NCBI RefSeq assembly: GCF_008087345.1
Contig: NZ_VHIB01000001.1
Coordinates: 62,001-126,000, forward strand
DNA length: 64,000 nt
Reading direction: 5' to 3'
DNA from: Nocardioides caldifontis
GTDB lineage: Bacteria; Actinomycetota; Actinomycetes; Propionibacteriales; Nocardioidaceae
The notes under the pieces are model-generated. The model made no database searches. It was not told the origin of the DNA and saw nothing but the letters and a program-made list of their open reading frames with translations. Made by a program: the position numbers and the translations under genes. Shown in pieces: positions 1 to 64,000 of this stretch; the stretch's first letter is position 1, and the number at the start of each line of letters is the position of its first letter.

Positions 1-17
1 GCCGCCCGACGCGATCG

Positions 18-215
18 TCAGTCGCGCTCGCCGGGCGGGCCCGCGTCGGCCCACTCGTCGCTGTCGTCGTCGAGGGAGTCGTCGGGGGTGTTGTCGAAGC
101 TCCCCGCCCCCCCGTGCAGCTCGCGAGCCAGCGCTCCGAAGTCCGTCTCGTGAGTGCGGTACTTCAGGTCGCGGGCAACCTTGGTCTGCTTCGCCTTCGC
201 ACGGCCGCGCCCCAT
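18..215 (-). CDS. DUF3073 domain small protein
   Basis: 65-residue basic-then-acidic protein. The N-terminus MGRGRAKAKQTKVARDLKY is the hallmark of the actinobacterial DUF3073 family; the C-terminal half is rich in Asp and Ser and probably disordered. The function of the family is unknown. It lies downstream of purF and purM on the same strand, the usual neighbourhood of DUF3073 genes in actinobacteria (known context). The ATG has a purine-rich GAGGGGG upstream as a likely ribosome binding site. The gene is complete. The 157 bp between it and purM hold no further ORF that I would support. Confidence 0.85.
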   Translation of the reverse strand: MGRGRAKAKQTKVARDLKYRTHETDFGALARELHGGAGSFDNTPDDSLDDDSDEWADAGPPGERD

Positions 216-372
216 AGGGTCGACCCCCTCGCAACTTGGCCGGCGTCAGGAAACCTCGGTCACCCCGCCCTGGTGGATGGCGGTGCGGCCGAGGAGCCAT
301 GCGTCCGGTCTACTGATGGTCGTCTCGTGGTGCCAAGGCTACCCGCCCCGTCCCAACTCGCGCACGCCGGCG

Positions 373-1440
373 TCACCAGCCGGGGTGGCTGCCCTCCAGG
401 ACGACCGTGCCGCCGGCCCGGTCGGCGTCGTCGGCCGCGCTCACGACCTCGCCGCAGACCCAGCCGTGGACGTCGTGCTCCTCGAGCGTGGCCAGCACCC
501 GGCTGACGTCGTCGGCGTCCACGACCGCGACCATCCCGACACCCATGTTGAGCGTCGCCTCGAGGTCGGGCAGGGGTACGCCGCCCACCTGGCCCACCAG
601 CCCGAAGACCGGGGGCGGGGTCCAGGTGGCGCGCTCGATCCGCACCGCGACCTCCTCGGGCAGCACCCGGGCGAGGTTCGCCGCGAGCCCGCCGCCGGTG
701 ACGTGCGACATCGCGTGGGTGCGGGTCTCCCGGGCGAGCGCGAGGCACGCCTTGGCGTAGATCCGGGTCGGCTCGAGGAGCTCCTCACCGAGTGTCCTGC
801 CGAGCTCGGGGACGTCGCGGTCCAGCGCCCAGCCGGCCCGGTCGAGGAGCACGTGGCGCACCAGCGAGTAGCCGTTGCTGTGCAGCCCGCTGCTCGCCAT
901 CGCGACGACGACGTCGCCGGGGCGGACCCGTCCGGGGCCGAGGAGGCGGGTCGCCTCGACCACGCCGGTCGTCGAGCCGGCCACGTCGTACTCGTGGGGG
1001 CCGAGCAGCCCCGGGTGCTCGGCGGTCTCGCCACCGATCAGCGCGCACCCCGCCTGGACGCACGCCTCGGCGATGCCCTGGACGATCGCCGCGATCCGCT
1101 CCGGCACGACCCGGCCGGTGGCGATGTAGTCGGTGAGGAAGAGCGGCTCGGCGCCGCAGACCACGAGGTCGTCGACGAGCATCCCGACCAGGTCGAACCC
1201 GATCGTGTGGTGGACGTCCATCGCCTGCGCGATCGCGACCTTGGTGCCGACGCCGTCGGCGCTGGAGGCGAGCAGCGGCCGGTCGTACCCCTTGAGCGCC
1301 GAGGCATCGAAGAGCCCGGCGAACCCGCCGATGCCACCGAGGACCTCCGGGCGGCGGGCCTTCTCGACCCACACCTTCATGAGCTCGACGGCCTTGTCGC
1401 CGGCCTCGATCGAGACGCCGGCCTCCTCGTAGCTGGTCAT
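373..1440 (-). CDS. purM: Phosphoribosylformylglycinamidine cyclo-ligase (AIR synthase)
   Basis: 355 residues, full length for PurM. It catalyses ATP-dependent ring closure of FGAM to aminoimidazole ribonucleotide, step five of de novo purine synthesis, in the cytoplasm. The N-terminal YEEAGVSIEAGDKAV, the ATP-binding SSADGVGTKV (about residues 59-68), GFDLVGMLVDD, the GGETAEHPG segment and HVTGGGLAANLARV are all present, in the usual AIRS order. ATG start; only 10 bp separate it from the upstream purF stop, so the two genes should share a transcript. The last 20 residues, rich in Asp and Gly, are variable in the family. Confidence 0.97.
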   Translation of the reverse strand: MTSYEEAGVSIEAGDKAVELMKVWVEKARRPEVLGGIGGFAGLFDASALKGYDRPLLASSADGVGTKVAIAQAMDVHHTIGFDLVGMLVDDLVVCGAEPLFLTDYIATGRVVPERIAAIVQGIAEACVQAGCALIGGETAEHPGLLGPHEYDVAGSTTGVVEATRLLGPGRVRPGDVVVAMASSGLHSNGYSLVRHVLLDRAGWALDRDVPELGRTLGEELLEPTRIYAKACLALARETRTHAMSHVTGGGLAANLARVLPEEVAVRIERATWTPPPVFGLVGQVGGVPLPDLEATLNMGVGMVAVVDADDVSRVLATLEEHDVHGWVCGEVVSAADDADRAGGTVVLEGSHPGW

Positions 1441-1450
1441 CGCCGCGCGC

Positions 1451-3037
1451 TCAGGGTCGACCGAGGGCGTCGGACGCGCCGCCGGGGAGCCCGACGGTCA
1501 CGCCCTCCACGTCACGGTGGTGGCGGTGGCGGACCGGCTCGACCGGGATCACCCGCTCGAGCAGGTGCTTGTCGAGCAGCGTCTCGTCGGGCAGCGGGAT
1601 CGGGTAGGCACCGTCGAAGCAGGCCGAGCAGAGGTTCTCCCGCGGCTGGCCGGTCGCGCCGACCATGTCGTCGGAGGAGATGTAGCCGAGGCTGTCGGCG
1701 CCGATGCTCGCCCGGATCTCCTCGACCCCGAGCCCGTTGGCGATGAGCTCGGCGCGGGTGGCGAAGTCGATGCCGTAGAAGCAGGGCCACTTCACCGGCG
1801 GCGAGGAGATGCGCACGTGCACCTCGCGGGCGCCGGCCTCGCGGAGCATCCGCACCTGGGCGCGCTGGGTGTTGCCGCGCACGATCGAGTCGTCGACCAC
1901 GACGAGCCGCTTGCCCCGGATCACGCTCTCGAGCGCGTTGAGCTTCAGCCGGATGCCGAGCTGGCGCAGCGTCTGGGAGGGCTGGATGAAGGTGCGGCCC
2001 ACGTAGGAGTTCTTCACGAACCCCTGGCCGTAGGGGATGCCGCTGGCCTCGGCGTACCCGACCGCGGCGGGGGTGCCGGACTCGGGCACGGGGATCACCA
2101 GGTCGGCCTCGACCGGGAACGCCTTCGCGAGCCGGCGCCCCATCTCGACGCGCGCCTCGTGGACGCTGCGGCCGGCGATGGTGGCGTCCGGGCGGGCGAG
2201 GTAGACGTACTCGAAGACGCACCCCTTCGGCGCGGGCTCCGCGAACCGGTGGCTGCGCAGCCCGTTGCCGTCGATGACGACCAGCTCGCCGGGCTCGATC
2301 TCGCGCACGACGCGGGCGCCGACGGTGGCCAGCGCGGCGTCCTCGCTGGCGACGACCCAGCCGTTCTCGAGCCGGCCGAGGACGAGCGGCCGGATCCCCT
2401 GGGGGTCGCGGGCGGCGTACAGCGCCTGCTCGTCCATGAAGACGAACGAGAAGGCGCCGCGGACCGTCGGCAGCAGCTCGAGCGCGGACTGCTCGATGGT
2501 GCGGTCGGGGTCGGCTGCCAGCAGCGTGGTGACCAGGCTGGTGTCGTTGGTCGGGACGACGTGGTTGCTCTGCCGCGACGGGAGGTCCAGCTCGCCGGCG
2601 ACCGTGGGGAGCTCGTCGACGCGGCGCGCGAGCTCGGAGGTGTTGGTCAGGTTGCCGTTGTGCGCGAGCGCGATCGAGCCGTTCGCCGTCGGGCGGAAGG
2701 TCGGCTGGGCGTTGTGCCAGGTGCTCGCGCCGGTCGTCGAGTACCGGGTGTGACCGATCGCGACGTGGCCCTTGAGCGACTCGAGCGTGGCCTCGTCGAA
2801 GGCCTGCGACACCAGCCCCATGTCCTTGTAGACCAGGATCTGACGGCCGTTGCTGACCGCGATCCCCGCGGACTCCTGGCCGCGGTGCTGGAGGGCGTAG
2901 AGCCCGAAGTAGGTCAGCTTCGCGACGTCCTCACCGGGCGCCCAGACCCCGAAGACACCGCAGGCGTCCTGGGGTCCCTTCTCCTGCGGATCCAGGTCGT
3001 GGGTCAGACGGCCGTCGCCAGAGCGCAAGGAAGGCAC
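1451..3037 (-). CDS. purF: Amidophosphoribosyltransferase
   Basis: Catalyses the first committed purine step, PRPP plus glutamine to phosphoribosylamine. An N-terminal Ntn-hydrolase glutaminase domain begins at the Cys of DACGVFGVW, which would be exposed by propeptide cleavage as in other actinobacterial PurF proteins. The ALQHRGQESAGI and HNGNLTN motifs follow. A phosphoribosyltransferase domain carries the PRPP loop VVVDDSIVRGNT. The chosen GTG (3037) lies 7 nt after a TACAGT -10 box (3045-3050), so a leaderless start fits, and the protein then begins MPSLRSGDGRL; a GTG at 3046 is the alternative. It heads a purF-purM unit. A 14-bp palindrome lies 54 bp upstream of the start. Confidence 0.96.
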   Translation of the reverse strand: MPSLRSGDGRLTHDLDPQEKGPQDACGVFGVWAPGEDVAKLTYFGLYALQHRGQESAGIAVSNGRQILVYKDMGLVSQAFDEATLESLKGHVAIGHTRYSTTGASTWHNAQPTFRPTANGSIALAHNGNLTNTSELARRVDELPTVAGELDLPSRQSNHVVPTNDTSLVTTLLAADPDRTIEQSALELLPTVRGAFSFVFMDEQALYAARDPQGIRPLVLGRLENGWVVASEDAALATVGARVVREIEPGELVVIDGNGLRSHRFAEPAPKGCVFEYVYLARPDATIAGRSVHEARVEMGRRLAKAFPVEADLVIPVPESGTPAAVGYAEASGIPYGQGFVKNSYVGRTFIQPSQTLRQLGIRLKLNALESVIRGKRLVVVDDSIVRGNTQRAQVRMLREAGAREVHVRISSPPVKWPCFYGIDFATRAELIANGLGVEEIRASIGADSLGYISSDDMVGATGQPRENLCSACFDGAYPIPLPDETLLDKHLLERVIPVEPVRHRHHRDVEGVTVGLPGGASDALGRP

Positions 3038-3044
3038 GGTCGCC

Positions 3045-3050
3045 ACTGTA
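3045..3050 (-). promoter_or_regulatory. -10 box of purF, leaderless
   Basis: TACAGT on the minus strand followed by 7 nt and a GTG. This fits the TANNNT -10 element with transcription starting at the start codon. No clear -35 is visible. Confidence 0.5.
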
Positions 3051-3090
3051 CGGGCGCACGGCCCCTGACCCCCAGCCCGCGTCCCGCGTC

Positions 3091-3104
3091 GTGAGCCGGC
3101 TCAC
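3091..3104. promoter_or_regulatory. 14-bp palindrome upstream of purF
   Basis: GTGAGCCGGCTCAC is a perfect palindrome centred about 48 bp upstream of the purF -10 box. It could be an operator for purF-purM, but no binding protein is identified from sequence, and it adjoins a REP hairpin, so it may be unrelated to control. Confidence 0.3.
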
Positions 3105-3109
3105 GTGTC

Positions 3110-3145
3110 GAGCCGCCCCTCGTGGCGCGCCACGAGGGGCGGCTC
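3110..3145. repeat. REP-like palindrome, copy A (terminator-like)
   Basis: A perfect 36-bp palindrome with two 18-bp arms, GAGCCGCCCCTCGTGGCG and its exact reverse complement, and no spacer. It overlaps the TGA of the dipeptidase gene, which reads into it from the right, so it sits where a terminator would act. The same core recurs at 28458-28520 and 47031-47108. There is no T-tract. Confidence 0.85.
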
Positions 3146-4496
3146 AACGCTCTCCGGGCGCGAGGTCGTGGAGCAGCAGCGCCTCGGCGAGGCAGACCCG
3201 CGCGAACTCGGCCAGGTGGAGCCCCTCGTTCGCCCCGTGGGCGCGGGTGTCCGGGTCCTCCACGCCGGTCACCAGCACCGCCGCCTCCGGGTACGCCTCG
3301 CGGAAGGCGGCGATGAACGGGATCGACCCGCCGATGCCGACGTCGACCGGGTCGGTGCCGTCCCAGGCCTCGCGGAAGGCGGCGCGGGCGGCGTCGTACG
3401 CCGGCCCCTGCGCGTCGATCTCGGTCGGCGCCCCCTTGTCGCCCTCGTGCACGGTGACCCGCGCGCCCCACGGGGCGTGGGCCTGCAGGTGGCGGGTCAG
3501 GCACGCCATCGCGTTGTCGGGGGTGTCCCCGGGCGCGACGCGGACGCTGATCTTCGCCCGCACGACCGGGAGCAGCGTGTTGCTGGCGTCGTCGACCGAG
3601 GTCGCGTCGATCCCGATCACGCTCAGCGCGGGCTTCGTCCAGAGCCGGTCCACGAACGAGCCGGTGCCGAAGAGCTCCACGCCCTCGGCGACCCCGGCCT
3701 CGGTCCGGACCCGCTCCTCGGGGTAGTCCACGTCCGCCGCCCGGCCGGAGAGCAGCCCCTCGACCGCGACGTCGCCACGGTCGTCGTGGAGGGTCGCGAG
3801 CAGCCGGCTCATCGCGGTGAGCGCGTCGGGCACCACGCCGCCCCACATGCCGGAGTGGACGGCGTGCTCGAGGGTGCGGAGCTCGACGACGCAGTCGACC
3901 AGCCCGCGGAGGCTGGTGGTCAGGGCGGGCACGCCGACGTCCCAGTTGGCGCTGTCGGCGATCACGATCACGTCGGCGCGGAGCCGTTCGCGGTGCTCGG
4001 CGAGGAACCGCTCGAGCGTCGGCGAGCCGACCTCCTCCTCGCCCTCGACGAACACGGTCACCCCGACGGGCAGGTCGTCGCCGTGCGCGCGGACGGCAGC
4101 CAGGTGGGCCGCGATCCCGGCCTTGTCGTCGGCGGCGCCGCGGCCGTAGAGCCGGTCGCCCCGCTCCGTCGGCTCGAACGGCTCGCTCTCCCAGTCCTCG
4201 CGGCGCCCGACGGGCTGCACGTCGTGGTGGGCGTAGAGCAGCACGGTGGGCGCACCCTCCGGCCCCGGCCGGGTCGCGACGACGGCCGGTGCACCGCCCT
4301 CGACCTGCAGGAGCTCGACGTCGAACCCCTCCGCCTCGAAGAGCCGGGCCGTCGCCTCGGCGCTCCGGCGTACGTCCTGCTCGTGCGCGGGGAGCGCGCT
4401 CACCGACGGGATCCGCACCAGCGCCTCGAGGTCGGCGCGGACGGAGGGCAGCACGGCCTCGACGCGGGCACGGAGGGAGTCGTGGGGGTGGTCCAT
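3144..4496 (-). CDS. M20-family dipeptidase/metallopeptidase
   Basis: 450 residues, normal length for M20 dipeptidases, which hydrolyse dipeptides with two zinc ions in the cytoplasm. Visible motifs in order: LLYAHHDVQP (zinc His and Asp), YGRGAADDKAG (bridging Asp), VEGEEEVGSP (catalytic Glu and zinc Glu), then the dimerisation domain with HSGMWGGVVPDAL, and a C-terminal His in RAHGANEGL. Start chosen at ATG 4496 because a TAGATT -10 (4504-4509) lies 7 nt upstream; a TTG at 4505 would fall inside the promoter. The stop codon is formed by the edge of the REP palindrome, so the last residues (APGER) may have been altered when that repeat arrived. Substrate unknown. Confidence 0.9.
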   Translation of the reverse strand: MDHPHDSLRARVEAVLPSVRADLEALVRIPSVSALPAHEQDVRRSAEATARLFEAEGFDVELLQVEGGAPAVVATRPGPEGAPTVLLYAHHDVQPVGRREDWESEPFEPTERGDRLYGRGAADDKAGIAAHLAAVRAHGDDLPVGVTVFVEGEEEVGSPTLERFLAEHRERLRADVIVIADSANWDVGVPALTTSLRGLVDCVVELRTLEHAVHSGMWGGVVPDALTAMSRLLATLHDDRGDVAVEGLLSGRAADVDYPEERVRTEAGVAEGVELFGTGSFVDRLWTKPALSVIGIDATSVDDASNTLLPVVRAKISVRVAPGDTPDNAMACLTRHLQAHAPWGARVTVHEGDKGAPTEIDAQGPAYDAARAAFREAWDGTDPVDVGIGGSIPFIAAFREAYPEAAVLVTGVEDPDTRAHGANEGLHLAEFARVCLAEALLLHDLAPGER

Positions 4497-4503
4497 GCCG
4501 GTC

Positions 4504-4509
4504 AATCTA
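4504..4509 (-). promoter_or_regulatory. -10 box of M20 dipeptidase, leaderless
   Basis: TAGATT on the minus strand, 7 nt before ATG 4496. It lies in the 34-bp gap after the SCP-like gene, so the dipeptidase can be transcribed on its own. Confidence 0.5.
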
Positions 4510-4530
4510 GGCCGGGGCTGCCCGGGCCGC

Positions 4531-4890
4531 TCAGACGAGGGGGAGGTACGCCGAGAGGTCGGACCGCTCCCCCGAGGCGGACAGCCCGCCCTCCCGCTCG
4601 ACGGTCGCCCAGTCGGCGTACCCGAGCGCGAGCCGCAGCCAGGTGGGGGCGTCGACCTCGACCACCGCGGGCGGGGTGCCCCGTTTGTGGGTGGTGCCGC
4701 CGACCACCTGCACCGCGGCGTACGGCGGCACCCGGAGCTCGACCGCGCCCCCGGGGGCCTTCTTGCTCAGCACCGCGAGGAAGTGCTTGGTGAGCAGCCG
4801 GAGGTCGTCGCCGTCGGCGAGGCCGTCGCGGAACCGTTCGACCGCGGGTCCGACGACGGCGGGGTCGACGAGGCGGAGGCGGGCGGGCAC
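4531..4890 (-). CDS. SCP-like (bacterial sterol carrier ortholog) protein
   Basis: 119 residues, matching in length and sequence style the small actinobacterial 'sterol carrier family' proteins encoded beside purF (Mycobacterium has one in the same place, from memory). It has an alternating beta-rich middle segment (AVELRVPPYAAVQVVGG, THKRGTPPAVVEVDAPTWLRLALG), as in SCP2 folds that bind lipids in a hydrophobic tunnel. No signal peptide. The ligand and role are not known. GTG start; CACAAT lies 6 nt upstream and GGAGGG abuts the GTG, so a leaderless start is possible. Encoded just upstream of the dipeptidase on the same strand. Confidence 0.75.
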   Translation of the reverse strand: MPARLRLVDPAVVGPAVERFRDGLADGDDLRLLTKHFLAVLSKKAPGGAVELRVPPYAAVQVVGGTTHKRGTPPAVVEVDAPTWLRLALGYADWATVEREGGLSASGERSDLSAYLPLV

Positions 4891-4960
4891 CCCTCCATTG
4901 TGGGCCCGGCCGGACCGATACCCCCGCCGGGGTTCCTACCCCGCACCACGGCGTGTCGCG

Positions 4961-4990
4961 TTGACTCCGTCGGCGTGTCGACCAGAATAT
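4961..4990 (+). promoter_or_regulatory. Candidate sigma-70-type promoter of the DUF1906 gene
   Basis: TTGACT at 4961-4966 and GAATAT at 4985-4990 with an 18-bp spacer, about 75 bp upstream of the ATG, in an AT-richer stretch than its surroundings. Confidence 0.4.
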
Positions 4991-5063
4991 TCGGCCTTTT
5001 GGTGCAACTGCTGTGACTCCTGTGCTTAGAGTGACGCACTCGCTTCCCAGGAGGATCACCGCC

Positions 5064-6392
5064 ATGGCCACGCACCCCCCGGCCTTGCGACGGCTCGTCG
5101 CAGTGGCAGCCGCCGTGCTGCTCGCCTTCACGCTCGCCCCCGCCGCGCCCGCCGCAGCCGCCAAGCCGACCCCCGGCGACTTCACCGGCTACGGCTTCGA
5201 CCAGTGCCTGACGCCGACGCAGTCCGCGATGGACGCGTGGCTGCTGCACTCACCGTTCTGGGCCGTCGGCATCTACATCTCCGGCGACTCCCGCGCCTGC
5301 CGCAACCAGCCGAACCTCACCCCCACGTGGGTGAGCACCCAGCTGAAGAAGGGGTGGAGGCTGCTCCCCATCACGCTCGGCCCGCAGGCCTCGTGCAGCG
5401 ACCGGTTCCCGCGCTACGGCAACGACGAGACGATCAACCCGAAGGCGGCGCACCGCTACCGCAAGGCCCGCAAGCAGGGCCGCGCCGAGGCCGCGGACGC
5501 CGTGGCCGCCGCGCAGCGGCTCGGGATCCCGAAGGGCAGCACGCTCTGGTACGACCTCGAGGCCTACAACACCGCGAACACCGCCTGCCGCGAGTCCGCG
5601 CTCTACTTCACCTCGGCCTGGACCAGCCGGATCCGCGCCCTCGGCTACGTCTCCGGCGTCTACTCCAGCGCCGGCTCGCACATCAAGGCGATGGACGACG
5701 CCCGCGTGCAGCGCCCCGGCACCTTCCTGATGCCCGACCGGATCTGGATCGCCCGCTGGGACGGCGTCGCCAACACCTCCACCGACTACATCCGTGAGGA
5801 CGGCTGGCGTCCGGGCGGCCGGATGAAGCAGTACCGCGGCGGCCACGACGAGGTCCACGGCGGCGTCCGGATCAACATCGACAGCAACTTCATCGACCTC
5901 GGCAAGGGCTCGGTCGCCCGCCGGTCGGCCGCGTGGTGCAGCGGGACCCGGGTGGACTTCCCGACGTACCCGACCCTGCGGAAGGGTGCCAGCGGCGCCA
6001 CCGTCACCGCGGCCCAGTGCCTGCTGAAGAAGAGCGGCCACTACGCCGGCCGGCTCAACGGCACGATGACGCCGGCGACCGGCGAGGCCGTCAAGCGGTT
6101 CCGCGCCTCGCTCGGCATCAAGAAGAACCGGATCGTCGGCCCGCGGGTCTGGGTCGCCCTGCACTCGCACAAGGTCAAGACCAGCGTCGTGAAGTACGGC
6201 GGCACCGGTGAGCGGGTCCGCCGCCTCCAGCGCGCGCTGAACGCCGCCTCGTCGGAGCAGCTCGCGATCACCGGCGTCTTCGAGGCCACCACCACCGCCG
6301 CGGTCCGCCGCTCGCAGGCCCGGCTCGGGCTGCCGGTGACCGGCGTCGTCACGCCGACGATGTGGAGCCGGCTCCGCAGCGGTCGCGCCTGA
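5064..6392 (+). CDS. Secreted DUF1906 glycoside-hydrolase-like protein with peptidoglycan-binding domains
   Basis: 442 residues. A Sec signal peptide (residues 1 to about 32, hydrophobic core VAVAAAVLLAFTLAPAAPAA ending AAA) is followed by a DUF1906 / Rv2525c-like TIM-barrel domain (about 35-280) beginning GYGFDQCLTPTQSAM and including YDLEAYN, IARWDG and IDSNFID. Two peptidoglycan-binding repeats close the protein (about 300-365 and 370-440; LRKGASGATVTAAQCLL, GGTGERVRRLQRAL). Probably exported and held on the cell wall. DUF1906 proteins resemble GH25-like enzymes but their activity is unproven. ATG chosen because CAGGAGG lies 9 nt upstream. A strong hairpin follows the gene. Confidence 0.88.
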   Translation: MATHPPALRRLVAVAAAVLLAFTLAPAAPAAAAKPTPGDFTGYGFDQCLTPTQSAMDAWLLHSPFWAVGIYISGDSRACRNQPNLTPTWVSTQLKKGWRLLPITLGPQASCSDRFPRYGNDETINPKAAHRYRKARKQGRAEAADAVAAAQRLGIPKGSTLWYDLEAYNTANTACRESALYFTSAWTSRIRALGYVSGVYSSAGSHIKAMDDARVQRPGTFLMPDRIWIARWDGVANTSTDYIREDGWRPGGRMKQYRGGHDEVHGGVRINIDSNFIDLGKGSVARRSAAWCSGTRVDFPTYPTLRKGASGATVTAAQCLLKKSGHYAGRLNGTMTPATGEAVKRFRASLGIKKNRIVGPRVWVALHSHKVKTSVVKYGGTGERVRRLQRALNAASSEQLAITGVFEATTTAAVRRSQARLGLPVTGVVTPTMWSRLRSGRA

Positions 6393-6400
6393 CCGTCCCG

Positions 6401-6434
6401 CGGTTCCCGGTCACCTGCTGGTGACCGGGAACCG
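6401..6434. terminator. Bidirectional terminator-like hairpin
   Basis: CGGTTCCCGGTCACC, loop TGCT, then the exact complement: a perfect 15-bp stem with a 4-nt loop between the convergent DUF1906 and purL genes. No T-tract, as is common in actinobacteria. Confidence 0.75.
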
Positions 6435-6445
6435 ACGGTGTCCGC

Positions 6446-8737
6446 TCAGGCCAGGGCCGCCGGCAGGGTGCCGGTCCAGGCCTCGCGCAGCTCCTCCAGG
6501 GGTACGTCGAGCACGCCGGCGACCTGGAGGGCCGAGCCGCCCGTCGTGCCGAGCGGCGTGACCGGGACCCCGTGGCGGCCGGCCGCCTCGAGGAACGCCT
6601 CGCGGTTCTCCGGGGCGACGGCGACGACCGCCCGGCCCGCCGACTCCGCGAAGAGCCCGACGAACGGGTCGCCCTCGATCGAGACCTGCACGCCGACGCC
6701 ACGGCGGAGGGACCCCTCGACCAGCGTCTGCGCCAGCCCGCCGTCGGAGACGTCGTGGGCGGCGGACACCAGCCCGGCGGCCCCGGCCTCGACCATCAGG
6801 TCACCGAGCGCGCGCTCGGCGGCCAGGTCGACCTGCGGCGGCAGCCCGCCGAGGTGGCCGTGCACCACGTGGGCCCACTCCGAGCCGGAGAGCTCCTCGC
6901 TCGTGGTGCCGAGCAGGAACAGCTCCTGCCCCTCGGTCCACCCCACCGGGGTGCGGCGGCGGACGTCGTCGACGACGCCGAGCACGGCCACCACCGGGGT
7001 CGGCAGGATCGCGGTCTCGCCGGTCTGGTTGTAGAGGCTGACGTTGCCGCCGGTGACCGGGATCCCGAGCACCTGGCAGCCGTCGGCCAGCCCGCGGACC
7101 GCCTCGGCGAACTGCCACATCACGTCCGGGTCCTCGGGCGAGCCGAAGTTGAGGCAGTCGCTCACCGCGATCGGCCGGGCTCCGGTGACGGCGACGTTGC
7201 GGTAGGCCTCCGCGAGCGCGAGCTGCGCCCCGGCGTACGGGTCGAGCTTGGCGAACCGGCCGTTGCAGTCGGTGGCCAGCGCGACGCCGAGCCCGGTCTC
7301 CTCGTCGACCCGGACCATCCCCGCGTCCTCGGGCTGGGCGAGGACGGTGTTGCCGAGGACGTAGCGGTCGTACTGGTCGGTGATCCAGGACCTGTCGCAC
7401 AGGTTCGGCGAGGCGACCATCCGGAGCAGGGTGTCGCGGAGCTCGCCGGCCGATGGGCGCGGCAGCTTCTCGGCGACGTCGGCCTGCAGCTCGTCCTGCC
7501 ACGCCGGGCGGGCGAACGGGCGCTGGTACACCGGTCCGTCGTGGGCCACGGTCCGCGGCGGCACGTCGACGACGACCTCGCCGTGCCACTCCACGACGAG
7601 CCGGCCGCCGGCGGCGCGCTCCTCCTCGGTGACCTCGGTGACCTCGCCGATGACGGTGGCGTCGACCTCCCACTTGCGGCAGATCTCGAGGAACCGCTCG
7701 ACCTTGTCCGGCTCGACGACGGCCATCATCCGCTCCTGCGACTCGCTCATGAGGATCTCCTCGGGCGAGAGGGTGGAGTCGCGGAGCGGGACCCGGTCGA
7801 GCCACACCCGCATGCCGCCGTCGCCGGCGGAGGCGAGCTCGGAGGTGGCGCAGGAGAGCCCGGCGCCGCCGAGGTCCTGGATGCCGGCGACCAGCCCCTC
7901 GGCGAAGACCTCGAGGGTGCACTCGATCAGCAGCTTCTCCATGAACGGGTCGCCGACCTGCACGCTGGGCCGCTTGGCCGGTCCTGAGGCGGTCGAGCCT
8001 GTCGAGGCCTCGAACGTCTCGCTCGCCAGCACCGAGACACCGCCGATGCCGTCGCCGCCGGTGCGGGCGCCGTACAGGATGACGGCGTTGCCGACGCCGG
8101 ACGCCTTGGCGAGGTGGAGCTCCTCGTGGCGCATCACGCCGACGCAGAGAGCGTTGACGAGCGGGTTGCCGGCGTACGACGGGTCGAAGACCGCCTCGCC
8201 GCCGATGTTCGGGAGCCCGAGGCAGTTGCCGTAGCCGCCGACCCCGGCGACGATCCCGGGCAGCACCCGGTGGGTGTCGTCGGCCTCGAGCGGCCCGAAG
8301 CGCAGCGGGTCCATGACCGCGACCGGGCGGGCGCCCATCGAGAGGATGTCGCGGACGATGCCGCCGACGCCGGTCGCGGCGCCCTGGTAGGGCTCGACGT
8401 ACGACGGGTGGTTGTGCGACTCGACCTTGAACGTGACCGCGTAGCCCTGGCCGATGTCGACGACGCCGGCGTTCTCGCCCATCCCGACCATGAGCCGCTC
8501 GCGCATCTCGTCGGTGACCTTCTCGCCGAACTGGCGCAGGTGCACCTTGGAGGACTTGTAGGAGCAGTGCTCGCTCCACATCACGGAGTACATCGCCAGC
8601 TCCGAGCTCGTCGGCCGGCGACCGAGCAGCTCACGGATGTTGGCGTACTCGTCCGGCTTCAGCCCGAGCTCCGCCCAGGGCTGCTGGCGGTCGGGGTCGG
8701 TGGAGGCGTGGGCGACGGTGTCGAGGGGGGCTGCCAC
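6446..8737 (-). CDS. purL: Phosphoribosylformylglycinamidine synthase subunit PurL
   Basis: 763 residues, the small-type PurL that acts with PurQ and PurS to convert FGAR, glutamine and ATP to FGAM. Visible motifs: [24 protein letters not shown] (catalytic His region), [13 protein letters not shown], the metal-binding SESQERM, and a second AIRS repeat with ATDCNGRF and [13 protein letters not shown] start 6 nt after a TAGATT -10, so probably leaderless. Residues around 241-251 ([17 protein letters not shown]) contain extra Ser, Thr and Gly encoded by a short repeat (7991-8013) within a surface loop. purQ and purS lie 4.4 kb upstream on the same strand, separated by the met genes. Confidence 0.97.
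7991..8013. repeat. Short intragenic repeat in purL
   Basis: GGTCGAGCCTGTCGA (7991-8005) overlaps the 12-bp palindrome TCGAGGCCTCGA (8002-8013). From memory, TCGACAGGCTCGACC-type sequences are dispersed intergenic repeats in several actinobacteria; here one is read in frame. A genome search would be needed to prove the family. Confidence 0.45.
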
Positions 8738-8743
8738 GGGCCC

Positions 8744-8749
8744 AATCTA
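8744..8749 (-). promoter_or_regulatory. -10 box of purL, leaderless
   Basis: TAGATT on the minus strand, followed by GGGCCC and then the GTG start of purL. Confidence 0.55.
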
Positions 8750-8822
8750 CTTCCAGGGGTCGTGCCCGCCGCCCGGTCGGTGCCACGATGGACGGCCACA
8801 CCGTCCACCCGCGGGAGTGCCC

Positions 8823-9833
8823 ATGCTGGACCGCCGTATCCTCCTGACCACCTCCGCCGCCGGGGCGGCCACCCTGGTGGTCCCCTCGCCCGCCGAGGCC
8901 GCACCGAGACCGGGCAAGGTCCTCGCCCGCGGGCTGCAGATCCCGTGGGGGCTCGCGTTCCTGCCGAACGGCGACGCCCTGGTCACCGAGCGCGAGGGTG
9001 ACGTGCACCGCGTCCGGCGGCGCGGCGGCCGGCGCCGGATCGGCAGCGTGGCGACCCCGGGCGGCGGTGAGGGCGGGCTGCTCGGTGCCGCGCTCCACCC
9101 GGCGTTCAAGCGCAACCGGTGGGTCTACTTCTACGTGACCACGGCGAACGACAACCGCGTGGTGCGCCGGCGGTTCGTCGGCGGGCAGCTCGAGGGGCGG
9201 CAGGTCGTCCTCGGCGGGATCCCGAAGGGGCAGATCCACGACGGCGGCCGGATCGCGTTCGGCCCCGACGGGCTGCTGTACGTCGCGACCGGCGACACGG
9301 GCAACGGCGAGCTCGCGCAGCGGCGTGGCTCGCTGGCCGGGAAGATCCTCCGGATGACCCCCCGCGGCGGCGTGCCCTCCGGGAACCCGTTCGGGACGCT
9401 GGTCTGGAGCTACGGCCACCGCAACGTGCAGGGGCTCGACTGGGACCGCCGCGGCCGGCTGTGGGCCACCGAGCTCGGGCAGAGCACCCGCGACGAGCTG
9501 AACCGGATCCGGCCCGGTCGGAACTACGGGTGGCCCGACGTGGAGGGCGGCGACGGGAGCGGCCCGTACGCCGACCCGTTCGTGACCTGGAGCCCGACCT
9601 CGTCCTGCTCCCCCAGCGGCCTCGCGATCGCGAAGGGTCACGCCTGGGTCGGCGCGCTGGCCGGGGAGTCGCTCTACTCCGTCCGGCTGACCGGTCGGAA
9701 CGCCGGCCGGAAGCGGCGCCACCTCCACGGCCGGTTCGGTCGGATCCGCACGGTCCAGCAGGCTCCCGACGGGTCGCTCTGGATCACCACGAGCAACGGC
9801 AGCAACGACAAGGTCATCCGCATCCGCCTGTGA
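8823..9833 (+). CDS. Exported PQQ-dependent sugar dehydrogenase-type beta-propeller
   Basis: 336 residues of the glucose/sorbosone dehydrogenase family, soluble six-bladed beta-propellers that oxidise sugars with pyrroloquinoline quinone outside the membrane. An N-terminal DRRILLTTSAAGAATLVV ending PSPAEA-A looks like a Tat signal with an RR pair. Family motifs: LQIPWGLAFLPNGDALVTER, GGEGGLLGAALHP, IHDGGRIAFGPDGLLYVATGD, YGHRNVQGLDWD, GRNYGWPDVEG and PSGLAIAKG. No PQQ biosynthesis gene is in the window, so cofactor supply is unknown. Divergent from purL with 85 bp between them. It could act on another substrate, since most actinobacterial members are uncharacterised. Confidence 0.87.
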   Translation: MLDRRILLTTSAAGAATLVVPSPAEAAPRPGKVLARGLQIPWGLAFLPNGDALVTEREGDVHRVRRRGGRRRIGSVATPGGGEGGLLGAALHPAFKRNRWVYFYVTTANDNRVVRRRFVGGQLEGRQVVLGGIPKGQIHDGGRIAFGPDGLLYVATGDTGNGELAQRRGSLAGKILRMTPRGGVPSGNPFGTLVWSYGHRNVQGLDWDRRGRLWATELGQSTRDELNRIRPGRNYGWPDVEGGDGSGPYADPFVTWSPTSSCSPSGLAIAKGHAWVGALAGESLYSVRLTGRNAGRKRRHLHGRFGRIRTVQQAPDGSLWITTSNGSNDKVIRIRL

Positions 9834-9870
9834 GGTGGTCGCTGCCGCCCCTGTGGAAAACGCCGGACGA

Positions 9871-9907
9871 TGACAGCTTTCAGTCACCGCGTGGCTGAGA
9901 GCTGTCA
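9871..9907. terminator. Bidirectional terminator-like hairpin
   Basis: TGACAGCTTTCAG (9871-9883) pairs with CTGAGAGCTGTCA (9895-9907): 13 bp with one T-G wobble and an 11-nt loop. It lies between the convergent sugar dehydrogenase and metX-metW genes. Confidence 0.65.
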
Positions 9908-9914
9908 GGAACGG

Positions 9915-10502
9915 TCAGTGGGAGAGCAGGTACACCGCGGCGCCGGCCCGGAGGTTCCCCCACCGCTGACGGGCCAGCGAACGCCCCTGCTCGTCGAGGA
10001 GCAGCCGGGACTCGACCTCCATGCCGAGCTCGCCGAGGAGCTGCTCGAGGTCGGCGAGGGTCGAGAGGTGGATGTTCGGGGTCTGGAACCAGGGGTGCGG
10101 GAGTTCCTCGGACACCGGCATCCGCCCGGTCAGCGCGAGCGAGGCCCGGTGCTTCCAGAGCCCGAAGTTCGGCACCGAGACGACCGAGCGGCGGCCGATC
10201 CGCTTGATCTCGGCGAGCACCCGGTCGGGCCGGGCCAGCGCCTGCAGGGTCCGCGACAGCACCACGACGTCGTAGGAGTCGTCGGCGAACTCGGTGAGCT
10301 CGGTGTCCACGTCGACCTCGATGACCGGCACGCCACGACGGATCGCGGCCACCACCGCGGCGTCGTCGATCTCCACGCCGGTGCCGGTGCAGCCGCGCTC
10401 GGCGAAGAGGTGGGCCAGCAGCTCCCCCTCGCCGCACCCGAGGTCCAGCACCCTGGAGCCCGGTGGCACGAGGCCGGCCACGACGGTCAGGTCAGGCCGC
10501 AC
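9915..10502 (-). CDS. metW: MetW methyltransferase-like methionine biosynthesis protein (ancestral start)
   Basis: If translated from its likely original GTG at 10502, MetW is 195 residues: VRPDLTVVAGLVPPGSRVLD, the SAM-type glycine motif DLGCGEGELLAHLF, DVVVLSRTLQAL and a C-terminal LRAGAAVYLLSH. MetW proteins occur beside metX and are needed with it for homoserine acetylation in several bacteria (family knowledge). GGGAGG lies 7 nt before this GTG, so separate initiation is still possible even though the ORF is now open into metX. Normal neighbours share the same 11-nt overlap design. Listed separately because the domain is complete in either reading. Confidence 0.7.
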   Translation of the reverse strand: MRPDLTVVAGLVPPGSRVLDLGCGEGELLAHLFAERGCTGTGVEIDDAAVVAAIRRGVPVIEVDVDTELTEFADDSYDVVVLSRTLQALARPDRVLAEIKRIGRRSVVSVPNFGLWKHRASLALTGRMPVSEELPHPWFQTPNIHLSTLADLEQLLGELGMEVESRLLLDEQGRSLARQRWGNLRAGAAVYLLSH

Positions 10503-11681
10503 CGGCGGCCTCCCGGTCGATGGTCCCCCGCTCGTCGTACGCCCGGTCCAGGAAGGCGCGGACGGTCTCGTGGTAGCCCGCTCGTCGTACGCCCGGTCCA
10601 GGAAGGCGCGGACGGTCTCGTGGTAGCCCGGCGGCTCGAGGAGGAACGAGTCGTGGCCCCACGGCGAGCGGATCTCGCGGAACGTCACCGGCACGCGCCC
10701 CTGCTCCAGCATCCGGACGATCCGGCGGGAGTGGGCGGTGCTGAACCGCCAGTCGGTGTCGAAGGAGACGACGAGGGCCTGGCTGCCGGCCTCCGCCATC
10801 CTCGGTACGGCGGTGGGGTCGGCGAACGGGTCGAAGTAGTCCATGACCCGGCTGAGGTAGAGGTACGACAGGGCGTCGAACCGGTCGAGGAACGACTCGC
10901 CCTGGTGGCGCAGGTAGGACTCGACCTGGAAGTCGATGCCGAACCCCTTCGCCGGCGTCTCGCCGTTCTGCAGCCGGCGGTCGAACTTCTCGGTGAACGC
11001 CTCGTCGGAGAGGTAGGTGATGTGCGCCATCATCCGGGCGATCGCCAGCCCGATGGACGGCGACCGGTCGGTCTCCAGGTAGCGCCCTTCCGCGAAGTCG
11101 GGGTCGCGCATGATCGCCTCGCGGGCCACGGCGGAGAACGCGATGTTCTGCGCGCTGAGCCGGCTGCTCGCCGCCACCACCACGCCGTTGGCGACCTCCT
11201 CGGGGGACTCCGCGAGCCACTGGAGCACCTGCATCCCGCCGAGCGAGCCGCCCACCGCCGCGAGCAGCCGCTCGATCCCCAGGTGGCGCACCAGGGCCCG
11301 GTGGACGGTCACGAAGTCGCCCATGTCGAGCAGCGGGAAGGTGAGCCCGTAGGGCTTCCCGGTCGCCGGGTCGGTGGAGGCCGGCCCCGTGGTGCCCTGG
11401 CAGCCGCCGAGCAGGTTCGCGCTGACCACGAAGAACCGGTCGGTGTCGACCGGCTTCCCCGGGCCGATGAGGTTGTCCCACCAACCGCCGGGGCCGGCGG
11501 CGTGGGCGTCCCCGGTCAGGGCGTGGCAGATGAGGACCGCGTTGTCGGCGGCCGGGCTGAGCACGCCGTACGTCTCGTAGGCGACCTCGACCGGGGCGAG
11601 CGTGCGGCCACCGACGAGCCGCAGCGGGTCGTCCTCGGTGAAGAGGACGACCCGCTGCGTCGTCGTGTCGGTGCCGGTCAC
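9915..11681 (-). CDS. metX: Homoserine O-acetyltransferase fused to MetW by a frameshifting tandem duplication
   Basis: The continuous frame encodes 588 residues. Residues 1 to about 368 are MetX, an alpha/beta-hydrolase that transfers acetyl from acetyl-CoA to homoserine in methionine synthesis: CHALTGDAHAAG, nucleophile elbow GGSLGGMQVLQWL, Asp in SFDTDWRF and His in SPWGHDSFLL. From about 394 onward it is MetW. Between them are some 25 low-complexity residues (ATTRPSAPSWTGRTTSGGPS) produced because a 50-bp tandem duplication (10530-10629) shifts the frame. Without one copy, MetX would end at TGA 10492-10494 as a normal 379-residue protein ending REAAGAA, overlapping a GTG-started metW by 11 nt. 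GTG start. Fusion, mutation or assembly error cannot be told apart here. Confidence 0.85.
   Translation of the reverse strand: MTGTDTTTQRVVLFTEDDPLRLVGGRTLAPVEVAYETYGVLSPAADNAVLICHALTGDAHAAGPGGWWDNLIGPGKPVDTDRFFVVSANLLGGCQGTTGPASTDPATGKPYGLTFPLLDMGDFVTVHRALVRHLGIERLLAAVGGSLGGMQVLQWLAESPEEVANGVVVAASSRLSAQNIAFSAVAREAIMRDPDFAEGRYLETDRSPSIGLAIARMMAHITYLSDEAFTEKFDRRLQNGETPAKGFGIDFQVESYLRHQGESFLDRFDALSYLYLSRVMDYFDPFADPTAVPRMAEAGSQALVVSFDTDWRFSTAHSRRIVRMLEQGRVPVTFREIRSPWGHDSFLLEPPGYHETVRAFLDRAYDERATTRPSAPSWTGRTTSGGPSTGRPPVRPDLTVVAGLVPPGSRVLDLGCGEGELLAHLFAERGCTGTGVEIDDAAVVAAIRRGVPVIEVDVDTELTEFADDSYDVVVLSRTLQALARPDRVLAEIKRIGRRSVVSVPNFGLWKHRASLALTGRMPVSEELPHPWFQTPNIHLSTLADLEQLLGELGMEVESRLLLDEQGRSLARQRWGNLRAGAAVYLLSH
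10530..10629. repeat. Perfect 50-bp tandem duplication at the metX-metW junction
   Basis: Positions 10530-10579 and 10580-10629 are identical, 50 bases each, with no spacer. The unit starts GCTCGTCGTACGCCCGG. As 50 is not a multiple of three, having two copies changes the downstream frame by two bases and joins metX to metW. Both copies encode parts of the MetX C-terminus (YHETVRAFLDRAYDER in the first copy read). Confidence 0.97.
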
Positions 11682-11705
11682 CGGAGGGATGGTGTCACCC
11701 GCGGG

Positions 11706-12989
11706 TCACTTCGCCGCGGTGAGGGCCTGCTCGAGGTCGGCGATGATGTCGTCGACGTGCTCGATGCCGACCGAGAGCCGCACCATGTCCTCGGGCACAC
11801 CGGCCGCCTCGAGCTCCTCCGGCGTGAGCTGCGAGTGCGTCGTGGTGGCGTTGTGGATCGCCAGCGACTTGGCGTCACCGATGTTCGCGAGGTGGCTGAA
11901 GAGCTCGAGCGACTCGATGAACCGCTTGCCGCCGTCGCGCCCCGACTTCACCCCGAAGCTGACCAGGCCGCCGTAGCCGCCCTTGAGCGTGCGGTCCGCG
12001 ACCTCCTTGTACGGGTCGTCGTCGAGACCCGGGTAGCTGACCCACGAGACGTTGTCGTGGCCCTTGAGGTACTTCGCGACCGCGAGCGCGTTCTCGCTGT
12101 GCCGCTCCATGCGGAGGTGCAGCGTCTCGAGCCCCTGGAGGAACAGCCACGCGTTCATCGGCGCGACCGCGGCGCCGGTGTTGCGGAGGAGCACCGTGCG
12201 CGCCCGGATGATGTAGGCGAGGTTGCCGACGGCCTCGGTCCACACCACGCCGTGGTACGCGCCGTCCGGGCCGGTCAGCCCGGGGAACCGCTCCTTGTGG
12301 GCGTTCCAGTCGAAGTTGCCGGAGTCGACGATCACGCCTCCGATGGAGGTGCCGTGGCCGCCGATGTACTTCGTCGCGGCGTGCACGATCACGTCCGCAC
12401 CGAGCTCGAACGGCCGGCAGAGCAGCGGCGTCGGCGCGGTGTTGTCGACGATCAGCGGGAGCCCCTGCGCGTGCGCGGCCTCGGCCCACGCGGCGATGTC
12501 GACGACGTTGACCTTCGGGTTGCCGATCGTCTCGGCGAACACCAGCCTGGTGCGGTCGTCGACGCTGGCGGCGAGGGCGGCCGGGTCGTCGGGGTCGACG
12601 AACCGCACCTCGACCCCGAACTGCGGGAGCGTGTGGGCGAAGAGCGCGTAGGTGCCGCCGTACAGCGTGGAGAGCGCGACGATGTTGTCGCCGGCGCCCG
12701 CGAGGTTGAGCACGGCGTACGTCGTGGCCGCCGAGCCCGACGCCGTGGCCAGCGCACCGACGCCGCCCTCGAGCTGCGCGATGCGCTCCTCGAACACCGA
12801 CTGGGTCGGGTTCATGATCCGGGTGTAGATGTTGCCCGGCTCGGCCAGCGAGAAGAGGTTCGCGGCGTGCTCGGTGTCGTTGAAGACGTACGACGTGGTC
12901 TGGTAGATCGGCACGGCGCGGGCGTTCGTCGCCGGGTCGGCCTGCTCCTGCCCTGCGTGCACGGCGAGGGTCTCGGGGCGGTAGGTCAT
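11706..12989 (-). CDS. metY: O-acetylhomoserine sulfhydrylase
   Basis: 427 residues, typical of PLP-dependent MetY, which makes homocysteine from O-acetylhomoserine and sulfide (direct sulfhydrylation). Motifs: [52 protein letters not shown] and the PLP lysine in [15 protein letters not shown] start with GCAGGAGC as ribosome binding site. It lies 24 bp upstream of metX, so metY-metX(W) form an operon giving the acetyl-homoserine route. Its 5' leader holds two mutually exclusive hairpins, described separately. An alternative annotation as O-acetylserine sulfhydrylase is less likely given the metX neighbour. Confidence 0.95.
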
Positions 12990-13070
12990 GGATGCTCCTG
13001 CGGTCGAAGGTCGGCGGTGATCCGTGGCGACGCTAGCCCGGGCGTGGGCGCCGTCCTCGCCTTCTCGCAG

Positions 13071-13143
13071 CCTGAGACGAAGGGGGCGACCCGGAGGCAT
13101 CCCTGGGCGATCTCAGGCACCGGGTGACCGCGATCGCCCAGGG
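13071..13143 (-). promoter_or_regulatory. Alternative-hairpin region between purQ and metY
   Basis: A 12-bp perfect stem (13101-13112 with 13132-13143, arm CCCTGGGCGATC) begins 6 nt after the purQ stop and can serve as its terminator. A second 7-bp stem (13071-13077 with 13111-13117, CCTGAGA/TCTCAGG) shares two bases with the first, so the two cannot fully form together. Upstream of metY this could be an attenuator. No known SAM riboswitch consensus is recognised. Confidence 0.45.
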
Positions 13144-13148
13144 AGTGG

Positions 13149-13820
13149 TCAGGCGGAGGTGAGGGCCTTCAGGGCGGAGGTGAAGAAGCCGAGCCCGTCG
13201 GTGCCGACGCCGCAGAGCTCTTCGACGGCGTGCTCGGGGTGGGGCATCAGCCCGACCACGTTGCCGCGCTCGTTGGCGATCCCGGCGATGTCGCGCATGG
13301 AGCCGTTGGGGTTGCGGTCGAGGTAGCGGGCCACGACCCGGCCCTCCCCCTCGAGCCGGTCGAGGGTCTCCTGGTCGGCGACGAAGCCGCCCTCACCGTT
13401 CTTGAGCACGATCGTCACCTCCTGGCCCTCGTCGTAGGCGGAGGTCCACGCGGTGCGGTTGCTCTCGATCCGGAGCCGCTGGTCGACGCAGACGAACTTA
13501 CGGTGGTCGTTGCGGATCAGCGCGCCCGGCAGGAGGTGGGACTCGCAGAGGATCTGGAAGCCGTTGCAGATGCCGAGGACCGGGAGGCCACCGCCGGCCG
13601 CCTCGACGACCGAGGTCATGATCGGCGCGAACCGGGCGATGGCCCCGCACCGGAGGTAGTCGCCGTACGAGAAGCCGCCGGGGAGCACCACCGCGTCGAC
13701 CCCGCGCAGGTCGTGGTCGCCGTGCCAGAGGGCGACCGGCTCACCGCCGGCGAGCCGGACCGCGCGCTGGGCGTCGACGTCGTCGAGCGAGCCGGGGAAG
13801 GTGACGACACCGATCTTCAT
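13149..13820 (-). CDS. purQ: Phosphoribosylformylglycinamidine synthase glutaminase subunit
   Basis: 223 residues, a class I glutamine amidotransferase that feeds ammonia to PurL. The nucleophile Cys is in [12 protein letters not shown]; the His and Glu are in [13 protein letters not shown]. The start [21 protein letters not shown] is the standard PurQ N-terminus. Its ATG overlaps the purS stop by four bases (ATGA), indicating translational coupling of the two small subunits. A strong hairpin follows directly after the stop. Confidence 0.97.
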
Positions 13821-14074
13821 GCGACGACCCCCGGCTCCACCGTGACCGTGTAGTCCTCGATCACCGGGTTCGACAGCAGCCGCTCGGCGAGGTCGTGGAT
13901 CTCGGCGAGCCGCTGCTCGGTGAGCTCGCCCTCGACCTCGAGCTCGAACCGCTTGCCCTGGCGGACGTCGGTGATGCCGGTGAACCCCAGCCGCGGCAGG
14001 GCACCGTGGACCGCCTTGCCCTGGGGGTCGAGGATCTCCGGCTTGGGCATGACGCTGACGACGACGCGGGCCAC
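13817..14074 (-). CDS. purS: Phosphoribosylformylglycinamidine synthase subunit PurS
   Basis: 85 residues, the small scaffold subunit of the PurLQS complex. The sequence [20 protein letters not shown], then [20 protein letters not shown], matches the PurS ferredoxin-like fold. The true start is the GTG at 14074, which has AAGGAG 6 nt upstream; longer frames reaching further upstream have no support. It heads the purS-purQ pair and is divergent from the SARP regulator gene, with 112 bp between them. A TAGACT near 14111 on this strand may be its -10 box. Confidence 0.95.
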
Positions 14075-14172
14075 CCGCTGCTCCTTGGCTCGATCGGTGG
14101 GGCGCCGCGAGTCTACCGAGCGCACCGCCGACCGACGGACCGAAGTCCCGTGGCCGGGACGCCGGTCGCGAC

Positions 14173-14178
14173 TAGCGT
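14173..14178 (+). promoter_or_regulatory. -10 box of SARP gene
   Basis: TAGCGT, 8 nt before the GTG at 14187, suggesting a leaderless or nearly leaderless transcript. Confidence 0.4.
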
Positions 14179-14186
14179 CGGCAGAC

Positions 14187-17100
14187 GTGGTCCGACTACG
14201 CGTCCTCGGGGCGATCGAGGTGGCGGACCCGGCCGAGCCGGGTGCCTTCCGCCAGCCGTCGTCGGCCCGGGCCCGCCGGCTGCTCGCCGCGCTCTGCGTG
14301 CGCGCCGGCGAGGTCGCGTCGGCGGACTGGTTGGTGGAGGCGGTGTGGGCCGACGAGCCGCCCGCCCACGGCCCGGCCGCCCTGCAGACGCAGGTCTCGC
14401 GGCTGCGCACCCTGCTCGCCGGGGTCGACGGGGTGGAGCTGCTGACCCGGCCGCCCGGGTACCTGGTGCGGCTGGACCCGGGCGCCCTCGACGCCCACCT
14501 CTTCGCCGACCTCGCGGCCCGGGGCGCCGCGGCCCTGCCCACCGACCCGGCCGGTGCCGTCGCGCTGCTCGACGAGGCGCTGGCCCTGTGGAGCGGGGAC
14601 GCCTACGCCGAGCTCGCCGACGAGGAGTTCGTACGCGCGGAGGCCAGCCGGCTCTCCGAGCTGCACGCCACGGTCGTCGACGACCGGATCGACGCAGCCC
14701 TCGTCCTCGGCCGGCACCACGAGGTCGCCGCCCGGCTCGAGCCCCTCGTCGCCGCCGAGCCGCTGCGCGAGCGCCGGCAGGCCCAGCTGATGCTGGCGAG
14801 GTACCGGGCCGGCCGGCAGGCGGAGGCGCTGGAGGGGTACCGCACCTTCCGCGCGCTGCTCGACGAGGAGCTCGGCGTCGACCCCACCGACCAGCTCCAG
14901 CAGCTGCACACCGCGATCCTGCGGGGCGACCCGTCGCTCGACTGGCAACCTCCCCGGTCGAGCGCCCCGCGGGCCGAGCCCCGGCGGACCGCGCCGCCAC
15001 CGCAGGCCCCACCCCTCGTAGGCCGCGACCACGAGCTCGACGAGCTGGCCCGGCTGCTGGAGGAGGAGCGGGTCGTGACGCTCGTCGGCCCGGGCGGGGT
15101 GGGCAAGACCGCGCTCGCGACGGCGGTGGCCGTGGCTGTCGTCGACCGGTACCCGGACGGCGTCCACGTCGTCGAGCTCGCGGCCGTCGCCGACAGCGGC
15201 TCGGTGGCGCGCGCCGTGGCGACCGCCCTCGACGTCCCGGCCCGGCAGGGCACCTCCACGACCGCCCGCATCGTCGAGTGGCTGGCCGACCAGCGGGCAC
15301 TGCTGTTGCTGGACAACTGCGAGCACGTCCCGGACGCCGTCGCGGAGCTCGTCGCGGCGGTCGAGCACGGCGCCCCGCGCGTCACGATGCTGCTGACCTC
15401 GCAGATGCCGGTGGGCACCGAGCGCGAGCAGGTGTACGCCGTCGCGCCGCTGCCGGTCACCGACGGCGACGGACCCGGGGCGGCCCCCCGGCTGTTCGTC
15501 GAGCGGGCGCGACGGCACAACCGGGCCTTCGCAGCCGACGCCTCCACCCAGGAGGCCGTGGCCGAGGTCTGCCGGCGCCTCGACGGGCTGCCGCTGGCGA
15601 TCGAGCTGGCTGCCGCCCGGATGCGTGCGATGAGCCCGGCGGAGCTCGCCGACCGGCTCTCCGGGCGGTTCCGGCTCCTGCACGGCGGCAGCAGGACGGC
15701 CCGGGAGCGGCACCGGACCCTGCGGGCGCTCGTCGACTGGTCCTACGAGCTGCTCTCCTCCGAGGAGAAGCAGGTGTTCGAGGTGCTGGCGGTCTTCGCC
15801 GGAGGGTTCACGCTGGGCCAGGCCGAGCAGCTCGTCCAGCAGGTCCTGGGGGCCGGGGGCCCGCCCGACACCGGCAACCACGTGCTGGCGCTGGTCGACC
15901 GTTCGCTGGTGGTGGCGGTCCCGGGCGCCCCCACGACGTACCACCTGCTGGAGACGTTGCGCGCGTACGGCCGCGAGCGGCTCGCCGAGCGGACGTACGC
16001 CGACGACGCCCGGCGCGCCCACGCGGAGCTGTTCGCCGACATGGTCGCGAGCACCGCCAACGATTTCTGGTCACCGCGACATGTTTCCTCCGCCGCGAAG
16101 GTCGCCAGCGTGCTCGACGAGCTGCGCGCCGCGTTCGGGTGGGCGCTGGAGCACGACCTCGGCGTCGCCGTCCGGATCGTCCGCGGGTCGGGGCTGCTGC
16201 TCGAGCACCGGATGACGGCCGAGGTGGCGCACTGGGCGGACACGCTGGTCCCGCTGCTCGACGACCCGCGGCTGGTGGGGACGACCTCGCGCGACGAGCG
16301 GAGCTGGGTGGCCGGTGTCGCGGCGGCAGGTGCCCGGTTCGCCGGCGACCTGGAGCGGGCGAAGGAGCTGTGCGCCCTCGCCGTCGAGCTGGCCGCGTCG
16401 CCGCGGGAGCGGTGCTACGCGAACTACCTCGCCGCCGAGACCTCGATGTTCGAGGGCGACCGGGAGCGGTCCCTCGAGCTGATGCTGCGGCTGCGCGAGG
16501 AGGCCGAGGACTGCGGGATGCCCGGGCTCGCCCGGATGGTCAGCGTGACCGAGGCGCTCGCGACGGCGTACTCCGGGGACGGGCCTGCCGGCGAGCGGGC
16601 CGCCGCCGTGGCGCAGGTCGAGGCCGAGCGGGCCGGCGAGGAGGTGGTCGCCGGGTGGGCGCTCTACACCCGCGGCGAGTGCCTGCTGGAGGAGGACCCG
16701 GGGGCTGCCGAGCCGCTGCTCGCCGCGGCGCTGGAACGGGCGAGCGCGAACGAGGACCGCTACCTCGTCGGCGTCACGCTCGTCTCGCTGGCCTCGGCGC
16801 GCAGCCGGCACGGCGACCCCGAGGCGGCGTGCTCGCTTTTCCGACGGGCGGTCGAGCACTGGCACCGGGCGGGCAACTGGACCCACCAGTGGACGACGCT
16901 CCGCAACGTCGTGGTCCTCCTGGCCCGGCTCGGCCGGCACCGGGAGGCCGCGCTCGTCGACGGCGCGCTCGCGTCCCGCGCCACCACCGCACGTCCCTCC
17001 GGCGCGGAGGCGGTGCGGATGCGTGAGACGCGCGACGGCCTCGTCGCCATCCTGGGGGGTCGGACGTACGACGAGGCCGCGCGCTCTGGAGCCCGGCTGA

Positions 17101-17225
17101 GCGACGACGGGCTGGTCGCCTGGGTGCTCGCCGAGCTGGCGGAGGAGCCCGACGGGACCGGGGTCACCGGCGCCGTCGGGCCCGATCGGCTCAGTGGTGC
17201 AGCCGGTAGAACCGGAAGAAGCTGA
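14187..17225 (+). CDS. SARP/AfsR-like transcriptional regulator (winged HTH-BTAD-NB-ARC)
   Basis: 1012 residues. The N-terminal VRLRVLGAIEVADPAEPGAF and LLAALCVRAGEVASADWLVEAVW form the OmpR-like winged helix (about 1-95). A bacterial transcriptional activation (BTAD) domain follows (about 100-245; EEFVRAEASRLSELHATVVD, ELGVDPTDQLQQLHTAIL). Then an NB-ARC/STAND ATPase with P-loop LVGPGGVGKTALA near residue 303 and Walker B RALLLLDNCEHV, and a helical TPR-like C-terminal half. Such proteins activate secondary-metabolite or stress genes after nucleotide-driven oligomerisation. No biosynthetic cluster is next to it, so the target is unknown. GTG start after a TAGCGT box. Its last 35 bases overlap the 3' end of the convergent methyltransferase gene. 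Confidence 0.88.
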   Translation: MVRLRVLGAIEVADPAEPGAFRQPSSARARRLLAALCVRAGEVASADWLVEAVWADEPPAHGPAALQTQVSRLRTLLAGVDGVELLTRPPGYLVRLDPGALDAHLFADLAARGAAALPTDPAGAVALLDEALALWSGDAYAELADEEFVRAEASRLSELHATVVDDRIDAALVLGRHHEVAARLEPLVAAEPLRERRQAQLMLARYRAGRQAEALEGYRTFRALLDEELGVDPTDQLQQLHTAILRGDPSLDWQPPRSSAPRAEPRRTAPPPQAPPLVGRDHELDELARLLEEERVVTLVGPGGVGKTALATAVAVAVVDRYPDGVHVVELAAVADSGSVARAVATALDVPARQGTSTTARIVEWLADQRALLLLDNCEHVPDAVAELVAAVEHGAPRVTMLLTSQMPVGTEREQVYAVAPLPVTDGDGPGAAPRLFVERARRHNRAFAADASTQEAVAEVCRRLDGLPLAIELAAARMRAMSPAELADRLSGRFRLLHGGSRTARERHRTLRALVDWSYELLSSEEKQVFEVLAVFAGGFTLGQAEQLVQQVLGAGGPPDTGNHVLALVDRSLVVAVPGAPTTYHLLETLRAYGRERLAERTYADDARRAHAELFADMVASTANDFWSPRHVSSAAKVASVLDELRAAFGWALEHDLGVAVRIVRGSGLLLEHRMTAEVAHWADTLVPLLDDPRLVGTTSRDERSWVAGVAAAGARFAGDLERAKELCALAVELAASPRERCYANYLAAETSMFEGDRERSLELMLRLREEAEDCGMPGLARMVSVTEALATAYSGDGPAGERAAAVAQVEAERAGEEVVAGWALYTRGECLLEEDPGAAEPLLAAALERASANEDRYLVGVTLVSLASARSRHGDPEAACSLFRRAVEHWHRAGNWTHQWTTLRNVVVLLARLGRHREAALVDGALASRATTARPSGAEAVRMRETRDGLVAILGGRTYDEAARSGARLSDDGLVAWVLAELAEEPDGTGVTGAVGPDRLSGAAGRTGRS

Positions 17226-18297
17226 ACTCCTCGATCGGGAGCACCTCGACCCGGTCGAACCCGGCCCGCCGTGCGTACCCCTCGAGGATCCCCGGCCGCA
17301 TCACGGTGCCGGTGGCCTCCGACGGGCTGTGCGAGCGGCCGTCGGGGAGGCAGACCAGGATGCTGCAGCCGTACATGAACCGCTCGAGGTCGTCGCCCGG
17401 CGCGGAGAACCGTTCGCCGACCGCCTCGTCCATGACCACGACCGCCCCGTCGGCCTTGACCGCCCTGCGCAGCGCGTCCAGGACGGAGACGGGCTGGGCC
17501 ATGTCGTGGACGCACTCGAAGGCGAAGGCCGCGTCGAAGGTGTCGCGCTCGGCGATGTCCGCGCCGTCGACGAGGTGGAAGCTCACCCGGTCGTCGACGC
17601 CGGCCTCGGCGGCGTTGCGCCGGGCCATCTCGACCGACGGTCCGTCGACCTCGTAGCCGTCGACCCGCGCCTGGGGGTACGCACGGGCCAGGGCGATCGA
17701 CGCCCACCCGCCGCCGAACCCCACCTCGGCGATGCGCGCGCCCGGCCGCGACAGGACCTCGTGGAGCCCCGGCGCCGAGGCCAGCGCGTCGGCGAGCCGG
17801 TGCTCGAACCACGGCCGGTTGATGTCGGCCTGCGCGGTGCGGGCGTCGTCGCCGAGCTGGTCCCAGCTGACGCCGCCCCCGGTGCGGTAGGCCTCGAGGA
17901 GCTCGGGCATCCGGCGTGCCGGGGCGACGACCAGCCGGCCGATGGGGCCGAGGAAGGCGAGGCTCGACCGGTCGGTGAGGACCTCGCGGGCGCCCTCCGG
18001 GAGGGCGAAGGTGCGCTCCTCCGGCGGCAGCGACGGGTCGGTCGTGAGGATCCCGAACGACGCCTGCTGCTCGAGCCACTCCCGGGTGTACCGCTCGTCC
18101 GTGCCGGCCCGGCGGGCGAGACCGGCCGAGGTGAGCGGCCCGTCGGCGGCGAGGGCGTCGTACCACCCGAGGTGGTCGCCGAGGTAGACGCTGAGCAGCT
18201 CCATCGCCCCGAGGGCGGAGGAGAAGAGCCGCTCCGCAAAGGCGTCGGCGTTCTCGGCGTCGGGGAGCTGGACTGGCTTCTCTGCTGTGCTCGTCAT
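17191..18297 (-). CDS. Class I SAM-dependent methyltransferase with N-terminal winged helix
   Basis: 368 residues. An N-terminal helical/winged-helix part (about 20-110; GLARRAGTDERYTREWLEQQASFGIL), as in O-methyltransferases and related small-molecule enzymes, precedes a Rossmann domain with motif I IAEVGFGGGWASIALARAYP (about 183-202), the acidic YEVDGPSVEMARRNA and FECVHDMAQPVSVLDALRRAV. Methylates an unknown substrate. ATG start 7 nt after a TAGCGT -10 box (18305-18310), so probably leaderless. It is convergent with the SARP gene and shares its last 35 bp, so antisense interference is possible; being the regulator's target is only a guess. Confidence 0.8.
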   Translation of the reverse strand: MTSTAEKPVQLPDAENADAFAERLFSSALGAMELLSVYLGDHLGWYDALAADGPLTSAGLARRAGTDERYTREWLEQQASFGILTTDPSLPPEERTFALPEGAREVLTDRSSLAFLGPIGRLVVAPARRMPELLEAYRTGGGVSWDQLGDDARTAQADINRPWFEHRLADALASAPGLHEVLSRPGARIAEVGFGGGWASIALARAYPQARVDGYEVDGPSVEMARRNAAEAGVDDRVSFHLVDGADIAERDTFDAAFAFECVHDMAQPVSVLDALRRAVKADGAVVVMDEAVGERFSAPGDDLERFMYGCSILVCLPDGRSHSPSEATGTVMRPGILEGYARRAGFDRVEVLPIEEFSFFRFYRLHH

Positions 18298-18304
18298 GCC
18301 GGCG

Positions 18305-18310
18305 ACGCTA
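18305..18310 (-). promoter_or_regulatory. -10 box of methyltransferase gene, leaderless
   Basis: TAGCGT on the minus strand, 7 nt before ATG 18297. Confidence 0.45.
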
Positions 18311-18351
18311 GGAGCAGTCTCTTTCAGCCCGCTTTCGCCGGCCTGTCGACG

Positions 18352-19911
18352 TCAGAGCTCGCGCTTGAGGATCTTCCCGGTCGCGGTCATCGGGAGGGCG
18401 TCGCGGAACTCGATGATCCGCGGGTACTTGTACGACGCCAGCCGCTCCCTCGACCACGCGACGAGCTCGTCCTCGGTGACCTCGGCGCCCGGCGCCTTGA
18501 TGACGATCGCCTTGATCTCCTCGCCGTGGGACTCGTGCGGCACCCCGACGACGGCGACGAGCGAGACGGCCTCGTGGGTCAGGAGGAGCTCCTCGATCTC
18601 GCGCGGGTACACGTTGAACCCGCCGCGGATGATCATGTCCTTCGCCCGGTCGACGATGTAGTAGTAGCCGTCCTCGTCGCGACGAGCGAGGTCGCCGGTG
18701 CGGAACCAGCCGTCGCGCATGACCTCGGCGGTCGCCTCGGGGCGGTTGTAGTAGCCGCGCATGACGTTGTGGCCGCGGATCGCGACCTCACCGACCGCGT
18801 CGGGGTCGGAGCCGTCGGCGTTGACCTCGTTCCACTCGGCGTCGATGAGCTTCACCTCGACACCCCAGATCGGGTAGCCGATCGAGCCGGGCTTGGCGGG
18901 ACGGTCCTTCTGGTTGAAGGTCGCCACCGGCGAGGTCTCGGAGAGGCCGTAGCCCTCGAAGATGTCGACGTGGAACCGGGCCTTGAACTCCCGGAGGATC
19001 TCGACCGGGAGGCTCGCACCCCCGGCCACCGCGACGTTGAGGTTCGACGCGATGCGGTCGACGTCGACACCCGCGTCGTCCAGCGCGCCGAGCAGCCCCC
19101 AGTACATCGTCGGGACGCCCGCGAAGAACGTGATCTCCTCCGCCTCGAGGAGCTTGACGGCCGCTTCCGCCTCGAACCGCGGCAGCAGCACCAGCGTGGA
19201 GCCGCTGGCGAAGCCGGCGTTCATCTGCACCGTCGAGCCGAAGGAGTGGAACAGCGGCAGGGTCACGAGGTGCCGCTCACCGGTCGGCGAGACGCCGAGC
19301 ATCCGGCAGGACTCGAGGGCGTTGAGCACGAGGTTGGAGTGGCTCAGCTCGGCGCCCTTGGGCTGCCCGGTCGTGCCCGAGGTGTAGAGGATGACGGCCG
19401 GGTCGGTCTCCGCGGTCTGCACCGACGAGAACTGCTGCGGGTGGCCGCCGATCCCCTCGACCAGCGTCTCGACGCCCTCGATCGGCGACGGGGCGCCGAG
19501 CTGGGCGGTGATCACGAAGAAGTGCTCGCACCGCGCGGCGTCCTGGAACCCCTTGTGACCCTCGGCCGCCATCGGCAGCTCGGGGGTGCCCTCGAAGCAG
19601 ACGTACGCCTTTGCGTCGGAGTCGTCGAGGTGGTAAGCGATCTCGCGGCCCTTGAGGAGCACGTTGAGCGGCACGACGACGGCGCCGGCCTTGAGGATGC
19701 CGAAGTAGACGATCGGGAAGTACGGCAGGTTCGGGCACGACAGCGCCACCTTGTCGCCGGGCTCGATCCCTCGCGCCACCAGGAGGTTCGCGACCTGGTT
19801 CGCCAACCCGTCTACCTGGGCGTAGGTCAGCCGGGTCTCCCCGAGGACGACCGCGTCCCGGTCCGGGTGCTTGCGGGCGGAGTCCTCGAGGACGACGGAC
19901 AGGTTGAGCAC
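18352..19911 (-). CDS. Long-chain fatty-acid/acyl-CoA ligase (AMP-forming)
   Basis: 519 residues of the ANL superfamily, which activates a carboxylic acid to its acyl-AMP and then the CoA thioester. Motifs: P-loop-like ILYTSGTTGQPKGAELSH (about 160-177), FEGYGLSETSP (A5), GYYNRPEATAEVMRDGWFRTGD (A7), and the C-terminal lysine in TATGKILKREL. The GTG at 19911 is chosen because GGGAGG sits 7 nt upstream; ATG 19944 would add 11 residues. No transmembrane segment. Chain-length preference cannot be read from sequence. Likely role: entry of fatty acids into beta-oxidation or lipid synthesis. Confidence 0.92.
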   Translation of the reverse strand: MLNLSVVLEDSARKHPDRDAVVLGETRLTYAQVDGLANQVANLLVARGIEPGDKVALSCPNLPYFPIVYFGILKAGAVVVPLNVLLKGREIAYHLDDSDAKAYVCFEGTPELPMAAEGHKGFQDAARCEHFFVITAQLGAPSPIEGVETLVEGIGGHPQQFSSVQTAETDPAVILYTSGTTGQPKGAELSHSNLVLNALESCRMLGVSPTGERHLVTLPLFHSFGSTVQMNAGFASGSTLVLLPRFEAEAAVKLLEAEEITFFAGVPTMYWGLLGALDDAGVDVDRIASNLNVAVAGGASLPVEILREFKARFHVDIFEGYGLSETSPVATFNQKDRPAKPGSIGYPIWGVEVKLIDAEWNEVNADGSDPDAVGEVAIRGHNVMRGYYNRPEATAEVMRDGWFRTGDLARRDEDGYYYIVDRAKDMIIRGGFNVYPREIEELLLTHEAVSLVAVVGVPHESHGEEIKAIVIKAPGAEVTEDELVAWSRERLASYKYPRIIEFRDALPMTATGKILKREL

Positions 19912-20003
19912 GGAGACCTCCCGGGTGCCGGCGCAGGCGCGCATGTAGGCGCACAAGGTAACCGGCCGGTAATCACGGATCCAGAGCGGTCGCCCGCCCG
20001 GTG

Positions 20004-20456
20004 CTAGCGGGACTCGATGATCCGCGCCGCCCGGCGCAGGTCGCTGCGCACCGCCGTGGGGGCGAGCAGCCGGAGCACCGACCGGACCGGGAGCAGCCAC
20101 ACCGGGCCGGAGATGATGTCGACGACGACCCAGACGCAGGTCTCCTGCGGGTCCTCGGCGGCCGGCTCGAAGGTCAGCGTGAGCATCGCCCGGATGCCCC
20201 GCCACTCACCCGCCTCGCTCCAGGTGACCGGCTCGGACGACCCGCTGCCCGGCGGGACCAGCCCGATGATCTCCATCCGCGGGTTCACGCCGGCGGTGGT
20301 GCGGTCGATCCACGCCGTGCCGACCCGCGGCGGGCCGTCGGTGAGCAGGTCGACCGAGCGGAGGCTCGACTGCCACTCCGGGCGGTGGCGCGGGTCGGCG
20401 AGGTACTCGTAGACCTCCGGGACCGGCGCCGCGACCCGGACCGAGAAGCGCGCCAC
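20004..20456 (-). CDS. SRPBCC-family (polyketide cyclase/dehydrase-like) protein
   Basis: 150 residues with the START/SRPBCC pattern: N-terminal strand FSVRVAAPVPEVYEYLADPRHRPEWQSSL, a middle of beta strands, and a long C-terminal helix ending LRRAARIIESR. These domains bind hydrophobic ligands; the ligand here is unknown. GTG start with GAGAGG about 7 nt upstream. The start lies one base past the purC stop (TGAGGTG), so it is the second gene of a purC transcript. It is a common passenger protein in actinobacteria and need not have a purine role. Confidence 0.75.
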   Translation of the reverse strand: MARFSVRVAAPVPEVYEYLADPRHRPEWQSSLRSVDLLTDGPPRVGTAWIDRTTAGVNPRMEIIGLVPPGSGSSEPVTWSEAGEWRGIRAMLTLTFEPAAEDPQETCVWVVVDIISGPVWLLPVRSVLRLLAPTAVRSDLRRAARIIESR

Positions 20457-20457
20457 C

Positions 20458-21345
20458 TCAGAACCTCTCGCCGGTGAGCCGCTCGTAGGCCTCGACGTAC
20501 TTCTCCCGAGTCTGCGCCACGACCTCCTCCGGCAGCGGCGGGGGCGGCTCTCCCGACGTGCGGTCCCACCCGCTGGCCGGCGAGGTCAGCCAGTTGCGGA
20601 CGAACTGCTTGTCGTACGACGGCTGCTGCCGACCGGGCTCCCACGACTGCGCCGGCCAGAACCGGGACGAGTCCGGGGTGAGCACCTCGTCCCCGAGCAC
20701 CGTCGTGCCGTCGGGCCGCGCCCCGAACTCCAGCTTCGTGTCGGCGAGGATGATCCCGCGCTCCCGGGCGAGCCCCTCGGCCCGCGCGTACACCTCGAGC
20801 GTGAGCGCGCGCAGCTCCTCGGCGCGCTCCTCCCCGACGGTGGCCACGACCGCGTCGTACGAGACGTTCTCGTCGTGGTCGCCCAGCTCGGCCTTCGTGG
20901 CCGGCGTGAACAGCGGCTCGTCGAGCCGGCTGCCGTCCTCCAGCCCCGCGGGCAGCGGGATCCCGCAGACCTCGCCGGTCTCCCGGTAGTCGAGCAGCCC
21001 CGACCCGGTGAGGTAGCCGCGCGCAACGCACTCGACCGGGTACATCGACAGTGGCTCGCAGACGACCGCGCGGCCCCGCAGCTGCTCGGGGACGTCGGTG
21101 GAGACGACGTGGTTGGGCACGAGGTCGGCCAGCCGCTCGAACCACCACAGCGACATCCGGGTCAGGATCGCGCCCTTGTCGGGGATCGGGGTGCTGAGCA
21201 CGAAGTCGTACGCCGAGATCCGGTCGCTCGCGACCATCAGCAGGTTGCCGTCGGGGAGCCGGTAGAGGTCCCGGACCTTCCCGGAGTGCAGGTGCTCGGC
21301 CCCCTCGACGACCGGGGCGGGCGGCAGGTTGAGGCCGGCGCTCAT
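20458..21345 (-). CDS. purC: SAICAR synthase
   Basis: 295 residues, the normal length of bacterial PurC. It joins aspartate to CAIR with ATP. Motifs: HLHSGKVRDLYRL, VASDRISAYDFVLSTPIPDKG (ATP site), PVECVARGYLTGSG, ADTKLEFG and LTPDSSRFWP. ATG start at 21345 with TAGGGT 7 nt upstream, so a leaderless mRNA is likely; a longer in-frame extension upstream is not supported. Transcribed away from the esterase gene across a 264-bp gap that holds two inverted repeats. Confidence 0.97.
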   Translation of the reverse strand: MSAGLNLPPAPVVEGAEHLHSGKVRDLYRLPDGNLLMVASDRISAYDFVLSTPIPDKGAILTRMSLWWFERLADLVPNHVVSTDVPEQLRGRAVVCEPLSMYPVECVARGYLTGSGLLDYRETGEVCGIPLPAGLEDGSRLDEPLFTPATKAELGDHDENVSYDAVVATVGEERAEELRALTLEVYARAEGLARERGIILADTKLEFGARPDGTTVLGDEVLTPDSSRFWPAQSWEPGRQQPSYDKQFVRNWLTSPASGWDRTSGEPPPPLPEEVVAQTREKYVEAYERLTGERF

Positions 21346-21352
21346 GGGGCCG

Positions 21353-21358
21353 ACCCTA
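21353..21358 (-). promoter_or_regulatory. -10 box of purC, leaderless
   Basis: TAGGGT on the minus strand, 7 nt before ATG 21345. Confidence 0.5.
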
Positions 21359-21411
21359 CGACCACGAGCGGCCCGGCCGCCGCCCAGCCCGGCGTTCGAC
21401 CGATCCAATCG

Positions 21412-21471
21412 CGGAAACCCCTTGTCCTGCACGGAATCCGGCGCGTTGGACCCTTCCCGGAGGGGTTTCCG
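21412..21471. promoter_or_regulatory. 11-bp inverted repeat in the purC/esterase divergent region
   Basis: CGGAAACCCCT (21412-21422) is the exact reverse complement of AGGGGTTTCCG (21461-21471), with 38 nt between. It lies upstream of the purC -10. It could be two half-sites for a dimeric regulator or a hairpin in the esterase leader. The ligand is unknown. Confidence 0.35.
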
Positions 21472-21566
21472 GGGTGCACACTGCTCGCACGCGGTCGCGC
21501 TGTGGGGGCACGGCTCGTCGGGGGACGGGAACCCCGGAGGCATGATCGGCGTCACAAAGGGGTATC

Positions 21567-21583
21567 AACCCGGACGCCGGGTT
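21567..21583. promoter_or_regulatory. 17-bp palindrome before the esterase gene
   Basis: AACCCGGACGCCGGGTT: 7-bp arms and a 3-nt centre, 27 bp upstream of the esterase ATG. A size typical of TetR- or GntR-type operators, but no local repressor gene is present. Confidence 0.3.
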
Positions 21584-21609
21584 ACACACGGGATCCGAAG
21601 GGGGCGGCG

Positions 21610-22605
21610 ATGATCGAGCACCGGATCGGCGCGAGCCGCCACTCGGCCGTCGTCCACACCGTCGCGAAGGTCGTGGCCCGTCCGGTGCTGCGCTACTACC
21701 CGCTCTGCGGCCCCGCCGCCCGGCTGATGCCGCTGGTCGACCGTACGGCGGCACTCCTCCCGCGGCTCTCGGCCACCGTCCACCGCCCCGTCCAGGGGCG
21801 CACCTGGCGCGGCGAGCTCGTCACACCGATCGACGGCCCGACCAGCGACGGCGCGATCGTCTACTTCCACGGCGGGGCGTTCCTGCTCTGCGGCATGGGC
21901 ACCCACCGCCGGATCGTCGAGCGGCTCGCGGAGCGCACCGGCATGACCGTGCTCGCAGTCGACTACCGCCAGCTGCCGAAGGGGCGGCTCGACGACAGCG
22001 TCTCGGACTGCGAGGACGCCTACCGCTGGCTGCTCCGCCAGGGCCACCCGCCGCACAAGGTCGTGCTCGCCGGCGACTCGGCCGGCGGCCACCTCGCCTT
22101 CGCCACCGCGCTACGGATCCGTGACGACGGCCAGCCGCAGCCCGCCGGCGTCGTCGGGCTGTCGCCGTGGCTCGACTTCGACCATATGGCGAAGGTCCGC
22201 CACCACAACTCGCGCCGCGACGCCTACATCCCCGCCCGCCGGCTCCGCCGGGTCGGCCGGATGGTCGTCGGCGACCACCCCGAGCTGCACCACTCCCCTG
22301 TCAACGCCGACCTCGCCGGGATGCCGCCGTCGCTGATCATCTGCGCCGAGGGCGAGGTGCTCCGCGTCGACGCCGAGCTGATGGCCGACCGGCTCGCCGA
22401 GGCCGGCGTCCCCTGCACGCTGCAGATCTGGGAGGGCCAGGTGCACGCGTTCCCGGTCCTCACCGAGCTCACCCCCGAGTCCCGGCTGGCCCTCGAGGAG
22501 ATCGTCACCTTCGTCGAGGCCGCGACCTCCGGCGCGATCGGAACGTCCACCGATTCGACCCGATCGGCCTCCGGCGCGGCCAGCACCGGCACCGCCGTCG
22601 CCTGA
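21610..22605 (+). CDS. Alpha/beta-hydrolase, hormone-sensitive-lipase type esterase
   Basis: 331 residues. HSL-family motifs: oxyanion loop VYFHGGAFLLCG (about 78-89), VLAVDYRQLPKG, nucleophile elbow LAGDSAGGHLAF (Ser about 160), Asp in ICAEGEVLRVDAEL and His in EGQVHAFPVL. Cytoplasmic; hydrolyses short- to medium-chain esters or acts as a deacetylase, substrate unknown. ATG preceded by a GGGGGCGG stretch. The Ser/Thr/Ala-rich tail (about 305-331) is disordered. An inverted repeat array starts 25 bp after the stop. Confidence 0.87.
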   Translation: MIEHRIGASRHSAVVHTVAKVVARPVLRYYPLCGPAARLMPLVDRTAALLPRLSATVHRPVQGRTWRGELVTPIDGPTSDGAIVYFHGGAFLLCGMGTHRRIVERLAERTGMTVLAVDYRQLPKGRLDDSVSDCEDAYRWLLRQGHPPHKVVLAGDSAGGHLAFATALRIRDDGQPQPAGVVGLSPWLDFDHMAKVRHHNSRRDAYIPARRLRRVGRMVVGDHPELHHSPVNADLAGMPPSLIICAEGEVLRVDAELMADRLAEAGVPCTLQIWEGQVHAFPVLTELTPESRLALEEIVTFVEAATSGAIGTSTDSTRSASGAASTGTAVA

Positions 22606-22630
22606 CCCCGCCGTCGCCTGCCCCGCCGAC

Positions 22631-22874
22631 CCGTCGCATCTTCACGCCGTCCTAGCGCCGAGCCGTCGCATCTTCACGCCATTTGAGGGTCGAGCCGTCG
22701 CATCTTCACGCCATTTGAGGGTCGAGCCGTCGCATCTTCACGCCATTTGAGGGTCGAGTCGTCGCGTCTTCACGCTGTTCTGGCGCCGAGCCGGCGTGAA
22801 GATGCGACGGCTCGGCGGGGATCCGGCGTGAAGATGCGACGGCTCGGCGGGGATCCGGCGTGAAGATGCGACGG
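22631..22874. repeat. 32-bp-period array with direct and inverted 18-bp units
   Basis: The 18-mer CCGTCGCATCTTCACGCC starts at 22631, 22663, 22695 and 22727, with a diverged fifth copy at 22759: an exact 32-bp step. The reverse complement GGCGTGAAGATGCGACGG then starts at 22793, 22825 and 22857, again every 32 bp. The 14-bp spacers are themselves repeated (ATTTGAGGGTCGAG three times, CTCGGCGGGGATCC twice). The left and right halves can pair into a long branched hairpin. Not a CRISPR array: spacers are too short and not unique. It fills most of the 378-bp gap and separates the esterase from the ALDH gene. Confidence 0.92.
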
Positions 22875-22983
22875 GTCGGGGTTGCCAGGACCTTCGGCGG
22901 ACGGCACGCTGACAGTCTCACTGTCAACGTCGCGGCCCCCGGGCCGTGACCGGCCGCGCCGGTCCGCCGGCGGTGGAGGTGCC

Positions 22984-24411
22984 ATGACCCAGACGGCTGC
23001 GTCCGACGTCGATCCGACCCCCAGCACCTCGAGGGAGGAGATCGACGCCGCGGTCGCCCGGGTCCGGGCCGGGTACGCCTCCGGTCGCACCCGCCCGCTG
23101 GAGTGGCGCAAGCAGCAGCTCGCCGCGCTGGTGCGGATGCTCGAGGACAACGAGGACCAGCTGGTCGCCGCGCTCGCCGCCGACCTGGGCCGCCCGCCCT
23201 TCGAGGGGTGGGCGATGGACCTCCGGCTCACCGCCCGCGAAATCGGGGAGCTGGTCTCCGGCCTCGAGTCGTGGCTCGCGCCGGAGAAGGTCAAGGTGCC
23301 GATGCTCTTCCAGCCGGCCCGTGCCCAGGTGGTCCGCGAGCCGCTCGGCACCGTGCTGGTCATCGCGCCCTGGAACTACCCGATCCAGCTGCTGGTCGCC
23401 CCGTTGGCTGCGGCGATCGCCGCCGGCAACACGGTGGTCTGCAAGCCGTCGGAGGTCGCGCCGGCCACCTCGGCCGCGATGGCCCGGCTCATCCCGGAGT
23501 ACGTCGATCCGGCCGCCGTCGCCGTCGTCGAGGGCGGTGTCGACGAGACCACCGCGCTGCTCGACAGGCCGTGGGACCACATCCTCTACACCGGCAACGG
23601 CACCGTCGGGCGGATCGTCGCCGCGTCCGCCGCGAGGCACCTGACCCCGGTCACTCTCGAGCTCGGCGGCAAGAGCCCGGTCATCGTCCACTCCGACGCG
23701 AACCTGAAGTACGCCGCGGCCCGCATCGCGTACGGCAAGTTCGTCAACGCCGGCCAGACCTGCATCGCGACCGACCACCTGTGGGTGCACCGTGACGTGG
23801 CAGACGAGCTGCTGCGGCTCGTCGAGGACGAGATCACCGACCGCTACGGCGCGGACCCGCGCAGCAGCAAGGACTTCGGCCGGATCGTCAACAGCCGCCA
23901 CACGCAGCGGATCCGGACGCTGCTCGACGCCGGCGGTTACGACCTGGTCTGCGGCGGCGACGTCGACCTCGACGCCCGGTACGTCGCCCCGACGGTGGCC
24001 CGGGTGACCGATCCCGGAGCGGCGCTGATGGGCGAGGAGATCTTCGGCCCCGTCCTGCCGGTGCTCGTGTACGACGACCTCGACGAGCCGATCAAGGCGA
24101 TCGTGTCCGGCGACAAGCCGCTGGCGCTGTACGTCTTCACCTCCTCCGACGAGGTGGCCGACCGGCTCCGGGACGAGACCTCGTCCGGCGGCTTCTGCGT
24201 CAACGACGTGATGCTGCACGTCGGCGTCTCGAACCTCCCCTTCGGCGGTGTGGGCGCGAGCGGCTACGGCGCGTACCACGGCCGCTGGGGCGTCGAGACG
24301 TTCAGCCACCGCAAGGCGGTGCTACGCAAGCCGTCCCGGTCGATCGACGCACCGATCCTGCGCCCGCCGTACAAGCCCTGGAAGAAGTGGCTGACGAAGA
24401 AGGTGTTCTGA
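22984..24411 (+). CDS. Aldehyde dehydrogenase family protein
   Basis: 475 residues, close to class 3-type ALDHs that oxidise fatty or aromatic aldehydes with NAD(P). Motifs: LVIAPWNYPIQL, AIAAGNTVVCKPSE (cofactor), catalytic Glu in LELGGKSP and catalytic Cys in VNAGQTCIATDH, then EEIFGPVLPV and LPFGGVGASGYG. GGAGG lies 4 nt before the ATG. The C-terminal tail (RPPYKPWKKWLTKKVF) is basic and amphipathic, which may attach it to membranes as in class 3 fatty aldehyde dehydrogenases. Its stop overlaps the P450 start (TGATG), so the two are translationally coupled and probably act in sequence: P450 hydroxylation, then aldehyde oxidation. Confidence 0.93.
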   Translation: MTQTAASDVDPTPSTSREEIDAAVARVRAGYASGRTRPLEWRKQQLAALVRMLEDNEDQLVAALAADLGRPPFEGWAMDLRLTAREIGELVSGLESWLAPEKVKVPMLFQPARAQVVREPLGTVLVIAPWNYPIQLLVAPLAAAIAAGNTVVCKPSEVAPATSAAMARLIPEYVDPAAVAVVEGGVDETTALLDRPWDHILYTGNGTVGRIVAASAARHLTPVTLELGGKSPVIVHSDANLKYAAARIAYGKFVNAGQTCIATDHLWVHRDVADELLRLVEDEITDRYGADPRSSKDFGRIVNSRHTQRIRTLLDAGGYDLVCGGDVDLDARYVAPTVARVTDPGAALMGEEIFGPVLPVLVYDDLDEPIKAIVSGDKPLALYVFTSSDEVADRLRDETSSGGFCVNDVMLHVGVSNLPFGGVGASGYGAYHGRWGVETFSHRKAVLRKPSRSIDAPILRPPYKPWKKWLTKKVF

Positions 24412-25859
24412 TGTCCCGGCTGCTCGACGTGGCGAGGCAGCACCGTCCGACGTTCAGTTCTTATCCGGGCGACAAGTACGTCCTCGCCCTGCAGGACAGG
24501 TTTCCCGGCAAGGTCGAACCGCTCGCCGAGCCGCCCGCCGGCTCCGGGCTCAAGCCGGTCATGGGGGAGGGCGGGCTGCCGGTCGTCGGCAAGACGCTGG
24601 CGATGATGAGCCGCGGCCCCGAGCTCTCGCTGGAGCAGTACGAGCGGTTCGGGCCGGTCTCGTGGACCCGGGTGCTCGGCATGAAGGTGGTCTCCGCGAT
24701 CGGCCCGGACGCGTCACAGGCGGTCCTGGTCAACAAGGACAAGGCGTTCTCGCAGGACGGCTGGGAGTGGTTCATCGGCCCGTTCTTCAAGCGGGGCTTG
24801 ATGTTGCTCGACGGCGACGAGCACAAGTACCACCGCCGGATCATGCAGGAGGCGTTCACCCGCCCCCGTCTCGAGGCGTACGTCGAGCAGCTGACCCCGA
24901 TCATCGACGCGCAGGTCCCGGCGTGGCCGACCGACGAGCCGTTCCTGCTCTACCCGGCGCTCAAGCAGCTGACCCTCGACGTGGCTGCGGCGGTGTTCAT
25001 GGGTGCTGACGAGGAGGAGCGGCGGAGCCCGGAGACCGCAGAGGTCGCGCAAGCCTTCGTCGACTGCGTCCGTGCGGGGCTGGCCGTGGTGCGCGCACCG
25101 GTGCCGGGGCTCCGGTGGCACCGGGGGCTCAGGGGACGGGCGCTGCTCGAGGAGTACTTCCGGGCCCGCATCCCCGCCAAGCGCGCCTCCGACGACCAGG
25201 ACCTCTTCGCGGCGCTCTGCCACGTCGAGACCGACGAGGGGCACGCGTTCACCGACGAGGACGTCGTCAGCCACATGATCTTCCTCATGATGGCGGCCCA
25301 CGACACCTCGACGATCACCACGACCGCGACGCTCTACTTCCTGGCCAAGCACCCGGATTGGCAGGAGCGGTGCCGCGAGGAGTCACGGGCGTACGGCGAC
25401 GGCCCGATCGACCTGCCGGGGACCGAGAAGCTCGAGTCGCTCGACCTGGTGTTCGAGGAGGCGATGCGGCTGGTGACGCCAGTGCCGGGCATGGCCCGCC
25501 GCGCGGTCGTGGACACCGAGATCCTCGGCCACTACGTCCCCGCCGGGACGGTGGTGAACGTCTCGGGCTGGGCCTCGCACCTGCTCCCGCACCTGTGGGC
25601 GGCCGCGGACTCCTTCGACCCGACCCGCTTCGACGAGCCGCGACGCGAGGACAAGCAGCACCGCTACGCGTCGATGCCCTTCGGCGGCGTCCACAAGTGC
25701 ATCGGGATGAACTTCGGCCGCGCCGAGGTGAAGGCGCTGGTGCACCGGGTCCTGCTCACCCACCGGGTCGCCGTACCGGAGGGGTACGACGTGCGCTGGG
25801 ACATGACCTCACTGCCCAGTCCGGCCGACGGGCTGCCCGTCGTGCTGCACCGGCTCTGA
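24411..25859 (+). CDS. Cytochrome P450
   Basis: 482 residues, soluble. Signatures: I-helix oxygen-binding MMAAHDTSTIT (about 298-308), K-helix ExxR in FEEAMRLV (about 351-358) and the haem loop FGGVHKCIGMNFGR with its cysteine near residue 430. The N-terminal 60 residues include a P-rich linker (GKVEPLAEPPAGSGLKPV), resembling CYP families that act on long hydrophobic substrates such as alkanes, sterols or fatty acids. Start at ATG 24411, shared with the ALDH TGA. No ferredoxin or reductase is adjacent, so electrons must come from elsewhere. The substrate is not identifiable. Confidence 0.93.
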   Translation: MSRLLDVARQHRPTFSSYPGDKYVLALQDRFPGKVEPLAEPPAGSGLKPVMGEGGLPVVGKTLAMMSRGPELSLEQYERFGPVSWTRVLGMKVVSAIGPDASQAVLVNKDKAFSQDGWEWFIGPFFKRGLMLLDGDEHKYHRRIMQEAFTRPRLEAYVEQLTPIIDAQVPAWPTDEPFLLYPALKQLTLDVAAAVFMGADEEERRSPETAEVAQAFVDCVRAGLAVVRAPVPGLRWHRGLRGRALLEEYFRARIPAKRASDDQDLFAALCHVETDEGHAFTDEDVVSHMIFLMMAAHDTSTITTTATLYFLAKHPDWQERCREESRAYGDGPIDLPGTEKLESLDLVFEEAMRLVTPVPGMARRAVVDTEILGHYVPAGTVVNVSGWASHLLPHLWAAADSFDPTRFDEPRREDKQHRYASMPFGGVHKCIGMNFGRAEVKALVHRVLLTHRVAVPEGYDVRWDMTSLPSPADGLPVVLHRL

Positions 25860-25869
25860 CCCTGATCCT

Positions 25870-25913
25870 GTGCAGATGGGCCCTCCGGCGCGCGGAGATC
25901 AGCCCAGCTGCAC
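25870..25913. terminator. Terminator-like hairpin between convergent genes
   Basis: GTGCAGATGGGC (25870-25881) pairs with GCCCAGCTGCAC (25902-25913) with one mismatch. It lies between the P450 gene and the following minus-strand gene. Confidence 0.5.
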
Positions 25914-25927
25914 TGGATGACGCCCGG

Positions 25928-26284
25928 TCAGCCGCGGCGCTGCGGCGGGACCGACGCACCGGCGAGCATCGCCCGGGCGTCGGCGAGCAGGTCGAGCAGC
26001 TCGTCCATGTCGTCGTCGACGGCGCTGCGCGGCGAGGGCAGCACCCGTCCGAGCCGTCGCATGGCGTGCTCCTCCGGGAGCCGCACGCCCACCTTGAGCA
26101 GGTAGCGGTCCTCACCGGCGAACTCGTCGGTGTCGACCACCGAGGCCGAGAAGTACTCGCCCTCGTCGTCACGGAGCACCACCCGCTCGCCCGGCGACAG
26201 CTCACCGTCGAGCTCGGCGCACGCCACGAAGGCGGCGCGGTTCCGTCGCTGAAGCTCGGTCAGCGACACGTCCAGCAGTTCCAT
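25928..26284 (-). CDS. Hypothetical protein (118 aa)
   Basis: Not recognised. Acidic 118-residue protein beginning MELLDVSLTELQRRNRAAF, with a beta-rich middle (GERVVLRDDEGEYFSASVVD, YLLKVGVRLPE) and a C-terminal helix (DDDMDELLDLLADARAMLAG). No signal peptide or membrane segment. GGGAGG lies 7 nt before the ATG and the codon usage matches its neighbours, so it is very likely real. It is divergent from the GNAT gene; the 188 bp between them contain the small palindrome AACCGGTT but no further gene. Confidence 0.65.
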   Translation of the reverse strand: MELLDVSLTELQRRNRAAFVACAELDGELSPGERVVLRDDEGEYFSASVVDTDEFAGEDRYLLKVGVRLPEEHAMRRLGRVLPSPRSAVDDDMDELLDLLADARAMLAGASVPPQRRG

Positions 26285-26472
26285 CCCTCACCCTCCCGAG
26301 GCATCCGGACTCGCGTACCTGGGAGAACGAGCCGGAAACCATCTGGTAACGCCAATGTACGCATTCGGGCCGCTCTGGGCGAGCATGTCGGGAATTGGTC
26401 CAACCGGTTTCGGAAAAGTCTCAGAAAGCCCCACGCGATGCCGATCCTTCGGCGATCATGCATCCTCTGCGC

Positions 26473-26982
26473 ATGGCCAACTCCGCCGTGACGCTCCGCC
26501 CGGCCACCGCCGACGACACCGACGCGATCGTCCGGCTCAACGCGCTCGAGGTGCCACTCGTGTCCGCGATGGACGCCGAACGGCTGTCCCTGCTGACCTC
26601 CTGGGCCGACCGGTTGACGGTCGCCGAGGTCGACGGCCGCTTCGCCGGGTTCGTGATGACGTTCGGCCCGGACACGCCGTACGACTCGGCGAACTACCGC
26701 TGGTTCGTCGACCACTTCGGCACCGCCTTCTACTACCTCGACCGGGTGGCGGTGGAGCCGACGATGCGGAGGCGAGGGGTCGCGGCGGCGATCTACGACG
26801 AGGTCGAGTCGGTGGCTGCGGCGTACGGACGGCTCGCGCTCGAGGTGAACATCGACCCGCCCAACGAGCCGTCGCTGGCGTTCCACCGCGACCGCGGTTT
26901 CGTCGAGGTCGGTCGCCGCGGGGACCCGGGCAACCAGGTGACGATGCTCGAGCTGCCGCTGACGAGCGGGGCGCTCCGGTGA
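26473..26982 (+). CDS. GNAT-family N-acetyltransferase
   Basis: 169 residues. GNAT fold: VTLRPATADDTDAIVRLN, strands AEVDGRFAGFVMTF, acetyl-CoA motif A YLDRVAVEPTMRRRGVAAAIYDEV (V...RRxGxA/G), then ALEVNIDPPNEPSLAFHRDRGFVEVG. Acetylates a small molecule or peptide, acceptor unknown. ATG 26473 chosen because the fold begins here; an upstream ATG would add 26 residues without family character. The stop overlaps the next gene's GTG (GTGA), so the two are coupled. Confidence 0.85.
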   Translation: MANSAVTLRPATADDTDAIVRLNALEVPLVSAMDAERLSLLTSWADRLTVAEVDGRFAGFVMTFGPDTPYDSANYRWFVDHFGTAFYYLDRVAVEPTMRRRGVAAAIYDEVESVAAAYGRLALEVNIDPPNEPSLAFHRDRGFVEVGRRGDPGNQVTMLELPLTSGALR

Positions 26983-28451
26983 GCGGCCGCAAGCGGCTCA
27001 GCGCCCACGACCTCATCGACCTCGTCCTCGACGACGGCTCGTGGGAGTCCTGGGACACGCCGCCCGACCGCGGCGCGGTGAGCGAGGGGTACGCCGCCGA
27101 GCTGGCCCGGGCGGCCGAGAAGTCGGGGGTCGACGAGTCGGTGCTGACCGGGTCGGCGACCATGCGGGGGCGCCGGATCGCGGTGGTCGTCGGGGAGTTC
27201 GGGTTCCTGGCCGGCTCGATCGGCGTCGCCTCCGCACGCCGGGTCGTGGCCGCCGTACGACGGGCGACCGCGGAAGGGCTGCCGCTCGTCGCCGCACCGG
27301 TCTCCGGCGGCACCCGGATGCAGGAGGGCACCCCCGCGTTCGTCTGGATGGCGCAGATCTCGGCGGCGATCGCGCAGCACAAGGAGGCGGGACTTCCGTA
27401 CCTCGTCTACCTCCGCCACCCCACGACCGGCGGCGTGATGGCGTCGTGGGGGTCGCTGGGCCACGTGACGGTCGCCGAGCCGCAGGCGCTGCTGGGGTTC
27501 CTGGGTCCGCGGGTCTACGAGGCGATCTACCAGCAGCCGTTCCCCGAGGGGGTGCAGACCTCGGAGAACCTGTACGCCCACGGCATCATCGACGCGATCG
27601 TCGAGCCCGAGGAGATCGCCGACGTCCTCGACCGGGCGCTCACGATCCTGACCGCCGAGGGCGACGTCGTCGTGCCGGCCGCGCCGCTCCCCCCGGTCAC
27701 CGACGTGGACACCTGGGAGTCGGTCACCCGCTCGCGGCGGGAGGACCGGCCCGGCGTGCGACGGCTGCTGAAGTACGCCGCCACCGACGTCGTCCCGCTC
27801 AACGGCACCGGCCAGGGGGAGCGCGACCCCGGGCTGATCCTCGCGCTCGTGCGGTTCGGGGAGACCCCGTGCGTGCTCCTCGCCCAGGACCGGCGCGGCC
27901 AGACCGAGCTCGCACCCCTCGGTCCCGGCGCCCTCCGCGAGGCTCGGCGGGGGATGCGGCTCGCTGCGGAGCTGCAGCTGCCGCTGCTGACGATCATCGA
28001 CACCCCCGGCGCCGCGCTGTCGGTGGAGGCCGAGGAGGGCGGGCTGGCCGGCGAGATCGCGCGGTGCCTGGCCGACCTGGTGCGGCTCGACGCCCCGACG
28101 CTCTCGCTCATCCTGGGCCAGGGCACGGGCGGCGGCGCGCTCGCGCTGCTCCCGGCCGACCGGGTCGTCGCCGCCCAGCACGCCTGGCTCTCCCCGCTCC
28201 CGCCGGAGGGGGCGAGCGCGATCGTCCACCGCGACCTCGACCACGCCGCCGAGCTCGCCCGGTCGCAGCGGGTGCGCTCCCTCGACCTGCTCGAGGCCGG
28301 CATCGTCGACATCGTCGTCCCCGAGCTCCCGGACGCAGCGGACGAGCCGGAGGCGTTCTGCCAGCGGATGGGTGACGTGCTCCGGCACGAGCTGGCGTGG
28401 CTGCGGCGGCAGGACGTCCGCGGCCTCAAGGCGACCCGCGCCCGCCCCTGA
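26979..28451 (+). CDS. Acyl-CoA carboxylase carboxyltransferase, beta- and alpha-type halves in one chain
   Basis: 490 residues. Two crotonase-fold halves: the first (about 1-235) resembles AccD/beta with GEFGFLAGSIGVASARRVVAA, APVSGGTRMQEG and GGVMASWGSLGHVTVAEP; the second (about 245-490) resembles AccA/alpha with LPLLTIIDTPGAALSVEAEEG, LILGQGTGGGALALLPADRV and SPLPPEGASAI. Such fused proteins transfer carboxyl from carboxybiotin to an acyl-CoA. No biotin carboxylase or BCCP gene is nearby, and the first half lacks an obvious zinc ribbon, so the exact acceptor is uncertain. GTG start overlapping the GNAT stop. A REP copy follows 7 nt after the stop. Confidence 0.83.
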   Translation: MSGRKRLSAHDLIDLVLDDGSWESWDTPPDRGAVSEGYAAELARAAEKSGVDESVLTGSATMRGRRIAVVVGEFGFLAGSIGVASARRVVAAVRRATAEGLPLVAAPVSGGTRMQEGTPAFVWMAQISAAIAQHKEAGLPYLVYLRHPTTGGVMASWGSLGHVTVAEPQALLGFLGPRVYEAIYQQPFPEGVQTSENLYAHGIIDAIVEPEEIADVLDRALTILTAEGDVVVPAAPLPPVTDVDTWESVTRSRREDRPGVRRLLKYAATDVVPLNGTGQGERDPGLILALVRFGETPCVLLAQDRRGQTELAPLGPGALREARRGMRLAAELQLPLLTIIDTPGAALSVEAEEGGLAGEIARCLADLVRLDAPTLSLILGQGTGGGALALLPADRVVAAQHAWLSPLPPEGASAIVHRDLDHAAELARSQRVRSLDLLEAGIVDIVVPELPDAADEPEAFCQRMGDVLRHELAWLRRQDVRGLKATRARP

Positions 28452-28457
28452 GGGTGT

Positions 28458-28520
28458 TGAGCCGCCCTTCGTGGCGGGCCTCTCTAGTTGAACCGCCCCT
28501 CGCGCCACGAGGGGCGGTTC
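28458..28520. repeat. REP-like repeat, copy B
   Basis: A diverged unit (GAGCCGCCCTTCGTGGCG, within 28458-28480) followed by a perfect hairpin: GAACCGCCCCTCG (28490-28502), loop CGCCA, CGAGGGGCGGTTC (28508-28520). Same family as copies A (3110-3145) and C (47031-47108). It lies after the carboxyltransferase stop and may act as its terminator. Confidence 0.85.
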
Positions 28521-28589
28521 GCCACAGGTCCCGCGTCACGTCACGGATTTGAGACGGCGGGCACACCGGCTTGCGGGGACCAGGGTAGG

Positions 28590-28623
28590 CGAGGTTAGCC
28601 TCACTTAGGTACGCCTAACCTGA
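28590..28623. promoter_or_regulatory. Two overlapping IdeR/DtxR-type iron boxes
   Basis: TTAGGTACGCCTAACCTGA (28605-28623) matches 16 of 19 positions of the TTAGGTTAGGCTAACCTAA-type iron box (S at the centre). A weaker box centred on AGGTTAGCCTCAC overlaps it at 28590-28608. The stronger box ends 9 bp before the ATG of the binding-protein gene. This predicts iron-dependent repression of the whole siderophore uptake operon. Confidence 0.8.
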
Positions 28624-28632
28624 AGAGGAGCC

Positions 28633-29697
28633 ATGACCCGACTTCCCCTCCGACGTGCTCTCGGGCGCCGCGTCGGCCTGCCGCTCGCCGCGGCCGTCAG
28701 CGCCGTCGCGCTCGCGGCCTGCAGCACCACCTCCACCAGCGACCCGGAGGAGGGCGGTTCGGGCTCGGAGGCGGAGAGCGCCGTCGACGAGGACGCCTTC
28801 CCGGTGACGATCGAGCACGCGTTCGGCGAGACGACGATCGAGGAGGAGCCGAAGCGGATCGCCACGCTCGGGTGGGTCGACCAGGACCACCTGCTTGCGC
28901 TCGGGATCGTGCCGGTCGGGGCCCTCGAGATCAGCTGGGGCGGAAACGACCAGATGTCGACGCCGTGGTTCGACGAGAAGCTCGAGGAGCTCGGCGGGGA
29001 GCAGCCGACCCGGTACAGCGACGCCGACGGCGCGCCGGTCGAGGAGATCGCGAAGCTCACCCCCGACCTGATCCTGGCGACGAACTCCGGGATCACGGAC
29101 GAGGAGTACAAGAAGCTCTCGAAGATCGCGCCGGTCGTCGCCTACCCGGACGACCCGTGGCTCACCGACTGGGAGGACTCCCTCGAGATGGTCGGCCAGG
29201 CGACCGGCCGCAACGACCTCGCGGACGAGGTCCAGGAGGAGACCGAGGCGGCGCTCGACCAGGCCGCCGAGGACAACCCGCAGATCGTCGGGAAGAGCTT
29301 CATCTTCGCGTACCTGACCACCACGGACACCTCGAAGATCGACTTCTACCTGCCGGGCGACGCGCGGCCGGACATCCTGGTCGACCTCGGGATGGTCAAC
29401 GCCCCGATCATCGAGGAGCTCGCCGAGCCGGGGCAGTTCTACGGGACCGTCTCCGCCGAGCGCGCGCCGGAGATGGAGTCGGACGTCTTCATCACCTACG
29501 CCGAGACCGACAAGGACCTCGAGACGTTCACCAAGGACCCGCTGCTCGGCCAGATCCCGGCGATCAAGTCGGGCAACGTCCTGGCCTCGACGGACCAGAC
29601 CGACGCGCTGGGCATGTCCTCGCCCTCGCCGCTGTCGCTGCCCTACGCGATGGAGACGTTCATCCCGCAGGTCGCCGCCGCGGTCGACGGGAACTGA
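28633..29697 (+). CDS. Iron-siderophore ABC transporter substrate-binding lipoprotein
   Basis: 354 residues. Lipoprotein signal: basic N-terminus (RRALGRR), hydrophobic stretch and lipobox ALAAC with the lipidated Cys at residue 30, then an acidic Ser/Gly linker. The FecB/TroA-type body starts FPVTIEHAFGETTIEEEPKRIATLGW, with PVEEIAKLTPDLILATNSGIT and ADEVQEETEAALDQ; a typical class III binding protein for ferric siderophores. GAGGAG precedes the ATG. First gene of the operon under the iron boxes; the permease gene starts 11 bp later. The siderophore is unknown and no synthesis genes are in the window. Confidence 0.93.
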   Translation: MTRLPLRRALGRRVGLPLAAAVSAVALAACSTTSTSDPEEGGSGSEAESAVDEDAFPVTIEHAFGETTIEEEPKRIATLGWVDQDHLLALGIVPVGALEISWGGNDQMSTPWFDEKLEELGGEQPTRYSDADGAPVEEIAKLTPDLILATNSGITDEEYKKLSKIAPVVAYPDDPWLTDWEDSLEMVGQATGRNDLADEVQEETEAALDQAAEDNPQIVGKSFIFAYLTTTDTSKIDFYLPGDARPDILVDLGMVNAPIIEELAEPGQFYGTVSAERAPEMESDVFITYAETDKDLETFTKDPLLGQIPAIKSGNVLASTDQTDALGMSSPSPLSLPYAMETFIPQVAAAVDGN

Positions 29698-29708
29698 GCC
29701 TCCCGCGC

Positions 29709-30737
29709 GTGAGCACCGCACAGCTTCCGTCGCCCGTCCGACGCCCCGTGGCGTCGGGCGGGCGCACGGGGCTGTCCACGGCCGCCGGCGTCGGGCTGCT
29801 GCTGCTCGCGGCGTGCGTCGTCCTCTCCATCCTGGTCGGCTCCACCTCGGTCTCCTGGAACGCGCTGCTCGACGCCGACGACCCGGGCCACGCGGTCGCG
29901 GGGGCGCGGCTCGCGCGGACCTTCGTCGCGGTCACCGTCGGCGCCGCCCTCGGTGTCGGCGGGGCCTGCCTCCAGGGGCTGACCCGCAACCCCTTGGCCG
30001 ACCCCGGGATCCTCGGGGTCCACGCCGGCGCCTCGTTCGCGATGATCGTCGCGATCACTTACCTCGGGCTCTCGGACCTCTCGGCGTACCTCTGGTTCGC
30101 CTTCATCGGCGCCGCCCTCACCCTCCTGCTCGTCCAGGCCGTCGCGAGCCTCGGCCGCGACGGCGCGACGCCGGTCAAGGTGGTCATCACCGGCGCCGCG
30201 GTGACCGCGGCGCTCACCAGCTGGATCTCCGGGGTCCTGCTCACCGACCGCGGGACGATGGAGACCTTCCGGTTCTGGCAGGTCGGCACCGTCGGCGGCC
30301 GGGGGTACGACGTGCTCCTCCCCGTCCTGCCGCTGCTGGTCCTCGGGGCGCTCATCGCGGTGGTCGCGGTCCGGGCGCTGGACTCCCTGGCGCTCGGCGA
30401 CGACATGGCCTCCGGGCTCGGCCGTCACCCGGCCCGCGACCGGCTCCTCGTCGGCGCCGCGGTGGTCCTGCTGTGCGGCGGTGCGACCGCGCTCGCCGGG
30501 CCGGTGGTCTTCGTCGGGCTTGTCGTCCCGCACGTCGCGCGGACCCTCGTCGGCCCGGCGCACGCACGGCTCCTCCCGCTGAGCGCGGTGTACGGCGCTT
30601 CGCTGGTGACCCTCGCCGACACCGTCGGCCGGGTGGTCCTCCCGCCGACCGAGGTGCAGGTCGGCATCATGACCGCCGTCGTCGGCGTCCCGGTGTTCGT
30701 CGCCCTGATCCGCCGCAGCCGGCTGGGTTCCCTCTGA
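29709..30737 (+). CDS. FecCD-family siderophore permease 1
   Basis: 342 residues with about ten hydrophobic segments, BtuC/FecCD fold. Family landmarks: RLARTFVAVTVGAALGVGGACLQG, TRNPLADPGILGVHAGASFA and the cytoplasmic coupling helix region GLGRHPARDRL, then TALAGPVVFVGLVVPHVAR. GTG start at 29709; the longer upstream reading belongs to the previous gene. The stop overlaps the next ATG (TGATG). Forms a heterodimer with permease 2. Confidence 0.93.
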   Translation: MSTAQLPSPVRRPVASGGRTGLSTAAGVGLLLLAACVVLSILVGSTSVSWNALLDADDPGHAVAGARLARTFVAVTVGAALGVGGACLQGLTRNPLADPGILGVHAGASFAMIVAITYLGLSDLSAYLWFAFIGAALTLLLVQAVASLGRDGATPVKVVITGAAVTAALTSWISGVLLTDRGTMETFRFWQVGTVGGRGYDVLLPVLPLLVLGALIAVVAVRALDSLALGDDMASGLGRHPARDRLLVGAAVVLLCGGATALAGPVVFVGLVVPHVARTLVGPAHARLLPLSAVYGASLVTLADTVGRVVLPPTEVQVGIMTAVVGVPVFVALIRRSRLGSL

Positions 30738-31795
30738 TGGCCACGCTCGAGGCGGTCCGCCCCGACGCCGTGACGCTGGTCCGCACGGCCCGGCGCCGGC
30801 CCCGTCGTCGCCACGCCCTGGTGATCGCCGGGCTGTCCCTGCTGCTCCTCGGGGTGCTCACGGCCCGCGTGCTGCTCGGCGACTTCACGGTCACGATCCC
30901 GGACTTCTTCCGGATCCTGTTCGGCGAGACGATCCCGGGGGCGTCGTACATCGTCATGGAGGTGAAGCTCCCGCGGGCGCTGCTCGGCCTCCTGGCCGGG
31001 ATGGCGTTCGGCGTCGGCGGCGCGATCTTCCAGGCGACGCTGCGCAACCCGCTCGCCAGCCCCGACATCCTCGGCATGAACCTCGGCGCGAGCGCCGCAG
31101 CCGTCTTCGCGATCGTCGTCCTCGACATGGCCGGCGTCGCCCTCTCGGTGGCGGCGGTCCTCGGCGGCATCGGGGTCGCGCTCCTCGTCCGCTGGGCGGC
31201 CGGCAACCGGCAGGGACCGACGGGCGCCGGGTACCGGCTCGTGCTCGTCGGGGTCGGGGCGGCGGCCGCGCTGCAGTCGGTGATCCAGTACCTCTTCACC
31301 CGCACCGACGTCCACGACGCCCAGCTGGTGCTCCGCTGGCTGACCGGCAGCGTGAGCGCCGCCGACTGGGAGACGGTCCGGGTCCTGACCCTGCTCCTCG
31401 TGGTCGCCGTGCCGCTGGTCGCCTGGGCGGCCCGGTCGCTTCCGGTGGTCGAGCTGGGCGCCGACGCCGCGACGGGGCTCGGTGTCCGCCCGGTGCGCAG
31501 CGACGTGCTCCTGCTGATCGGGGTGACGGTGGTGGCGGTCGCGGTCGCCGCCGCCGGGCCGGTCGCCTTCGTCTCGTTCCTCGCCGCCCCGATCGCGCGG
31601 GCCGTCAACGCCGGCGCGACCACGCTGCTCGGCTCCGCGCTCGTGGGCGCGATCGTCGTCGTCGGCTCCGACTTCGCGGCCGACTACTGGATGCCGGGCG
31701 GGAACTATCCCGTCGGCGTGGTCACCGGCGCCGTCGGTGCCCCGTTCCTGCTCTGGCTGCTGACCCGCGGCCGCACCGGAAGGAGTGGCTCTTGA
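30737..31795 (+). CDS. FecCD-family siderophore permease 2
   Basis: 352 residues, second inner-membrane permease of the siderophore importer. A basic N-terminus (RTARRRPRRRH) precedes the first membrane helix. Landmarks: VKLPRALLGLLAGMAFGVGG, ATLRNPLASPDILGMNLGAS, RWLTGSVSAADW, TGLGVRPVRSDVLLL and AAAGPVAFVSFLAAPIAR. ATG overlaps the previous stop and its own stop overlaps the ATPase start (TTGA), so permeases and ATPase are coupled. Confidence 0.93.
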   Translation: MATLEAVRPDAVTLVRTARRRPRRRHALVIAGLSLLLLGVLTARVLLGDFTVTIPDFFRILFGETIPGASYIVMEVKLPRALLGLLAGMAFGVGGAIFQATLRNPLASPDILGMNLGASAAAVFAIVVLDMAGVALSVAAVLGGIGVALLVRWAAGNRQGPTGAGYRLVLVGVGAAAALQSVIQYLFTRTDVHDAQLVLRWLTGSVSAADWETVRVLTLLLVVAVPLVAWAARSLPVVELGADAATGLGVRPVRSDVLLLIGVTVVAVAVAAAGPVAFVSFLAAPIARAVNAGATTLLGSALVGAIVVVGSDFAADYWMPGGNYPVGVVTGAVGAPFLLWLLTRGRTGRSGS

Positions 31796-32637
31796 GCATG
31801 ACCGAGACCCGGCCCGTGCGCCACCGACCCACCACGACCTCGAGGCTCGAGGCCGGCCAGGTCACCCTGGGGTACGGCGAGCGCGCCGTCGTCAAGGAGC
31901 TGAGCCTGTCCGTGCCGGACCGCCAGGTCTCGGTGATCGTCGGGGCCAACGCCTGCGGCAAGTCCACGCTGCTTCGCGGGCTCGCCCGGCTGCTGAAGCC
32001 GACCTCCGGCTCGGTGGTCCTCGACGGCGAGGCGATCCACACGCTCCCCACCAAGCAGGTCGCCAAGAAGCTCGGGCTGCTGCCGCAGAGCCCGGTCGTC
32101 CCCGACGGCGTCACCGTCGTCGACCTCGTCTCGCGCGGCCGCCACCCCCACCAGGGGGTCTTCGGGCGCTGGTCGAAGGAGGACGAGCAAGCGGTCGTCG
32201 ACGCGCTGACCCTCACCCACACCGTCGACCTGGCCGACCGCAACGTCGACGAGCTCTCCGGCGGCCAGCGGCAGCGCGTGTGGCTCGCCCTCGCGCTAGC
32301 CCAGGAGACCGACCTGCTGCTGCTCGACGAGCCGACGACGTACCTCGACATCGCCCACCAGGTCGAGGTCCTCGACCTGCTCGTCGACCTCAACCGCACC
32401 CGCGGCACCACCGTCGTCATGGTCCTGCACGACCTCGGGCTCTCCGCCCGCTACGCCGACCACCTCGTCGCGATCCGCGGCGGCGAGGTCTACGCCGAGG
32501 GGCGGCCCGCCGAGGTCGTCACCGAGGCGATGGTCTCCGACGTCTTCGGGCTGCAGAGCCGCGTCGTCGTCGACCCGGTCTCCGGGACCCCCTTGATCCT
32601 GCCCATCGGCCGCCACCACAGAGGAGCGCCCCAATGA
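31792..32637 (+). CDS. Siderophore ABC transporter ATP-binding protein
   Basis: 281 residues, FecE/FepC type. Walker A VGANACGKSTLLRGLA, where Ala-Cys replaces the more common Gly-Ala/Ser-Gly, Q-loop LLPQSPVVPDG, signature DELSGGQRQRVWLALALAQ, Walker B LLLLDEPTTYLD and H-loop VLHDLGLSARYAD. A TTG at 31792 overlapping the upstream stop has AAGGAG 6 nt before it; ATG at 31798 is the alternative and changes only two residues. The stop overlaps the ATG of the flavoprotein gene (ATGA). Confidence 0.93.
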   Translation: MSMTETRPVRHRPTTTSRLEAGQVTLGYGERAVVKELSLSVPDRQVSVIVGANACGKSTLLRGLARLLKPTSGSVVLDGEAIHTLPTKQVAKKLGLLPQSPVVPDGVTVVDLVSRGRHPHQGVFGRWSKEDEQAVVDALTLTHTVDLADRNVDELSGGQRQRVWLALALAQETDLLLLDEPTTYLDIAHQVEVLDLLVDLNRTRGTTVVMVLHDLGLSARYADHLVAIRGGEVYAEGRPAEVVTEAMVSDVFGLQSRVVVDPVSGTPLILPIGRHHRGAPQ

Positions 32638-33587
32638 CCGCCACCACCTCCGAGACCGGCACCCCCGTGCTCCCGCTGATCCTCGCCGAGGTCGAGGTCC
32701 GCCGTGTCGAGCGGCTGACCCCGGCGTTCGTCCGGATCGAGCTGGGGGCCGACGCCCTCGCCGACTTCGGCGTCGACGGGCCGCTCTACGACCAGCGCAT
32801 CAAGCTGCTCTTCCCCGGCCCCCACGGGCTCCCCGACCTCAACGACCCGGCGCTCCAGGGCCCGGGCTGGTGGCAGGCGTGGCAGGCGATGCCGGAGGAG
32901 ACCCGCGGCTGCGTCCGCACGTACACCATCCGCGACGTGGTCGGCACCGGCACCGACACCCGGATCGTCGTCGACTTCGTCCTCCACCTCGCCGAGGGCG
33001 CCACCGGCCCCGGGTCGCTCTGGGCGGCGGAGGCGAAGATCGGCGACCGGATCGGGCTGCTCGCCCCGCGGAAGGGATTCCCCTACGGCGGCATCGAGTT
33101 CGCTCCCGGCGTCGCCCAGCGGCTGCTGCTGGTCGGCGACGAGACCGCCGTCCCCGCGGTCGCGAGCATCCTCGAGGACCTTCCCGACGACGCCGCCGGC
33201 AAGGTGTACCTCGAGGTGCCCTCCGACGGCGACGTCCTCGACCTCCGCGTCCCCGCCGGGGTCCAGCTGGCCTGGCTGCCGCGCAACGGCGCCCGCCACG
33301 GCGAGCGGGCCTGCAAGGCGGTCCTCGCGCTGTTCAACCTGCAGTACGACGCCGACGAGCAGGTCGAGGTCATCGACCCGGACCTGTGGGAGACGCCGAC
33401 GTACTCCTCCTCCGGCGAGGAGATCGAGCCGGGCTCGGAGCCGGCCGGCGGGCTGTACGCCTGGGTGGCCGGCGAGGCCGCGATGGTGACCCGGCTCCGC
33501 CGCCACCTGGTCCGCGACGCCGGGCTCGACCGGAAGCAGGTGGCGTTCATGGGGTACTGGCGCATCGGCGTCGCCATGAAGTCCTGA
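32634..33587 (+). CDS. Siderophore-interacting protein (FAD-dependent ferric-siderophore reductase)
   Basis: 317 residues of the SIP/ViuB family, which releases iron in the cytoplasm by reducing ferric siderophores with NAD(P)H. The FAD-binding barrel contains YDQRIKLLFP and RTYTIRDV (R-x-Y-T/S flavin motif), then GPGSLWAAEAKIGDRIGLLAPRKG and a C-terminal reductase half with LLLVGDETAVPAVASILEDLP and LYAWVAGEAAMVTRLRRHLV. GAGGAG upstream of the ATG. Last gene of the uptake operon, so import and iron release are co-regulated. A candidate terminator follows. Confidence 0.93.
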   Translation: MTATTSETGTPVLPLILAEVEVRRVERLTPAFVRIELGADALADFGVDGPLYDQRIKLLFPGPHGLPDLNDPALQGPGWWQAWQAMPEETRGCVRTYTIRDVVGTGTDTRIVVDFVLHLAEGATGPGSLWAAEAKIGDRIGLLAPRKGFPYGGIEFAPGVAQRLLLVGDETAVPAVASILEDLPDDAAGKVYLEVPSDGDVLDLRVPAGVQLAWLPRNGARHGERACKAVLALFNLQYDADEQVEVIDPDLWETPTYSSSGEEIEPGSEPAGGLYAWVAGEAAMVTRLRRHLVRDAGLDRKQVAFMGYWRIGVAMKS

Positions 33588-33599
33588 CCCGAGCATCAA

Positions 33600-33640
33600 C
33601 GGGGAGCCCCTGATCCACCAGGTGCGTCAAGGACTCCCCG
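33600..33640 (+). terminator. Candidate terminator of the siderophore operon
   Basis: CGGGGAG (33600-33606) pairs with CTCCCCG (33634-33640), with an inner CCTG/CAGG pairing in the 27-nt loop. No T-tract. Confidence 0.45.
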
Positions 33641-33665
33641 CTCACGGTTCCAAGGGCGCCGGCAC

Positions 33666-33671
33666 CAGGAT
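33666..33671 (+). promoter_or_regulatory. -10 box of ybaK, leaderless
   Basis: CAGGAT, 6 nt before the ATG at 33678; fits an actinobacterial leaderless promoter. Confidence 0.45.
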
Positions 33672-33677
33672 GACCTC

Positions 33678-34166
33678 ATGGGACGCAAGGCCGCACGGGG
33701 CGCCACGCCCGCCGTCACCGCGCTGACGGCGGCGTCGATCGCCCACACCGTGCACAGCTACGAGCACGACCCCGCGACGCCCTCCTACGGGCTGGAGGCG
33801 GCGGAGGCGCTCGGCGTCGAACCGGCACGCATCTTCAAGACGCTGCTCGCCGACGTCGACGGGCAGCTCGTCGTCGGGATCGTCCCGGTGACCGGTCAGC
33901 TGGACCTCAAGGCCCTCGCGGCCGCCGTCGGAGGCAAGCGCGCCGCGATGGCCGACCCGTCTGCGGCCGAGCGCGCGACGGGGTACGTCGTCGGCGGCAT
34001 CTCCCCGTTCGGCCAGCGCCGTCGCCACCGCACGGTCGTCGACGTCTCGGCCCTCGACTGGCCGACCGTGAACGTCTCCGGCGGCCGGCGCGGCCTGGAG
34101 ATCGAGCTCGCACCGGAGGACCTCGTCGCCGCCACCGACGCGACCACCGCCGCGATCGCCCGCTGA
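33678..34166 (+). CDS. ybaK: Cys-tRNA(Pro)/Cys-tRNA(Cys) deacylase YbaK/EbsC
   Basis: 162 residues, full length. Trans-editing enzyme that hydrolyses Cys mischarged on tRNA-Pro. Motifs: HSYEHDPATPSYGLEAAEALGVEPARIFKTLL, conserved Lys in IFKTL, DLKALAAAVGGKRAAMADP, TGYVVGGISPFGQRR and a C-terminal GRRGLEIELAPEDL. ATG 6 nt after a CAGGAT box. It is convergent with the DUF5995 gene with only one base between the stops, so no separate terminator is available. Confidence 0.93.
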   Translation: MGRKAARGATPAVTALTAASIAHTVHSYEHDPATPSYGLEAAEALGVEPARIFKTLLADVDGQLVVGIVPVTGQLDLKALAAAVGGKRAAMADPSAAERATGYVVGGISPFGQRRRHRTVVDVSALDWPTVNVSGGRRGLEIELAPEDLVAATDATTAAIAR

Positions 34167-34167
34167 G

Positions 34168-34851
34168 CTACCGGCAGGGCGCGAGCAGCGTCCGGCTGGT
34201 CATCCCGACGGTGTGGGCCAGCGCGTCGAGGAACCGGCCCTTCAGCAGGCTCGTCCCCCGCAGCGCCCAGAGCGTCTCCGCGGTCACCCAGGACAGGTCG
34301 CGCGCCTTGTCGATGTGCCACGAGCTGACCAGGTGGACGACCGGGCCCACGTGGTCGTCGACCCGCTGGCCCACCGAGGTGAGGAACCCGCGACGGACCT
34401 CCGCCTCCACCTCGGCGAGCACCGCGTTGACCGCCTCGTAGTCCCGGTGCATCGCCTCGGGCGCGACGTCCCGCGACTCGCAGGTGGCGACGACGGCGAG
34501 CGGCAGGTCGTGCTCGATGTGGGTGTTCATCCCGGCGAGGGCGTACTGCACCGGCCACCGGCCGCCGTGCCGGGCCTCGAACAGCGGCCGCCAGGCGACC
34601 GGAGCGCGGCGCCCGCCGGCCACCTCGTCGTACGCCTCGATCCAGAGCCGCGCGAAGACCACGTCGAGCTCCGCCACGAGGGGCGGGTCGACGAAGGCCG
34701 AGGCGTCAGAGCCCAGCAGCGCGCCGATCCGCTCGGTGACGGTGAGGTACATCCGGTTGAACACCGCCACCCCGTCGTCCGCCGGGAGCGCAGCGTCGAT
34801 CGCGCGGAGCCGTTCGACCACCTCGGGGACGGTCCTCGGCACCACGGTCAC
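34168..34851 (-). CDS. DUF5995 family protein
   Basis: 227 residues, largely helical. Motifs RMYLTVTERI, VFARLWIEAYDEV, WRPLFEARHGGRWPVQYALAGMNTHIEHDLPLAV and VHLVSSWHIDKARDL fit the DUF5995 family, whose conserved His residues (NTHIEHD) suggest metal binding; the function is unknown. GTG start directly after the E2 stop (TGAGGTG), making it the last gene of the 2-oxoacid dehydrogenase operon by position. It may be a passenger. Confidence 0.75.
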   Translation of the reverse strand: MTVVPRTVPEVVERLRAIDAALPADDGVAVFNRMYLTVTERIGALLGSDASAFVDPPLVAELDVVFARLWIEAYDEVAGGRRAPVAWRPLFEARHGGRWPVQYALAGMNTHIEHDLPLAVVATCESRDVAPEAMHRDYEAVNAVLAEVEAEVRRGFLTSVGQRVDDHVGPVVHLVSSWHIDKARDLSWVTAETLWALRGTSLLKGRFLDALAHTVGMTSRTLLAPCR

Positions 34852-34852
34852 C

Positions 34853-36271
34853 TCAGAAGGTCAGGGCCCGCGCCGGGTCGTGGAGGATCGAGGCCACGTC
34901 CGCGAGGAACTGCGATCCCTTCGCCCCGTCGATGAACCGGTGGTCGAACGACAGCGCCAGCGTCGTGACGTCGCGCGGCCGCACCTTCCCCTTGTGCACC
35001 CACGGCTGCTTCTTCACCGCGCCGAGCGCGAGGATCGCGCCCTCGCCCGGGTTGATGATCGGGGTGCCCGCGTCGACGCCGAGGACGCCGATGTTGGTGA
35101 TCGTGAAGGTGCCGCCGGCCATGTCGGCGGGCTGGGTGCGCCCCTCGCGCGCGGTGGCGATCAGCTCGTTCAGCGCCTTGGACAGCTCCGGCAGGGTCAG
35201 CGTGTCCGCGCCCTTGACGTTGGGGACGACGAGCCCGCGCGAGGTGGCCGCCGCGATCCCGAGGTTCACCTGCCCGGAGTAGACGACCTCGTCGGTCGCG
35301 TCGTCCCAGTGCGCGTTGACCTCCGGCGTACGACGCGCCGCCAGGCACACCGCCTTCGCCGCGATCAGGAGCGGCGACACCGTCAGCCCCTCGTAGGCAC
35401 GGTCGGCCCGCAGCTGCTCGAGGAGCTTTCTTGTGCGCGTGACGTCAATGGTCACCCACTCGGTCACGTGTGGGGCGGTGAAGGCGGACCGCACCATCGC
35501 CTGCGCCATCATCTTCCGCACGCCCTTGACCGGCTCGCGCCGCTCCTCGAGCGTGGGCGCGGCCCGTCGGGCCTGCGGGGCTGCCGGCGCAGCGGCGCCT
35601 CCGGCCGCGGCCTGCACGTCCTCGGCGGTCACGACACCGCCCGGCCCGGACGGCGTCACCGACGCCAGGTCGACGCCGAGGTCGCGGGCGAGCTTGCGGA
35701 CCGGCGGCTTCGCCAGCACGCCGCCGACCGACCAGACGCCGCGCACCGGCTCACGGGCGGGCGTCGCGGGCACCGGCGGCTCGTCGCCCGGCACCACCTC
35801 GGAGGTGTCCGCGCCACCGGGCGCGAACGAGCCCTGCACCTGCATCTGCGCGGCCGACGCCCCGACGGTCGAGGGCGTGACCGGCCCCTTCCGGGCGCGG
35901 CGGCGCGCCGACCCCGACCGGGGCCCGTAGCCGACGAGCGTGCCGCCGCTGCTCCCCGCCGACGGGTTCGACAGGTCGAGCGCGGGCGCGGCCGGCTCGG
36001 CGGGCGGCTCCGGGGCGGCGTCCGACGGCTGTCCGTCGTCGACCGCGATGATCGGGGTGCCGACGGCGACCGTGGTCCCCTCCTCCACCAGCAGCGCCGT
36101 CACCGTCCCGGCGTACGGCGAGGGGAGCTCGACCAGCGACTTCGCGGTCTCGATCTCCACCACCACGTCGTTGACGGCGATCGTGTCCCCGACCTTGACC
36201 CGCCAGCTGACGATCTCCGCCTCGGTCAGCCCCTCGCCGACGTCGGGCAGCTTGTACTCGTGGGCAGCCAC
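34853..36271 (-). CDS. bkdC: 2-oxoacid dehydrogenase E2, dihydrolipoamide acyltransferase
   Basis: 472 residues. One lipoyl domain (about 1-80; lysine in EIETAKSLVELPSPYAG), a Pro/Ala/Ser-rich linker, a peripheral-subunit-binding domain (about 190-225; VRKLARDLGVDLASVTPSGP) and the catalytic acyltransferase core (about 245-472) with the active-site SFDHRFIDGAKG. Moves the acyl group from E1 to CoA. The lipoyl sequence ETAKSLVE and the alpha-beta E1 partners point to a branched-chain 2-oxoacid complex more than to the usual actinobacterial pyruvate complex. No E3 gene is in the window. Confidence 0.9.
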   Translation of the reverse strand: MAAHEYKLPDVGEGLTEAEIVSWRVKVGDTIAVNDVVVEIETAKSLVELPSPYAGTVTALLVEEGTTVAVGTPIIAVDDGQPSDAAPEPPAEPAAPALDLSNPSAGSSGGTLVGYGPRSGSARRRARKGPVTPSTVGASAAQMQVQGSFAPGGADTSEVVPGDEPPVPATPAREPVRGVWSVGGVLAKPPVRKLARDLGVDLASVTPSGPGGVVTAEDVQAAAGGAAAPAAPQARRAAPTLEERREPVKGVRKMMAQAMVRSAFTAPHVTEWVTIDVTRTRKLLEQLRADRAYEGLTVSPLLIAAKAVCLAARRTPEVNAHWDDATDEVVYSGQVNLGIAAATSRGLVVPNVKGADTLTLPELSKALNELIATAREGRTQPADMAGGTFTITNIGVLGVDAGTPIINPGEGAILALGAVKKQPWVHKGKVRPRDVTTLALSFDHRFIDGAKGSQFLADVASILHDPARALTF

Positions 36272-36280
36272 TCGTCCTCC

Positions 36281-37258
36281 TCAGTAGGCCAGCGTGCGGT
36301 CGACGGCGTCCAGCACCCGGTCGAGGTCGGGGAGCCACTCCTCCTCGACCCGCGCCGGCGGGTAGGGGGTGTCGAACCCGCCGACCCGGAGCACAGGCGC
36401 CTGGAGCGAGTAGAAGCACCGCTCGGTCACCCGGGCCGCGAGCTCCGCGCCGAGCCCGAGGTTCACGTGCGCCTCGTGGACGACGACGGCGCGGCCGGTG
36501 CGGCTCACCGAGTCGTAGACCGGCGCCATGTCGAGCGGGGACAGGGTGCGGAGGTCGATCACCTCGAGCTCCTTGCCCTCCTCAGCCGCCGCGGTCGCCG
36601 CCGCGTAGCAGACCTTCACCGTCGGCCCGTAGGCGAGCAGGGTGGCGTGCTCGCCGGCCCGCACCACCCGGGAGACGTGCAGCGGGTCAGGGACGGCGTC
36701 CTCGTCGACCTCCGCCTTGTCGGCGTGGTACTGCCGCTTCGGCTCGAGGAAGACCACCGGGTCGTCCGAGGCGACGGCCTGCTGGATCATCCAGTAGCCG
36801 TCGACCGGGTTCGAGCAGGCGACGACCTTGAGCCCCGGCGTGTGCGCGAACTGCGCCTCGGGCGACTCGCTGTGGTGCTCGACCGCGCCGATGCCGCCGC
36901 CGAACGGGATCCGGATGACCATCGGCATCGGGATCTTGCCGCCGGAGCGGAAGTGCAGCTTCGCCACCTGCGACACGATCTGGTCGTACGCCGGGTAGAC
37001 GAACCCGTCGAACTGGATCTCGACGACCGGCCGGTAGCCCCGCATCGCGAGCCCGACCGCGGTCCCGACGATCCCCGACTCGGCGAGCGGGGAGTCGATC
37101 ACCCGCTCCTCGCCGAAGTCCTTCTGAAGCCCGTCGGTGATCCGGAAGACGCCGCCCAGCTTGCCGACGTCCTCCCCCATCACCAGCACCTTGGGGTCGT
37201 CCTCCATCGCCCGGCGCAGCCCGGCGTTGAGCGCCTTCGCCAGCGTCATCGTGGTCAT
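36281..37258 (-). CDS. bkdB: 2-oxoacid dehydrogenase E1 beta subunit
   Basis: 325 residues, transketolase-type beta subunit of the thiamine-diphosphate E1. MTLAKALNAGLRRAMEDDPKVLVMGEDVG, SPLAESGIVGTAVGLAMRGYRPVVEIQFDGFVYPA and GGGIGAVEHHSESPEAQFAHTPGLKVV are characteristic. Its ATG overlaps the E1 alpha stop by four bases (37255-37258), and E2 starts 9 bp after its own stop. Likely substrate is a branched-chain 2-oxoacid made from Val, Leu or Ile, giving acyl-CoA primers for branched fatty acids; substrate choice is inferred, not seen. Confidence 0.92.
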   Translation of the reverse strand: MTTMTLAKALNAGLRRAMEDDPKVLVMGEDVGKLGGVFRITDGLQKDFGEERVIDSPLAESGIVGTAVGLAMRGYRPVVEIQFDGFVYPAYDQIVSQVAKLHFRSGGKIPMPMVIRIPFGGGIGAVEHHSESPEAQFAHTPGLKVVACSNPVDGYWMIQQAVASDDPVVFLEPKRQYHADKAEVDEDAVPDPLHVSRVVRAGEHATLLAYGPTVKVCYAAATAAAEEGKELEVIDLRTLSPLDMAPVYDSVSRTGRAVVVHEAHVNLGLGAELAARVTERCFYSLQAPVLRVGGFDTPYPPARVEEEWLPDLDRVLDAVDRTLAY

Positions 37259-38439
37259 CGGGCTGCCTCCGGCTCGAAGGTGTCGAGGTACGCCGCGTAG
37301 CCGGCCTTCTGCTCGGCGAGCTCCTCGGTCTGCTCGGCGTACACCTGGTCGAAGACGTCGAGGACGTGCGGGTCGGGGAGCGCGTGGCACCCCTCGCGGA
37401 GCCGACGGCCGAGCGCCTCGGCCTCCTCGTCGACCTCCGCGAGGAACGCCTGGTCGACGAGGCCGTTGCGGGTCAGGTAGGCCTTGACCCGCTCGATCGG
37501 GTCCTTCAGCTTCCACTGCTCGAGCTCGTCGGAGAGCCGGTAGCGGGTCGGGTCGTCGGTCGTGGTGTGCGCGCCCATCCGGTAGGTGTAGGCCTCCACG
37601 AACGTCGGCCCCTGGCCGTCGCGGGCCCGCTGCAGCGCCGCCTCCATCACCGCGTGGGTGGCGAGGACGTCGTTGCCGTCGACGCGGACGCCGGGGAAGC
37701 CGAACCCCTTGGCCCGCTGGTAGAGCGGGATCCGGGTCTGCCGCTCGATCGGCTCGGAGATCGCCCACTGGTTGTTCTGGCAGAAGAACACCACCGGGGC
37801 GTTGTACGACGCCGCGAACACGAACGCCTCGTTGACGTCCCCCTGGCTGCTGGCGCCGTCGCCGAAGTGGGCCACCACCGCGGTGTCCCGCTCCGGGTCG
37901 CCGGTGCCGACGTGGCCGTCGCGCTGGACGCCCATCGCGTAGCCGACCGCGTGCAGCGTCTGGGCGCCGATCACGATCGTGTAGAGCCCGAAGTTGTTCG
38001 CCTTGGGGTCCCAGGCGCCCTGGTCGACGCCGCGGAAGAGGCCGAGCAGCTCGACGGGGTCGACCCCGCGGCACCAGGCGACGCCGTGCTCGCGGTAGGT
38101 CGGGAAGACGAAGTCCTGCGGGCGGAGCGCGCGTCCCGCCCCGATCTGGGCGGCCTCCTGGCCCAACAGCTGCGCCCACAGCCCGAGCTCGCCGTGGCGC
38201 TGGAGGGCGGTGGCCTCGACGTCGAGGCGGCGGACCAGGGCCATGTCGCGGTAGAAGCCGCGGATCCGCTCGGCCTCCTCCTCGGCGCTCAGACCGGCGC
38301 CGAAGGTGAAGCGTGCGTGGTCGACGCGCTCGCCCTCGGGGGTGAGGAGCTGGACCAGCTCAGGGCCGGCCTCGTGGAGGTCGGTGGTCGGATCGGTGGT
38401 CAGGGCACCGGTGTCGGCGCCGTCGACAGCACTGCTCAT
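37255..38439 (-). CDS. bkdA: 2-oxoacid dehydrogenase E1 alpha subunit
   Basis: 394 residues. The thiamine-diphosphate motif starts GDGASSQGDVNEA and ends CQNNQW (GDG-x-NN pattern), followed by AISEPIERQTR and the phosphorylation-loop-like YRMGAHTTTDDPTRYR. An N-terminal extension (about 1-45, Ala/Thr/Asp rich) precedes the fold. ATG at 38439 has GAGGAG upstream; upstream in-frame residues are out-of-family and excluded. First gene of the bkdA-bkdB-bkdC unit. In Mycobacterium the orthologous complex was first called pyruvate dehydrogenase and later shown to act on branched-chain oxoacids. Confidence 0.9.
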   Translation of the reverse strand: MSSAVDGADTGALTTDPTTDLHEAGPELVQLLTPEGERVDHARFTFGAGLSAEEEAERIRGFYRDMALVRRLDVEATALQRHGELGLWAQLLGQEAAQIGAGRALRPQDFVFPTYREHGVAWCRGVDPVELLGLFRGVDQGAWDPKANNFGLYTIVIGAQTLHAVGYAMGVQRDGHVGTGDPERDTAVVAHFGDGASSQGDVNEAFVFAASYNAPVVFFCQNNQWAISEPIERQTRIPLYQRAKGFGFPGVRVDGNDVLATHAVMEAALQRARDGQGPTFVEAYTYRMGAHTTTDDPTRYRLSDELEQWKLKDPIERVKAYLTRNGLVDQAFLAEVDEEAEALGRRLREGCHALPDPHVLDVFDQVYAEQTEELAEQKAGYAAYLDTFEPEAAR

Positions 38440-38511
38440 GGCACTCCTCGGGTGGTCGGCGCGGGGTCTCCGCGACCGGCTTGCTGGAGCCACCGCCCCG
38501 CGGCGTGGGTG

Positions 38512-38523
38512 TGCGCCGGCGCA
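38512..38523. promoter_or_regulatory. 12-bp palindrome upstream of E1 alpha
   Basis: TGCGCCGGCGCA, perfect, in the 280-bp gap between the divergent E1 alpha and EamA genes. Possible operator; short and GC-rich, so chance is not excluded. I see no other element in that gap. Confidence 0.25.
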
Positions 38524-38719
38524 TCGGTGTGACCGGTGCCACAGCGCCCGGTCAAGGCACACGGTACCGGCTCCGGAACCCCTCCTGCAGCCGGGGTGAC
38601 GGCCCGGATGGCGGTCGATCGACGGACGCCGACGGGAACTCGCGCGACGCCGGAGGCAGGCCGCGGATAGCGTGGCGGGTCGGTCGAAGGACGACGGACA
38701 CCGCAGCGGAAGGAACCTG

Positions 38720-39685
38720 ATGACGGACCCCCGGACGACCCGCTCCTCTGCGCCGTGGGTGGCGGTCGCGGTCGCGCTCGGGATCGTCTACGTCGTGTGG
38801 GGCTCCACCTACCTCGGGATCCGGATCGTCACCGAGGACGCCGACCCGCTGACCGCGATGGGGACCCGCTACATCGCCGCCGGCCTCCTGCTCGGGGCGA
38901 TCGTGGCCGCCCGCCGCGGGTTCCGGTGGCTCCGGGTGACCCGGCACCAGCTGCTCGGCTGCGCGTTCCTCGGGCTGATGCTGCCGCTGCTCGGCAACGG
39001 CGTCGTCGCGGTCGGCGAGTCGAAGGGCGCGACGTCGGGGACGGCGGCGCTGCTGATCGCGGTCGCGCCGCTGGCGATCGTGGTGTTCCGGCTGCTCGAG
39101 CGCGACGTGCCCCGGCTGCAGACGCTGCTCGGCGTGCTCAGCGGCTTCGCCGGGCTCACGGTGCTGGTGCTGCTCGGCAGCGACGACCCGCACGGCTCGC
39201 CGCTCGGCCCGTCGCTGATCGTGGTCTTCGCCGGCACCTGCTGGGCGCTCGGCTCCTACCTCCAGCCGCGGGTGTGGCTCCCGGACGACGCGTTCGTCGT
39301 GACCGTGTGGGAGATGCTCCTCGGCGGCGTGATGGCCACGGTGGCCGGGCTGCTCGCCGGCGAGACGATCCGGGTCGACCACGACCTGCGCACCTGGACG
39401 GCGTGGGGATACCTCGTCGTCTTCGGGTCCGTGGTGGCGTTCTCGGCGTACGTCTGGCTGCTGGCGCACGCACCGATCTCGCTGGTGGCGACCTACGCCT
39501 ACATCAACCCCGTGGTCGCGGTGGTCCTCGGCTTCCTGGTGCTCGACGAGCGGATCACCACGGCGACCGTGGTGGGCGGCGGGATCGTGGTCGCCTCGGT
39601 GGCGATCGTGATCACCTCCGAACGGAGGCGCGCGGAGGAGGTCGTCCCGGACACCGGCGCCGAACGGGCGGTCGCCGAACGCTGA
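38720..39685 (+). CDS. EamA-family (DMT) transporter 1
   Basis: 321 residues with ten predicted membrane helices and the two EamA repeats: first WVAVAVALGIVYVVWGSTYLGIRIV, second LIVVFAGTCWALGSYLQPRV. The ending APISLVATYAYINPVVAVVLGFLVLDERIT is typical of RhaT/YedA-like exporters of amino acids or metabolites. The tail is basic then acidic. AAGGAA upstream of the ATG. Divergent from the bkd operon, and only 3 bp separate its stop from that of hisC. Cargo unknown. Confidence 0.88.
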   Translation: MTDPRTTRSSAPWVAVAVALGIVYVVWGSTYLGIRIVTEDADPLTAMGTRYIAAGLLLGAIVAARRGFRWLRVTRHQLLGCAFLGLMLPLLGNGVVAVGESKGATSGTAALLIAVAPLAIVVFRLLERDVPRLQTLLGVLSGFAGLTVLVLLGSDDPHGSPLGPSLIVVFAGTCWALGSYLQPRVWLPDDAFVVTVWEMLLGGVMATVAGLLAGETIRVDHDLRTWTAWGYLVVFGSVVAFSAYVWLLAHAPISLVATYAYINPVVAVVLGFLVLDERITTATVVGGGIVVASVAIVITSERRRAEEVVPDTGAERAVAER

Positions 39686-39688
39686 CCG

Positions 39689-40765
39689 TCAGGCCTTGGG
39701 CTCGAACTCGGCGGCGACCCGCAGGAACCGGTCGTTGGCGGGAACCTCGCCGATCGTGATGCGCACGCCGTCCTCGCCGTAGGGCCGCACGACGAGCCCC
39801 TGGGCCTCGGCCGCCCCGGCGAACCGCGCGGTGTCGGCGCCGAGCGGCAGCCAGACGAAGTTGCCCTGCGGCTCGGGGGAGCTCCACCCCTGCTCGAGCA
39901 GCCCGGCGTGCACCCGGTCGCGCTCGGCGACGAGGGCGGCGACCCGCCCCTCCATCGCGGCCTGGTGGCGCAGCGCCTCGGCAGCGGCCGCCTGGGCCAC
40001 GCCGGAGACCCCGAACGGCAGCGCGCAGGCCCGCACCGCACCGGCCACGACGTCCGAGCCGACGAGGTAGCCGACCCGCAGCCCGGCGAGCCCGTAGGCC
40101 TTGGCGAAGGTCCGCATCACCGCGACGTTCCCGTGCTGCCGCAGCAGGGCGAGGGCGTCCAGCCGGTCCTCGCCGCGGACGAACTCGCCGTACGCCTCGT
40201 CCAGCACGACCACGACGTCGGACGGCACCCGGGCCAGGAACGCCTCGACCTCGCCGTGGCGCAGCGCCGGGCCGGTCGGGTTGTTGGGGGTGCAGAGCAG
40301 CACGACCTTCGTGCGCTCGCCGACCTGGGCGGCCATCGCGTCGAGGTCGTGGCGGCCGTCCGCGGTGAGCGGGACCTGCACCGCCGTGGCGCCGCAGACC
40401 GCGGTCGCGATCGGGTAGGCCTCGAACGACCGCCAGGCGTAGACGACCTCGTCGCCGGGGTCGCAGAACGCCTGCACCAGGTGGTAGAGCAGCGCGACCG
40501 AGCCGGTCGCCACCGCCAGCTCCTCCGTGCGTACGCCGAGGTGGTCGGCGAGCGCGGCATAGAGCGCCGTGGACCCCATGTCGGGGTAGCGGTTCATCGT
40601 CTGCGCCGCCGCCTGCACCGCCTCGAGCACCTCGGGCACCGGCGGGAAGGGGTTCTCGTTGGAGGACAGCTTGTAGCTCTCCAGCCCCTCCACCGGCGTC
40701 GGCGGCCGCCCTGCGACGTAGGCCGGGACGGCGGCGAGCGCGGCACGAGGGCGGGGGGCGTTCAC
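39689..40765 (-). CDS. hisC: Histidinol-phosphate/aromatic aminotransferase (HisC2/Pat type)
   Basis: 358 residues, PLP-dependent fold I. Motifs: SYKLSSNENPFPPVPEVLEAV (HisC signature), NRYPDMGSTALYAALADHLG, TGSVALLYHLVQAF, TPNNPTGPALRHGEVEAFL and the Schiff-base lysine in RTFAKAYGLAGLRVGY. No other his genes are near, so this stand-alone copy is more likely the aromatic amino acid aminotransferase Pat (HisC2) than the histidine-operon enzyme. GTG start 6 nt after TAGCCT (40772-40777), so probably leaderless. Confidence 0.87.
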   Translation of the reverse strand: MNAPRPRAALAAVPAYVAGRPPTPVEGLESYKLSSNENPFPPVPEVLEAVQAAAQTMNRYPDMGSTALYAALADHLGVRTEELAVATGSVALLYHLVQAFCDPGDEVVYAWRSFEAYPIATAVCGATAVQVPLTADGRHDLDAMAAQVGERTKVVLLCTPNNPTGPALRHGEVEAFLARVPSDVVVVLDEAYGEFVRGEDRLDALALLRQHGNVAVMRTFAKAYGLAGLRVGYLVGSDVVAGAVRACALPFGVSGVAQAAAAEALRHQAAMEGRVAALVAERDRVHAGLLEQGWSSPEPQGNFVWLPLGADTARFAGAAEAQGLVVRPYGEDGVRITIGEVPANDRFLRVAAEFEPKA

Positions 40766-40771
40766 GTCCGT

Positions 40772-40777
40772 AGGCTA
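40772..40777 (-). promoter_or_regulatory. -10 box of hisC/pat, leaderless
   Basis: TAGCCT on the minus strand, 6 nt before the GTG at 40765. Confidence 0.45.
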
Positions 40778-40820
40778 CGGCTCCCCGCGGCGGCTCCCCG
40801 GGGGTGTCCTGAGGAGCGGG

Positions 40821-41780
40821 CTACGGCGCAGCCAGGTGCGGCGGCTCCTGCGGGTGCGGGGCGCGGCCGCTCTGCGCCGCGATGATCCCGAGCAGCACCA
40901 GCAGGCAGCCGACGGTCGCGACGGTGCCGAGGTCCTCGCGGAACCAGAGCCACCCGAGCAGCGCCACCCCGACGGGCTCGAGCATCGCGACCATCGTGAC
41001 CGTCGACGCGGAGAGGTGGCGCAGCGCGACGACCTCGACGGCGAACGGCACCAGCGTGCCGAGCACCACGACCCAGCCGACCGCGAGGACGCCCGGGACG
41101 GTGACGTCGGCGAGCCGGCCGAGCAGCGACACGTCGACGTCGAGGACGCCCTCGGGGAAGTGCCAGATCGGCGAGGCGACGTTCATCGCGACCGCGGCGA
41201 TCCCGAAGGACCAGAGGACGACGCGGAGCGGCTCGAGGTTGGCGACGCCGTGCTCGCCGACGAGGAAGTACGTCGCGAAGCAGACCGCGGCCCCGAGGCC
41301 GGCGAGCAGCCCGAGCCCGTCCCAGGCCAGCTCGCCCTGGAGGATCCCGGTGGCCAGCGCCAGCCCGAACATCGCGGTCCCGAGCCCCAGCCAGGCCCGT
41401 CGCCGCACGGTCTCGCCCTGCACGAACCGCGCCCACAACGCGACGAGCAGCGGCGCCTGGTACTCCAGCAGCAGCGCCAGCCCGACCGGCAGCCGGTCGA
41501 TCGCCACGAAGTACGTCCACTGCAGCGCCGCGACGCCGACCACGCCGTGCAGCAGGAGGAGCAGCGCCATCCGCCCGGTCGGCGGCCGCAGCGCCGTACG
41601 CCGGAAGAGCAGCGCGACGAGCAGGAGCACGAGAGCGGTCCCGGTGATGCGCGTCGTGGTCAGCTCGTCGGGCGAGACCCCCGAGCGGAGGACGACGCGC
41701 GACACCCCGGCGTTGACGATGAAGAGCAGGGCTCCGAGGCTCACGAGGGCGAAGCCCAGACCGGGGCGGCGGTGGGTCAC
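40821..41780 (-). CDS. EamA-family (DMT) transporter 2
   Basis: 319 residues, about ten membrane helices, two EamA domains (GFALVSLGALLFIVNAGVSRV; GLGLLAGLGAAVCFATYFLVGE) and the typical ending TVTMVAMLEPVGVALLGWLWFREDLG. Similar in plan to the 38.7-kb transporter but not a recent duplicate. GTG 41780 is chosen because CAGGAT (41787-41792) lies 6 nt upstream; GTG 41786 abuts the -10 box and is unlikely. Cargo unknown. Divergent from the small holin-like protein, promoters 37 bp apart. Confidence 0.85.
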   Translation of the reverse strand: MTHRRPGLGFALVSLGALLFIVNAGVSRVVLRSGVSPDELTTTRITGTALVLLLVALLFRRTALRPPTGRMALLLLLHGVVGVAALQWTYFVAIDRLPVGLALLLEYQAPLLVALWARFVQGETVRRRAWLGLGTAMFGLALATGILQGELAWDGLGLLAGLGAAVCFATYFLVGEHGVANLEPLRVVLWSFGIAAVAMNVASPIWHFPEGVLDVDVSLLGRLADVTVPGVLAVGWVVVLGTLVPFAVEVVALRHLSASTVTMVAMLEPVGVALLGWLWFREDLGTVATVGCLLVLLGIIAAQSGRAPHPQEPPHLAAP

Positions 41781-41786
41781 CGGCAC

Positions 41787-41835
41787 ATCCTGCCGACCGG
41801 TCGGGGAGCACCCGTCGCCGCCCCCGTGCCAGGAT
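41787..41835. promoter_or_regulatory. Back-to-back CAGGAT -10 boxes (EamA 2 and holin-like gene)
   Basis: CAGGAT on the minus strand at 41787-41792, 6 nt before GTG 41780, and CAGGAT on the plus strand at 41830-41835, 7 nt before GTG 41843. Both predict leaderless transcripts from one short shared region. Confidence 0.5.
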
Positions 41836-41842
41836 CGTGGGC

Positions 41843-42214
41843 GTGAGCTTCCTGGTCCGTCTCGTCGTCAACGCCCTCGCCCTCGCGGCCGCCGCGTGGC
41901 TGTTCGACGGCATCGAGGTGGGCGGGGCCGACACCAGCGACCGCGTCGTGACGCTGCTCGTGGTGGCGCTGATCTTCGGCCTCGTCAACGCGTTCGTCGC
42001 GCCGGTGGTCAAGCTGGTCTCGCTGCCGTTCATCATCCTGACGCTGGGGCTGCTGCTGCTCGTCATCAACGCCCTGATGCTGCTGCTGACCAGCCGCCTG
42101 GCGGAGGCGTTCGAGCTCGACTTCACCGTCGACGGGTTCTGGTCGGCCGTGCTCGGCTCGATCGTGATCTCGATCGTCGGCGCGGTGCTCAACGGGGTGC
42201 TGCAGGATGACTGA
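41843..42214 (+). CDS. Phage holin family 4-like membrane protein (PF04020-type)
   Basis: 123 residues with four hydrophobic segments: FLVRLVVNALALAAAAWLF, VVTLLVVALIFGLVNAFVAP, LPFIILTLGLLLLVINALML and SAVLGSIVISIVGAVLNGVL. The middle NAFVAPVVKLVSLPFIILTLG is the family signature. Despite the family name these are chromosomal, widespread and of unknown function. GTG 41843 chosen by the leaderless promoter; GTG 41837 would add two residues. The stop overlaps the next ATG (ATGA). Confidence 0.88.
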   Translation: MSFLVRLVVNALALAAAAWLFDGIEVGGADTSDRVVTLLVVALIFGLVNAFVAPVVKLVSLPFIILTLGLLLLVINALMLLLTSRLAEAFELDFTVDGFWSAVLGSIVISIVGAVLNGVLQDD

Positions 42215-42725
42215 CCTCCCGCCGCCGAGGAACCCGGGGAGCTACTCGATCGCGGTGGTCTGCCTCGGCAACATCTGCCGCTCGCCGATGGCGCACGTCG
42301 TGCTCTCGGCCGCCATCGCGGACGCCGGGCTCGACGACCGGGTCGAGGTGGTCAGCGCCGGCACCGGCGACTGGCACGTCGGCGGGCCGATGGACCGGCG
42401 GGCCGCCGCGGTCCTCACCAGCCACGGGTACGACGCCACCCGCCACCGGGCCCAGCAGTTCCAGCCGTCCTGGCACGACGAGCACGACCTGGTCCTGGCG
42501 ATGGACGCGCAGAACCACGCCGACCTGCGCGAGCTCGCCACCGACCTGGCCGGCACCGAGGAGCGGCTGCGGCTCTTCCGCGACTTCGACCCGCTCGCGG
42601 ACGACGGCGACCGCGACGTCCCGGACCCGTACTACGGCGGCGACGAGGGATTCGACCACGTGATGTCGATCGTCCGGCGCACCTCGGACGCGCTGGTCGA
42701 CCGGCTCGCCCGCGTCGTGAACTGA
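42207..42725 (+). CDS. Low-molecular-weight protein-tyrosine phosphatase
   Basis: 172 residues. The N-terminal P-loop [13 protein letters not shown] carries the nucleophile Cys and Arg (C-x5-R-S), and [13 protein letters not shown] holds the general acid Asp. It dephosphorylates tyrosines on unknown partners; mycobacterial homologues (PtpA) are secreted, but no signal is seen here. Eight-base overlap with the upstream membrane protein gene implies co-translation. Confidence 0.92.
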
Positions 42726-42734
42726 CCCCGAGTC

Positions 42735-42751
42735 GCTCAGCGCCGTTTCAG
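42735..42751 (+). promoter_or_regulatory. MprA-box-like direct repeat before mprA
   Basis: GCTCAG at 42735-42740 and TTTCAG at 42746-42751, an 11-bp step, 24 bp before the mprA start. The same arrangement lies before pepD. This suggests autoregulation, as described for mycobacterial MprA. Confidence 0.6.
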
Positions 42752-42774
42752 GGTCCGGTGGCACCCTGGACCCC

Positions 42775-43481
<707 letters not shown>

Positions 43482-43482
<1 letters not shown>

Positions 43483-44888
43483 TGCGGTTCCGCGGGAGCC
43501 TCGCCGCCCGGGTCGCGCTGCTGACGACGCTGGCCGTGGGGTTCTTCGTGGCCTCGGTCGCGGCTGCGGCGTACGTCACCGTGCGGCACCAGCTCGTCGC
43601 GTCGCTCGACGCGTCGCTGTACGAGCGGGCCGCGACCCTGGCCGACGTCGACGTCGACATCCTCAGCGACGGCGGGACGGCGGCGTGGCTGCTCGGCGCG
43701 GCCGACATCCACTACGCGGTGCTCTCCGCCGACCGGGGGCGGGTGATCGCGCAGGACGGCCGCGGTGACGACCGCATCGAGCTGGGCCGGGCCGAGCTCG
43801 ACGTGGCCCGCGGGATGCTCGACCGGTCGGCGCGGACCGCGACGTCGTCGGGCGACCGCTACCGCGTCGTCGCAGTGCCGGGGCCGGTCGACGGGACCGC
43901 GATGATCCTCGCGCAGTCGCTGGAGCCGACGCAGGACGCCCTGAAGCAGCTCGGGTTCCTGCTCGCCCTCGCCGGGCTGGCGGGCGTCGTCGCGGCGGCG
44001 TTCGCGGGGTGGGCGGTCGCCCAGCAGGGGTTGCGGCCGGTACGCCGGCTCAGCAACGCCGTCGAGGAGATCGCCCGGACCCAGAAGCTCGACCCGATCC
44101 CCGTCGAGGGCACCGACGACGAGGTCGCCACGCTGGCGATGACGTTCAACCGGATGCTGGCGGCGCTGTCGGCGAGCCAGGAGCGGCAGCGGCGGCTGGT
44201 CGCGGACGCCGGCCACGAGCTCCGCACGCCGCTCACGTCGCTGCGGACCAACCTCGACCTGCTGATCCAGGCCGACGCGCGCGGCGGGCTCTCCGAGGCT
44301 GCGCGAGCGGAGCTGATGGGCGACGTGCTGTTCCAGATCGACGAGCTCACGACGTTGATCGGCGACCTCACCGAGCTGGCGCGCGACGAGCCGATCCCCT
44401 CGCAGCTCGAGCCGGTCGACGTGGCCGACGTCGTCGAGCACGCCTTGGCGCGGGTACGCCGCCGGGCCGGTGGGCTGCAGCTCGACGTGCACGTCGAGCC
44501 GTGGCGGGTGACCGGCGAGGCGGCCGCCCTGGAGCGCGCGGTGACCAACCTGCTCGACAACGCGGTGAAGTGGAGCCCGCCCGGCGGGACGGTCACCGTG
44601 CGGCTCGAGCGCGGCGTGCTCTACGTCGCCGACCAGGGGCCCGGCATCGCCGAGGAGGACCTGCCGCACGTCTTCGAGCGGTTCTACCGCTCCCGCGAGT
44701 CGCGGACGATGCCCGGCTCGGGGCTGGGGCTCTCGATCGTGCGCGCGATCACCGAGCGGCACGGCGGCATGGTGCGCGCGGGTGCGGCCGAGGGCGGCGG
44801 GGCGGCGTTCTGGCTGTGGCTGCCGCCGCTGGAGGAGGCCGCCACGGAGCCCGTCACGGACACCGCAGGATCGGAAGCCAAGTCCTAG
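43482..44888 (+). CDS. mprB: Sensor histidine kinase, MprB-like
   Basis: 468 residues. Two membrane helices (about 10-35 and 145-172) flank an extracytoplasmic sensor of about 110 residues. Then come a HAMP domain (RPVRRLSNAVEEIARTQKLDPI), the phospho-accepting His in DAGHELRTPLTSLRTNLDLL (about residue 247), N box NLLDNAVKWSP, G1 VADQGPGIAEEDL and G2 GSGLGLSIVRAI. Signals misfolded envelope proteins in mycobacteria; here the same partner, a PepD/HtrA protease, is encoded next. Confidence 0.92.
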
Positions 44889-44893
44889 GCCCC

Positions 44894-44910
44894 TCTCAGT
44901 TCGGTTTCAG
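44894..44910 (+). promoter_or_regulatory. MprA-box-like direct repeat before pepD
   Basis: TCTCAG at 44894-44899 and TTTCAG at 44905-44910, an 11-bp step, 22 bp before the pepD ATG, almost identical in layout to the site before mprA. It places pepD under MprA control. Confidence 0.6.
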
Positions 44911-44932
44911 ATCCGTTGGGCACCGTGGAGCC

Positions 44933-46195
44933 ATGAGCGAGTTCACCCACCGTTACGGCGACCACGAGAACACCGCCGTGCTCCCGCCCCTCGGCCCCCC
45001 GCCCGGTCAGGAGCCGCCTCGCAAGGGGCGCGGCGGCCGCGGCGCGGGCATCCTCGCCGGCGCCCTCGTCCTCGGGCTGCTCGGTGGCGTCGGCGGCGCG
45101 GCGGGCTACGCGGCGCTCGACGACGACCCCGCGACCTCTTCGTCCCCGAGCACCCGCACGGTCAGCCCGGTCCGCAGCGGCGGTGACGACTCCCCCGCTC
45201 CCGACGGCTCCCCCGAGGCGGTCGCCGCGCAGGTGCTCCCGTCGGTCGTGAAGATCACCGTCGTCGGTGGCTCGTCGGGCGTCCCCCAGCTCGGCGGCGA
45301 GGAGCAGCAGGGCGGATCCGGGTCGGGCGTGATCATCAGCTCCGACGGCGAGATCCTCACCAACTACCACGTCGTCGAGGTGGGCGGCGACGAGCCGCGG
45401 ATCACCGTCAGCTTCAACGACGGCTCCAGCGCCTCCGCGTCCGTGGTGGGCACCGACCCGCTCACCGACCTCGCCGTCATCAAGGCCGACGACGTCAGCG
45501 GCCTGACGCCGGCGGCCATCGGCGACTCCGACTCCCTCGACGTGGGCGAGGACGTCGTCGCGATCGGCTCGCCGTTCGGCCTCCAGGCGACGGTCACCAG
45601 CGGCATCGTCAGCTCGCTGAACCGCCCGGTCACCGTCACCGGCGACTCCGGCGACACGACGTACCCCGCGATCCAGACCGACGCGGCGATCAACCCCGGC
45701 AACTCCGGCGGCCCGCTGGTCAACCTCGCCGGCGAGGTCGTCGGCATCAACTCCTCGATCCGCACCGCCAGCTCCGGGCTCGGCGGCGAGGGCGGCTCGA
45801 TCGGGCTCGGCTTCTCGATCCCGATCAGCAAGGTGCTGCCGATCGTCGAGCAGCTCCGCGCCGGCGAGACGCCCACCCACGCGCGGCTCGGGGTCGAGGT
45901 GTCCAACTCCGGCACCGAGCCGGGCTCCGCGACCGGCGCCGCGGTCGAGCGGGTCGAGGAGGGGTCGGCCGCCGACGAGGCCGGGCTCCGCGAGGGCGAC
46001 GTCGTCACCCGCGTCGACGACGACGTCATCTCCGACTCGGAGTCGCTCGTCGCGACCATCCGCGGCCACCGCCCGGACGACGAGGTCACGCTCACGGTCG
46101 TGCGCGGCGACGAGACCATCGAGCTGCAGGCCACCCTCGACAGCGACGAGGGGCAGCAGGACCAGGGCACCGGCCCCGGCTCCGAGGACGACTGA
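44933..46195 (+). CDS. pepD: HtrA/DegP-type serine protease PepD
   Basis: 420 residues. A cytoplasmic N-terminal tail with Pro/Gly/Arg, one membrane anchor (about 36-60; GAGILAGALVLGLLGGVGGAAGY), a Ser/Pro linker, a trypsin-like domain with catalytic His (LTNYHVVEV), Asp (DPLTDLAVIKA) and Ser (INPGNSGGPLVNL), and a C-terminal PDZ domain (about 310-400; HARLGVEVSN, SAADEAGLREGDVV). Degrades or refolds damaged proteins outside the membrane. GTGGAG 3 nt before the ATG. An MprA-type repeat lies upstream. Confidence 0.94.
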   Translation: MSEFTHRYGDHENTAVLPPLGPPPGQEPPRKGRGGRGAGILAGALVLGLLGGVGGAAGYAALDDDPATSSSPSTRTVSPVRSGGDDSPAPDGSPEAVAAQVLPSVVKITVVGGSSGVPQLGGEEQQGGSGSGVIISSDGEILTNYHVVEVGGDEPRITVSFNDGSSASASVVGTDPLTDLAVIKADDVSGLTPAAIGDSDSLDVGEDVVAIGSPFGLQATVTSGIVSSLNRPVTVTGDSGDTTYPAIQTDAAINPGNSGGPLVNLAGEVVGINSSIRTASSGLGGEGGSIGLGFSIPISKVLPIVEQLRAGETPTHARLGVEVSNSGTEPGSATGAAVERVEEGSAADEAGLREGDVVTRVDDDVISDSESLVATIRGHRPDDEVTLTVVRGDETIELQATLDSDEGQQDQGTGPGSEDD

Positions 46196-46198
46196 CGC

Positions 46199-47491
46199 TC
46201 ACCCCTGGAGGGCCGCCCGCAAACGGGCGGCCTTCCACTGCGTCTCGGCCCACTCCTCGTCGAGGTCGGAGCGGACGGTGATCCCGCCCCCGGTCCCCCA
46301 CTCGTAGCGCCACTCCCCACCGTCCGGCGTCGCCACCAGCGTCCGGATGATGACGCCGAGATCGGCCCGCCCGTCGGCGGTGATCCAGCCGAAAGCGCCG
46401 GAGTAGACGCCCCGCGGCGTGCTCTCCACCGCGTCGATGATCTCCATCGTCCGCCGCTTCGGCGCGCCGGTCATCGAGCCGGCCGGGAACAGCGCCCGCA
46501 GCGCCTCCACGGTCGACACGTCGTCGCGCAGCCGCCCTCGCACGGTCGACACGAGCTGGTGCACCGACGCGTAGGACTCCACCGTCATCAGCGACGGCAC
46601 CGCCACCGTGCCGGGCTCGCAGACCATCGACAGGTCGTTGCGGAGCAGGTCGACGATCATCAGGTTCTCGGCCAGGAACTTGCGGTCCGACCCCAGCCGC
46701 TCCCTCTCGCGCGCGTCCTCCGCAGCAGTCGCGCCACGCGGTGTGGTGCCCTTGATCGGCCGCGCCTCGAGCACCCGGTCGGCGTCGATCCGGGCGTAGC
46801 GCTCCGGGCTCGAGCCGACGAGGTGCACGCTGCCCGCGGCGGTCGGGTGGCGCAGGTACCCGGCGTAGGGCGCGGGGTTGAGCTCGCTGAGCCGGAGGTA
46901 CGCCGTGACCGGGTCGGTGCTCGTGCGGAGCTGCTCCCGGTAGGTCAGGTTGACCTCGTAGGAGTTGCCCCTCCGGAGCTGGCGCTGGACCTCCACGAAC
47001 GCCTCCGCGTACTCCTCGGTCACCTTGGTGTTGAGCCGCCCCTCGTGGCGCGCGTTTGGTCGTTGAGCCGCCCCTCGTGGCGCGGTTTCGCGCCACGAGG
47101 GGCGGCTCGACACCACCTGAGGCGAGCGGAGCCGCATCCAGACCGCGTCGGGTACGCCGCTCGCCGGGTCGGCGGGCCGTCCGGGCAGGTCGGTCCGGCA
47201 GCCGTAGCCGACGTAGCCGACCCACCACACCTCCGGGTCCCCGGCGTCCCGGGCCAGTTCCTCCTCGAGGACGGCGAAGACGTCGTGGCCGACCGGCACC
47301 GCCGTGCCGCCCTGGTGCCTCAGCACCTCGCCGCGACCAGCGTCGAAGGTGAGCGACACGTCGTCGTCGGCGAGCACGCCCAGCAGGGACGACCCCCCGG
47401 ACCAGGGCGTCGGCGGCGCCCCGGTCCGCGCAGAGGTCCCCGGCAGCCAGAAGACCCGTGGTGCGCCGGCCGCGTCCGCGAGCGCGTTCAC
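46199..47491 (-). CDS. pabB: Aminodeoxychorismate synthase component I, with in-frame REP insertion
   Basis: 430 residues. Converts chorismate to 4-amino-4-deoxychorismate with ammonia from PabA, for folate. The RPIKGTTPRG motif has the catalytic Lys typical of PabB (TrpE has Ala there); LMIVDLLRNDLSMVC, LFPAGSMTGAPKRRTMEII and GAFGWITADG follow. The N-terminal domain (1 to about 124) and chorismate domain (from about 158) are joined by residues 126-156 (SSRPSWRETAPRGAAQRPNA and on), which are translated from the REP hairpin at 47031-47108. The open frame is kept and both domains look intact. Its ATG overlaps the pabA stop (ATGA). Confidence 0.9.
   Translation of the reverse strand: MNALADAAGAPRVFWLPGTSARTGAPPTPWSGGSSLLGVLADDDVSLTFDAGRGEVLRHQGGTAVPVGHDVFAVLEEELARDAGDPEVWWVGYVGYGCRTDLPGRPADPASGVPDAVWMRLRSPQVVSSRPSWRETAPRGAAQRPNARHEGRLNTKVTEEYAEAFVEVQRQLRRGNSYEVNLTYREQLRTSTDPVTAYLRLSELNPAPYAGYLRHPTAAGSVHLVGSSPERYARIDADRVLEARPIKGTTPRGATAAEDARERERLGSDRKFLAENLMIVDLLRNDLSMVCEPGTVAVPSLMTVESYASVHQLVSTVRGRLRDDVSTVEALRALFPAGSMTGAPKRRTMEIIDAVESTPRGVYSGAFGWITADGRADLGVIIRTLVATPDGGEWRYEWGTGGGITVRSDLDEEWAETQWKAARLRAALQG
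46211..46232 (+). terminator. Terminator of pepD embedded in the 3' end of pabB
   Basis: GGCCGCCCG, loop CAAA, CGGGCGGCC, then TTCC: a perfect 9-bp stem 16 nt after the pepD stop. Because the genes are convergent with 3 bp between stops, it lies inside the last codons of pabB (AARLRAAL). Confidence 0.6.
47031..47108. repeat. REP-like repeat, copy C, inside pabB
   Basis: One unit TTGAGCCGCCCCTCGTGGCG at 47031-47050, an 11-bp gap after its trailing CG, then a second identical unit whose GAGCCGCCCCTCGTGGCGCG (47065-47084) pairs perfectly with 47089-47108 across a GTTT loop: a 20-bp perfect stem. About 27 codons of pabB derive from it. Confidence 0.93.
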
Positions 47492-48054
47492 CGGGGCTCC
47501 AGGAAGTTCGCCACCAGCCGCTCCCCGTGCTCGCTCAGCACCGACTCGGGGTGGAACTGCACGCCGGCCAGCGGGAGCGTCCGGTGCTCCACCCCCATGA
47601 CGACACCGTCCTCGGACGTCGCGGTCACCCGCAGCTCCGGCGGCACCTCGACGGCGGCCAGCGAGTGGTAGCGCACCACCCGCACCGGGGACGGGATCCC
47701 CGAGAAGAGGCCGGCCCCGTCGTGCGTCACGGTCGCCACCTCGCCGTGCGCCGGCTCGACCGCGACCACGCGTCCGCCGTACGTCGAGACGAGCCCCTGC
47801 ATCCCGAGGCAGACGCCGAGGACCGGGGTGGCCGCCCGGAGCAGCACCTCCCGGCCGACGCCGAAGTCGGCGGGGTCGTCGGGGGTGCCCGGGCCGGGTG
47901 AGAGCACGACGTGGGTGAAGGGCGCGAGCTGCTCGACGATGACCTGGTCGTGCTCCACGACGGTCGGGAGGACGCCGGTCACCGAGGCGACGAGGTGGAC
48001 GAGGTTCCAGGTGTAGGAGTCGTAGTGGTCCACCACGACGACATTGGTTGTCAA
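47488..48054 (-). CDS. pabA: Aminodeoxychorismate/anthranilate synthase component II (glutaminase)
   Basis: 188 residues, class I glutamine amidotransferase. Catalytic Cys in VLGVCLGMQGL (about residue 82), His and Glu in AGVQFHPESVLSEHG, oxyanion loop SPGPGTPDD. Supplies ammonia to PabB. Its ATG overlaps the stop of the PhzE-like gene and its stop overlaps pabB's start, each by 4 bases, so the three genes are made together. It could in principle also serve a TrpE elsewhere. Confidence 0.92.
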   Translation of the reverse strand: MTTNVVVVDHYDSYTWNLVHLVASVTGVLPTVVEHDQVIVEQLAPFTHVVLSPGPGTPDDPADFGVGREVLLRAATPVLGVCLGMQGLVSTYGGRVVAVEPAHGEVATVTHDGAGLFSGIPSPVRVVRYHSLAAVEVPPELRVTATSEDGVVMGVEHRTLPLAGVQFHPESVLSEHGERLVANFLEPR

Positions 48055-49997
48055 GGTGACAAGAGGTCCAGGATCATGCCGCGGAGCAGCTCGAAGCCGT
48101 TCTCGGTCAGGATCGACTCGGCGTGGAACTGCACCCCGCGGAAGTGCGGACCGGCCACCATGTGCACGTCACCGCTGGCGGGGTCGGTCGCGACGGCGAC
48201 CCCCTCGGGCAGCGACGGACCCGGACGGCCGACGAAGGTGTTGTAGAAGCCGACGACCTCCTCACCGCGGCCGCGGACCAGTGGGGCGAGCTCCACCCGC
48301 GACTGCGTGCCCTGGAAGACGATGTCCTTGTAGGCAAGGGGGATCCCGAGCCGGTCGCAGAGCACCTGGTGGCCGAGGCACACGCTGAGGAACGGCCGCT
48401 CGGACGCCAGCAGCCGCTCGGTGGCGGCTCGGAAGGTCGCGATCTTCGGGCTCGTGCCGTCGCGCGGGTCACCGGGACCGGGGCCGACGATCACCAGGTC
48501 GTAGCCGTCGAGCGCGCCCTCGACGTACTCGTCGTGCTGCACCACCGTCGAGCTCATCCCGAGCACGTCGAGGACGTGGCGGAGCATGTTGACGAAGTCG
48601 TCCTCGCCCTCGAGGATCGCCGCCGTCCGCCCCTTGAGCTCCGGCGTCGGCGGGGCCCCGCCCTGGTCGGTGAGCCAGAACTTCGAGAGCCGCTGGTTGC
48701 GCGAGGCCAGGGCGATCAGCACGTCCTCGTCGCGGGCGAGCTCCGCGACACCTTCGGCCGGCGCGGACGGGGCGTCGCCGAGCCCGAAGGCCTGGAGGAT
48801 GCCGCCGGCTTTCGCCCAGGTCTCGGCGACCTCGTAGTCGGGGTCGGAGTCGCGGACCAGCGTCGCGCCGGCGGTGACCTTGAGCTCGCCGGCCGGGCTG
48901 ACGTCGGCGGTGCGGATGACGATCGGGCTGTCGGCGGTCGGTGCGCCCTGGGCGTCGCGGCCCAGCAGGGCGAGGGCGGCGCCGTAGTAGCCGCGCCCCT
49001 CGACCTCGTACCTCTTGATCAGCTTGCAGGCGTTCTCCACCGGCGCGCCGGTCACCGTGGCGGCGAACATTGTGTCGCGGAGGACCGCGCGGACGTCGCG
49101 GGAGGTGCGGCCGGCGAGGACGTACTCGGTGTGCACGAGGTGCGTCATCGGCTTGAGGAACGGCCCGAGCACCTGGCCGCCCTCGTTGCAGATGTCGCAC
49201 ATCATCTTGAGCTCCTCGTCGACGACCATGAAGAGCTCGTAGATCTCCTTCTCGTCGGCGAGGAACTCCAGCAGCCGCTGCTTGCGCTCGTGCTCGGGGA
49301 CCCCACGCAGCCGGAAGGTGCCGCTGATCGGGTTCATCCGCACGTCGCCGCCGTGGACGGAGACGTGCCGCTCGGGGCTGGCGCCGACGAGGTAGCGGTC
49401 CCCGGTGAAGAAGCAGTAGGTCCAGTAGGCGCCGCGCTCGCGTTCCAGCAGCCGGCGCAGCACGGTGAGCGCCTTGGCGGCGTCCCAGTCGGCGACCTTC
49501 GCGCGGTAGTGGCGGCCGACGACGAGGTTCGCCCCTTCACCGTTGCCGATCTCGTCGTCGATGATCCGGCGCACCACGTCGGCGTACTCGGCGTCGGTGG
49601 TCTCGAAGCCGCCGCGGTCCTCGAACTCGACCGGCTCGTCCGGGAGCGCCTCGAGCAGGTCGGCGAGCGGCACCTCGGTCTCGGTGTCGATCTCCACGAC
49701 GGTCAACGGCGCGCCGTCGTCGTGCGCCTCGAACCCGCGCTCGGTGACCTGGCGGAACGGGACGGCGAGGAGCCGGTCGAACCGGCGACCGGGCTCGGGA
49801 GCCCCCTCCTCCAGCGGTACGTCGAGCAGCGACTCGACCTCGGTGCGGCGGCCGCCGACGAGCGTCACCGTCGCGGAGTCCCGGAGCCGGATGACCGCCC
49901 AGGCCTCGTGCCCCTGCAGCGCGTCGAGGGCGGCGCGGGGGTCGGGCGAGGGGCGGCTCTCCATGACGGGCAACGCTACCGCTCCCGAACGGTCCAT
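48051..49997 (-). CDS. PhzE-like chorismate amination enzyme (TrpE-TrpG fusion)
   Basis: 648 residues (637 if ATG 49964 is used). An anthranilate-synthase-type chorismate domain (about 90-430) with MNPISGTFRLRG, MVVDEELKMMCDICNEGG and MFAATVTGAPVENACKLI, fused to a glutaminase domain (about 455-648) with Cys in FLSVCLGHQVL (about 539) and GVQFHAESIL. The NPISGT motif and domain order are those of PhzE, which makes 2-amino-2-deoxyisochorismate for phenazines, rather than of TrpE (PLAGT). No phzD, phzF or phzG is in the window, so it may instead make anthranilate or feed another pathway. Upstream AGGA supports GTG/ATG 49997. Coupled to pabA. Confidence 0.8.
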   Translation of the reverse strand: MDRSGAVALPVMESRPSPDPRAALDALQGHEAWAVIRLRDSATVTLVGGRRTEVESLLDVPLEEGAPEPGRRFDRLLAVPFRQVTERGFEAHDDGAPLTVVEIDTETEVPLADLLEALPDEPVEFEDRGGFETTDAEYADVVRRIIDDEIGNGEGANLVVGRHYRAKVADWDAAKALTVLRRLLERERGAYWTYCFFTGDRYLVGASPERHVSVHGGDVRMNPISGTFRLRGVPEHERKQRLLEFLADEKEIYELFMVVDEELKMMCDICNEGGQVLGPFLKPMTHLVHTEYVLAGRTSRDVRAVLRDTMFAATVTGAPVENACKLIKRYEVEGRGYYGAALALLGRDAQGAPTADSPIVIRTADVSPAGELKVTAGATLVRDSDPDYEVAETWAKAGGILQAFGLGDAPSAPAEGVAELARDEDVLIALASRNQRLSKFWLTDQGGAPPTPELKGRTAAILEGEDDFVNMLRHVLDVLGMSSTVVQHDEYVEGALDGYDLVIVGPGPGDPRDGTSPKIATFRAATERLLASERPFLSVCLGHQVLCDRLGIPLAYKDIVFQGTQSRVELAPLVRGRGEEVVGFYNTFVGRPGPSLPEGVAVATDPASGDVHMVAGPHFRGVQFHAESILTENGFELLRGMILDLLSP

Positions 49998-50129
49998 CCG
50001 GCGGGTTCCTGAGGGGCGGAAAGCAGGTGGCCCGGCGACACGCGCGGGCGACCGTTCAGCCAGCGTGTCGGGACCTACGTCCTCGGGACCAGGTGGGGAC
50101 CTTGGGGTCGAGGGTAAACGGACATTCTG

Positions 50130-50226
50130 CCCTTCGCGTTGCCGGCGAAGTGGGTCAGGATGAACCCCGTGAAGGGGAGGAGTCGGGGGGCTCCGAGCCA
50201 GGCGCCCGGGGGGTGCGCCGATTCCA
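50130..50226 (-). ncRNA. 6C RNA (candidate)
   Basis: On the minus strand two neighbouring hairpins each carry a run of six cytosines in the loop: GGCGC ACCCCCCGG GCGCC (50219-50201) and GGAG CCCCCCGA CTCC (50194-50179). This is the defining feature of the actinobacterial 6C RNA motif, whose M. tuberculosis member is about 93 nt. A CCCC/GGGG hairpin (50177-50165) and a CTTCGC/GCGAAG hairpin (50150-50132) follow and could end the RNA. Ends are approximate. Most of this 360-bp gap is explained by it; a 61-codon ORF across it is not credible. Confidence 0.72.
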
Positions 50227-50292
50227 GGTGAGGGGGCAGGGGGTCCCGAGCCGGGATCACGGGGGACGTTCAGAAACGGGGATACCGCGACT

Positions 50293-50332
50293 GGGGCAGG
50301 GCCTTGGGGGCCCGGCCCCGTCGTGGTTTTTT
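50293..50332 (+). terminator. GC-rich hairpin with T6
   Basis: GGGGCAGGGCC (50293-50303) pairs with GGCCCGGCCCC (50309-50319) with one mismatch and a 5-nt loop, then GTCGTGG and TTTTTT at 50327-50332. On the plus strand it resembles a terminator, though no plus-strand gene precedes it. On the minus strand it lies between the HelR-like gene and the 6C RNA. Confidence 0.35.
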
Positions 50333-50357
50333 CGGCCTTTCGTTCCTGACTCGCCGG

Positions 50358-52589
50358 TCAGCGGGCGCTGACGGTGACCAGCCGCTGGGTGGCGCGGGTG
50401 AGCACGACGTAGAGCGTCGCTCGCCCGGTCGCCGACTCCTCCTCGATCGCCTGCGGGTCGACCACGACGATGCCGTCGAACTCGAGCCCCTTGGTGTCGA
50501 GCCCGGTCAGCACCGGCAGCCGCGCCTCGTCGCCACCCGTGCGCGCCTCCGCGACCTCGGGCCACCCCTCGGTCCAGCGGGCGACCTCCTCGCGCATGGC
50601 GACGGGCACGACGATGCCGACGGTGCCGTCGAGCTCGTCGAGCAGCTCGCCGACGGCCTTGCGGACACCGGCTTCGAGGTCGTCCACGACCAGCTCGGCA
50701 GGGGCGACGCCGGTCCGGCGTACGGCATCGGGGAGGTCGACGTCGAGGCCGACGCGGGCGGCGTACTCCGCGGCGTGCTGGTAGATCTCCGCGCTGTTGC
50801 GGTAGTTCGTGCCCAGGTGGAATGTGTGTCGTGGTCGGCGTGTCCACGACCATTGGTTGCGTCGGCCTGACCGCTCACCTTCGCCAGCGCCCCCGAAGAG
50901 CGCCTCCTCGCGGGCCGCCGCGGCCTCCTCGGGGAACGGCCAGGACGACTGGGCGGGGTCGCCGACGACGGTCCAGGTGGCGGTGGGGCCGCGCCGGCCG
51001 ACCATCCGCCACTGCATCGGGGAGAGGTCCTGCGCCTCGTCGACGAGCACGTGGGCGTAGGTGTCGTCCTCGGTGCGGTTCGCGGTGCGCGGGCCGGAGA
51101 ACTCGCGGTCGGTGATCGTGGTGAGCTCCGGCATGTTCGCGTCGACGAGGTGGGCGAGCGGGTCGCGCTCCTCGTCGGGGTCGTTGCGCTCCGGCGGGTC
51201 GCCGAGCTGGTAGCGGAGCTCGTCGAGCAGCGGCACGTCCTCGACCGACCAGTCGTCGTGCCAGGCGTCGGGGCGGCTCAGCACCCGCACGTCGTCCGGC
51301 GACAGGACGCCTTCGGCGACGCGGCCGAGGAGCTCGGGGTCGCGGAGCCAGCGGAGCACCTCGGTGGCGTCGAGCGCCGGCCACCACTCGCGCACGAAGA
51401 GCAGGAACTTGTCGTCGGAGAGCATCGTGTCGACGAAGTCCTCGCGGCCGCGCTCGAGCGCCCGCTCGCCGCGCACCTGGCGCCACAGGGCGTCGACGAG
51501 CGCGGTGGCGACACGGTCGACCTGGCGGTTGCGCTTGCCCTGCGACAGCAGGCTGCGGCGGACCCGGGCGAGGTCGCGGCCGGAGAGGACGAGCGAGTCG
51601 TCGCGGTAGAACGTGCGGAACTCCCGCGGGGCGCCGGGCACCGCCTGCCGCGCCGTACGCCGGAGCAGCTCGGCCATCCGCCGCGAACCCTTCACGGCAG
51701 CGACGTCGGGGGCGTCGTGACGGGTGCCGCGGATCCCGTCGACGACCTCGCCGAGCGAGCGGAGCGCCACCGCGGTCTCGCCGAGCGAGGGCAGGACCCG
51801 CTCGATGTAGCGCATGAAGACGCCGGAGGGGCCGACGACGAGCACGCCGCCGCGCTCGTACCTCGCCCGGTCGGTGTAGAGCAGGAAGGCCGCGCGGTGC
51901 AGCGCGACCACGGTCTTGCCGGTGCCTGGGCCGCCGGAGATCTCCACGACGCCCTTGGCGGGCGCGCGGATCGCCTTGTCCTGCTCGGCCTGGATGGTGG
52001 CGACGATCGAGTGCATCGACCGGTCGCGGGCGCGGGAGAGCTGGGCGAGCAGGGCGCCCTCGCCGACGATCGGCAGGTCGTCGCCGGCCTCGGCGTCGAG
52101 CAGGTCGTCCTCGATGCCGACGACGCGCCGGCCGGAGCACCGGAGCACCCGACGGCGTACGACGCCCTGCGGCTCGGCGGGGGTGGCCTGGTAGAACACC
52201 GCGGCGGCCGGGGCGCGCCAGTCGATCAGCAGCGAGTCACGGTTCTCGTCGCGGAGCCCGATGCGGCCGATGTAGCGGGGGGCCTCGGTGGGGTCCTTGA
52301 GGTCGATGCGGCCGAAGACCAGCCCCTCGTGGGCGGCGTTGAGCGTGGCGATGCGCTTGGCGGCCTGGAAGACCATGGCGTCGCGCTCGACCAGCCCGCC
52401 CTCGTGGCCGAGCCGGGCGCGGCCGTGCCCCTCCTTCGCCAACGCCTCGGCAGCCCGGGTCGACGACTCGAGCTGGCGGTAGACGACGTCGACGAACTCC
52501 TGCTCCGCGGCGACCTCGCGCTGCGCCAGCTCTTCGGCGGTCATCTGGTCGGTCAACGGACGGCCGATCCCCTCGTCGTGGTCCCGCAC
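50358..52589 (-). CDS. HelD/HelR-like superfamily 1 ATPase (RNA polymerase recycling type)
   Basis: 743 residues. An N-terminal coiled coil (about 15-75; EELAQREVAAEQEFVDVVY) is the secondary-channel arm of HelD proteins. Then YIGRIGLRDENRDSLLIDWRAPAAAVFYQA, Walker A EISGGPGTGKTVVALHRAA (about 216-234), Walker B HVLVDEAQDLSPMQW, VVGDPAQSSWP, NYRNSAEIYQ and VLTRATQRLV. HelD/HelR removes RNA polymerase from DNA and, in Streptomyces, HelR gives rifamycin tolerance. Around residues 577-597 an unusual basic stretch (GERSGRRNQWSWTRRPR) interrupts the helicase motif. Start uncertain: GTG 52589, TTG 52553 or ATG 52544. No rifamycin-associated element was seen upstream. Confidence 0.85.
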   Translation of the reverse strand: MRDHDEGIGRPLTDQMTAEELAQREVAAEQEFVDVVYRQLESSTRAAEALAKEGHGRARLGHEGGLVERDAMVFQAAKRIATLNAAHEGLVFGRIDLKDPTEAPRYIGRIGLRDENRDSLLIDWRAPAAAVFYQATPAEPQGVVRRRVLRCSGRRVVGIEDDLLDAEAGDDLPIVGEGALLAQLSRARDRSMHSIVATIQAEQDKAIRAPAKGVVEISGGPGTGKTVVALHRAAFLLYTDRARYERGGVLVVGPSGVFMRYIERVLPSLGETAVALRSLGEVVDGIRGTRHDAPDVAAVKGSRRMAELLRRTARQAVPGAPREFRTFYRDDSLVLSGRDLARVRRSLLSQGKRNRQVDRVATALVDALWRQVRGERALERGREDFVDTMLSDDKFLLFVREWWPALDATEVLRWLRDPELLGRVAEGVLSPDDVRVLSRPDAWHDDWSVEDVPLLDELRYQLGDPPERNDPDEERDPLAHLVDANMPELTTITDREFSGPRTANRTEDDTYAHVLVDEAQDLSPMQWRMVGRRGPTATWTVVGDPAQSSWPFPEEAAAAREEALFGGAGEGERSGRRNQWSWTRRPRHTFHLGTNYRNSAEIYQHAAEYAARVGLDVDLPDAVRRTGVAPAELVVDDLEAGVRKAVGELLDELDGTVGIVVPVAMREEVARWTEGWPEVAEARTGGDEARLPVLTGLDTKGLEFDGIVVVDPQAIEEESATGRATLYVVLTRATQRLVTVSAR

Positions 52590-52645
52590 CCTCCCGCGGG
52601 AACCGAGCGTCCAACTCTACCGACCTCTCGTTGGGTCCACGCGGT

Positions 52646-52651
52646 TAGGTT
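52646..52651 (+). promoter_or_regulatory. -10 box of aldo/keto reductase, leaderless
   Basis: TAGGTT, 7 nt before the ATG at 52659. On the opposite strand TAGAGT near 52614-52619 may serve the HelR-like gene. Confidence 0.45.
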
Positions 52652-52658
52652 CGGATGC

Positions 52659-53453
52659 ATGACGGACCTCCACCTCCCCGACGACGTCGCCACCTTCGCC
52701 AGCGGTGCGCAGATGCCGCTGCTCGGCTTCGGCACCTGGCAGATCACCGGCGACGACGCCACCCGGTCGACCGCTGCCGCCCTGTCGGCCGGCTACCGGC
52801 ACATCGACACCGCGCACGTCTACGGCAACGAGGGCGAGATCGGCCAGGCCCTTCGCTCGGCGGGAGTGCCGCGGGAGGAGCTGTTCCTCACGACCAAGTG
52901 CCCGCCGCACAAGGCGGAGTCCTGCCTCGCGGTGCTGGAGGAGAGCCTCTCGCTCCTGGGGGTCGACCACGTCGACCTGTGGCTGATCCACTGGCCCGCC
53001 GACTCAGCCGGGGCCGACGTCGAGATGTGGCGCCGGTTCGTCGAGGCCCGGGACTCGGGGCTGACCCGGGACATCGGGGTCTCGAACTTCCCGATCTCGC
53101 TCGTGGACGAGGTGACCGCTGCGACCGGCGAGAAGCCGTCGGTGAACCAGGTGGAGTGGAGCCCGCTGCTGTTCGACTCGTCCGTTTTATCCGAGCATCG
53201 CTCGCGGGACATCGTGCTGGAGGGGTACAGCGCGCTCCGGGGCGGGACCCTGGACCACCCGGTGATCGGCGAGATCGCTTCCTCGCACGGCCGGACCCCG
53301 GCGCAGGTGATCATCCGGTGGCACCTCCAGCACGGGGTGGTCGTCATCCCGAAGTCGACGAAGGAGGAGCGGATCCGGTCCAACGCGGACGTGGCGGACT
53401 TCAGCCTGAGCGATGCAGAAATGGCCGCCATCGACGCGCTGGGGCGCGCTTGA
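52659..53453 (+). CDS. Aldo/keto reductase
   Basis: 264 residues, NADPH-dependent (beta/alpha)8 barrel. Asp and Tyr in HIDTAHVYGNEGEIG, Lys in LTTKCPPHK, His in LWLIHWPAD, then GVSNFPISLVDEV and the cofactor loop VVIPKSTKEERIRSN. The N-terminus has the family signature QMPLLGFGTWQ. Physiological carbonyl substrate unknown. ATG after a TAGGTT box. It is the last core-like gene before the lower-GC island; the stop is followed at once by CGCCCTAACGC, repeated at the island's far end. Confidence 0.92.
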   Translation: MTDLHLPDDVATFASGAQMPLLGFGTWQITGDDATRSTAAALSAGYRHIDTAHVYGNEGEIGQALRSAGVPREELFLTTKCPPHKAESCLAVLEESLSLLGVDHVDLWLIHWPADSAGADVEMWRRFVEARDSGLTRDIGVSNFPISLVDEVTAATGEKPSVNQVEWSPLLFDSSVLSEHRSRDIVLEGYSALRGGTLDHPVIGEIASSHGRTPAQVIIRWHLQHGVVVIPKSTKEERIRSNADVADFSLSDAEMAAIDALGRA

Positions 53454-53454
53454 G

Positions 53455-53465
53455 CGCCCTAACGC
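53455..53465 (+). repeat. Possible left island boundary repeat
   Basis: CGCCCTAACGC occurs here, directly after the aldo/keto reductase stop, and again at 61193-61203 in the same orientation. The 203-bp gap to the amidase holds no gene that I support; it contains a weak AGGATC/GATCCT hairpin at 53635-53649. Confidence 0.35.
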
Positions 53466-53656
53466 AACATTGGGCGAGGCGTGCCCGCGGCGGAGAACGC
53501 GTCAGCGGGACCTGCCGACCACTCCGCGGCACGAAGGTGGTGAGCGAGCGGCCCTCATGGCGTACACCGGCCGACCCGGGTACGACGAAGGTCGAGTCGG
53601 CCTGCTGCCACTAGCTCGACCGGCGCCTAGTATAAGGATCCGAGATCCTCTCGAGC

Positions 53657-55066
53657 TCAACTAGCGACGCTGGCCAGGGAACCCGTCAGGTCGAGTTCGC
53701 GCTCCAAGACGGCAGCAGCACCGATCACCCGCTCGTCTTCGCCGGGCCGCCCCACGACCTGGATACCGACGGGCAGGCCATCATGCGTGAAGCCGCAGGG
53801 AATCGAAACGATCGGGCAACCGGTCACCGTGAGCGACGACGTCATGAACATCCAGTCGATGTAGGTCTGGCACTCGCGTCCTGCTACTGACGTCGGGAAT
53901 TCTAGGTCGACCGGGAACGGCGGAACCGCGACTGTCGGACATAGAAGGATGTCGATCTCGTCGAACATACGAAGCATGTACTCGTACACCCGTGTCCGCC
54001 CAGTCTCAGCCGCGAGGTAGTCGTCGGCGGTGAGGTTGAACCCCTGCTCGACGTTTTTGACGATCGCGGGAAGAATGTGGTCAGCGTGTCGACGCACCGT
54101 GTCGCCATGCACGACTGAGAGCAGTTGCGCGCGCAGCGTGTCAAAGACGTCGAGCGCGAGGCGGAAGTCGACATCTTCCTCCGTCACCTGAATACCGACG
54201 TCAGCCAGGCGACCTGCTGCTGATCGACAGATGCTGGCGACTTCGGGGTCGACCGGCGCGATCCCGAGGTCACTACTGAATCCAACCCGTGTCGGCGGCA
54301 GCAGCCGGCTCAGCCGGTCTGTGACCGCGTCGCTCGGAGCTGGCCACGACAGCGGGTCGGCGACGCTACGCCCTACCTGGGCGCCGAACATCAGGGCAAC
54401 GTCGGTGACGTTGCGCGCCATGGGTCCTTCGACCAACAACGCGTCGTACCGCGGCCACGCGTCGCCGCGAGCGATCCGACCCGGCGACGGACGCATGCCG
54501 ACGACACCACAGAAGCTGGCCGGGATTCGGAGGCTCCCACCGAGGTCGGAACCCATGGCAAGCCAGCTCGTACGACTCGCGAGAGACGCCGCGGCACCAC
54601 CAGAGGAACCGCCGGCCGTGCGGTCAAGGCACCAGGGATTGCGAGTGGCACCGTAGACCGCGTTGAAGGTGTTGGCGCCAGCGAACTCTGGCACGTTCGT
54701 TTTCCCGAGCGGGATGCCGCCGTTCGAGATGATCCGAGACACGGGAACGTCTGTGCTCGTGGCTGTCCTGTCCCTGTACAGCGTCGACCCATAGGTCGTG
54801 GGAAGACCCTCGATGTCGTTGTACTCCTTGGCGACGAACGGCAGCCCGGCGAGATATGTCGGATCATCGCGCCTCTCCGCTACGAACCGGAACTCCTTCG
54901 CGATACTGCGTGCCCGTTCGAAGTCGCGCACGGGAACAGCATTGATTTCGGCGTCCGCGTCTTGAATCCGCGAGATCGCGGCCTCCGTCACCTCGAGGGG
55001 AGACACCTTCTGGCTCTTCAGAAGAGCGACGACCTCTGTCGCCGACAGCTGGTGCAAGTTGGTCAC
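53657..55066 (-). CDS. Amidase-signature family hydrolase
   Basis: 469 residues, GatA-like. The Ser-cisSer-Lys triad is visible: Lys in PFVAKEYND (about 78), cis-Ser and nucleophile Ser in RTAGGSSGGAAASL and MGSDLGGSLRIPASFCG (about 150-178). Ends with VSIPCGFTHDGLPVGIQVVG. Without gatB/gatC beside it, it is an independent amidase acting on a small amide or acylated amine. Lower GC and less biased codons than the flanks. The ATG overlaps the livM stop by four bases, so it is the distal gene of the transporter transcript and probably acts on the imported compound. Confidence 0.9.
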   Translation of the reverse strand: MTNLHQLSATEVVALLKSQKVSPLEVTEAAISRIQDADAEINAVPVRDFERARSIAKEFRFVAERRDDPTYLAGLPFVAKEYNDIEGLPTTYGSTLYRDRTATSTDVPVSRIISNGGIPLGKTNVPEFAGANTFNAVYGATRNPWCLDRTAGGSSGGAAASLASRTSWLAMGSDLGGSLRIPASFCGVVGMRPSPGRIARGDAWPRYDALLVEGPMARNVTDVALMFGAQVGRSVADPLSWPAPSDAVTDRLSRLLPPTRVGFSSDLGIAPVDPEVASICRSAAGRLADVGIQVTEEDVDFRLALDVFDTLRAQLLSVVHGDTVRRHADHILPAIVKNVEQGFNLTADDYLAAETGRTRVYEYMLRMFDEIDILLCPTVAVPPFPVDLEFPTSVAGRECQTYIDWMFMTSSLTVTGCPIVSIPCGFTHDGLPVGIQVVGRPGEDERVIGAAAVLERELDLTGSLASVAS

Positions 55067-56127
55067 TTCACATCACTTCCTTGAGTTGTTGCCTCTTCGG
55101 CGGCGTTGCTTGGCGGCACGGCAGGGCCTGTGGGCGGAGGACGTTCCAGGACGTCGTCCTGCGAGGTGCCGCGCAGGCGCGCGAGCGCGGCAGACACAGC
55201 GCCCCAGATGCCGCCTCGGAAAAAGAGGAGGATCAGAACGAAGACGGCCCCCGTAACAGAGCCGGTTGCTTCGATTCCGGAGGTCGCAAGGAAGTCCTCG
55301 AGCAGCACGAGCAACGCGGCGCCCACGATCGACCCGAAAAGTGTCGCGGTGCCTCCGAGAACCGCCATAGCGATGCCTTCACCGGAGGTCGTCCAGTAGA
55401 GGTCCTGCAGCGTCACCATGCGATGACCGATCGCATAAACACCGCCCGCGATGCCCGCGAGGAAGGCCGAGAGCACGAAGGCGAACACTCGGTAACGCTC
55501 CACGGAGAAGCCAAGGGCTCGCACGCGCGCCGGATTTGCCCTCAGCGCCACGAGAACCTGTCCCGTCGGTGAGTTCACGGACCGCCAGGCGACCCAGAAA
55601 CCGATCGCCACTATAAGGAGCGCTGCGTGATAGTAGACGAAGGGATCCGACCACTCGAGTCCGACGAAGTCTCGGGGAATCCCTTGGAGCCCGTTCTCGC
55701 CTCCCGTCAATGAGCTCCACCGATTGGCGATGTAATAGATGAGCTGCGCAAACGCCAGCGTCACCATCGTGAAATAGATGCCATGCGTGCGCACCGCCAC
55801 CAGCCCGATTGGAACGGCCACCAGCGCCGCTGAGACGGCGCCAACAAGGATAGCGAGGGGGAAGGGAACTCCGAGCTCGATGGCGGCCAAGCCCGTGGCA
55901 TAGGCGGAGACCCCCCAGAAGGCAGCATGGCCGAAGGACAGCATGCCGGCATATCCGAAGAGGATGTCGATCGACATGGCGAACAGTGCCCAAGCGAGGA
56001 TGTCTACCGCGATCGGCGGGTACACCAGCCACGGCAACATCAACGCAAGCAACGCGCCTGCCCCCAAGAGGGCCCAACCGGCCGTCTGGTTGCGCCGCGC
56101 CGACTGAACGAGTCGGACGGTGATCAT
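55063..56127 (-). CDS. livM: Branched-chain amino acid-type ABC permease (LivM)
   Basis: 354 residues, eight to nine membrane helices. Family markers: FAMSIDILFGYAGMLSFGHAAFWGVSAY, HGIYFTMVTLAFAQLIYYI, GENGLQGIPRD, LRANPARVRALGFSVERYR and GVYAIGHRMVTLQDLYWTTSGEG. The C-terminal 45 residues (RLRGTSQDDVLERPPPTGPA) are a hydrophilic tail. ATG 56127 overlaps the livH stop by four bases. Translocates the ligand delivered by the LivK-type protein. Confidence 0.92.
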   Translation of the reverse strand: MITVRLVQSARRNQTAGWALLGAGALLALMLPWLVYPPIAVDILAWALFAMSIDILFGYAGMLSFGHAAFWGVSAYATGLAAIELGVPFPLAILVGAVSAALVAVPIGLVAVRTHGIYFTMVTLAFAQLIYYIANRWSSLTGGENGLQGIPRDFVGLEWSDPFVYYHAALLIVAIGFWVAWRSVNSPTGQVLVALRANPARVRALGFSVERYRVFAFVLSAFLAGIAGGVYAIGHRMVTLQDLYWTTSGEGIAMAVLGGTATLFGSIVGAALLVLLEDFLATSGIEATGSVTGAVFVLILLFFRGGIWGAVSAALARLRGTSQDDVLERPPPTGPAVPPSNAAEEATTQGSDVK

Positions 56128-56996
56128 CGGGCGGCCTCCTGTCGCCCTAGCAAGCCAGACGGGCGAACCGCGAGAACGACTGCCATGAGTATGAAAGTCG
56201 TCGCCCCCGCCGCGGCCGGGACGTACATCTGTGCGAGCTCTTGAAGGAAACCGACGAGATAGGCGGCCAACACCGCTCCGAGAACGGATCCCATCCCGCC
56301 GATAATGATTACCGCAAACAAGATGATTACAATGTCGGCTCCCATTGCAGAGTTGACCGACCGCATCGGTGCGGCCATGACACCCGCCAGTGCCGCGAGC
56401 GCCACTCCGAACGCGAACACCGGAATCATCCAGACATTCACATTGACGCCGAAGGCCTCGGTGAGTGAAGGGCGCTCGGTCGCAGCGCGCACCACCATCC
56501 CTACCTTGGTCTTGTTCAACGCCAGCCAGACCCCACAAGTTAGTGCGATGGAAGCGATCAGGACGACGAACTGATAGGTCGGGTACTCCAGGGGACCGAA
56601 ATTGATGCGGCCTTCCAAGGCGGCAGGTTTTGCATACGGTTGACCGACCACTCCGTAATTCAGGCGAACCAGGTCCTGGATGATGAGGGCCAACCCGAAG
56701 GTCAGCAAGAAGTTGTAGACGGGGTCGAGAGGAACCAAACGTCGAATCAGCGTCCGCTCGACGACAACTCCCCCCGCGGCAATGACGACGGGTACGACAA
56801 CGAGCGCTGCCCAGAACGGCGTACCGAACATGTCGTACAGGATCACCGCCCCGAAAGCGCCCAACATGTACACCGCTCCGTGGGCGAAGTTCGCGACCCT
56901 GAGCATTCCGTAGATCACCGCGAGGCCGATTGCCAGTAAGGCGTAGAACCCGCCCGAAACGAGCCCGTTGAGGGAAGCCTGAAGGAATGTGGTCAT
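56124..56996 (-). CDS. livH: Branched-chain amino acid-type ABC permease (LivH)
   Basis: 290 residues, about eight membrane helices. QASLNGLVSGGFYALLAIGLAVIYGMLRVANFAHGAVYM is the LivH N-terminal signature region, and RAATERPSLTEAFGVNV is the coupling loop; ends PSGLLGRQEAAR. ATG 56996 is chosen as the family start; longer in-frame readings are not supported. It lies 22 bp after the binding-protein stop. Confidence 0.92.
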   Translation of the reverse strand: MTTFLQASLNGLVSGGFYALLAIGLAVIYGMLRVANFAHGAVYMLGAFGAVILYDMFGTPFWAALVVVPVVIAAGGVVVERTLIRRLVPLDPVYNFLLTFGLALIIQDLVRLNYGVVGQPYAKPAALEGRINFGPLEYPTYQFVVLIASIALTCGVWLALNKTKVGMVVRAATERPSLTEAFGVNVNVWMIPVFAFGVALAALAGVMAAPMRSVNSAMGADIVIILFAVIIIGGMGSVLGAVLAAYLVGFLQELAQMYVPAAAGATTFILMAVVLAVRPSGLLGRQEAAR

Positions 56997-57018
56997 CTGC
57001 GTTTCAATGAACCGCGAG

Positions 57019-58263
57019 TCAGCCGAGGTCGCACGACGAGCTTGGCGGCCCGAACGCTTCGTCGGCGGGAATCGTCTCGACAAGTTCGGTGTAGTCGAAG
57101 GCTTCCTGGACGTCCTTGGCCTCCTTGACCACCGTCAGGTACGAGTCGTGGATCATCCGGTGGTCTTCCGACCTGACGCGGGCATTGCGGGCAAACATGT
57201 CCTCGAACTCATGTCCGTCCAGCTCCTCGGCAACAGCGTCCGCGTCGTCGGTTCCAGCGCGCTGAACCGCTTCTAGGTACTGCGTCGCGGCCGAGTAGTC
57301 ACCGGCGTGGACTGCTGTAGGACGCACATCTAGCCGCGCCTTGAAGTCATCCGCCCATTCGCGCGCTTCGTCGTCCTGATTCCAGAACCAGTCCGTGGTG
57401 TAGAGGGTTCCAGACATTTGAGTCGCGCCGATCGACTCCACATCGGTGTCGAACATCGCGCCGACCGCGAGCTCGATACCAGCTTCGGCGAGCCCGAACT
57501 CGTTGTACTGCTTGACGAAGTTCGTCAGGTCACTGCCAGCTGCCATGGTGGCGATGACGTCCGGCTTGATCTCCAGCGCCTTCGTCATCGACGCGGCGAA
57601 GTTGTCGTTCGGGAAGGGAGTTGCGTCCGTCCCGAGAACCTTCCCTCCGTTTGCCTCGATGTGAGTCGTGAACGCTGCCGTCATGTCCTGCCCGAACTGG
57701 TAGTCGGGATAGACGATGTACCAGTTCTTCTCACCCCGCTGGGTCAACGTGGCAGCGCTTCCGCGCGCGAGCATCTCAGTGTCGTAAGCCCAGTGGTATG
57801 TGTACTCGTTGCAGGCGCTACCGGTCAGGTCGGTGCTACCTGCGGCGACGTTGATGTAGATGCGCTGGAACTCCTCGGCGAGGTCAGCCACCGCGAGGGC
57901 GGCTGCAGAGGATGGGACATCGAAGATCGCGTCCGCACCTTGCCTGTCGAAGAGCTCACGAGCCTTGGTGTTTGCGATGTCCGGCTCATTCTGGTGATCG
58001 GCGGACAAGACCTCGATCTCTTGAGCCACGGCGTCTGAGCCGTACTTCTCCTGGTAGTCGTCGACCGCCATCTTGACGGCCTCCAGCGAGCCCTTTCCGG
58101 TCAACGCCGAGTATGTCCCTGACATATCCGTGACCACTGCCAGCGTCAGTTTTCCATTGGAGATCGCCTGATCGTCACCTAGCGCAGTCGGACCGCCCCC
58201 GCAAGCGCTCACTCCGAGTGCAGTTGTGGCAGCGATGGACACGGCGGTCTTTCGGCGGTTCAT
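57019..58263 (-). CDS. livK: ABC transporter substrate-binding lipoprotein (LivK/urea-amide type)
   Basis: 414 residues. Lipoprotein signal MNRRKTAVSIAATTALGVSAC, Cys 21. A periplasmic-binding-protein type I body follows: KLTLAVVTDMSGTYSALTGKGSLEAVKMAVDDY, ADHQNEPDIANTKARELFD, RGEKNWYIVYPDYQFGQDM and HRMIHDSYLTVVKEAKDVQ. The closest familiar relatives take branched-chain amino acids, urea or short amides; the pocket cannot be read with confidence. GGCTCC/GGAAGG-like purines precede the ATG. The neighbouring amidase favours an amide ligand (inference). Confidence 0.9.
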   Translation of the reverse strand: MNRRKTAVSIAATTALGVSACGGGPTALGDDQAISNGKLTLAVVTDMSGTYSALTGKGSLEAVKMAVDDYQEKYGSDAVAQEIEVLSADHQNEPDIANTKARELFDRQGADAIFDVPSSAAALAVADLAEEFQRIYINVAAGSTDLTGSACNEYTYHWAYDTEMLARGSAATLTQRGEKNWYIVYPDYQFGQDMTAAFTTHIEANGGKVLGTDATPFPNDNFAASMTKALEIKPDVIATMAAGSDLTNFVKQYNEFGLAEAGIELAVGAMFDTDVESIGATQMSGTLYTTDWFWNQDDEAREWADDFKARLDVRPTAVHAGDYSAATQYLEAVQRAGTDDADAVAEELDGHEFEDMFARNARVRSEDHRMIHDSYLTVVKEAKDVQEAFDYTELVETIPADEAFGPPSSSCDLG

Positions 58264-58288
58264 GGGAGCCTTCCTGTTGATGGAGGTA

Positions 58289-58981
58289 CTAAATGCCCAG
58301 ATGGGCGAGCAGGTCGTTCTCGCGCGCGATGACGTCGGAGTTGTCGAGATGGTCAACGATGTGGCCTTCCGCGATGAGGAAGTGTTTATGTGCAACCGTG
58401 GTCGCGAAGCGAAGGTTCTGCTCGACGAGCAGGATGGTCGCTCCGGAACTGGCGACTTCCCGCAGAATCTCGGCAATCTGATCGACGATGACGGGCGCGA
58501 GCCCTTCGGTCGGCTCATCGCAGAGCACAACGTCCGCGCCCATCCGCAGGACACGTGCCAGCGCCAGCATCTGCTGCTCGCCTCCTGACAGGGAACCGGC
58601 CATCTGACGGCGCCGTTGCCCCAGGACGGGGAAGGTCCCAAACAGTCGCTCCTCGGCCCAGGCATTGGCGCCGATGACCCGAGGGAGGCGGAGATTCTCT
58701 TCGACGGTCAGCGACGAGTAGATCCCCCGATCGTCCTGGACCCAGCCCAAACCCATGCGCGCCCGACGGTGCGGGCGCAGGCGCGTGATGTCGCGTCCCA
58801 GGAACTTGATCGAGCCGCTGGAGATGGGGTGAAGGCCCATGATGCTGCGCAGAAGGGTGGACTTCCCGGCCCCATTGCGTCCGATCAGAGTGACCACGTC
58901 GCCCTGGCCAACCTGGAGGGACACTTCATGAAGCACGGTGGCTTCGCCGTACCCCGCGGATACGTGCCTCAGTTCAAGCAC
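58289..58981 (-). CDS. livF: ABC transporter ATP-binding protein (LivF)
   Basis: 230 residues, normal for LivF. Walker A LIGRNGAGKSTLLRSIMG, Q-loop WVQDDRGIYSSLTVEENL, signature GSLSGGEQQMLALARVL, Walker B VVLCDEPTEGLAP and H-loop LLVEQNLRFA. GTG at 58981 overlaps the livG stop by 8 nt; ATG 59002 and ATG 59029 are possible but lie deeper in livG and have no ribosome binding site. Pairs with LivG. Confidence 0.9.
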   Translation of the reverse strand: MLELRHVSAGYGEATVLHEVSLQVGQGDVVTLIGRNGAGKSTLLRSIMGLHPISSGSIKFLGRDITRLRPHRRARMGLGWVQDDRGIYSSLTVEENLRLPRVIGANAWAEERLFGTFPVLGQRRRQMAGSLSGGEQQMLALARVLRMGADVVLCDEPTEGLAPVIVDQIAEILREVASSGATILLVEQNLRFATTVAHKHFLIAEGHIVDHLDNSDVIARENDLLAHLGI

Positions 58982-59723
58982 GGTGCGCCCCCAGGTAGGC
59001 ATCGACGACACGCGGATCACTACGGACATCGGAGTACGTCCCTGATGCGATCAGTTCGCCCGCCTGCAGGACGGAGACGGTGTCAGCCAGCATGCCGACG
59101 ACCTTCATGTTGTGCTCGACCAGAACGATCGTGCGGCCTCCCTTGATCCGTTGTATGAGATCAATGGTTCGCTCGATGTCTTCCGTCCCCATCCCCGCCG
59201 TCGGCTCGTCGAGGAGCAGGACGGCTGGATCCGCTGCGACGACCATGGCGAGCTCGAGGGCACGCTTCTGGCCATATGCGAGGTCGCCAGCTCGGCGATC
59301 ACCGAGATGACCTAGCCCGACAAGTTCGAGAACCTCGGTCGTTCGCTCGGCGAAAGCTCCCAAGGAGCGGACGCTCGTGAGGAAGCGCGTGCGTAGGGAA
59401 GAGTGTGCGAGCAGCGTGAGGTCAACGTGCGAGCGGACGGTGCGATCGTCGAAGACGCTGCTCACTTGGAAGGATCGCGCCACACCCAGGCGTGCGATCG
59501 TGTGCGCCGGCAGTCCAGTGACCTCGCGCTCCCTTAGGTATATCCGACCGGACGACGGGGCGAGAGCGCCGCTGAGCAGGTTGAACAGAGTCGTCTTGCC
59601 GGCTCCGTTGGGCCCGACCAGGGCGTGGGTCTCACCTTCCCGTACGGCGAGGTCCACCCCGTCCTTTCCGCCGACGGCGCGAAAGCCCCTGAACTCCTTG
59701 ACGAGCCGTTCCGTCCTCAGCAT
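58974..59723 (-). CDS. livG: ABC transporter ATP-binding protein (LivG)
   Basis: 249 residues. Walker A LVGPNGAGKTTLFNLLSG, LivG-type signature AGDLAYGQKRALELAM (no canonical LSGGQ, as usual for LivG), Walker B VLLLDEPTAGMGTEDI, and H-loop LVEHNMKVVGMLAD; MGTEDIE replaces the common LNPxE. ATG 59723 is chosen because the fold begins here. First gene of the livG-livF-livK-livH-livM-amidase transcript, facing the regulator gene across 101 bp. Confidence 0.9.
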   Translation of the reverse strand: MLRTERLVKEFRGFRAVGGKDGVDLAVREGETHALVGPNGAGKTTLFNLLSGALAPSSGRIYLREREVTGLPAHTIARLGVARSFQVSSVFDDRTVRSHVDLTLLAHSSLRTRFLTSVRSLGAFAERTTEVLELVGLGHLGDRRAGDLAYGQKRALELAMVVAADPAVLLLDEPTAGMGTEDIERTIDLIQRIKGGRTIVLVEHNMKVVGMLADTVSVLQAGELIASGTYSDVRSDPRVVDAYLGAHRA

Positions 59724-59742
59724 CCCATGAGCCTTTCGGTGA

Positions 59743-59780
59743 GTGGCGACAGCCTCTTGTGGCCGGTCGCCACCCCACAA
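59743..59780. promoter_or_regulatory. Nested inverted repeats in the livG/regulator divergent region
   Basis: GTGGCGAC (59743-59750) with GTCGCCAC (59766-59773), and TTGTGG (59757-59762) with CCACAA (59775-59780). They lie midway between the two divergent starts, where an Lrp-type protein would bind. Confidence 0.5.
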
Positions 59781-59824
59781 TGGCGACTTGCAGGTTTGGC
59801 GGAAGTGGCCGATCATGTGGCGAA

Positions 59825-60850
59825 ATGCGATCACGAGGGAACGCCAGGCTCGATGATCTCGACCGACTGGTCGTGGCCTGCCTCCAGGTGAACGGTCGCG
59901 CATCGTGGCGACGCATCGGCGAAGTGCTCGAGCTACCGGAGCGGACGGTAGCCCGACATGGCACACATCTTCTGGAAGAGCGAATCGTTCAGATCCGCGG
60001 CTTGGGCGAGCCGCGGCGCACCGGTCGCGGAGAACAGTACGTCCTTCGAGCCAAGTCGGCTCCGGGGATGAGTTGGATGTCGGCTAGCTACCTCGCTCGC
60101 CGCGTCGAAACTGTGGTCACTTACGTTGTCACCGGAGCGAGTGACTGCTACGCCGACCTCGCTTGCAGCGATGAACGGCTCGGTCCGGTGTTCTTGCAGG
60201 AGCTCGCCGGAACTCCAGGGATCGTTGACTACACCCTGTATCCGGTCCTTCGGTACTTCCGAACCCTCGGAGAGTGGCAGCCGGAAATCCTCTCGGACCA
60301 ACAGATCGATGCGCTCCGTGATGACGGTCCTCCGCAGGAGTGGCCATCTACTGTCGCACCGTATCCGCTCAATCACGTCGAAGATGCCGTCCTCCGCGGA
60401 CTCGCCGAGAACGGGCGAAGGTCGGCTGAGGAACTTGCTCGAGCAGCTGGTGTGTCGGTGCAGACCGTCCGGCGAAGGATCGCGGCGCTCCAGGCCGCGG
60501 GCATCCTGAGCATCCGGGCGGTCCTTGAACCAGCGCTTCTGGGCTTCCCGATCGGGGCCTTGATCTGGTTGAAGGTAAAGCCGGGGAACATCGACACGGT
60601 GGTGAGTAGCCTCCAGGCGTCCCCGTACGTGCGCTACGGCGCGATCGTACTGGGTTCCGAGAACGTCGTCGTTGACGTGCGGGTTCCCGATCGACGCACT
60701 CTTTATGACTTCCTCAATGCGTCCGACTGGGCGCCACTGGCCGAGGCGGCCGAGGCGTCAATGATCTTGTCTGCCTTGAAGCAGAGCGACATTTTGCTCG
60801 ACCAGGGACCACCGGTTTCCTGGGCGACCCCTGACCGCAGTCTCCGTTGA
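59825..60850 (+). CDS. Lrp/AsnC-type regulator with two HTH-sensor modules
   Basis: 341 residues, about twice the usual Lrp length. Module one: HTH LDDLDRLVVACLQVNGRASW to HLLEERIVQIRG (about 9-60) and an alpha-beta sensor (about 85-155; ETVVTYVVTGASDCYADLAC). Module two: HTH NHVEDAVLRGLAENGRRSAEELARAAGVSVQTVRRRIAALQAAGI (about 179-223) and a second sensor (about 225-325; GALIWLKVKPGNIDTVVSSL, VRYGAIVLGSENVVVDV). Probably senses the ligand of the adjacent importer and controls livG onward plus itself. ATG 59825 chosen by the start of the fold. Lower GC, same island. Confidence 0.87.
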   Translation: MRSRGNARLDDLDRLVVACLQVNGRASWRRIGEVLELPERTVARHGTHLLEERIVQIRGLGEPRRTGRGEQYVLRAKSAPGMSWMSASYLARRVETVVTYVVTGASDCYADLACSDERLGPVFLQELAGTPGIVDYTLYPVLRYFRTLGEWQPEILSDQQIDALRDDGPPQEWPSTVAPYPLNHVEDAVLRGLAENGRRSAEELARAAGVSVQTVRRRIAALQAAGILSIRAVLEPALLGFPIGALIWLKVKPGNIDTVVSSLQASPYVRYGAIVLGSENVVVDVRVPDRRTLYDFLNASDWAPLAEAAEASMILSALKQSDILLDQGPPVSWATPDRSLR

Positions 60851-61029
60851 GGGTTTGGCAGTCACCACTGACTGCGGACCCGTGCACCGGGGTCTTGAGG
60901 GGACGCCACCAAATTGGTGGGATGACGTCCACGAGTTTCCGCTTCGCGGCGATCTGGCCCAGAGCCAGCCCTTCGGCGCCCATCTGTCGGCGGACGGCCT
61001 CTTCTCTTCCTCGGTCCCGCATCTCTCAA

Positions 61030-61089
61030 CTGACGAGAGTGTGGACGCCCTCGGGCGCAAGATGCCGCTGATCGGCCTCGGCACCTAGG
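61030..61089 (+). pseudogene. Possible aldo/keto reductase N-terminal remnant
   Basis: In frame with stop TAG at 61087-61089 the sequence reads DESVDALGRKMPLIGLGT. MPLIGLGT is the N-terminal strand motif of aldo/keto reductases, but the frame ends at the point where the barrel should continue. It may be a decayed piece of such a gene. Too short to be sure. The rest of 60851-61525 (675 bp) shows no gene that I can support; small ORFs there lack family character or a ribosome binding site. Confidence 0.35.
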
Positions 61090-61192
61090 GAACCAACCAG
61101 TGACGACGCGACCCGGCTCCCGCTCGGGGCTTCCGAAGCGGAGATACCTCAGATCGACACCTGCGCCTCGACCATACAAAGTGGAGCGGGCC

Positions 61193-61203
61193 CGCCCTAA
61201 CGC
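61193..61203 (+). repeat. Possible right island boundary repeat
   Basis: CGCCCTAACGC, identical to 53455-53465 and in the same orientation. Base composition returns to the high-GC norm just beyond this point. No integrase or tRNA is nearby. Confidence 0.35.
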
Positions 61204-61525
61204 CGAAGTCCACGTCGAAGCAGGACGCGGACCCGTCGAATCACCCCACGTCGTCCAGAACCCAGCCGGAGTGGGCCGGGCGCGACGGCTTCACTGAGCC
61301 AGTAGTAGACCGGCGGGTGGCTCCACCATCCGAAGCGACCGCTGGGTGTCCACGGCCGCCTTTTTCCAGCTCCGATGGTCACGTGCGCGTGTGACGGGAC
61401 GACCCTCGGTGCCAGGGCGGCCGACACCGACTCGATCGCCGCTCGACGTCGTCCACACGGGCCCGCCACTGCTCGATGGGTGGGCTCGGCCGATCGGTGG
61501 TTCGCGGGTCTGATGAACTCGCGCC

Positions 61526-62212
61526 ATGACCGTCGCCCACCACCACTTCGACGAGGATTCGTTCCGCCGCGGTCTGCGCGCGGGCTGGGGATACACCGGT
61601 CCCGGGTTCCTGGTGTCCCTCTCCTTCGGCGTCGTGGCCACCGATGCCGGGATGACGCCGTGGCAGGCGGTCCTCATGTCGGCGATCGTCTTCGCGGGCT
61701 CGGCGCAGTTCGCGTCGATCGCGGTCATCGCCGCGGGGGGCGGGCTGCCGGCAGCGTTCTCCGCAGCCACGCTGATGAACTCGCGGTTCCTGGCGATGGG
61801 CATCGCGCTCGCACCGTCCTTGCCCGGCGGCCCGGTGCGGCGCGCGCTCCAAGGCCAGGCCGTGATCGACGCGTCGTGGGCGCTCGCCAACCGCGGGGAC
61901 GGGACCTTCGACCGGTGGGCGCTCTTCGGGTCCACCGCCCCTCAGTACGTCGGGTGGGTGGCCGGCACCGCGCTCGGCACCGTCTCCGGTGACCTCCTCG
62001 GCGACATCGAGCGCTGGGGCCTCGACGCGGTTTTCCCCGCGTTCTTCGTCGCGTTGCTGGTGACCGAGGTGCGGAGCTCCACCGGCGCGACTGCGGCGGT
62101 GCTCGGCGGCCTCATCGCCTTGGCCCTGGTACCGGTCGCCCCGGCCGGCGTGCCGGTGCTCGCCGCGACCGCCGCGGCCGTCGTAGGGCTGCGCGGGAGG
62201 CGGACCGCATGA
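61526..62212 (+). CDS. azlC: AzlC-family branched-chain amino acid exporter subunit
   Basis: 228 residues, about six membrane helices. Markers: FRRGLRAGWGYTGPGFLVSLSFGVVATDAGM, MSAIVFAGSAQFASIAVIAAGG, TLMNSRFLAMGIALAP and AVFPAFFVALLVTEV. With AzlD it exports branched-chain amino acids or analogues in Bacillus (family knowledge). The stop overlaps the azlD ATG by four bases. High GC, so it is taken as core sequence outside the island. Confidence 0.92.
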   Translation: MTVAHHHFDEDSFRRGLRAGWGYTGPGFLVSLSFGVVATDAGMTPWQAVLMSAIVFAGSAQFASIAVIAAGGGLPAAFSAATLMNSRFLAMGIALAPSLPGGPVRRALQGQAVIDASWALANRGDGTFDRWALFGSTAPQYVGWVAGTALGTVSGDLLGDIERWGLDAVFPAFFVALLVTEVRSSTGATAAVLGGLIALALVPVAPAGVPVLAATAAAVVGLRGRRTA

Positions 62213-62514
62213 CGTTGTGGATTCTCATCGGGGCGTGCGCGCTCATGACCGCGGTGGTCAAAGGGATCGGCCCGTGGGCTCTTGGCGGCCGGGAGCTTCC
62301 CGGCTGGTTCCCGTCACTGGTGACCGCGATGGTGCCCGCGCTGCTCGCCGGCCTGGTGGTCACCGCCGCCCTCGCCGACGGCCGCCGCATCGAGATCGGC
62401 GCGGACACTGCGGGCGTCGCCGCGGCCCTCGTCGTCGCGTGGCGCGGCGGGTCGATGCTCGCCGTCGTCCTCGTCGCCGTGGCCGTCACCGCCGGGCTGC
62501 GGCTGGTGCTCTGA
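62209..62514 (+). CDS. azlD: AzlD-family small membrane subunit
   Basis: 101 residues, three to four hydrophobic segments (LWILIGACALMTAVVKGIG, LVTAMVPALLAGLVVTAALA, LAVVLVAVAVTAGLRLVL), the normal size of AzlD. The GP motif in KGIGPWALGG fits the family. Partner of AzlC; ATGA overlap with it indicates coupling. Confidence 0.92.
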   Translation: MTLWILIGACALMTAVVKGIGPWALGGRELPGWFPSLVTAMVPALLAGLVVTAALADGRRIEIGADTAGVAAALVVAWRGGSMLAVVLVAVAVTAGLRLVL

Positions 62515-62584
62515 CGCGCGCGATGTGGATGTCCGCGCGCTCCGGCGGGTGCGCCCGCGGTCGGGTCGGGTGCACACTGACCGG

Positions 62585-63088
62585 ATGCTCAAGTCTGGAC
62601 CTCCGCCGCTGACCGTCGTCCGACCCGGGGAGGGCCGCACGGGCGACCTGGGGTCGATCACCGTCGACTTCAAGCTCATGGGCTCCGACACCGGCGGCGC
62701 GCTGGCGATCGTGGAGCACGGGTTCCCGCCCGGCGCACTCGTGCCCCCGCACGTCCACACCCTCGAGGACGAGTACTCGATCGTCACCGAAGGTGAGATC
62801 GGTTTCCGGTCGGGGGACCGCGAGGTCGTGCTCGGTCCAGGCGGCTACATCACCAAGCCTCGCGGAGAGGCCCACGCGATGTGGAACGCCAGCCCTGAGC
62901 CGGCGCGGATGATCGAGGTGATCACCCCGGCCGGGTTCGAGCTGTTCTTCCGTGCCGTCGTGGACCTGCTCGAGGCCGGCGACGACGACCCCGAGCAGGG
63001 TGATCGCCTCGCCGCCCAGCACGGGCTGTCGTTCGTCGACACCCCCTGGCTGGCCGACGTCGTACGCCGCTTCAACCTCGACGCCTGA
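62585..63088 (+). CDS. Cupin-domain protein
   Basis: 167 residues. Single cupin barrel: motif 1 PHVHTLEDEYSIVTEGEIGFRSG with two His and a Glu as likely metal ligands, and motif 2 GGYITKPRGEAHAMWNAS with a third His. Members are dioxygenases, isomerases or sensors; the role here is unknown. ATG 62585 chosen; CACACT lies 6 nt upstream, possibly a leaderless -10. A tract of CCCGG repeats follows the stop. Confidence 0.82.
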   Translation: MLKSGPPPLTVVRPGEGRTGDLGSITVDFKLMGSDTGGALAIVEHGFPPGALVPPHVHTLEDEYSIVTEGEIGFRSGDREVVLGPGGYITKPRGEAHAMWNASPEPARMIEVITPAGFELFFRAVVDLLEAGDDDPEQGDRLAAQHGLSFVDTPWLADVVRRFNLDA

Positions 63089-63092
63089 GCCG

Positions 63093-63118
63093 CCCCGGCC
63101 CGGCCCGGCCCGGCCCGG
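63093..63118. repeat. Pentanucleotide tract (CCCGG)n
   Basis: About five tandem CCCGG units between the cupin and enoyl-CoA hydratase genes; length may vary by slippage. Confidence 0.8.
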
Positions 63119-63125
63119 GCGACAC

Positions 63126-63872
63126 CTACTTCTGGCGGTTCAGGAAAGCCAGCATCGTCTCGCGCGCAGCGTCCGAGGCGAACAGCCGGCTCGACAGCTC
63201 CGCCACCGCCTCGCCGTCCCGCTCGATCCCCTCGAGCATGGCCCGGTTGACGATCCGCTTCGTCTCCCGCAGCCCCTGGGGGTGCCCCTTGCAGAGGTCG
63301 GTCACGATCCGGGAGACCTCGGCGTCCACCTCGTTCTCGGGGACCGCCATCGTCACGAGGCCGATGTTCGCGGCCGCGCGACCGTCGAAGGTCTCCCCGG
63401 TGAGGAACGTCCGCGACGCCGCCCGGCTCGTCATCCGCGGCAGGACGGTCAGCGAGATGGTCGCGGCGGCCAGCCCGAGCCGGACCTCGGTCAGCGCGAA
63501 CGAGCTGGTCGTGGATGCCACGGCGAGGTCGGTCGCGGCCACGATGCCGATGCCGCCCGCTCGTACGGCGCCGGTAACCCGGCTGACGAACGGCTTGGGC
63601 GACGCGACCAGCCGGCGCTGGAGCTCGACGATCCGCCGGGTTCCCTCCTCCATCCCGCCGCCGGCGGCCTCGGAGAGGTCGGCGCCCGAGCAGAAGACCG
63701 AGCCCTTCGAGGTCAGCACGACAACCTTGACCTCGTCGTCGGCCTCCGCGCGGTCCACCCCCGCGAACAGCTCGGTGACCAGCTGCCGGCTGAGAGCGTT
63801 GCGGTTGTGCGGGGCGTCGAGCGTCAGCGTCGCGACGGGACGCTCGACCTCGTAGTGGACGACCTCGGCCAT
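63126..63872 (-). CDS. Enoyl-CoA hydratase/isomerase family protein
   Basis: 248 residues, crotonase fold. APHNRNALSRQLVTELFAG, SGADLSEAAGGGMEEGTRRI (CoA and oxyanion region), and AVRAGGIGIVAATDLAVASTTSSFALTEVRLGLA, in which the usual Glu pair of hydratases is not obvious, so isomerase or another acyl-CoA activity is possible. GAGGGGAG precedes the ATG. It starts 11 bp after the stop of an acyl-CoA dehydrogenase, so both belong to a beta-oxidation-type operon entering from beyond the window. Confidence 0.88.
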   Translation of the reverse strand: MAEVVHYEVERPVATLTLDAPHNRNALSRQLVTELFAGVDRAEADDEVKVVVLTSKGSVFCSGADLSEAAGGGMEEGTRRIVELQRRLVASPKPFVSRVTGAVRAGGIGIVAATDLAVASTTSSFALTEVRLGLAAATISLTVLPRMTSRAASRTFLTGETFDGRAAANIGLVTMAVPENEVDAEVSRIVTDLCKGHPQGLRETKRIVNRAMLEGIERDGEAVAELSSRLFASDAARETMLAFLNRQK

Positions 63873-63883
63873 GGGTGCTCCCC

Positions 63884-64000
63884 TCAGTAGGACTTCGGCA
63901 GCCCGAGGCTGAACGAGCTCACGAAGTTCAGGATCATCTCGCGGGAGACCGGGGCGATCCGGCTCAGCCGCGACGCGGTGAGCAGCGACGCGACGCCGTA
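63884..64000 (-). CDS. Acyl-CoA dehydrogenase, C-terminal end (partial)
   Basis: Only the last 38 residues lie in the window: YGVASLLTASRLSRIAPVSR, then EMILNFVSSFSLGLPKSY. The RIAPVSREMILNFV and GLPxSY ending is that of acyl-CoA dehydrogenases. The gene continues past the right edge. It is cotranscribed with the enoyl-CoA hydratase, 11 bp downstream. Confidence 0.72.
   Translation of the reverse strand, partial: YGVASLLTASRLSRIAPVSREMILNFVSSFSLGLPKSY

Follow-up and report, generated by a model that had tools for sequence, protein, structure and literature searches.

A putative acquired amide-catabolism operon paired with a double-module Lrp/AsnC regulator in Nocardioides caldifontis

Importers of the Liv/HAAT type (LivKHMGF, UrtABCDE) consist of one substrate-binding protein (SBP), two permeases and two ATPases, and regulators of the Lrp/AsnC (feast/famine) family carry an AsnC-type HTH and a RAM-like fold. 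Two Lrp modules are found in a single chain in NirDL (4ch7), a fused Lrp-fold protein whose structure title refers to siroheme decarboxylase. Enzymes of the amidase-signature family (PF01425) are a further component of the locus described here. The loci most similar in arrangement occur in Nocardioides albus, Nocardioides sp. SLBN-35, Pimelobacter simplex and Rhodococcus koreensis, where an amidase (42–44%) is divergent from a double-module Lrp protein (39–46%); these differ from the locus of Nocardioides caldifontis in having a single SCFA_trans-type carrier (Pfam-tested in the SLBN-35 copy, L068, and recognised in the remaining loci from its resemblance to that copy) instead of a Liv cassette. 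No description of an amidase with a double-Lrp regulator was found in the titles and abstracts searched, among which subscription journals are thinly covered. The linkage of these two genes is what is newly recognised here, the parts being ordinary and the combination new.

The locus comprises seven genes of the window (the whole stretch of 64,000 nucleotides analysed), on the strands assigned in the initial annotation, and all seven are recognised by Pfam (Amidase, two BPD_transp_2, Peripla_BP_6, two ABC_tran and an AsnC-type HTH). Six are located on the minus strand behind one divergent promoter: the amidase (53657–55066; PF01425, 2.6e-89, with conserved columns), a LivM-type permease (55063–56127; PF02653, 1.9e-39; 59–62% to orthologues), a LivH-type permease (56124–56996; PF02653, 5.1e-37; ATG start), a Liv-type substrate-binding lipoprotein (57019–58263; PF13458, 1.7e-88; signal with Cys, GVSAC), a LivF-type ATPase (58289–59002; PF00005, 9.3e-30) and a LivG-type ATPase (58974–59723; PF00005, 1.7e-29, and a BCA_ABC_TP_C tail, PF12399, 4.8e-10). 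The regulator (59825–60850) is encoded on the plus strand. Four gene starts were re-set by eye, each frame being open with a single stop at its end. The overlapping stops initially ascribed to the same-strand genes occur at three of the five junctions (amidase/LivM and LivM/LivH, 4 bp each; LivF/LivG, 29 bp), while gaps of 22 and 25 bp separate LivH from the SBP and the SBP from LivF.

The SBP, both BPD_transp_2 permeases and both ATPases provide the component set of a Liv/HAAT importer, and the gene order G-F-K-H-M is common to the window and six relatives. In contrast to the described systems, this importer lies under every NCBIfam cut-off listed for the urea (Urt) and E. coli-type Liv (leucine) equivalogs and was assigned to neither. 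The closest solved sequences to the SBP are 3i09 and 3n0w.

The amidase resembles other members of its family in a full-length match to PF01425 (300.8 bits against a curated cut-off of 27), and Lys80, Ser154/Ser155 and Ser178, which we take to be the positions of the Ser-cisSer-Lys triad, are retained in an alignment with 86 relatives. It differs in falling below the cut-off of all 25 NCBIfam models shown (the highest, PRK07486, reaching 339.5 of 465), and in searches of NCBIfam and the PDB neither the amidase nor the SBP matched an equivalog above cut-off. Among solved sequences the amidase comes closest to UMG-SP urethanases and an aryl acylamidase; malonamidase E2, likewise solved, is related to it only remotely (E 1e-15 to 1e-14). 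The function of the amidase may have drifted, since its branch is very long (1.47) and it deviates at 17 of 131 subfamily-conserved columns.

The regulator had been described as carrying two HTH-sensor modules in one chain. Both HTHs are detected by Pfam (PF13404, 1.2e-17, two stretches), so this part of the description stands; the sensor domain is recognised in the second half only (PF01037, partial, 28.6 bits against 25), and the first RAM is predicted by a low-confidence AlphaFold model (mean pLDDT only 59.6) in which each half holds an HTH and a ferredoxin-like b-a-b-b-a-b sheet. The protein thus departs from other Lrp/AsnC regulators in having two modules per chain and an N-terminal sensor that Pfam does not recognise, and from NirDL in that both HTHs look intact and the neighbouring genes are involved in transport and hydrolysis. 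Judging from the beginnings of its homologues, translation probably starts close by at ATG 59825 and not at GTG 59759.

The divergent promoter region (59724–59824, 101 bp) contains four TGGCGA half-sites (at 59744, 59767, 59781, and 59818), two of them inside a perfect 7-bp inverted repeat (59766–59787). This number was reached by none of 5000 dinucleotide shuffles and by no other 101-bp stretch of the 64-kb window, the letters of the half-site having been picked partly after looking at the window. Evidential weight is placed on the four-fold half-site because 102 of 5000 simple shuffles already contain some 7-mer in three copies. The inverted repeat TTCGCC-N8-GGCGAA was considered as an operator and rejected, its exact spacing being absent from the window promoter. 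It occurs upstream of the regulator start in loci L068 and L088, in near versions in L069, L070, and L164 and in looser ones in L080 and L081, and it is not among the repeats printed for L082–L087 and L089; TCGCC-N8-10-GGCGA has four occurrences in the 64 kb.

Linkage of the regulator with the amidase recurs across genomes. A search with the regulator only in 394 genomes of the class (E <= 1e-50) returned six homologues outside its own genome, five of them accompanied by an amidase inside the 18 kb retrieved and one, L084, by none; in these five loci the amidase is the genome's best match to the window amidase, and the six genomes hold 4–15 such matches each. The corresponding search of plasmids gave five records, four of them with an amidase (L187 is without). 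In a control set of eight distant double-Lrp loci (L073, L180–L186), fetched from a longer list of distant two-module matches, no amidase was found.

The transporter varies among the regulator-amidase loci, being an SCFA_trans carrier, an MctP-like symporter, a DUF5058 protein or an Nramp protein, and of the Liv type in the window. In a related genus, three genomes carry a divergent amidase/regulator pair followed by an SCFA_trans carrier. MctP-like symporters adjoin the pair in L085 and L086, and no transporter was recognised directly beside it in the part of the frames scanned in L080, L081, L082, and L087. Clustering of neighbours at 86 loci of the amidase subfamily gave no partner common to all, and the largest functional cluster is the SCFA_trans-type carrier (23/86). 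Larger in size are the amidase itself, two clusters resembling antisense frames of it and the ABC ATPases (30); smaller than the carrier are an enoyl-CoA-hydratase-like cluster, named by eye (15, chiefly from marine bins), the ligase (8) and the decarboxylase (7), and further small clusters are common to closely related marine bins.

On the basis of gene content and order, the insertion described below, the recurring linkage and the excess of half-sites, the locus is probably an acquired, substrate-inducible amide-catabolism operon for the uptake and hydrolysis of a small amide bearing a carboxylate. The latter feature is suggested because the partner transporters in related loci are a short-chain fatty-acid carrier and an MctP-like symporter. 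The SBP would bind the amide at the cell surface as a lipoprotein, the Liv-type permeases and ATPases would import it (import being the presumed direction of transport), and the cytosolic Ser-cisSer-Lys amidase would release the acid and ammonia (or an amine). Substrate or product, the putative inducer, would be sensed by the sensor modules of the double-Lrp regulator, which would bind the TGGCGA half-sites of the shared promoter and switch the operon, and probably its own gene too, by repression or activation. The initial annotation had proposed uptake and hydrolysis of an amide, peptide-like or xenobiotic compound; an amide is the natural reading of the genes, and nothing found points to peptides or to the nicotinamide, acyl-homoserine lactones or amide herbicides suggested as test substrates.

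The joint function is read from the window operon, since none of 80 other loci combines a Liv set with both the amidase and this regulator. It is conceivable, though unlikely, that two unrelated modules, an importer of branched-chain amino acids or small solutes and an amidase-regulator pair, were joined by chance in transfer. The nearest relatives of the Liv cassette (six loci, 49–64% identity, in six genomes of other families) have no amidase in the 16–20 kb fetched and the cassette could transport something unrelated, the pair uses other transporters elsewhere, and the same insertion holds AzlCD, of a family named for branched-chain amino-acid transport. Against a chance association, 4-bp overlaps join amidase, LivM and LivH within a run of six genes on one strand with one divergent promoter, and in L090 an amidase 52% identical to that of the window directly precedes a Liv-type set in a run.

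An alternative of similarly low probability names the substrate as a dicarboxylate monoamide, with malonamate, only a lead, as the main candidate; the amidase would yield malonate and ammonia, and malonate would be converted to malonyl-CoA. In 5 of 80 loci (Marinovum, Mameliella, Paracoccus, Leisingera, and Roseivivax) the amidase (49–51% identical) adjoins matches to the malonyl-CoA decarboxylase and synthase of L041, and the same neighbourhood is found in two plasmid records (L040, L041); the L041 ligase exceeds the NCBIfam malonyl-CoA synthase cut-off (777.7 vs 558). An SCFA_trans-type carrier lies <=1.5 kb from the amidase in 16 of 80 loci, and in L085 an acyl-CoA ligase, the double-Lrp regulator, a symporter and the amidase share one strand. 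However, the decarboxylase is so named by record annotation and received no family from NCBIfam, the L085 ligase is a PRK07787 acyl-CoA synthetase under the malonyl-CoA synthase cut-off, and a decarboxylase match within 5 kb is missing from 75 of 80 loci, some contigs being short. For this host a malonate pathway is retained only as a rival reading: malonamidase E2 is only remotely related to the amidase, no malonate-pathway gene is present among the Pfam-scanned genes of the insertion, and the genome gave no decarboxylase match in a search run without positive control.

The operon block looks horizontally acquired, to judge from its composition and from the congeners. Its base composition is lower, as initially claimed: the G+C counts given (35/60 at 57481–57540, 48/60 at 43021–43080) are exact, two 60-mers on their own proving little, and in 2-kb windows G+C is 61–64% from 54 to 60 kb, 67% at 60–62 kb and 69–77% in every other window. 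GC3 is 0.71–0.79 in the seven genes and 0.94–0.96 in the flanking genes (helD-like, AKR, ECH). Two of these are native flanks, an aldo/keto reductase (AKR; 52659–53453, plus strand; PF00248, 3.3e-53) and an enoyl-CoA hydratase (ECH; 63126–63872, minus strand; PF00378, 1.6e-44). In congeners G001 and G004 the AKR orthologue is followed directly by the ECH gene, with aligned ends about 30–60 bp apart (L064, L066), a recognisable empty site. The operon was found in none of four congeners (one genome is only 82% complete), so the locus is not universal in the genus, and the universal presence that the initial annotation gave as grounds for refuting its reading is not seen.

The whole insertion relative to G001 and G004 (53454–63125; 9672 bp, ~9.7 kb) is larger than the island first delimited. 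It also contains, all on the plus strand, genes for an AzlC-type protein (61526–62212; PF03591, 7e-33), an AzlD-type protein (62209–62514; PF05437, 3.7e-12) and a cupin-domain protein (62525–63088; PF07883, 2.5e-14). The atypical composition does not extend to the AzlC and cupin part; AzlC is host-like, and its region shares 89% DNA identity with a separate contig of G001. A decayed direct copy of the left junction (60941–61235, plus strand) comprises the 5' end of the helD-like gene and the AKR N-terminus, and a further, weakly matching piece (E 0.12) may correspond to the AKR C-terminus; blastn aligned the copy collinearly with 52502–52588 (76% over 88 columns, E 7e-11) and 52697–52766 (79% over 72, E 2e-10). 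A candidate route is a circle integrating by one crossover in the AKR gene, which would produce the order AKR, operon, decayed helD/AKR copy. No tRNA lies at an island end (the sole tRNA of the window is at 31408–31498), and Pfam detected no integrase or transposase in the ten genes of 53454–63125 or in the 9 of 12 frames >=35 aa scanned at 60851–61525. No close donor appeared: no plasmid record reaches 80% coverage of the operon (12% at most), and a genome-contig scan with the amidase alone confirmed none.

An ancestral block that the congeners have since lost is very improbable. The four congeners are a small basis for comparison, and in two of them no relative of the AKR exceeds 45%; yet the other two show a clean AKR-ECH junction, GC3 is unlike that of the flanks, and 5 of 341 genomes of the family (its own included) pass E 1e-104 for the amidase, the other four at 42–44% identity. 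Least credible of all is the reading of the regulator as an enzyme, a fused Lrp-fold protein like the siroheme decarboxylase NirDL. NirDL (rank 7) is the best-ranked structural match spanning both halves of the model (rmsd 20.8, halves placed differently), yet both HTHs score as AsnC-type DNA-binding domains, the top structural matches are regulators and no haem-synthesis gene occurs among the annotations checked or the neighbours scanned.

More broadly, and tentatively, double-Lrp proteins of this subfamily might be dedicated regulators of amide catabolism in Actinomycetes, forming with the amidase a portable pair with an exchangeable importer (SCFA_trans, MctP-like, DUF5058, Nramp, or Liv ABC) and reading amide and acid separately through their two sensor modules; in the window the importer would then be the Liv ABC, and the regulator, itself actinobacterial, would control an amidase whose affinity is proteobacterial. 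If this is true, a so far unassigned regulator subfamily would gain a function testable at once, many actinobacterial genomes could be searched for candidate amide-scavenging operons by the simple rule of this regulator beside this amidase, and the exchange of importers would restrict the substrate to small amides bearing a carboxylate. The locus, whose site is empty in congeners and which includes a degraded duplicate of its junction, also offers a readable example of a catabolic operon entering a high-GC chromosome.

Seven genes make up the stretch at 53657-60850: on the minus strand a PF01425 amidase, two permeases, a binding lipoprotein (SBP) and two ATPases of the Liv type (branched-chain-type ABC importer), and on the plus strand a divergent regulator with two Lrp/AsnC modules in one chain (double-Lrp). 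The minus-strand genes overlap by 4 bp at amidase/LivM and LivM/LivH and by 29 bp at LivF/LivG, and gaps of 22 and 25 bp flank the SBP gene. As read from its sequence, the block is a real operon for amide uptake and hydrolysis, probably acquired horizontally. G+C content in 2-kb windows is 61-64% over 54-60 kb, 67% over 60-62 kb and 69-77% in all remaining windows; the two 60-base counts behind the lower base composition claimed in the initial annotation (35 at 57481-57540, 48 at 43021-43080) proved exact on recount. GC3 is 0.71-0.79 in the seven genes, 0.94-0.96 in the helD-like, aldo/keto reductase (AKR) and enoyl-CoA hydratase (ECH) genes outside the block, 0.93 in AzlC and 0.89 in the cupin gene. 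Outliers of AT skew in the composition profile are 30001-32000 (-0.295), which holds the single tRNA of the window (tRNA-Gly, 31408-31498), and 40001-42000 (+0.175).

The host genome (4.8 Mb, 33 contigs) was compared with four congeners, of which one is 82% complete. G001 is collinear with 45470-53443 (71-79% DNA identity) and has the ECH gene within about 30 bp after it, and in G004 the ECH gene comes after the AKR gene at a spacing of about 55 bp. Because both congeners have the ECH gene almost directly after the AKR region, 53454-63125 is an insertion. None of the four congeners has a long match to the operon DNA, and at E 1e-104 the amidase occurs in five of 341 family genomes including the host's own, the remaining four at 42-44% identity. 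No integrase or transposase was recognized by Pfam in the ten genes of the insertion or in the 9 of 12 small frames scanned over 60851-61525.

To the right of the regulator, at 60941-61235, the left junction recurs in decayed form and direct orientation. The helD-like gene is represented by its 5' end (76% over 88 columns, E 7e-11) and the AKR gene by its N-terminus (79% over 72 columns, E 2e-10) and, in a weak match, by a C-terminal piece (E 0.12). This scar is closer to the host's own junction copy than to that of G001, and the order seen would result if a circle had entered by one crossover in the AKR gene. The sole long congener matches fall in the AzlC region (89% in G001, 69% in G002 and G004). 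For the AzlCD region (61502-62518), which lies on a different contig in G001, the identity to that genome exceeds that of the shared backbone; it was probably moved separately or exchanged recently.

A search of 394 class genomes with the regulator alone returned six homologues besides that of the own genome (E <= 1e-50). An amidase lies within the fetched 18 kb in five of these six loci (L084 is the one without), and in the same five the neighbouring amidase is the best match of its genome in a separate amidase search. The six genomes (3.5-8.6 Mb) hold 4-15 amidase matches each, some being two pieces of one gene, a density from which we estimate a chance expectation of about 2-4% per locus. 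Three g7-genus genomes with a divergent pair were left out of the count, as they were retrieved via the amidase and not the regulator. Among plasmids, the regulator search returned five records, four of them with an amidase (L086, a partial match, L087, L088 and L089); the fifth, from Nonomuraea (regulator 34.6%), has none. An amidase is likewise absent from all eight distant double-Lrp loci (L073 and L180-L186; 22-32% identity), which were drawn from a longer list of two-module matches and include one of only 13 kb (L184). Gene neighbourhoods thus indicate that the regulator and the amidase belong together.

Two AsnC-type HTH stretches are recognized in the regulator by Pfam. In an AlphaFold model (five sequences) of low overall confidence (mean pLDDT 59.6, pTM 0.41), each half is predicted as three helices followed by β-α-β-β-α-β. 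Single-module Lrp/AsnC regulators rank first in a structure search with this model, and the best-ranked match across both halves is a fused NirDL protein (rank 7). The 101-bp gap between LivG and the regulator contains four TGGCGA half-sites, two of them inside a perfect 7-bp inverted repeat. Four half-sites were reached in none of 5000 dinucleotide shuffles, and all 101-bp stretches of the 64-kb window with four copies start at 59723-59744, that is, at this promoter. TTCGCC-N8-GGCGAA lies just upstream of the start of the orthologous regulators in L068 (the SLBN-35 copy) and L088, with near versions in L069, L070 and L164, and is not among the repeats printed for L082-L087 and L089. As these promoters read, the half-site is common to the window and the related regulators with this repeat, but its spacing is not.

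The importer beside the amidase/double-Lrp pair differs from locus to locus. An SCFA_trans carrier (PF02667) adjoins it in L068, and those in L069, L070 and L164 are assigned by similarity to that carrier; L085 and L086 have MctP-like symporters (below the equivalog cut-off), L083 and L089 DUF5058 proteins, L088 an Nramp-annotated transporter and the window its Liv cassette. In the part of the frames scanned, no transporter was recognized directly adjoining the pair in L080, L081, L082 and L087. M20-type hydrolases are present in L081, L083 and L089. The DUF5058 membrane proteins (L083:6175-6981; L089:10551-11444), near the amidase and double-Lrp in two loci with M20 hydrolases, are possible candidates for an importer of amide-like substrates.

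Among the best 80 of 140 confirmed amidase loci (at least 1.5 kb downstream of the match in 71), an SCFA_trans-type carrier occurs within 1.5 kb of the amidase in 16 and a double-Lrp within 3 kb in four. Four of the loci have a Liv-type set of four genes no more than 9 kb away, and in one (L090) it lies within 4.5 kb; the Liv set and double-Lrp occur together in none of the 80. A malonyl-CoA-decarboxylase match accompanies a malonyl-CoA-synthase-like ligase in five. Apart from the host's own, six of the 394 class genomes contain relatives of the Liv cassette, found by the SBP at E <= 1e-80; all six loci have the five-gene order of the window, and none has an amidase match in the fetched DNA.

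Since carboxylate carriers adjoin the pair, the substrate is suggested to be an amide bearing a carboxylate. Malonamate is a lead because five of the 80 loci, and two plasmid records as well, have the amidase in a malonate-gene context, but it is an unlikely substrate here: a search run without a positive control gave no decarboxylase match in the host genome, the L085 ligase is PRK07787, and malonamidase E2 is only a remote relative. In L093, L095, L101 and L104 (also L097, L040 and L041), the amidase gene stands in a row with those for an annotated malonyl-CoA decarboxylase and a malonyl-CoA synthase-like ligase, mostly with a short-chain-acid carrier next; such rows are a candidate malonamate pathway in their own right.

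In a quick amidase tree of 98 rows (two submitted loci yielded none), the window amidase groups with proteobacterial sequences (fork support 94, below the starred level), outside the double-Lrp-linked clade of actinobacterial amidases; the placement is unsure, and the end branch has a length of 1.47. Of the 131 columns that 86 relatives conserve, the window amidase departs at 17; in a leave-one-out test just one of the relatives departs at more. An amidase of proteobacterial origin may thus have come under an actinobacterial regulator. The closest host paralogue (42%; G000:C5:104972-106333, L072) belongs to a different cluster, with hydantoinase A/B-like and xanthine/CO-dehydrogenase-like neighbours as read by eye from translations, and a locus in G034 (L071) is similar.

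The operon is built from known parts, and the association of the amidase with double-Lrp is the result most worth keeping.
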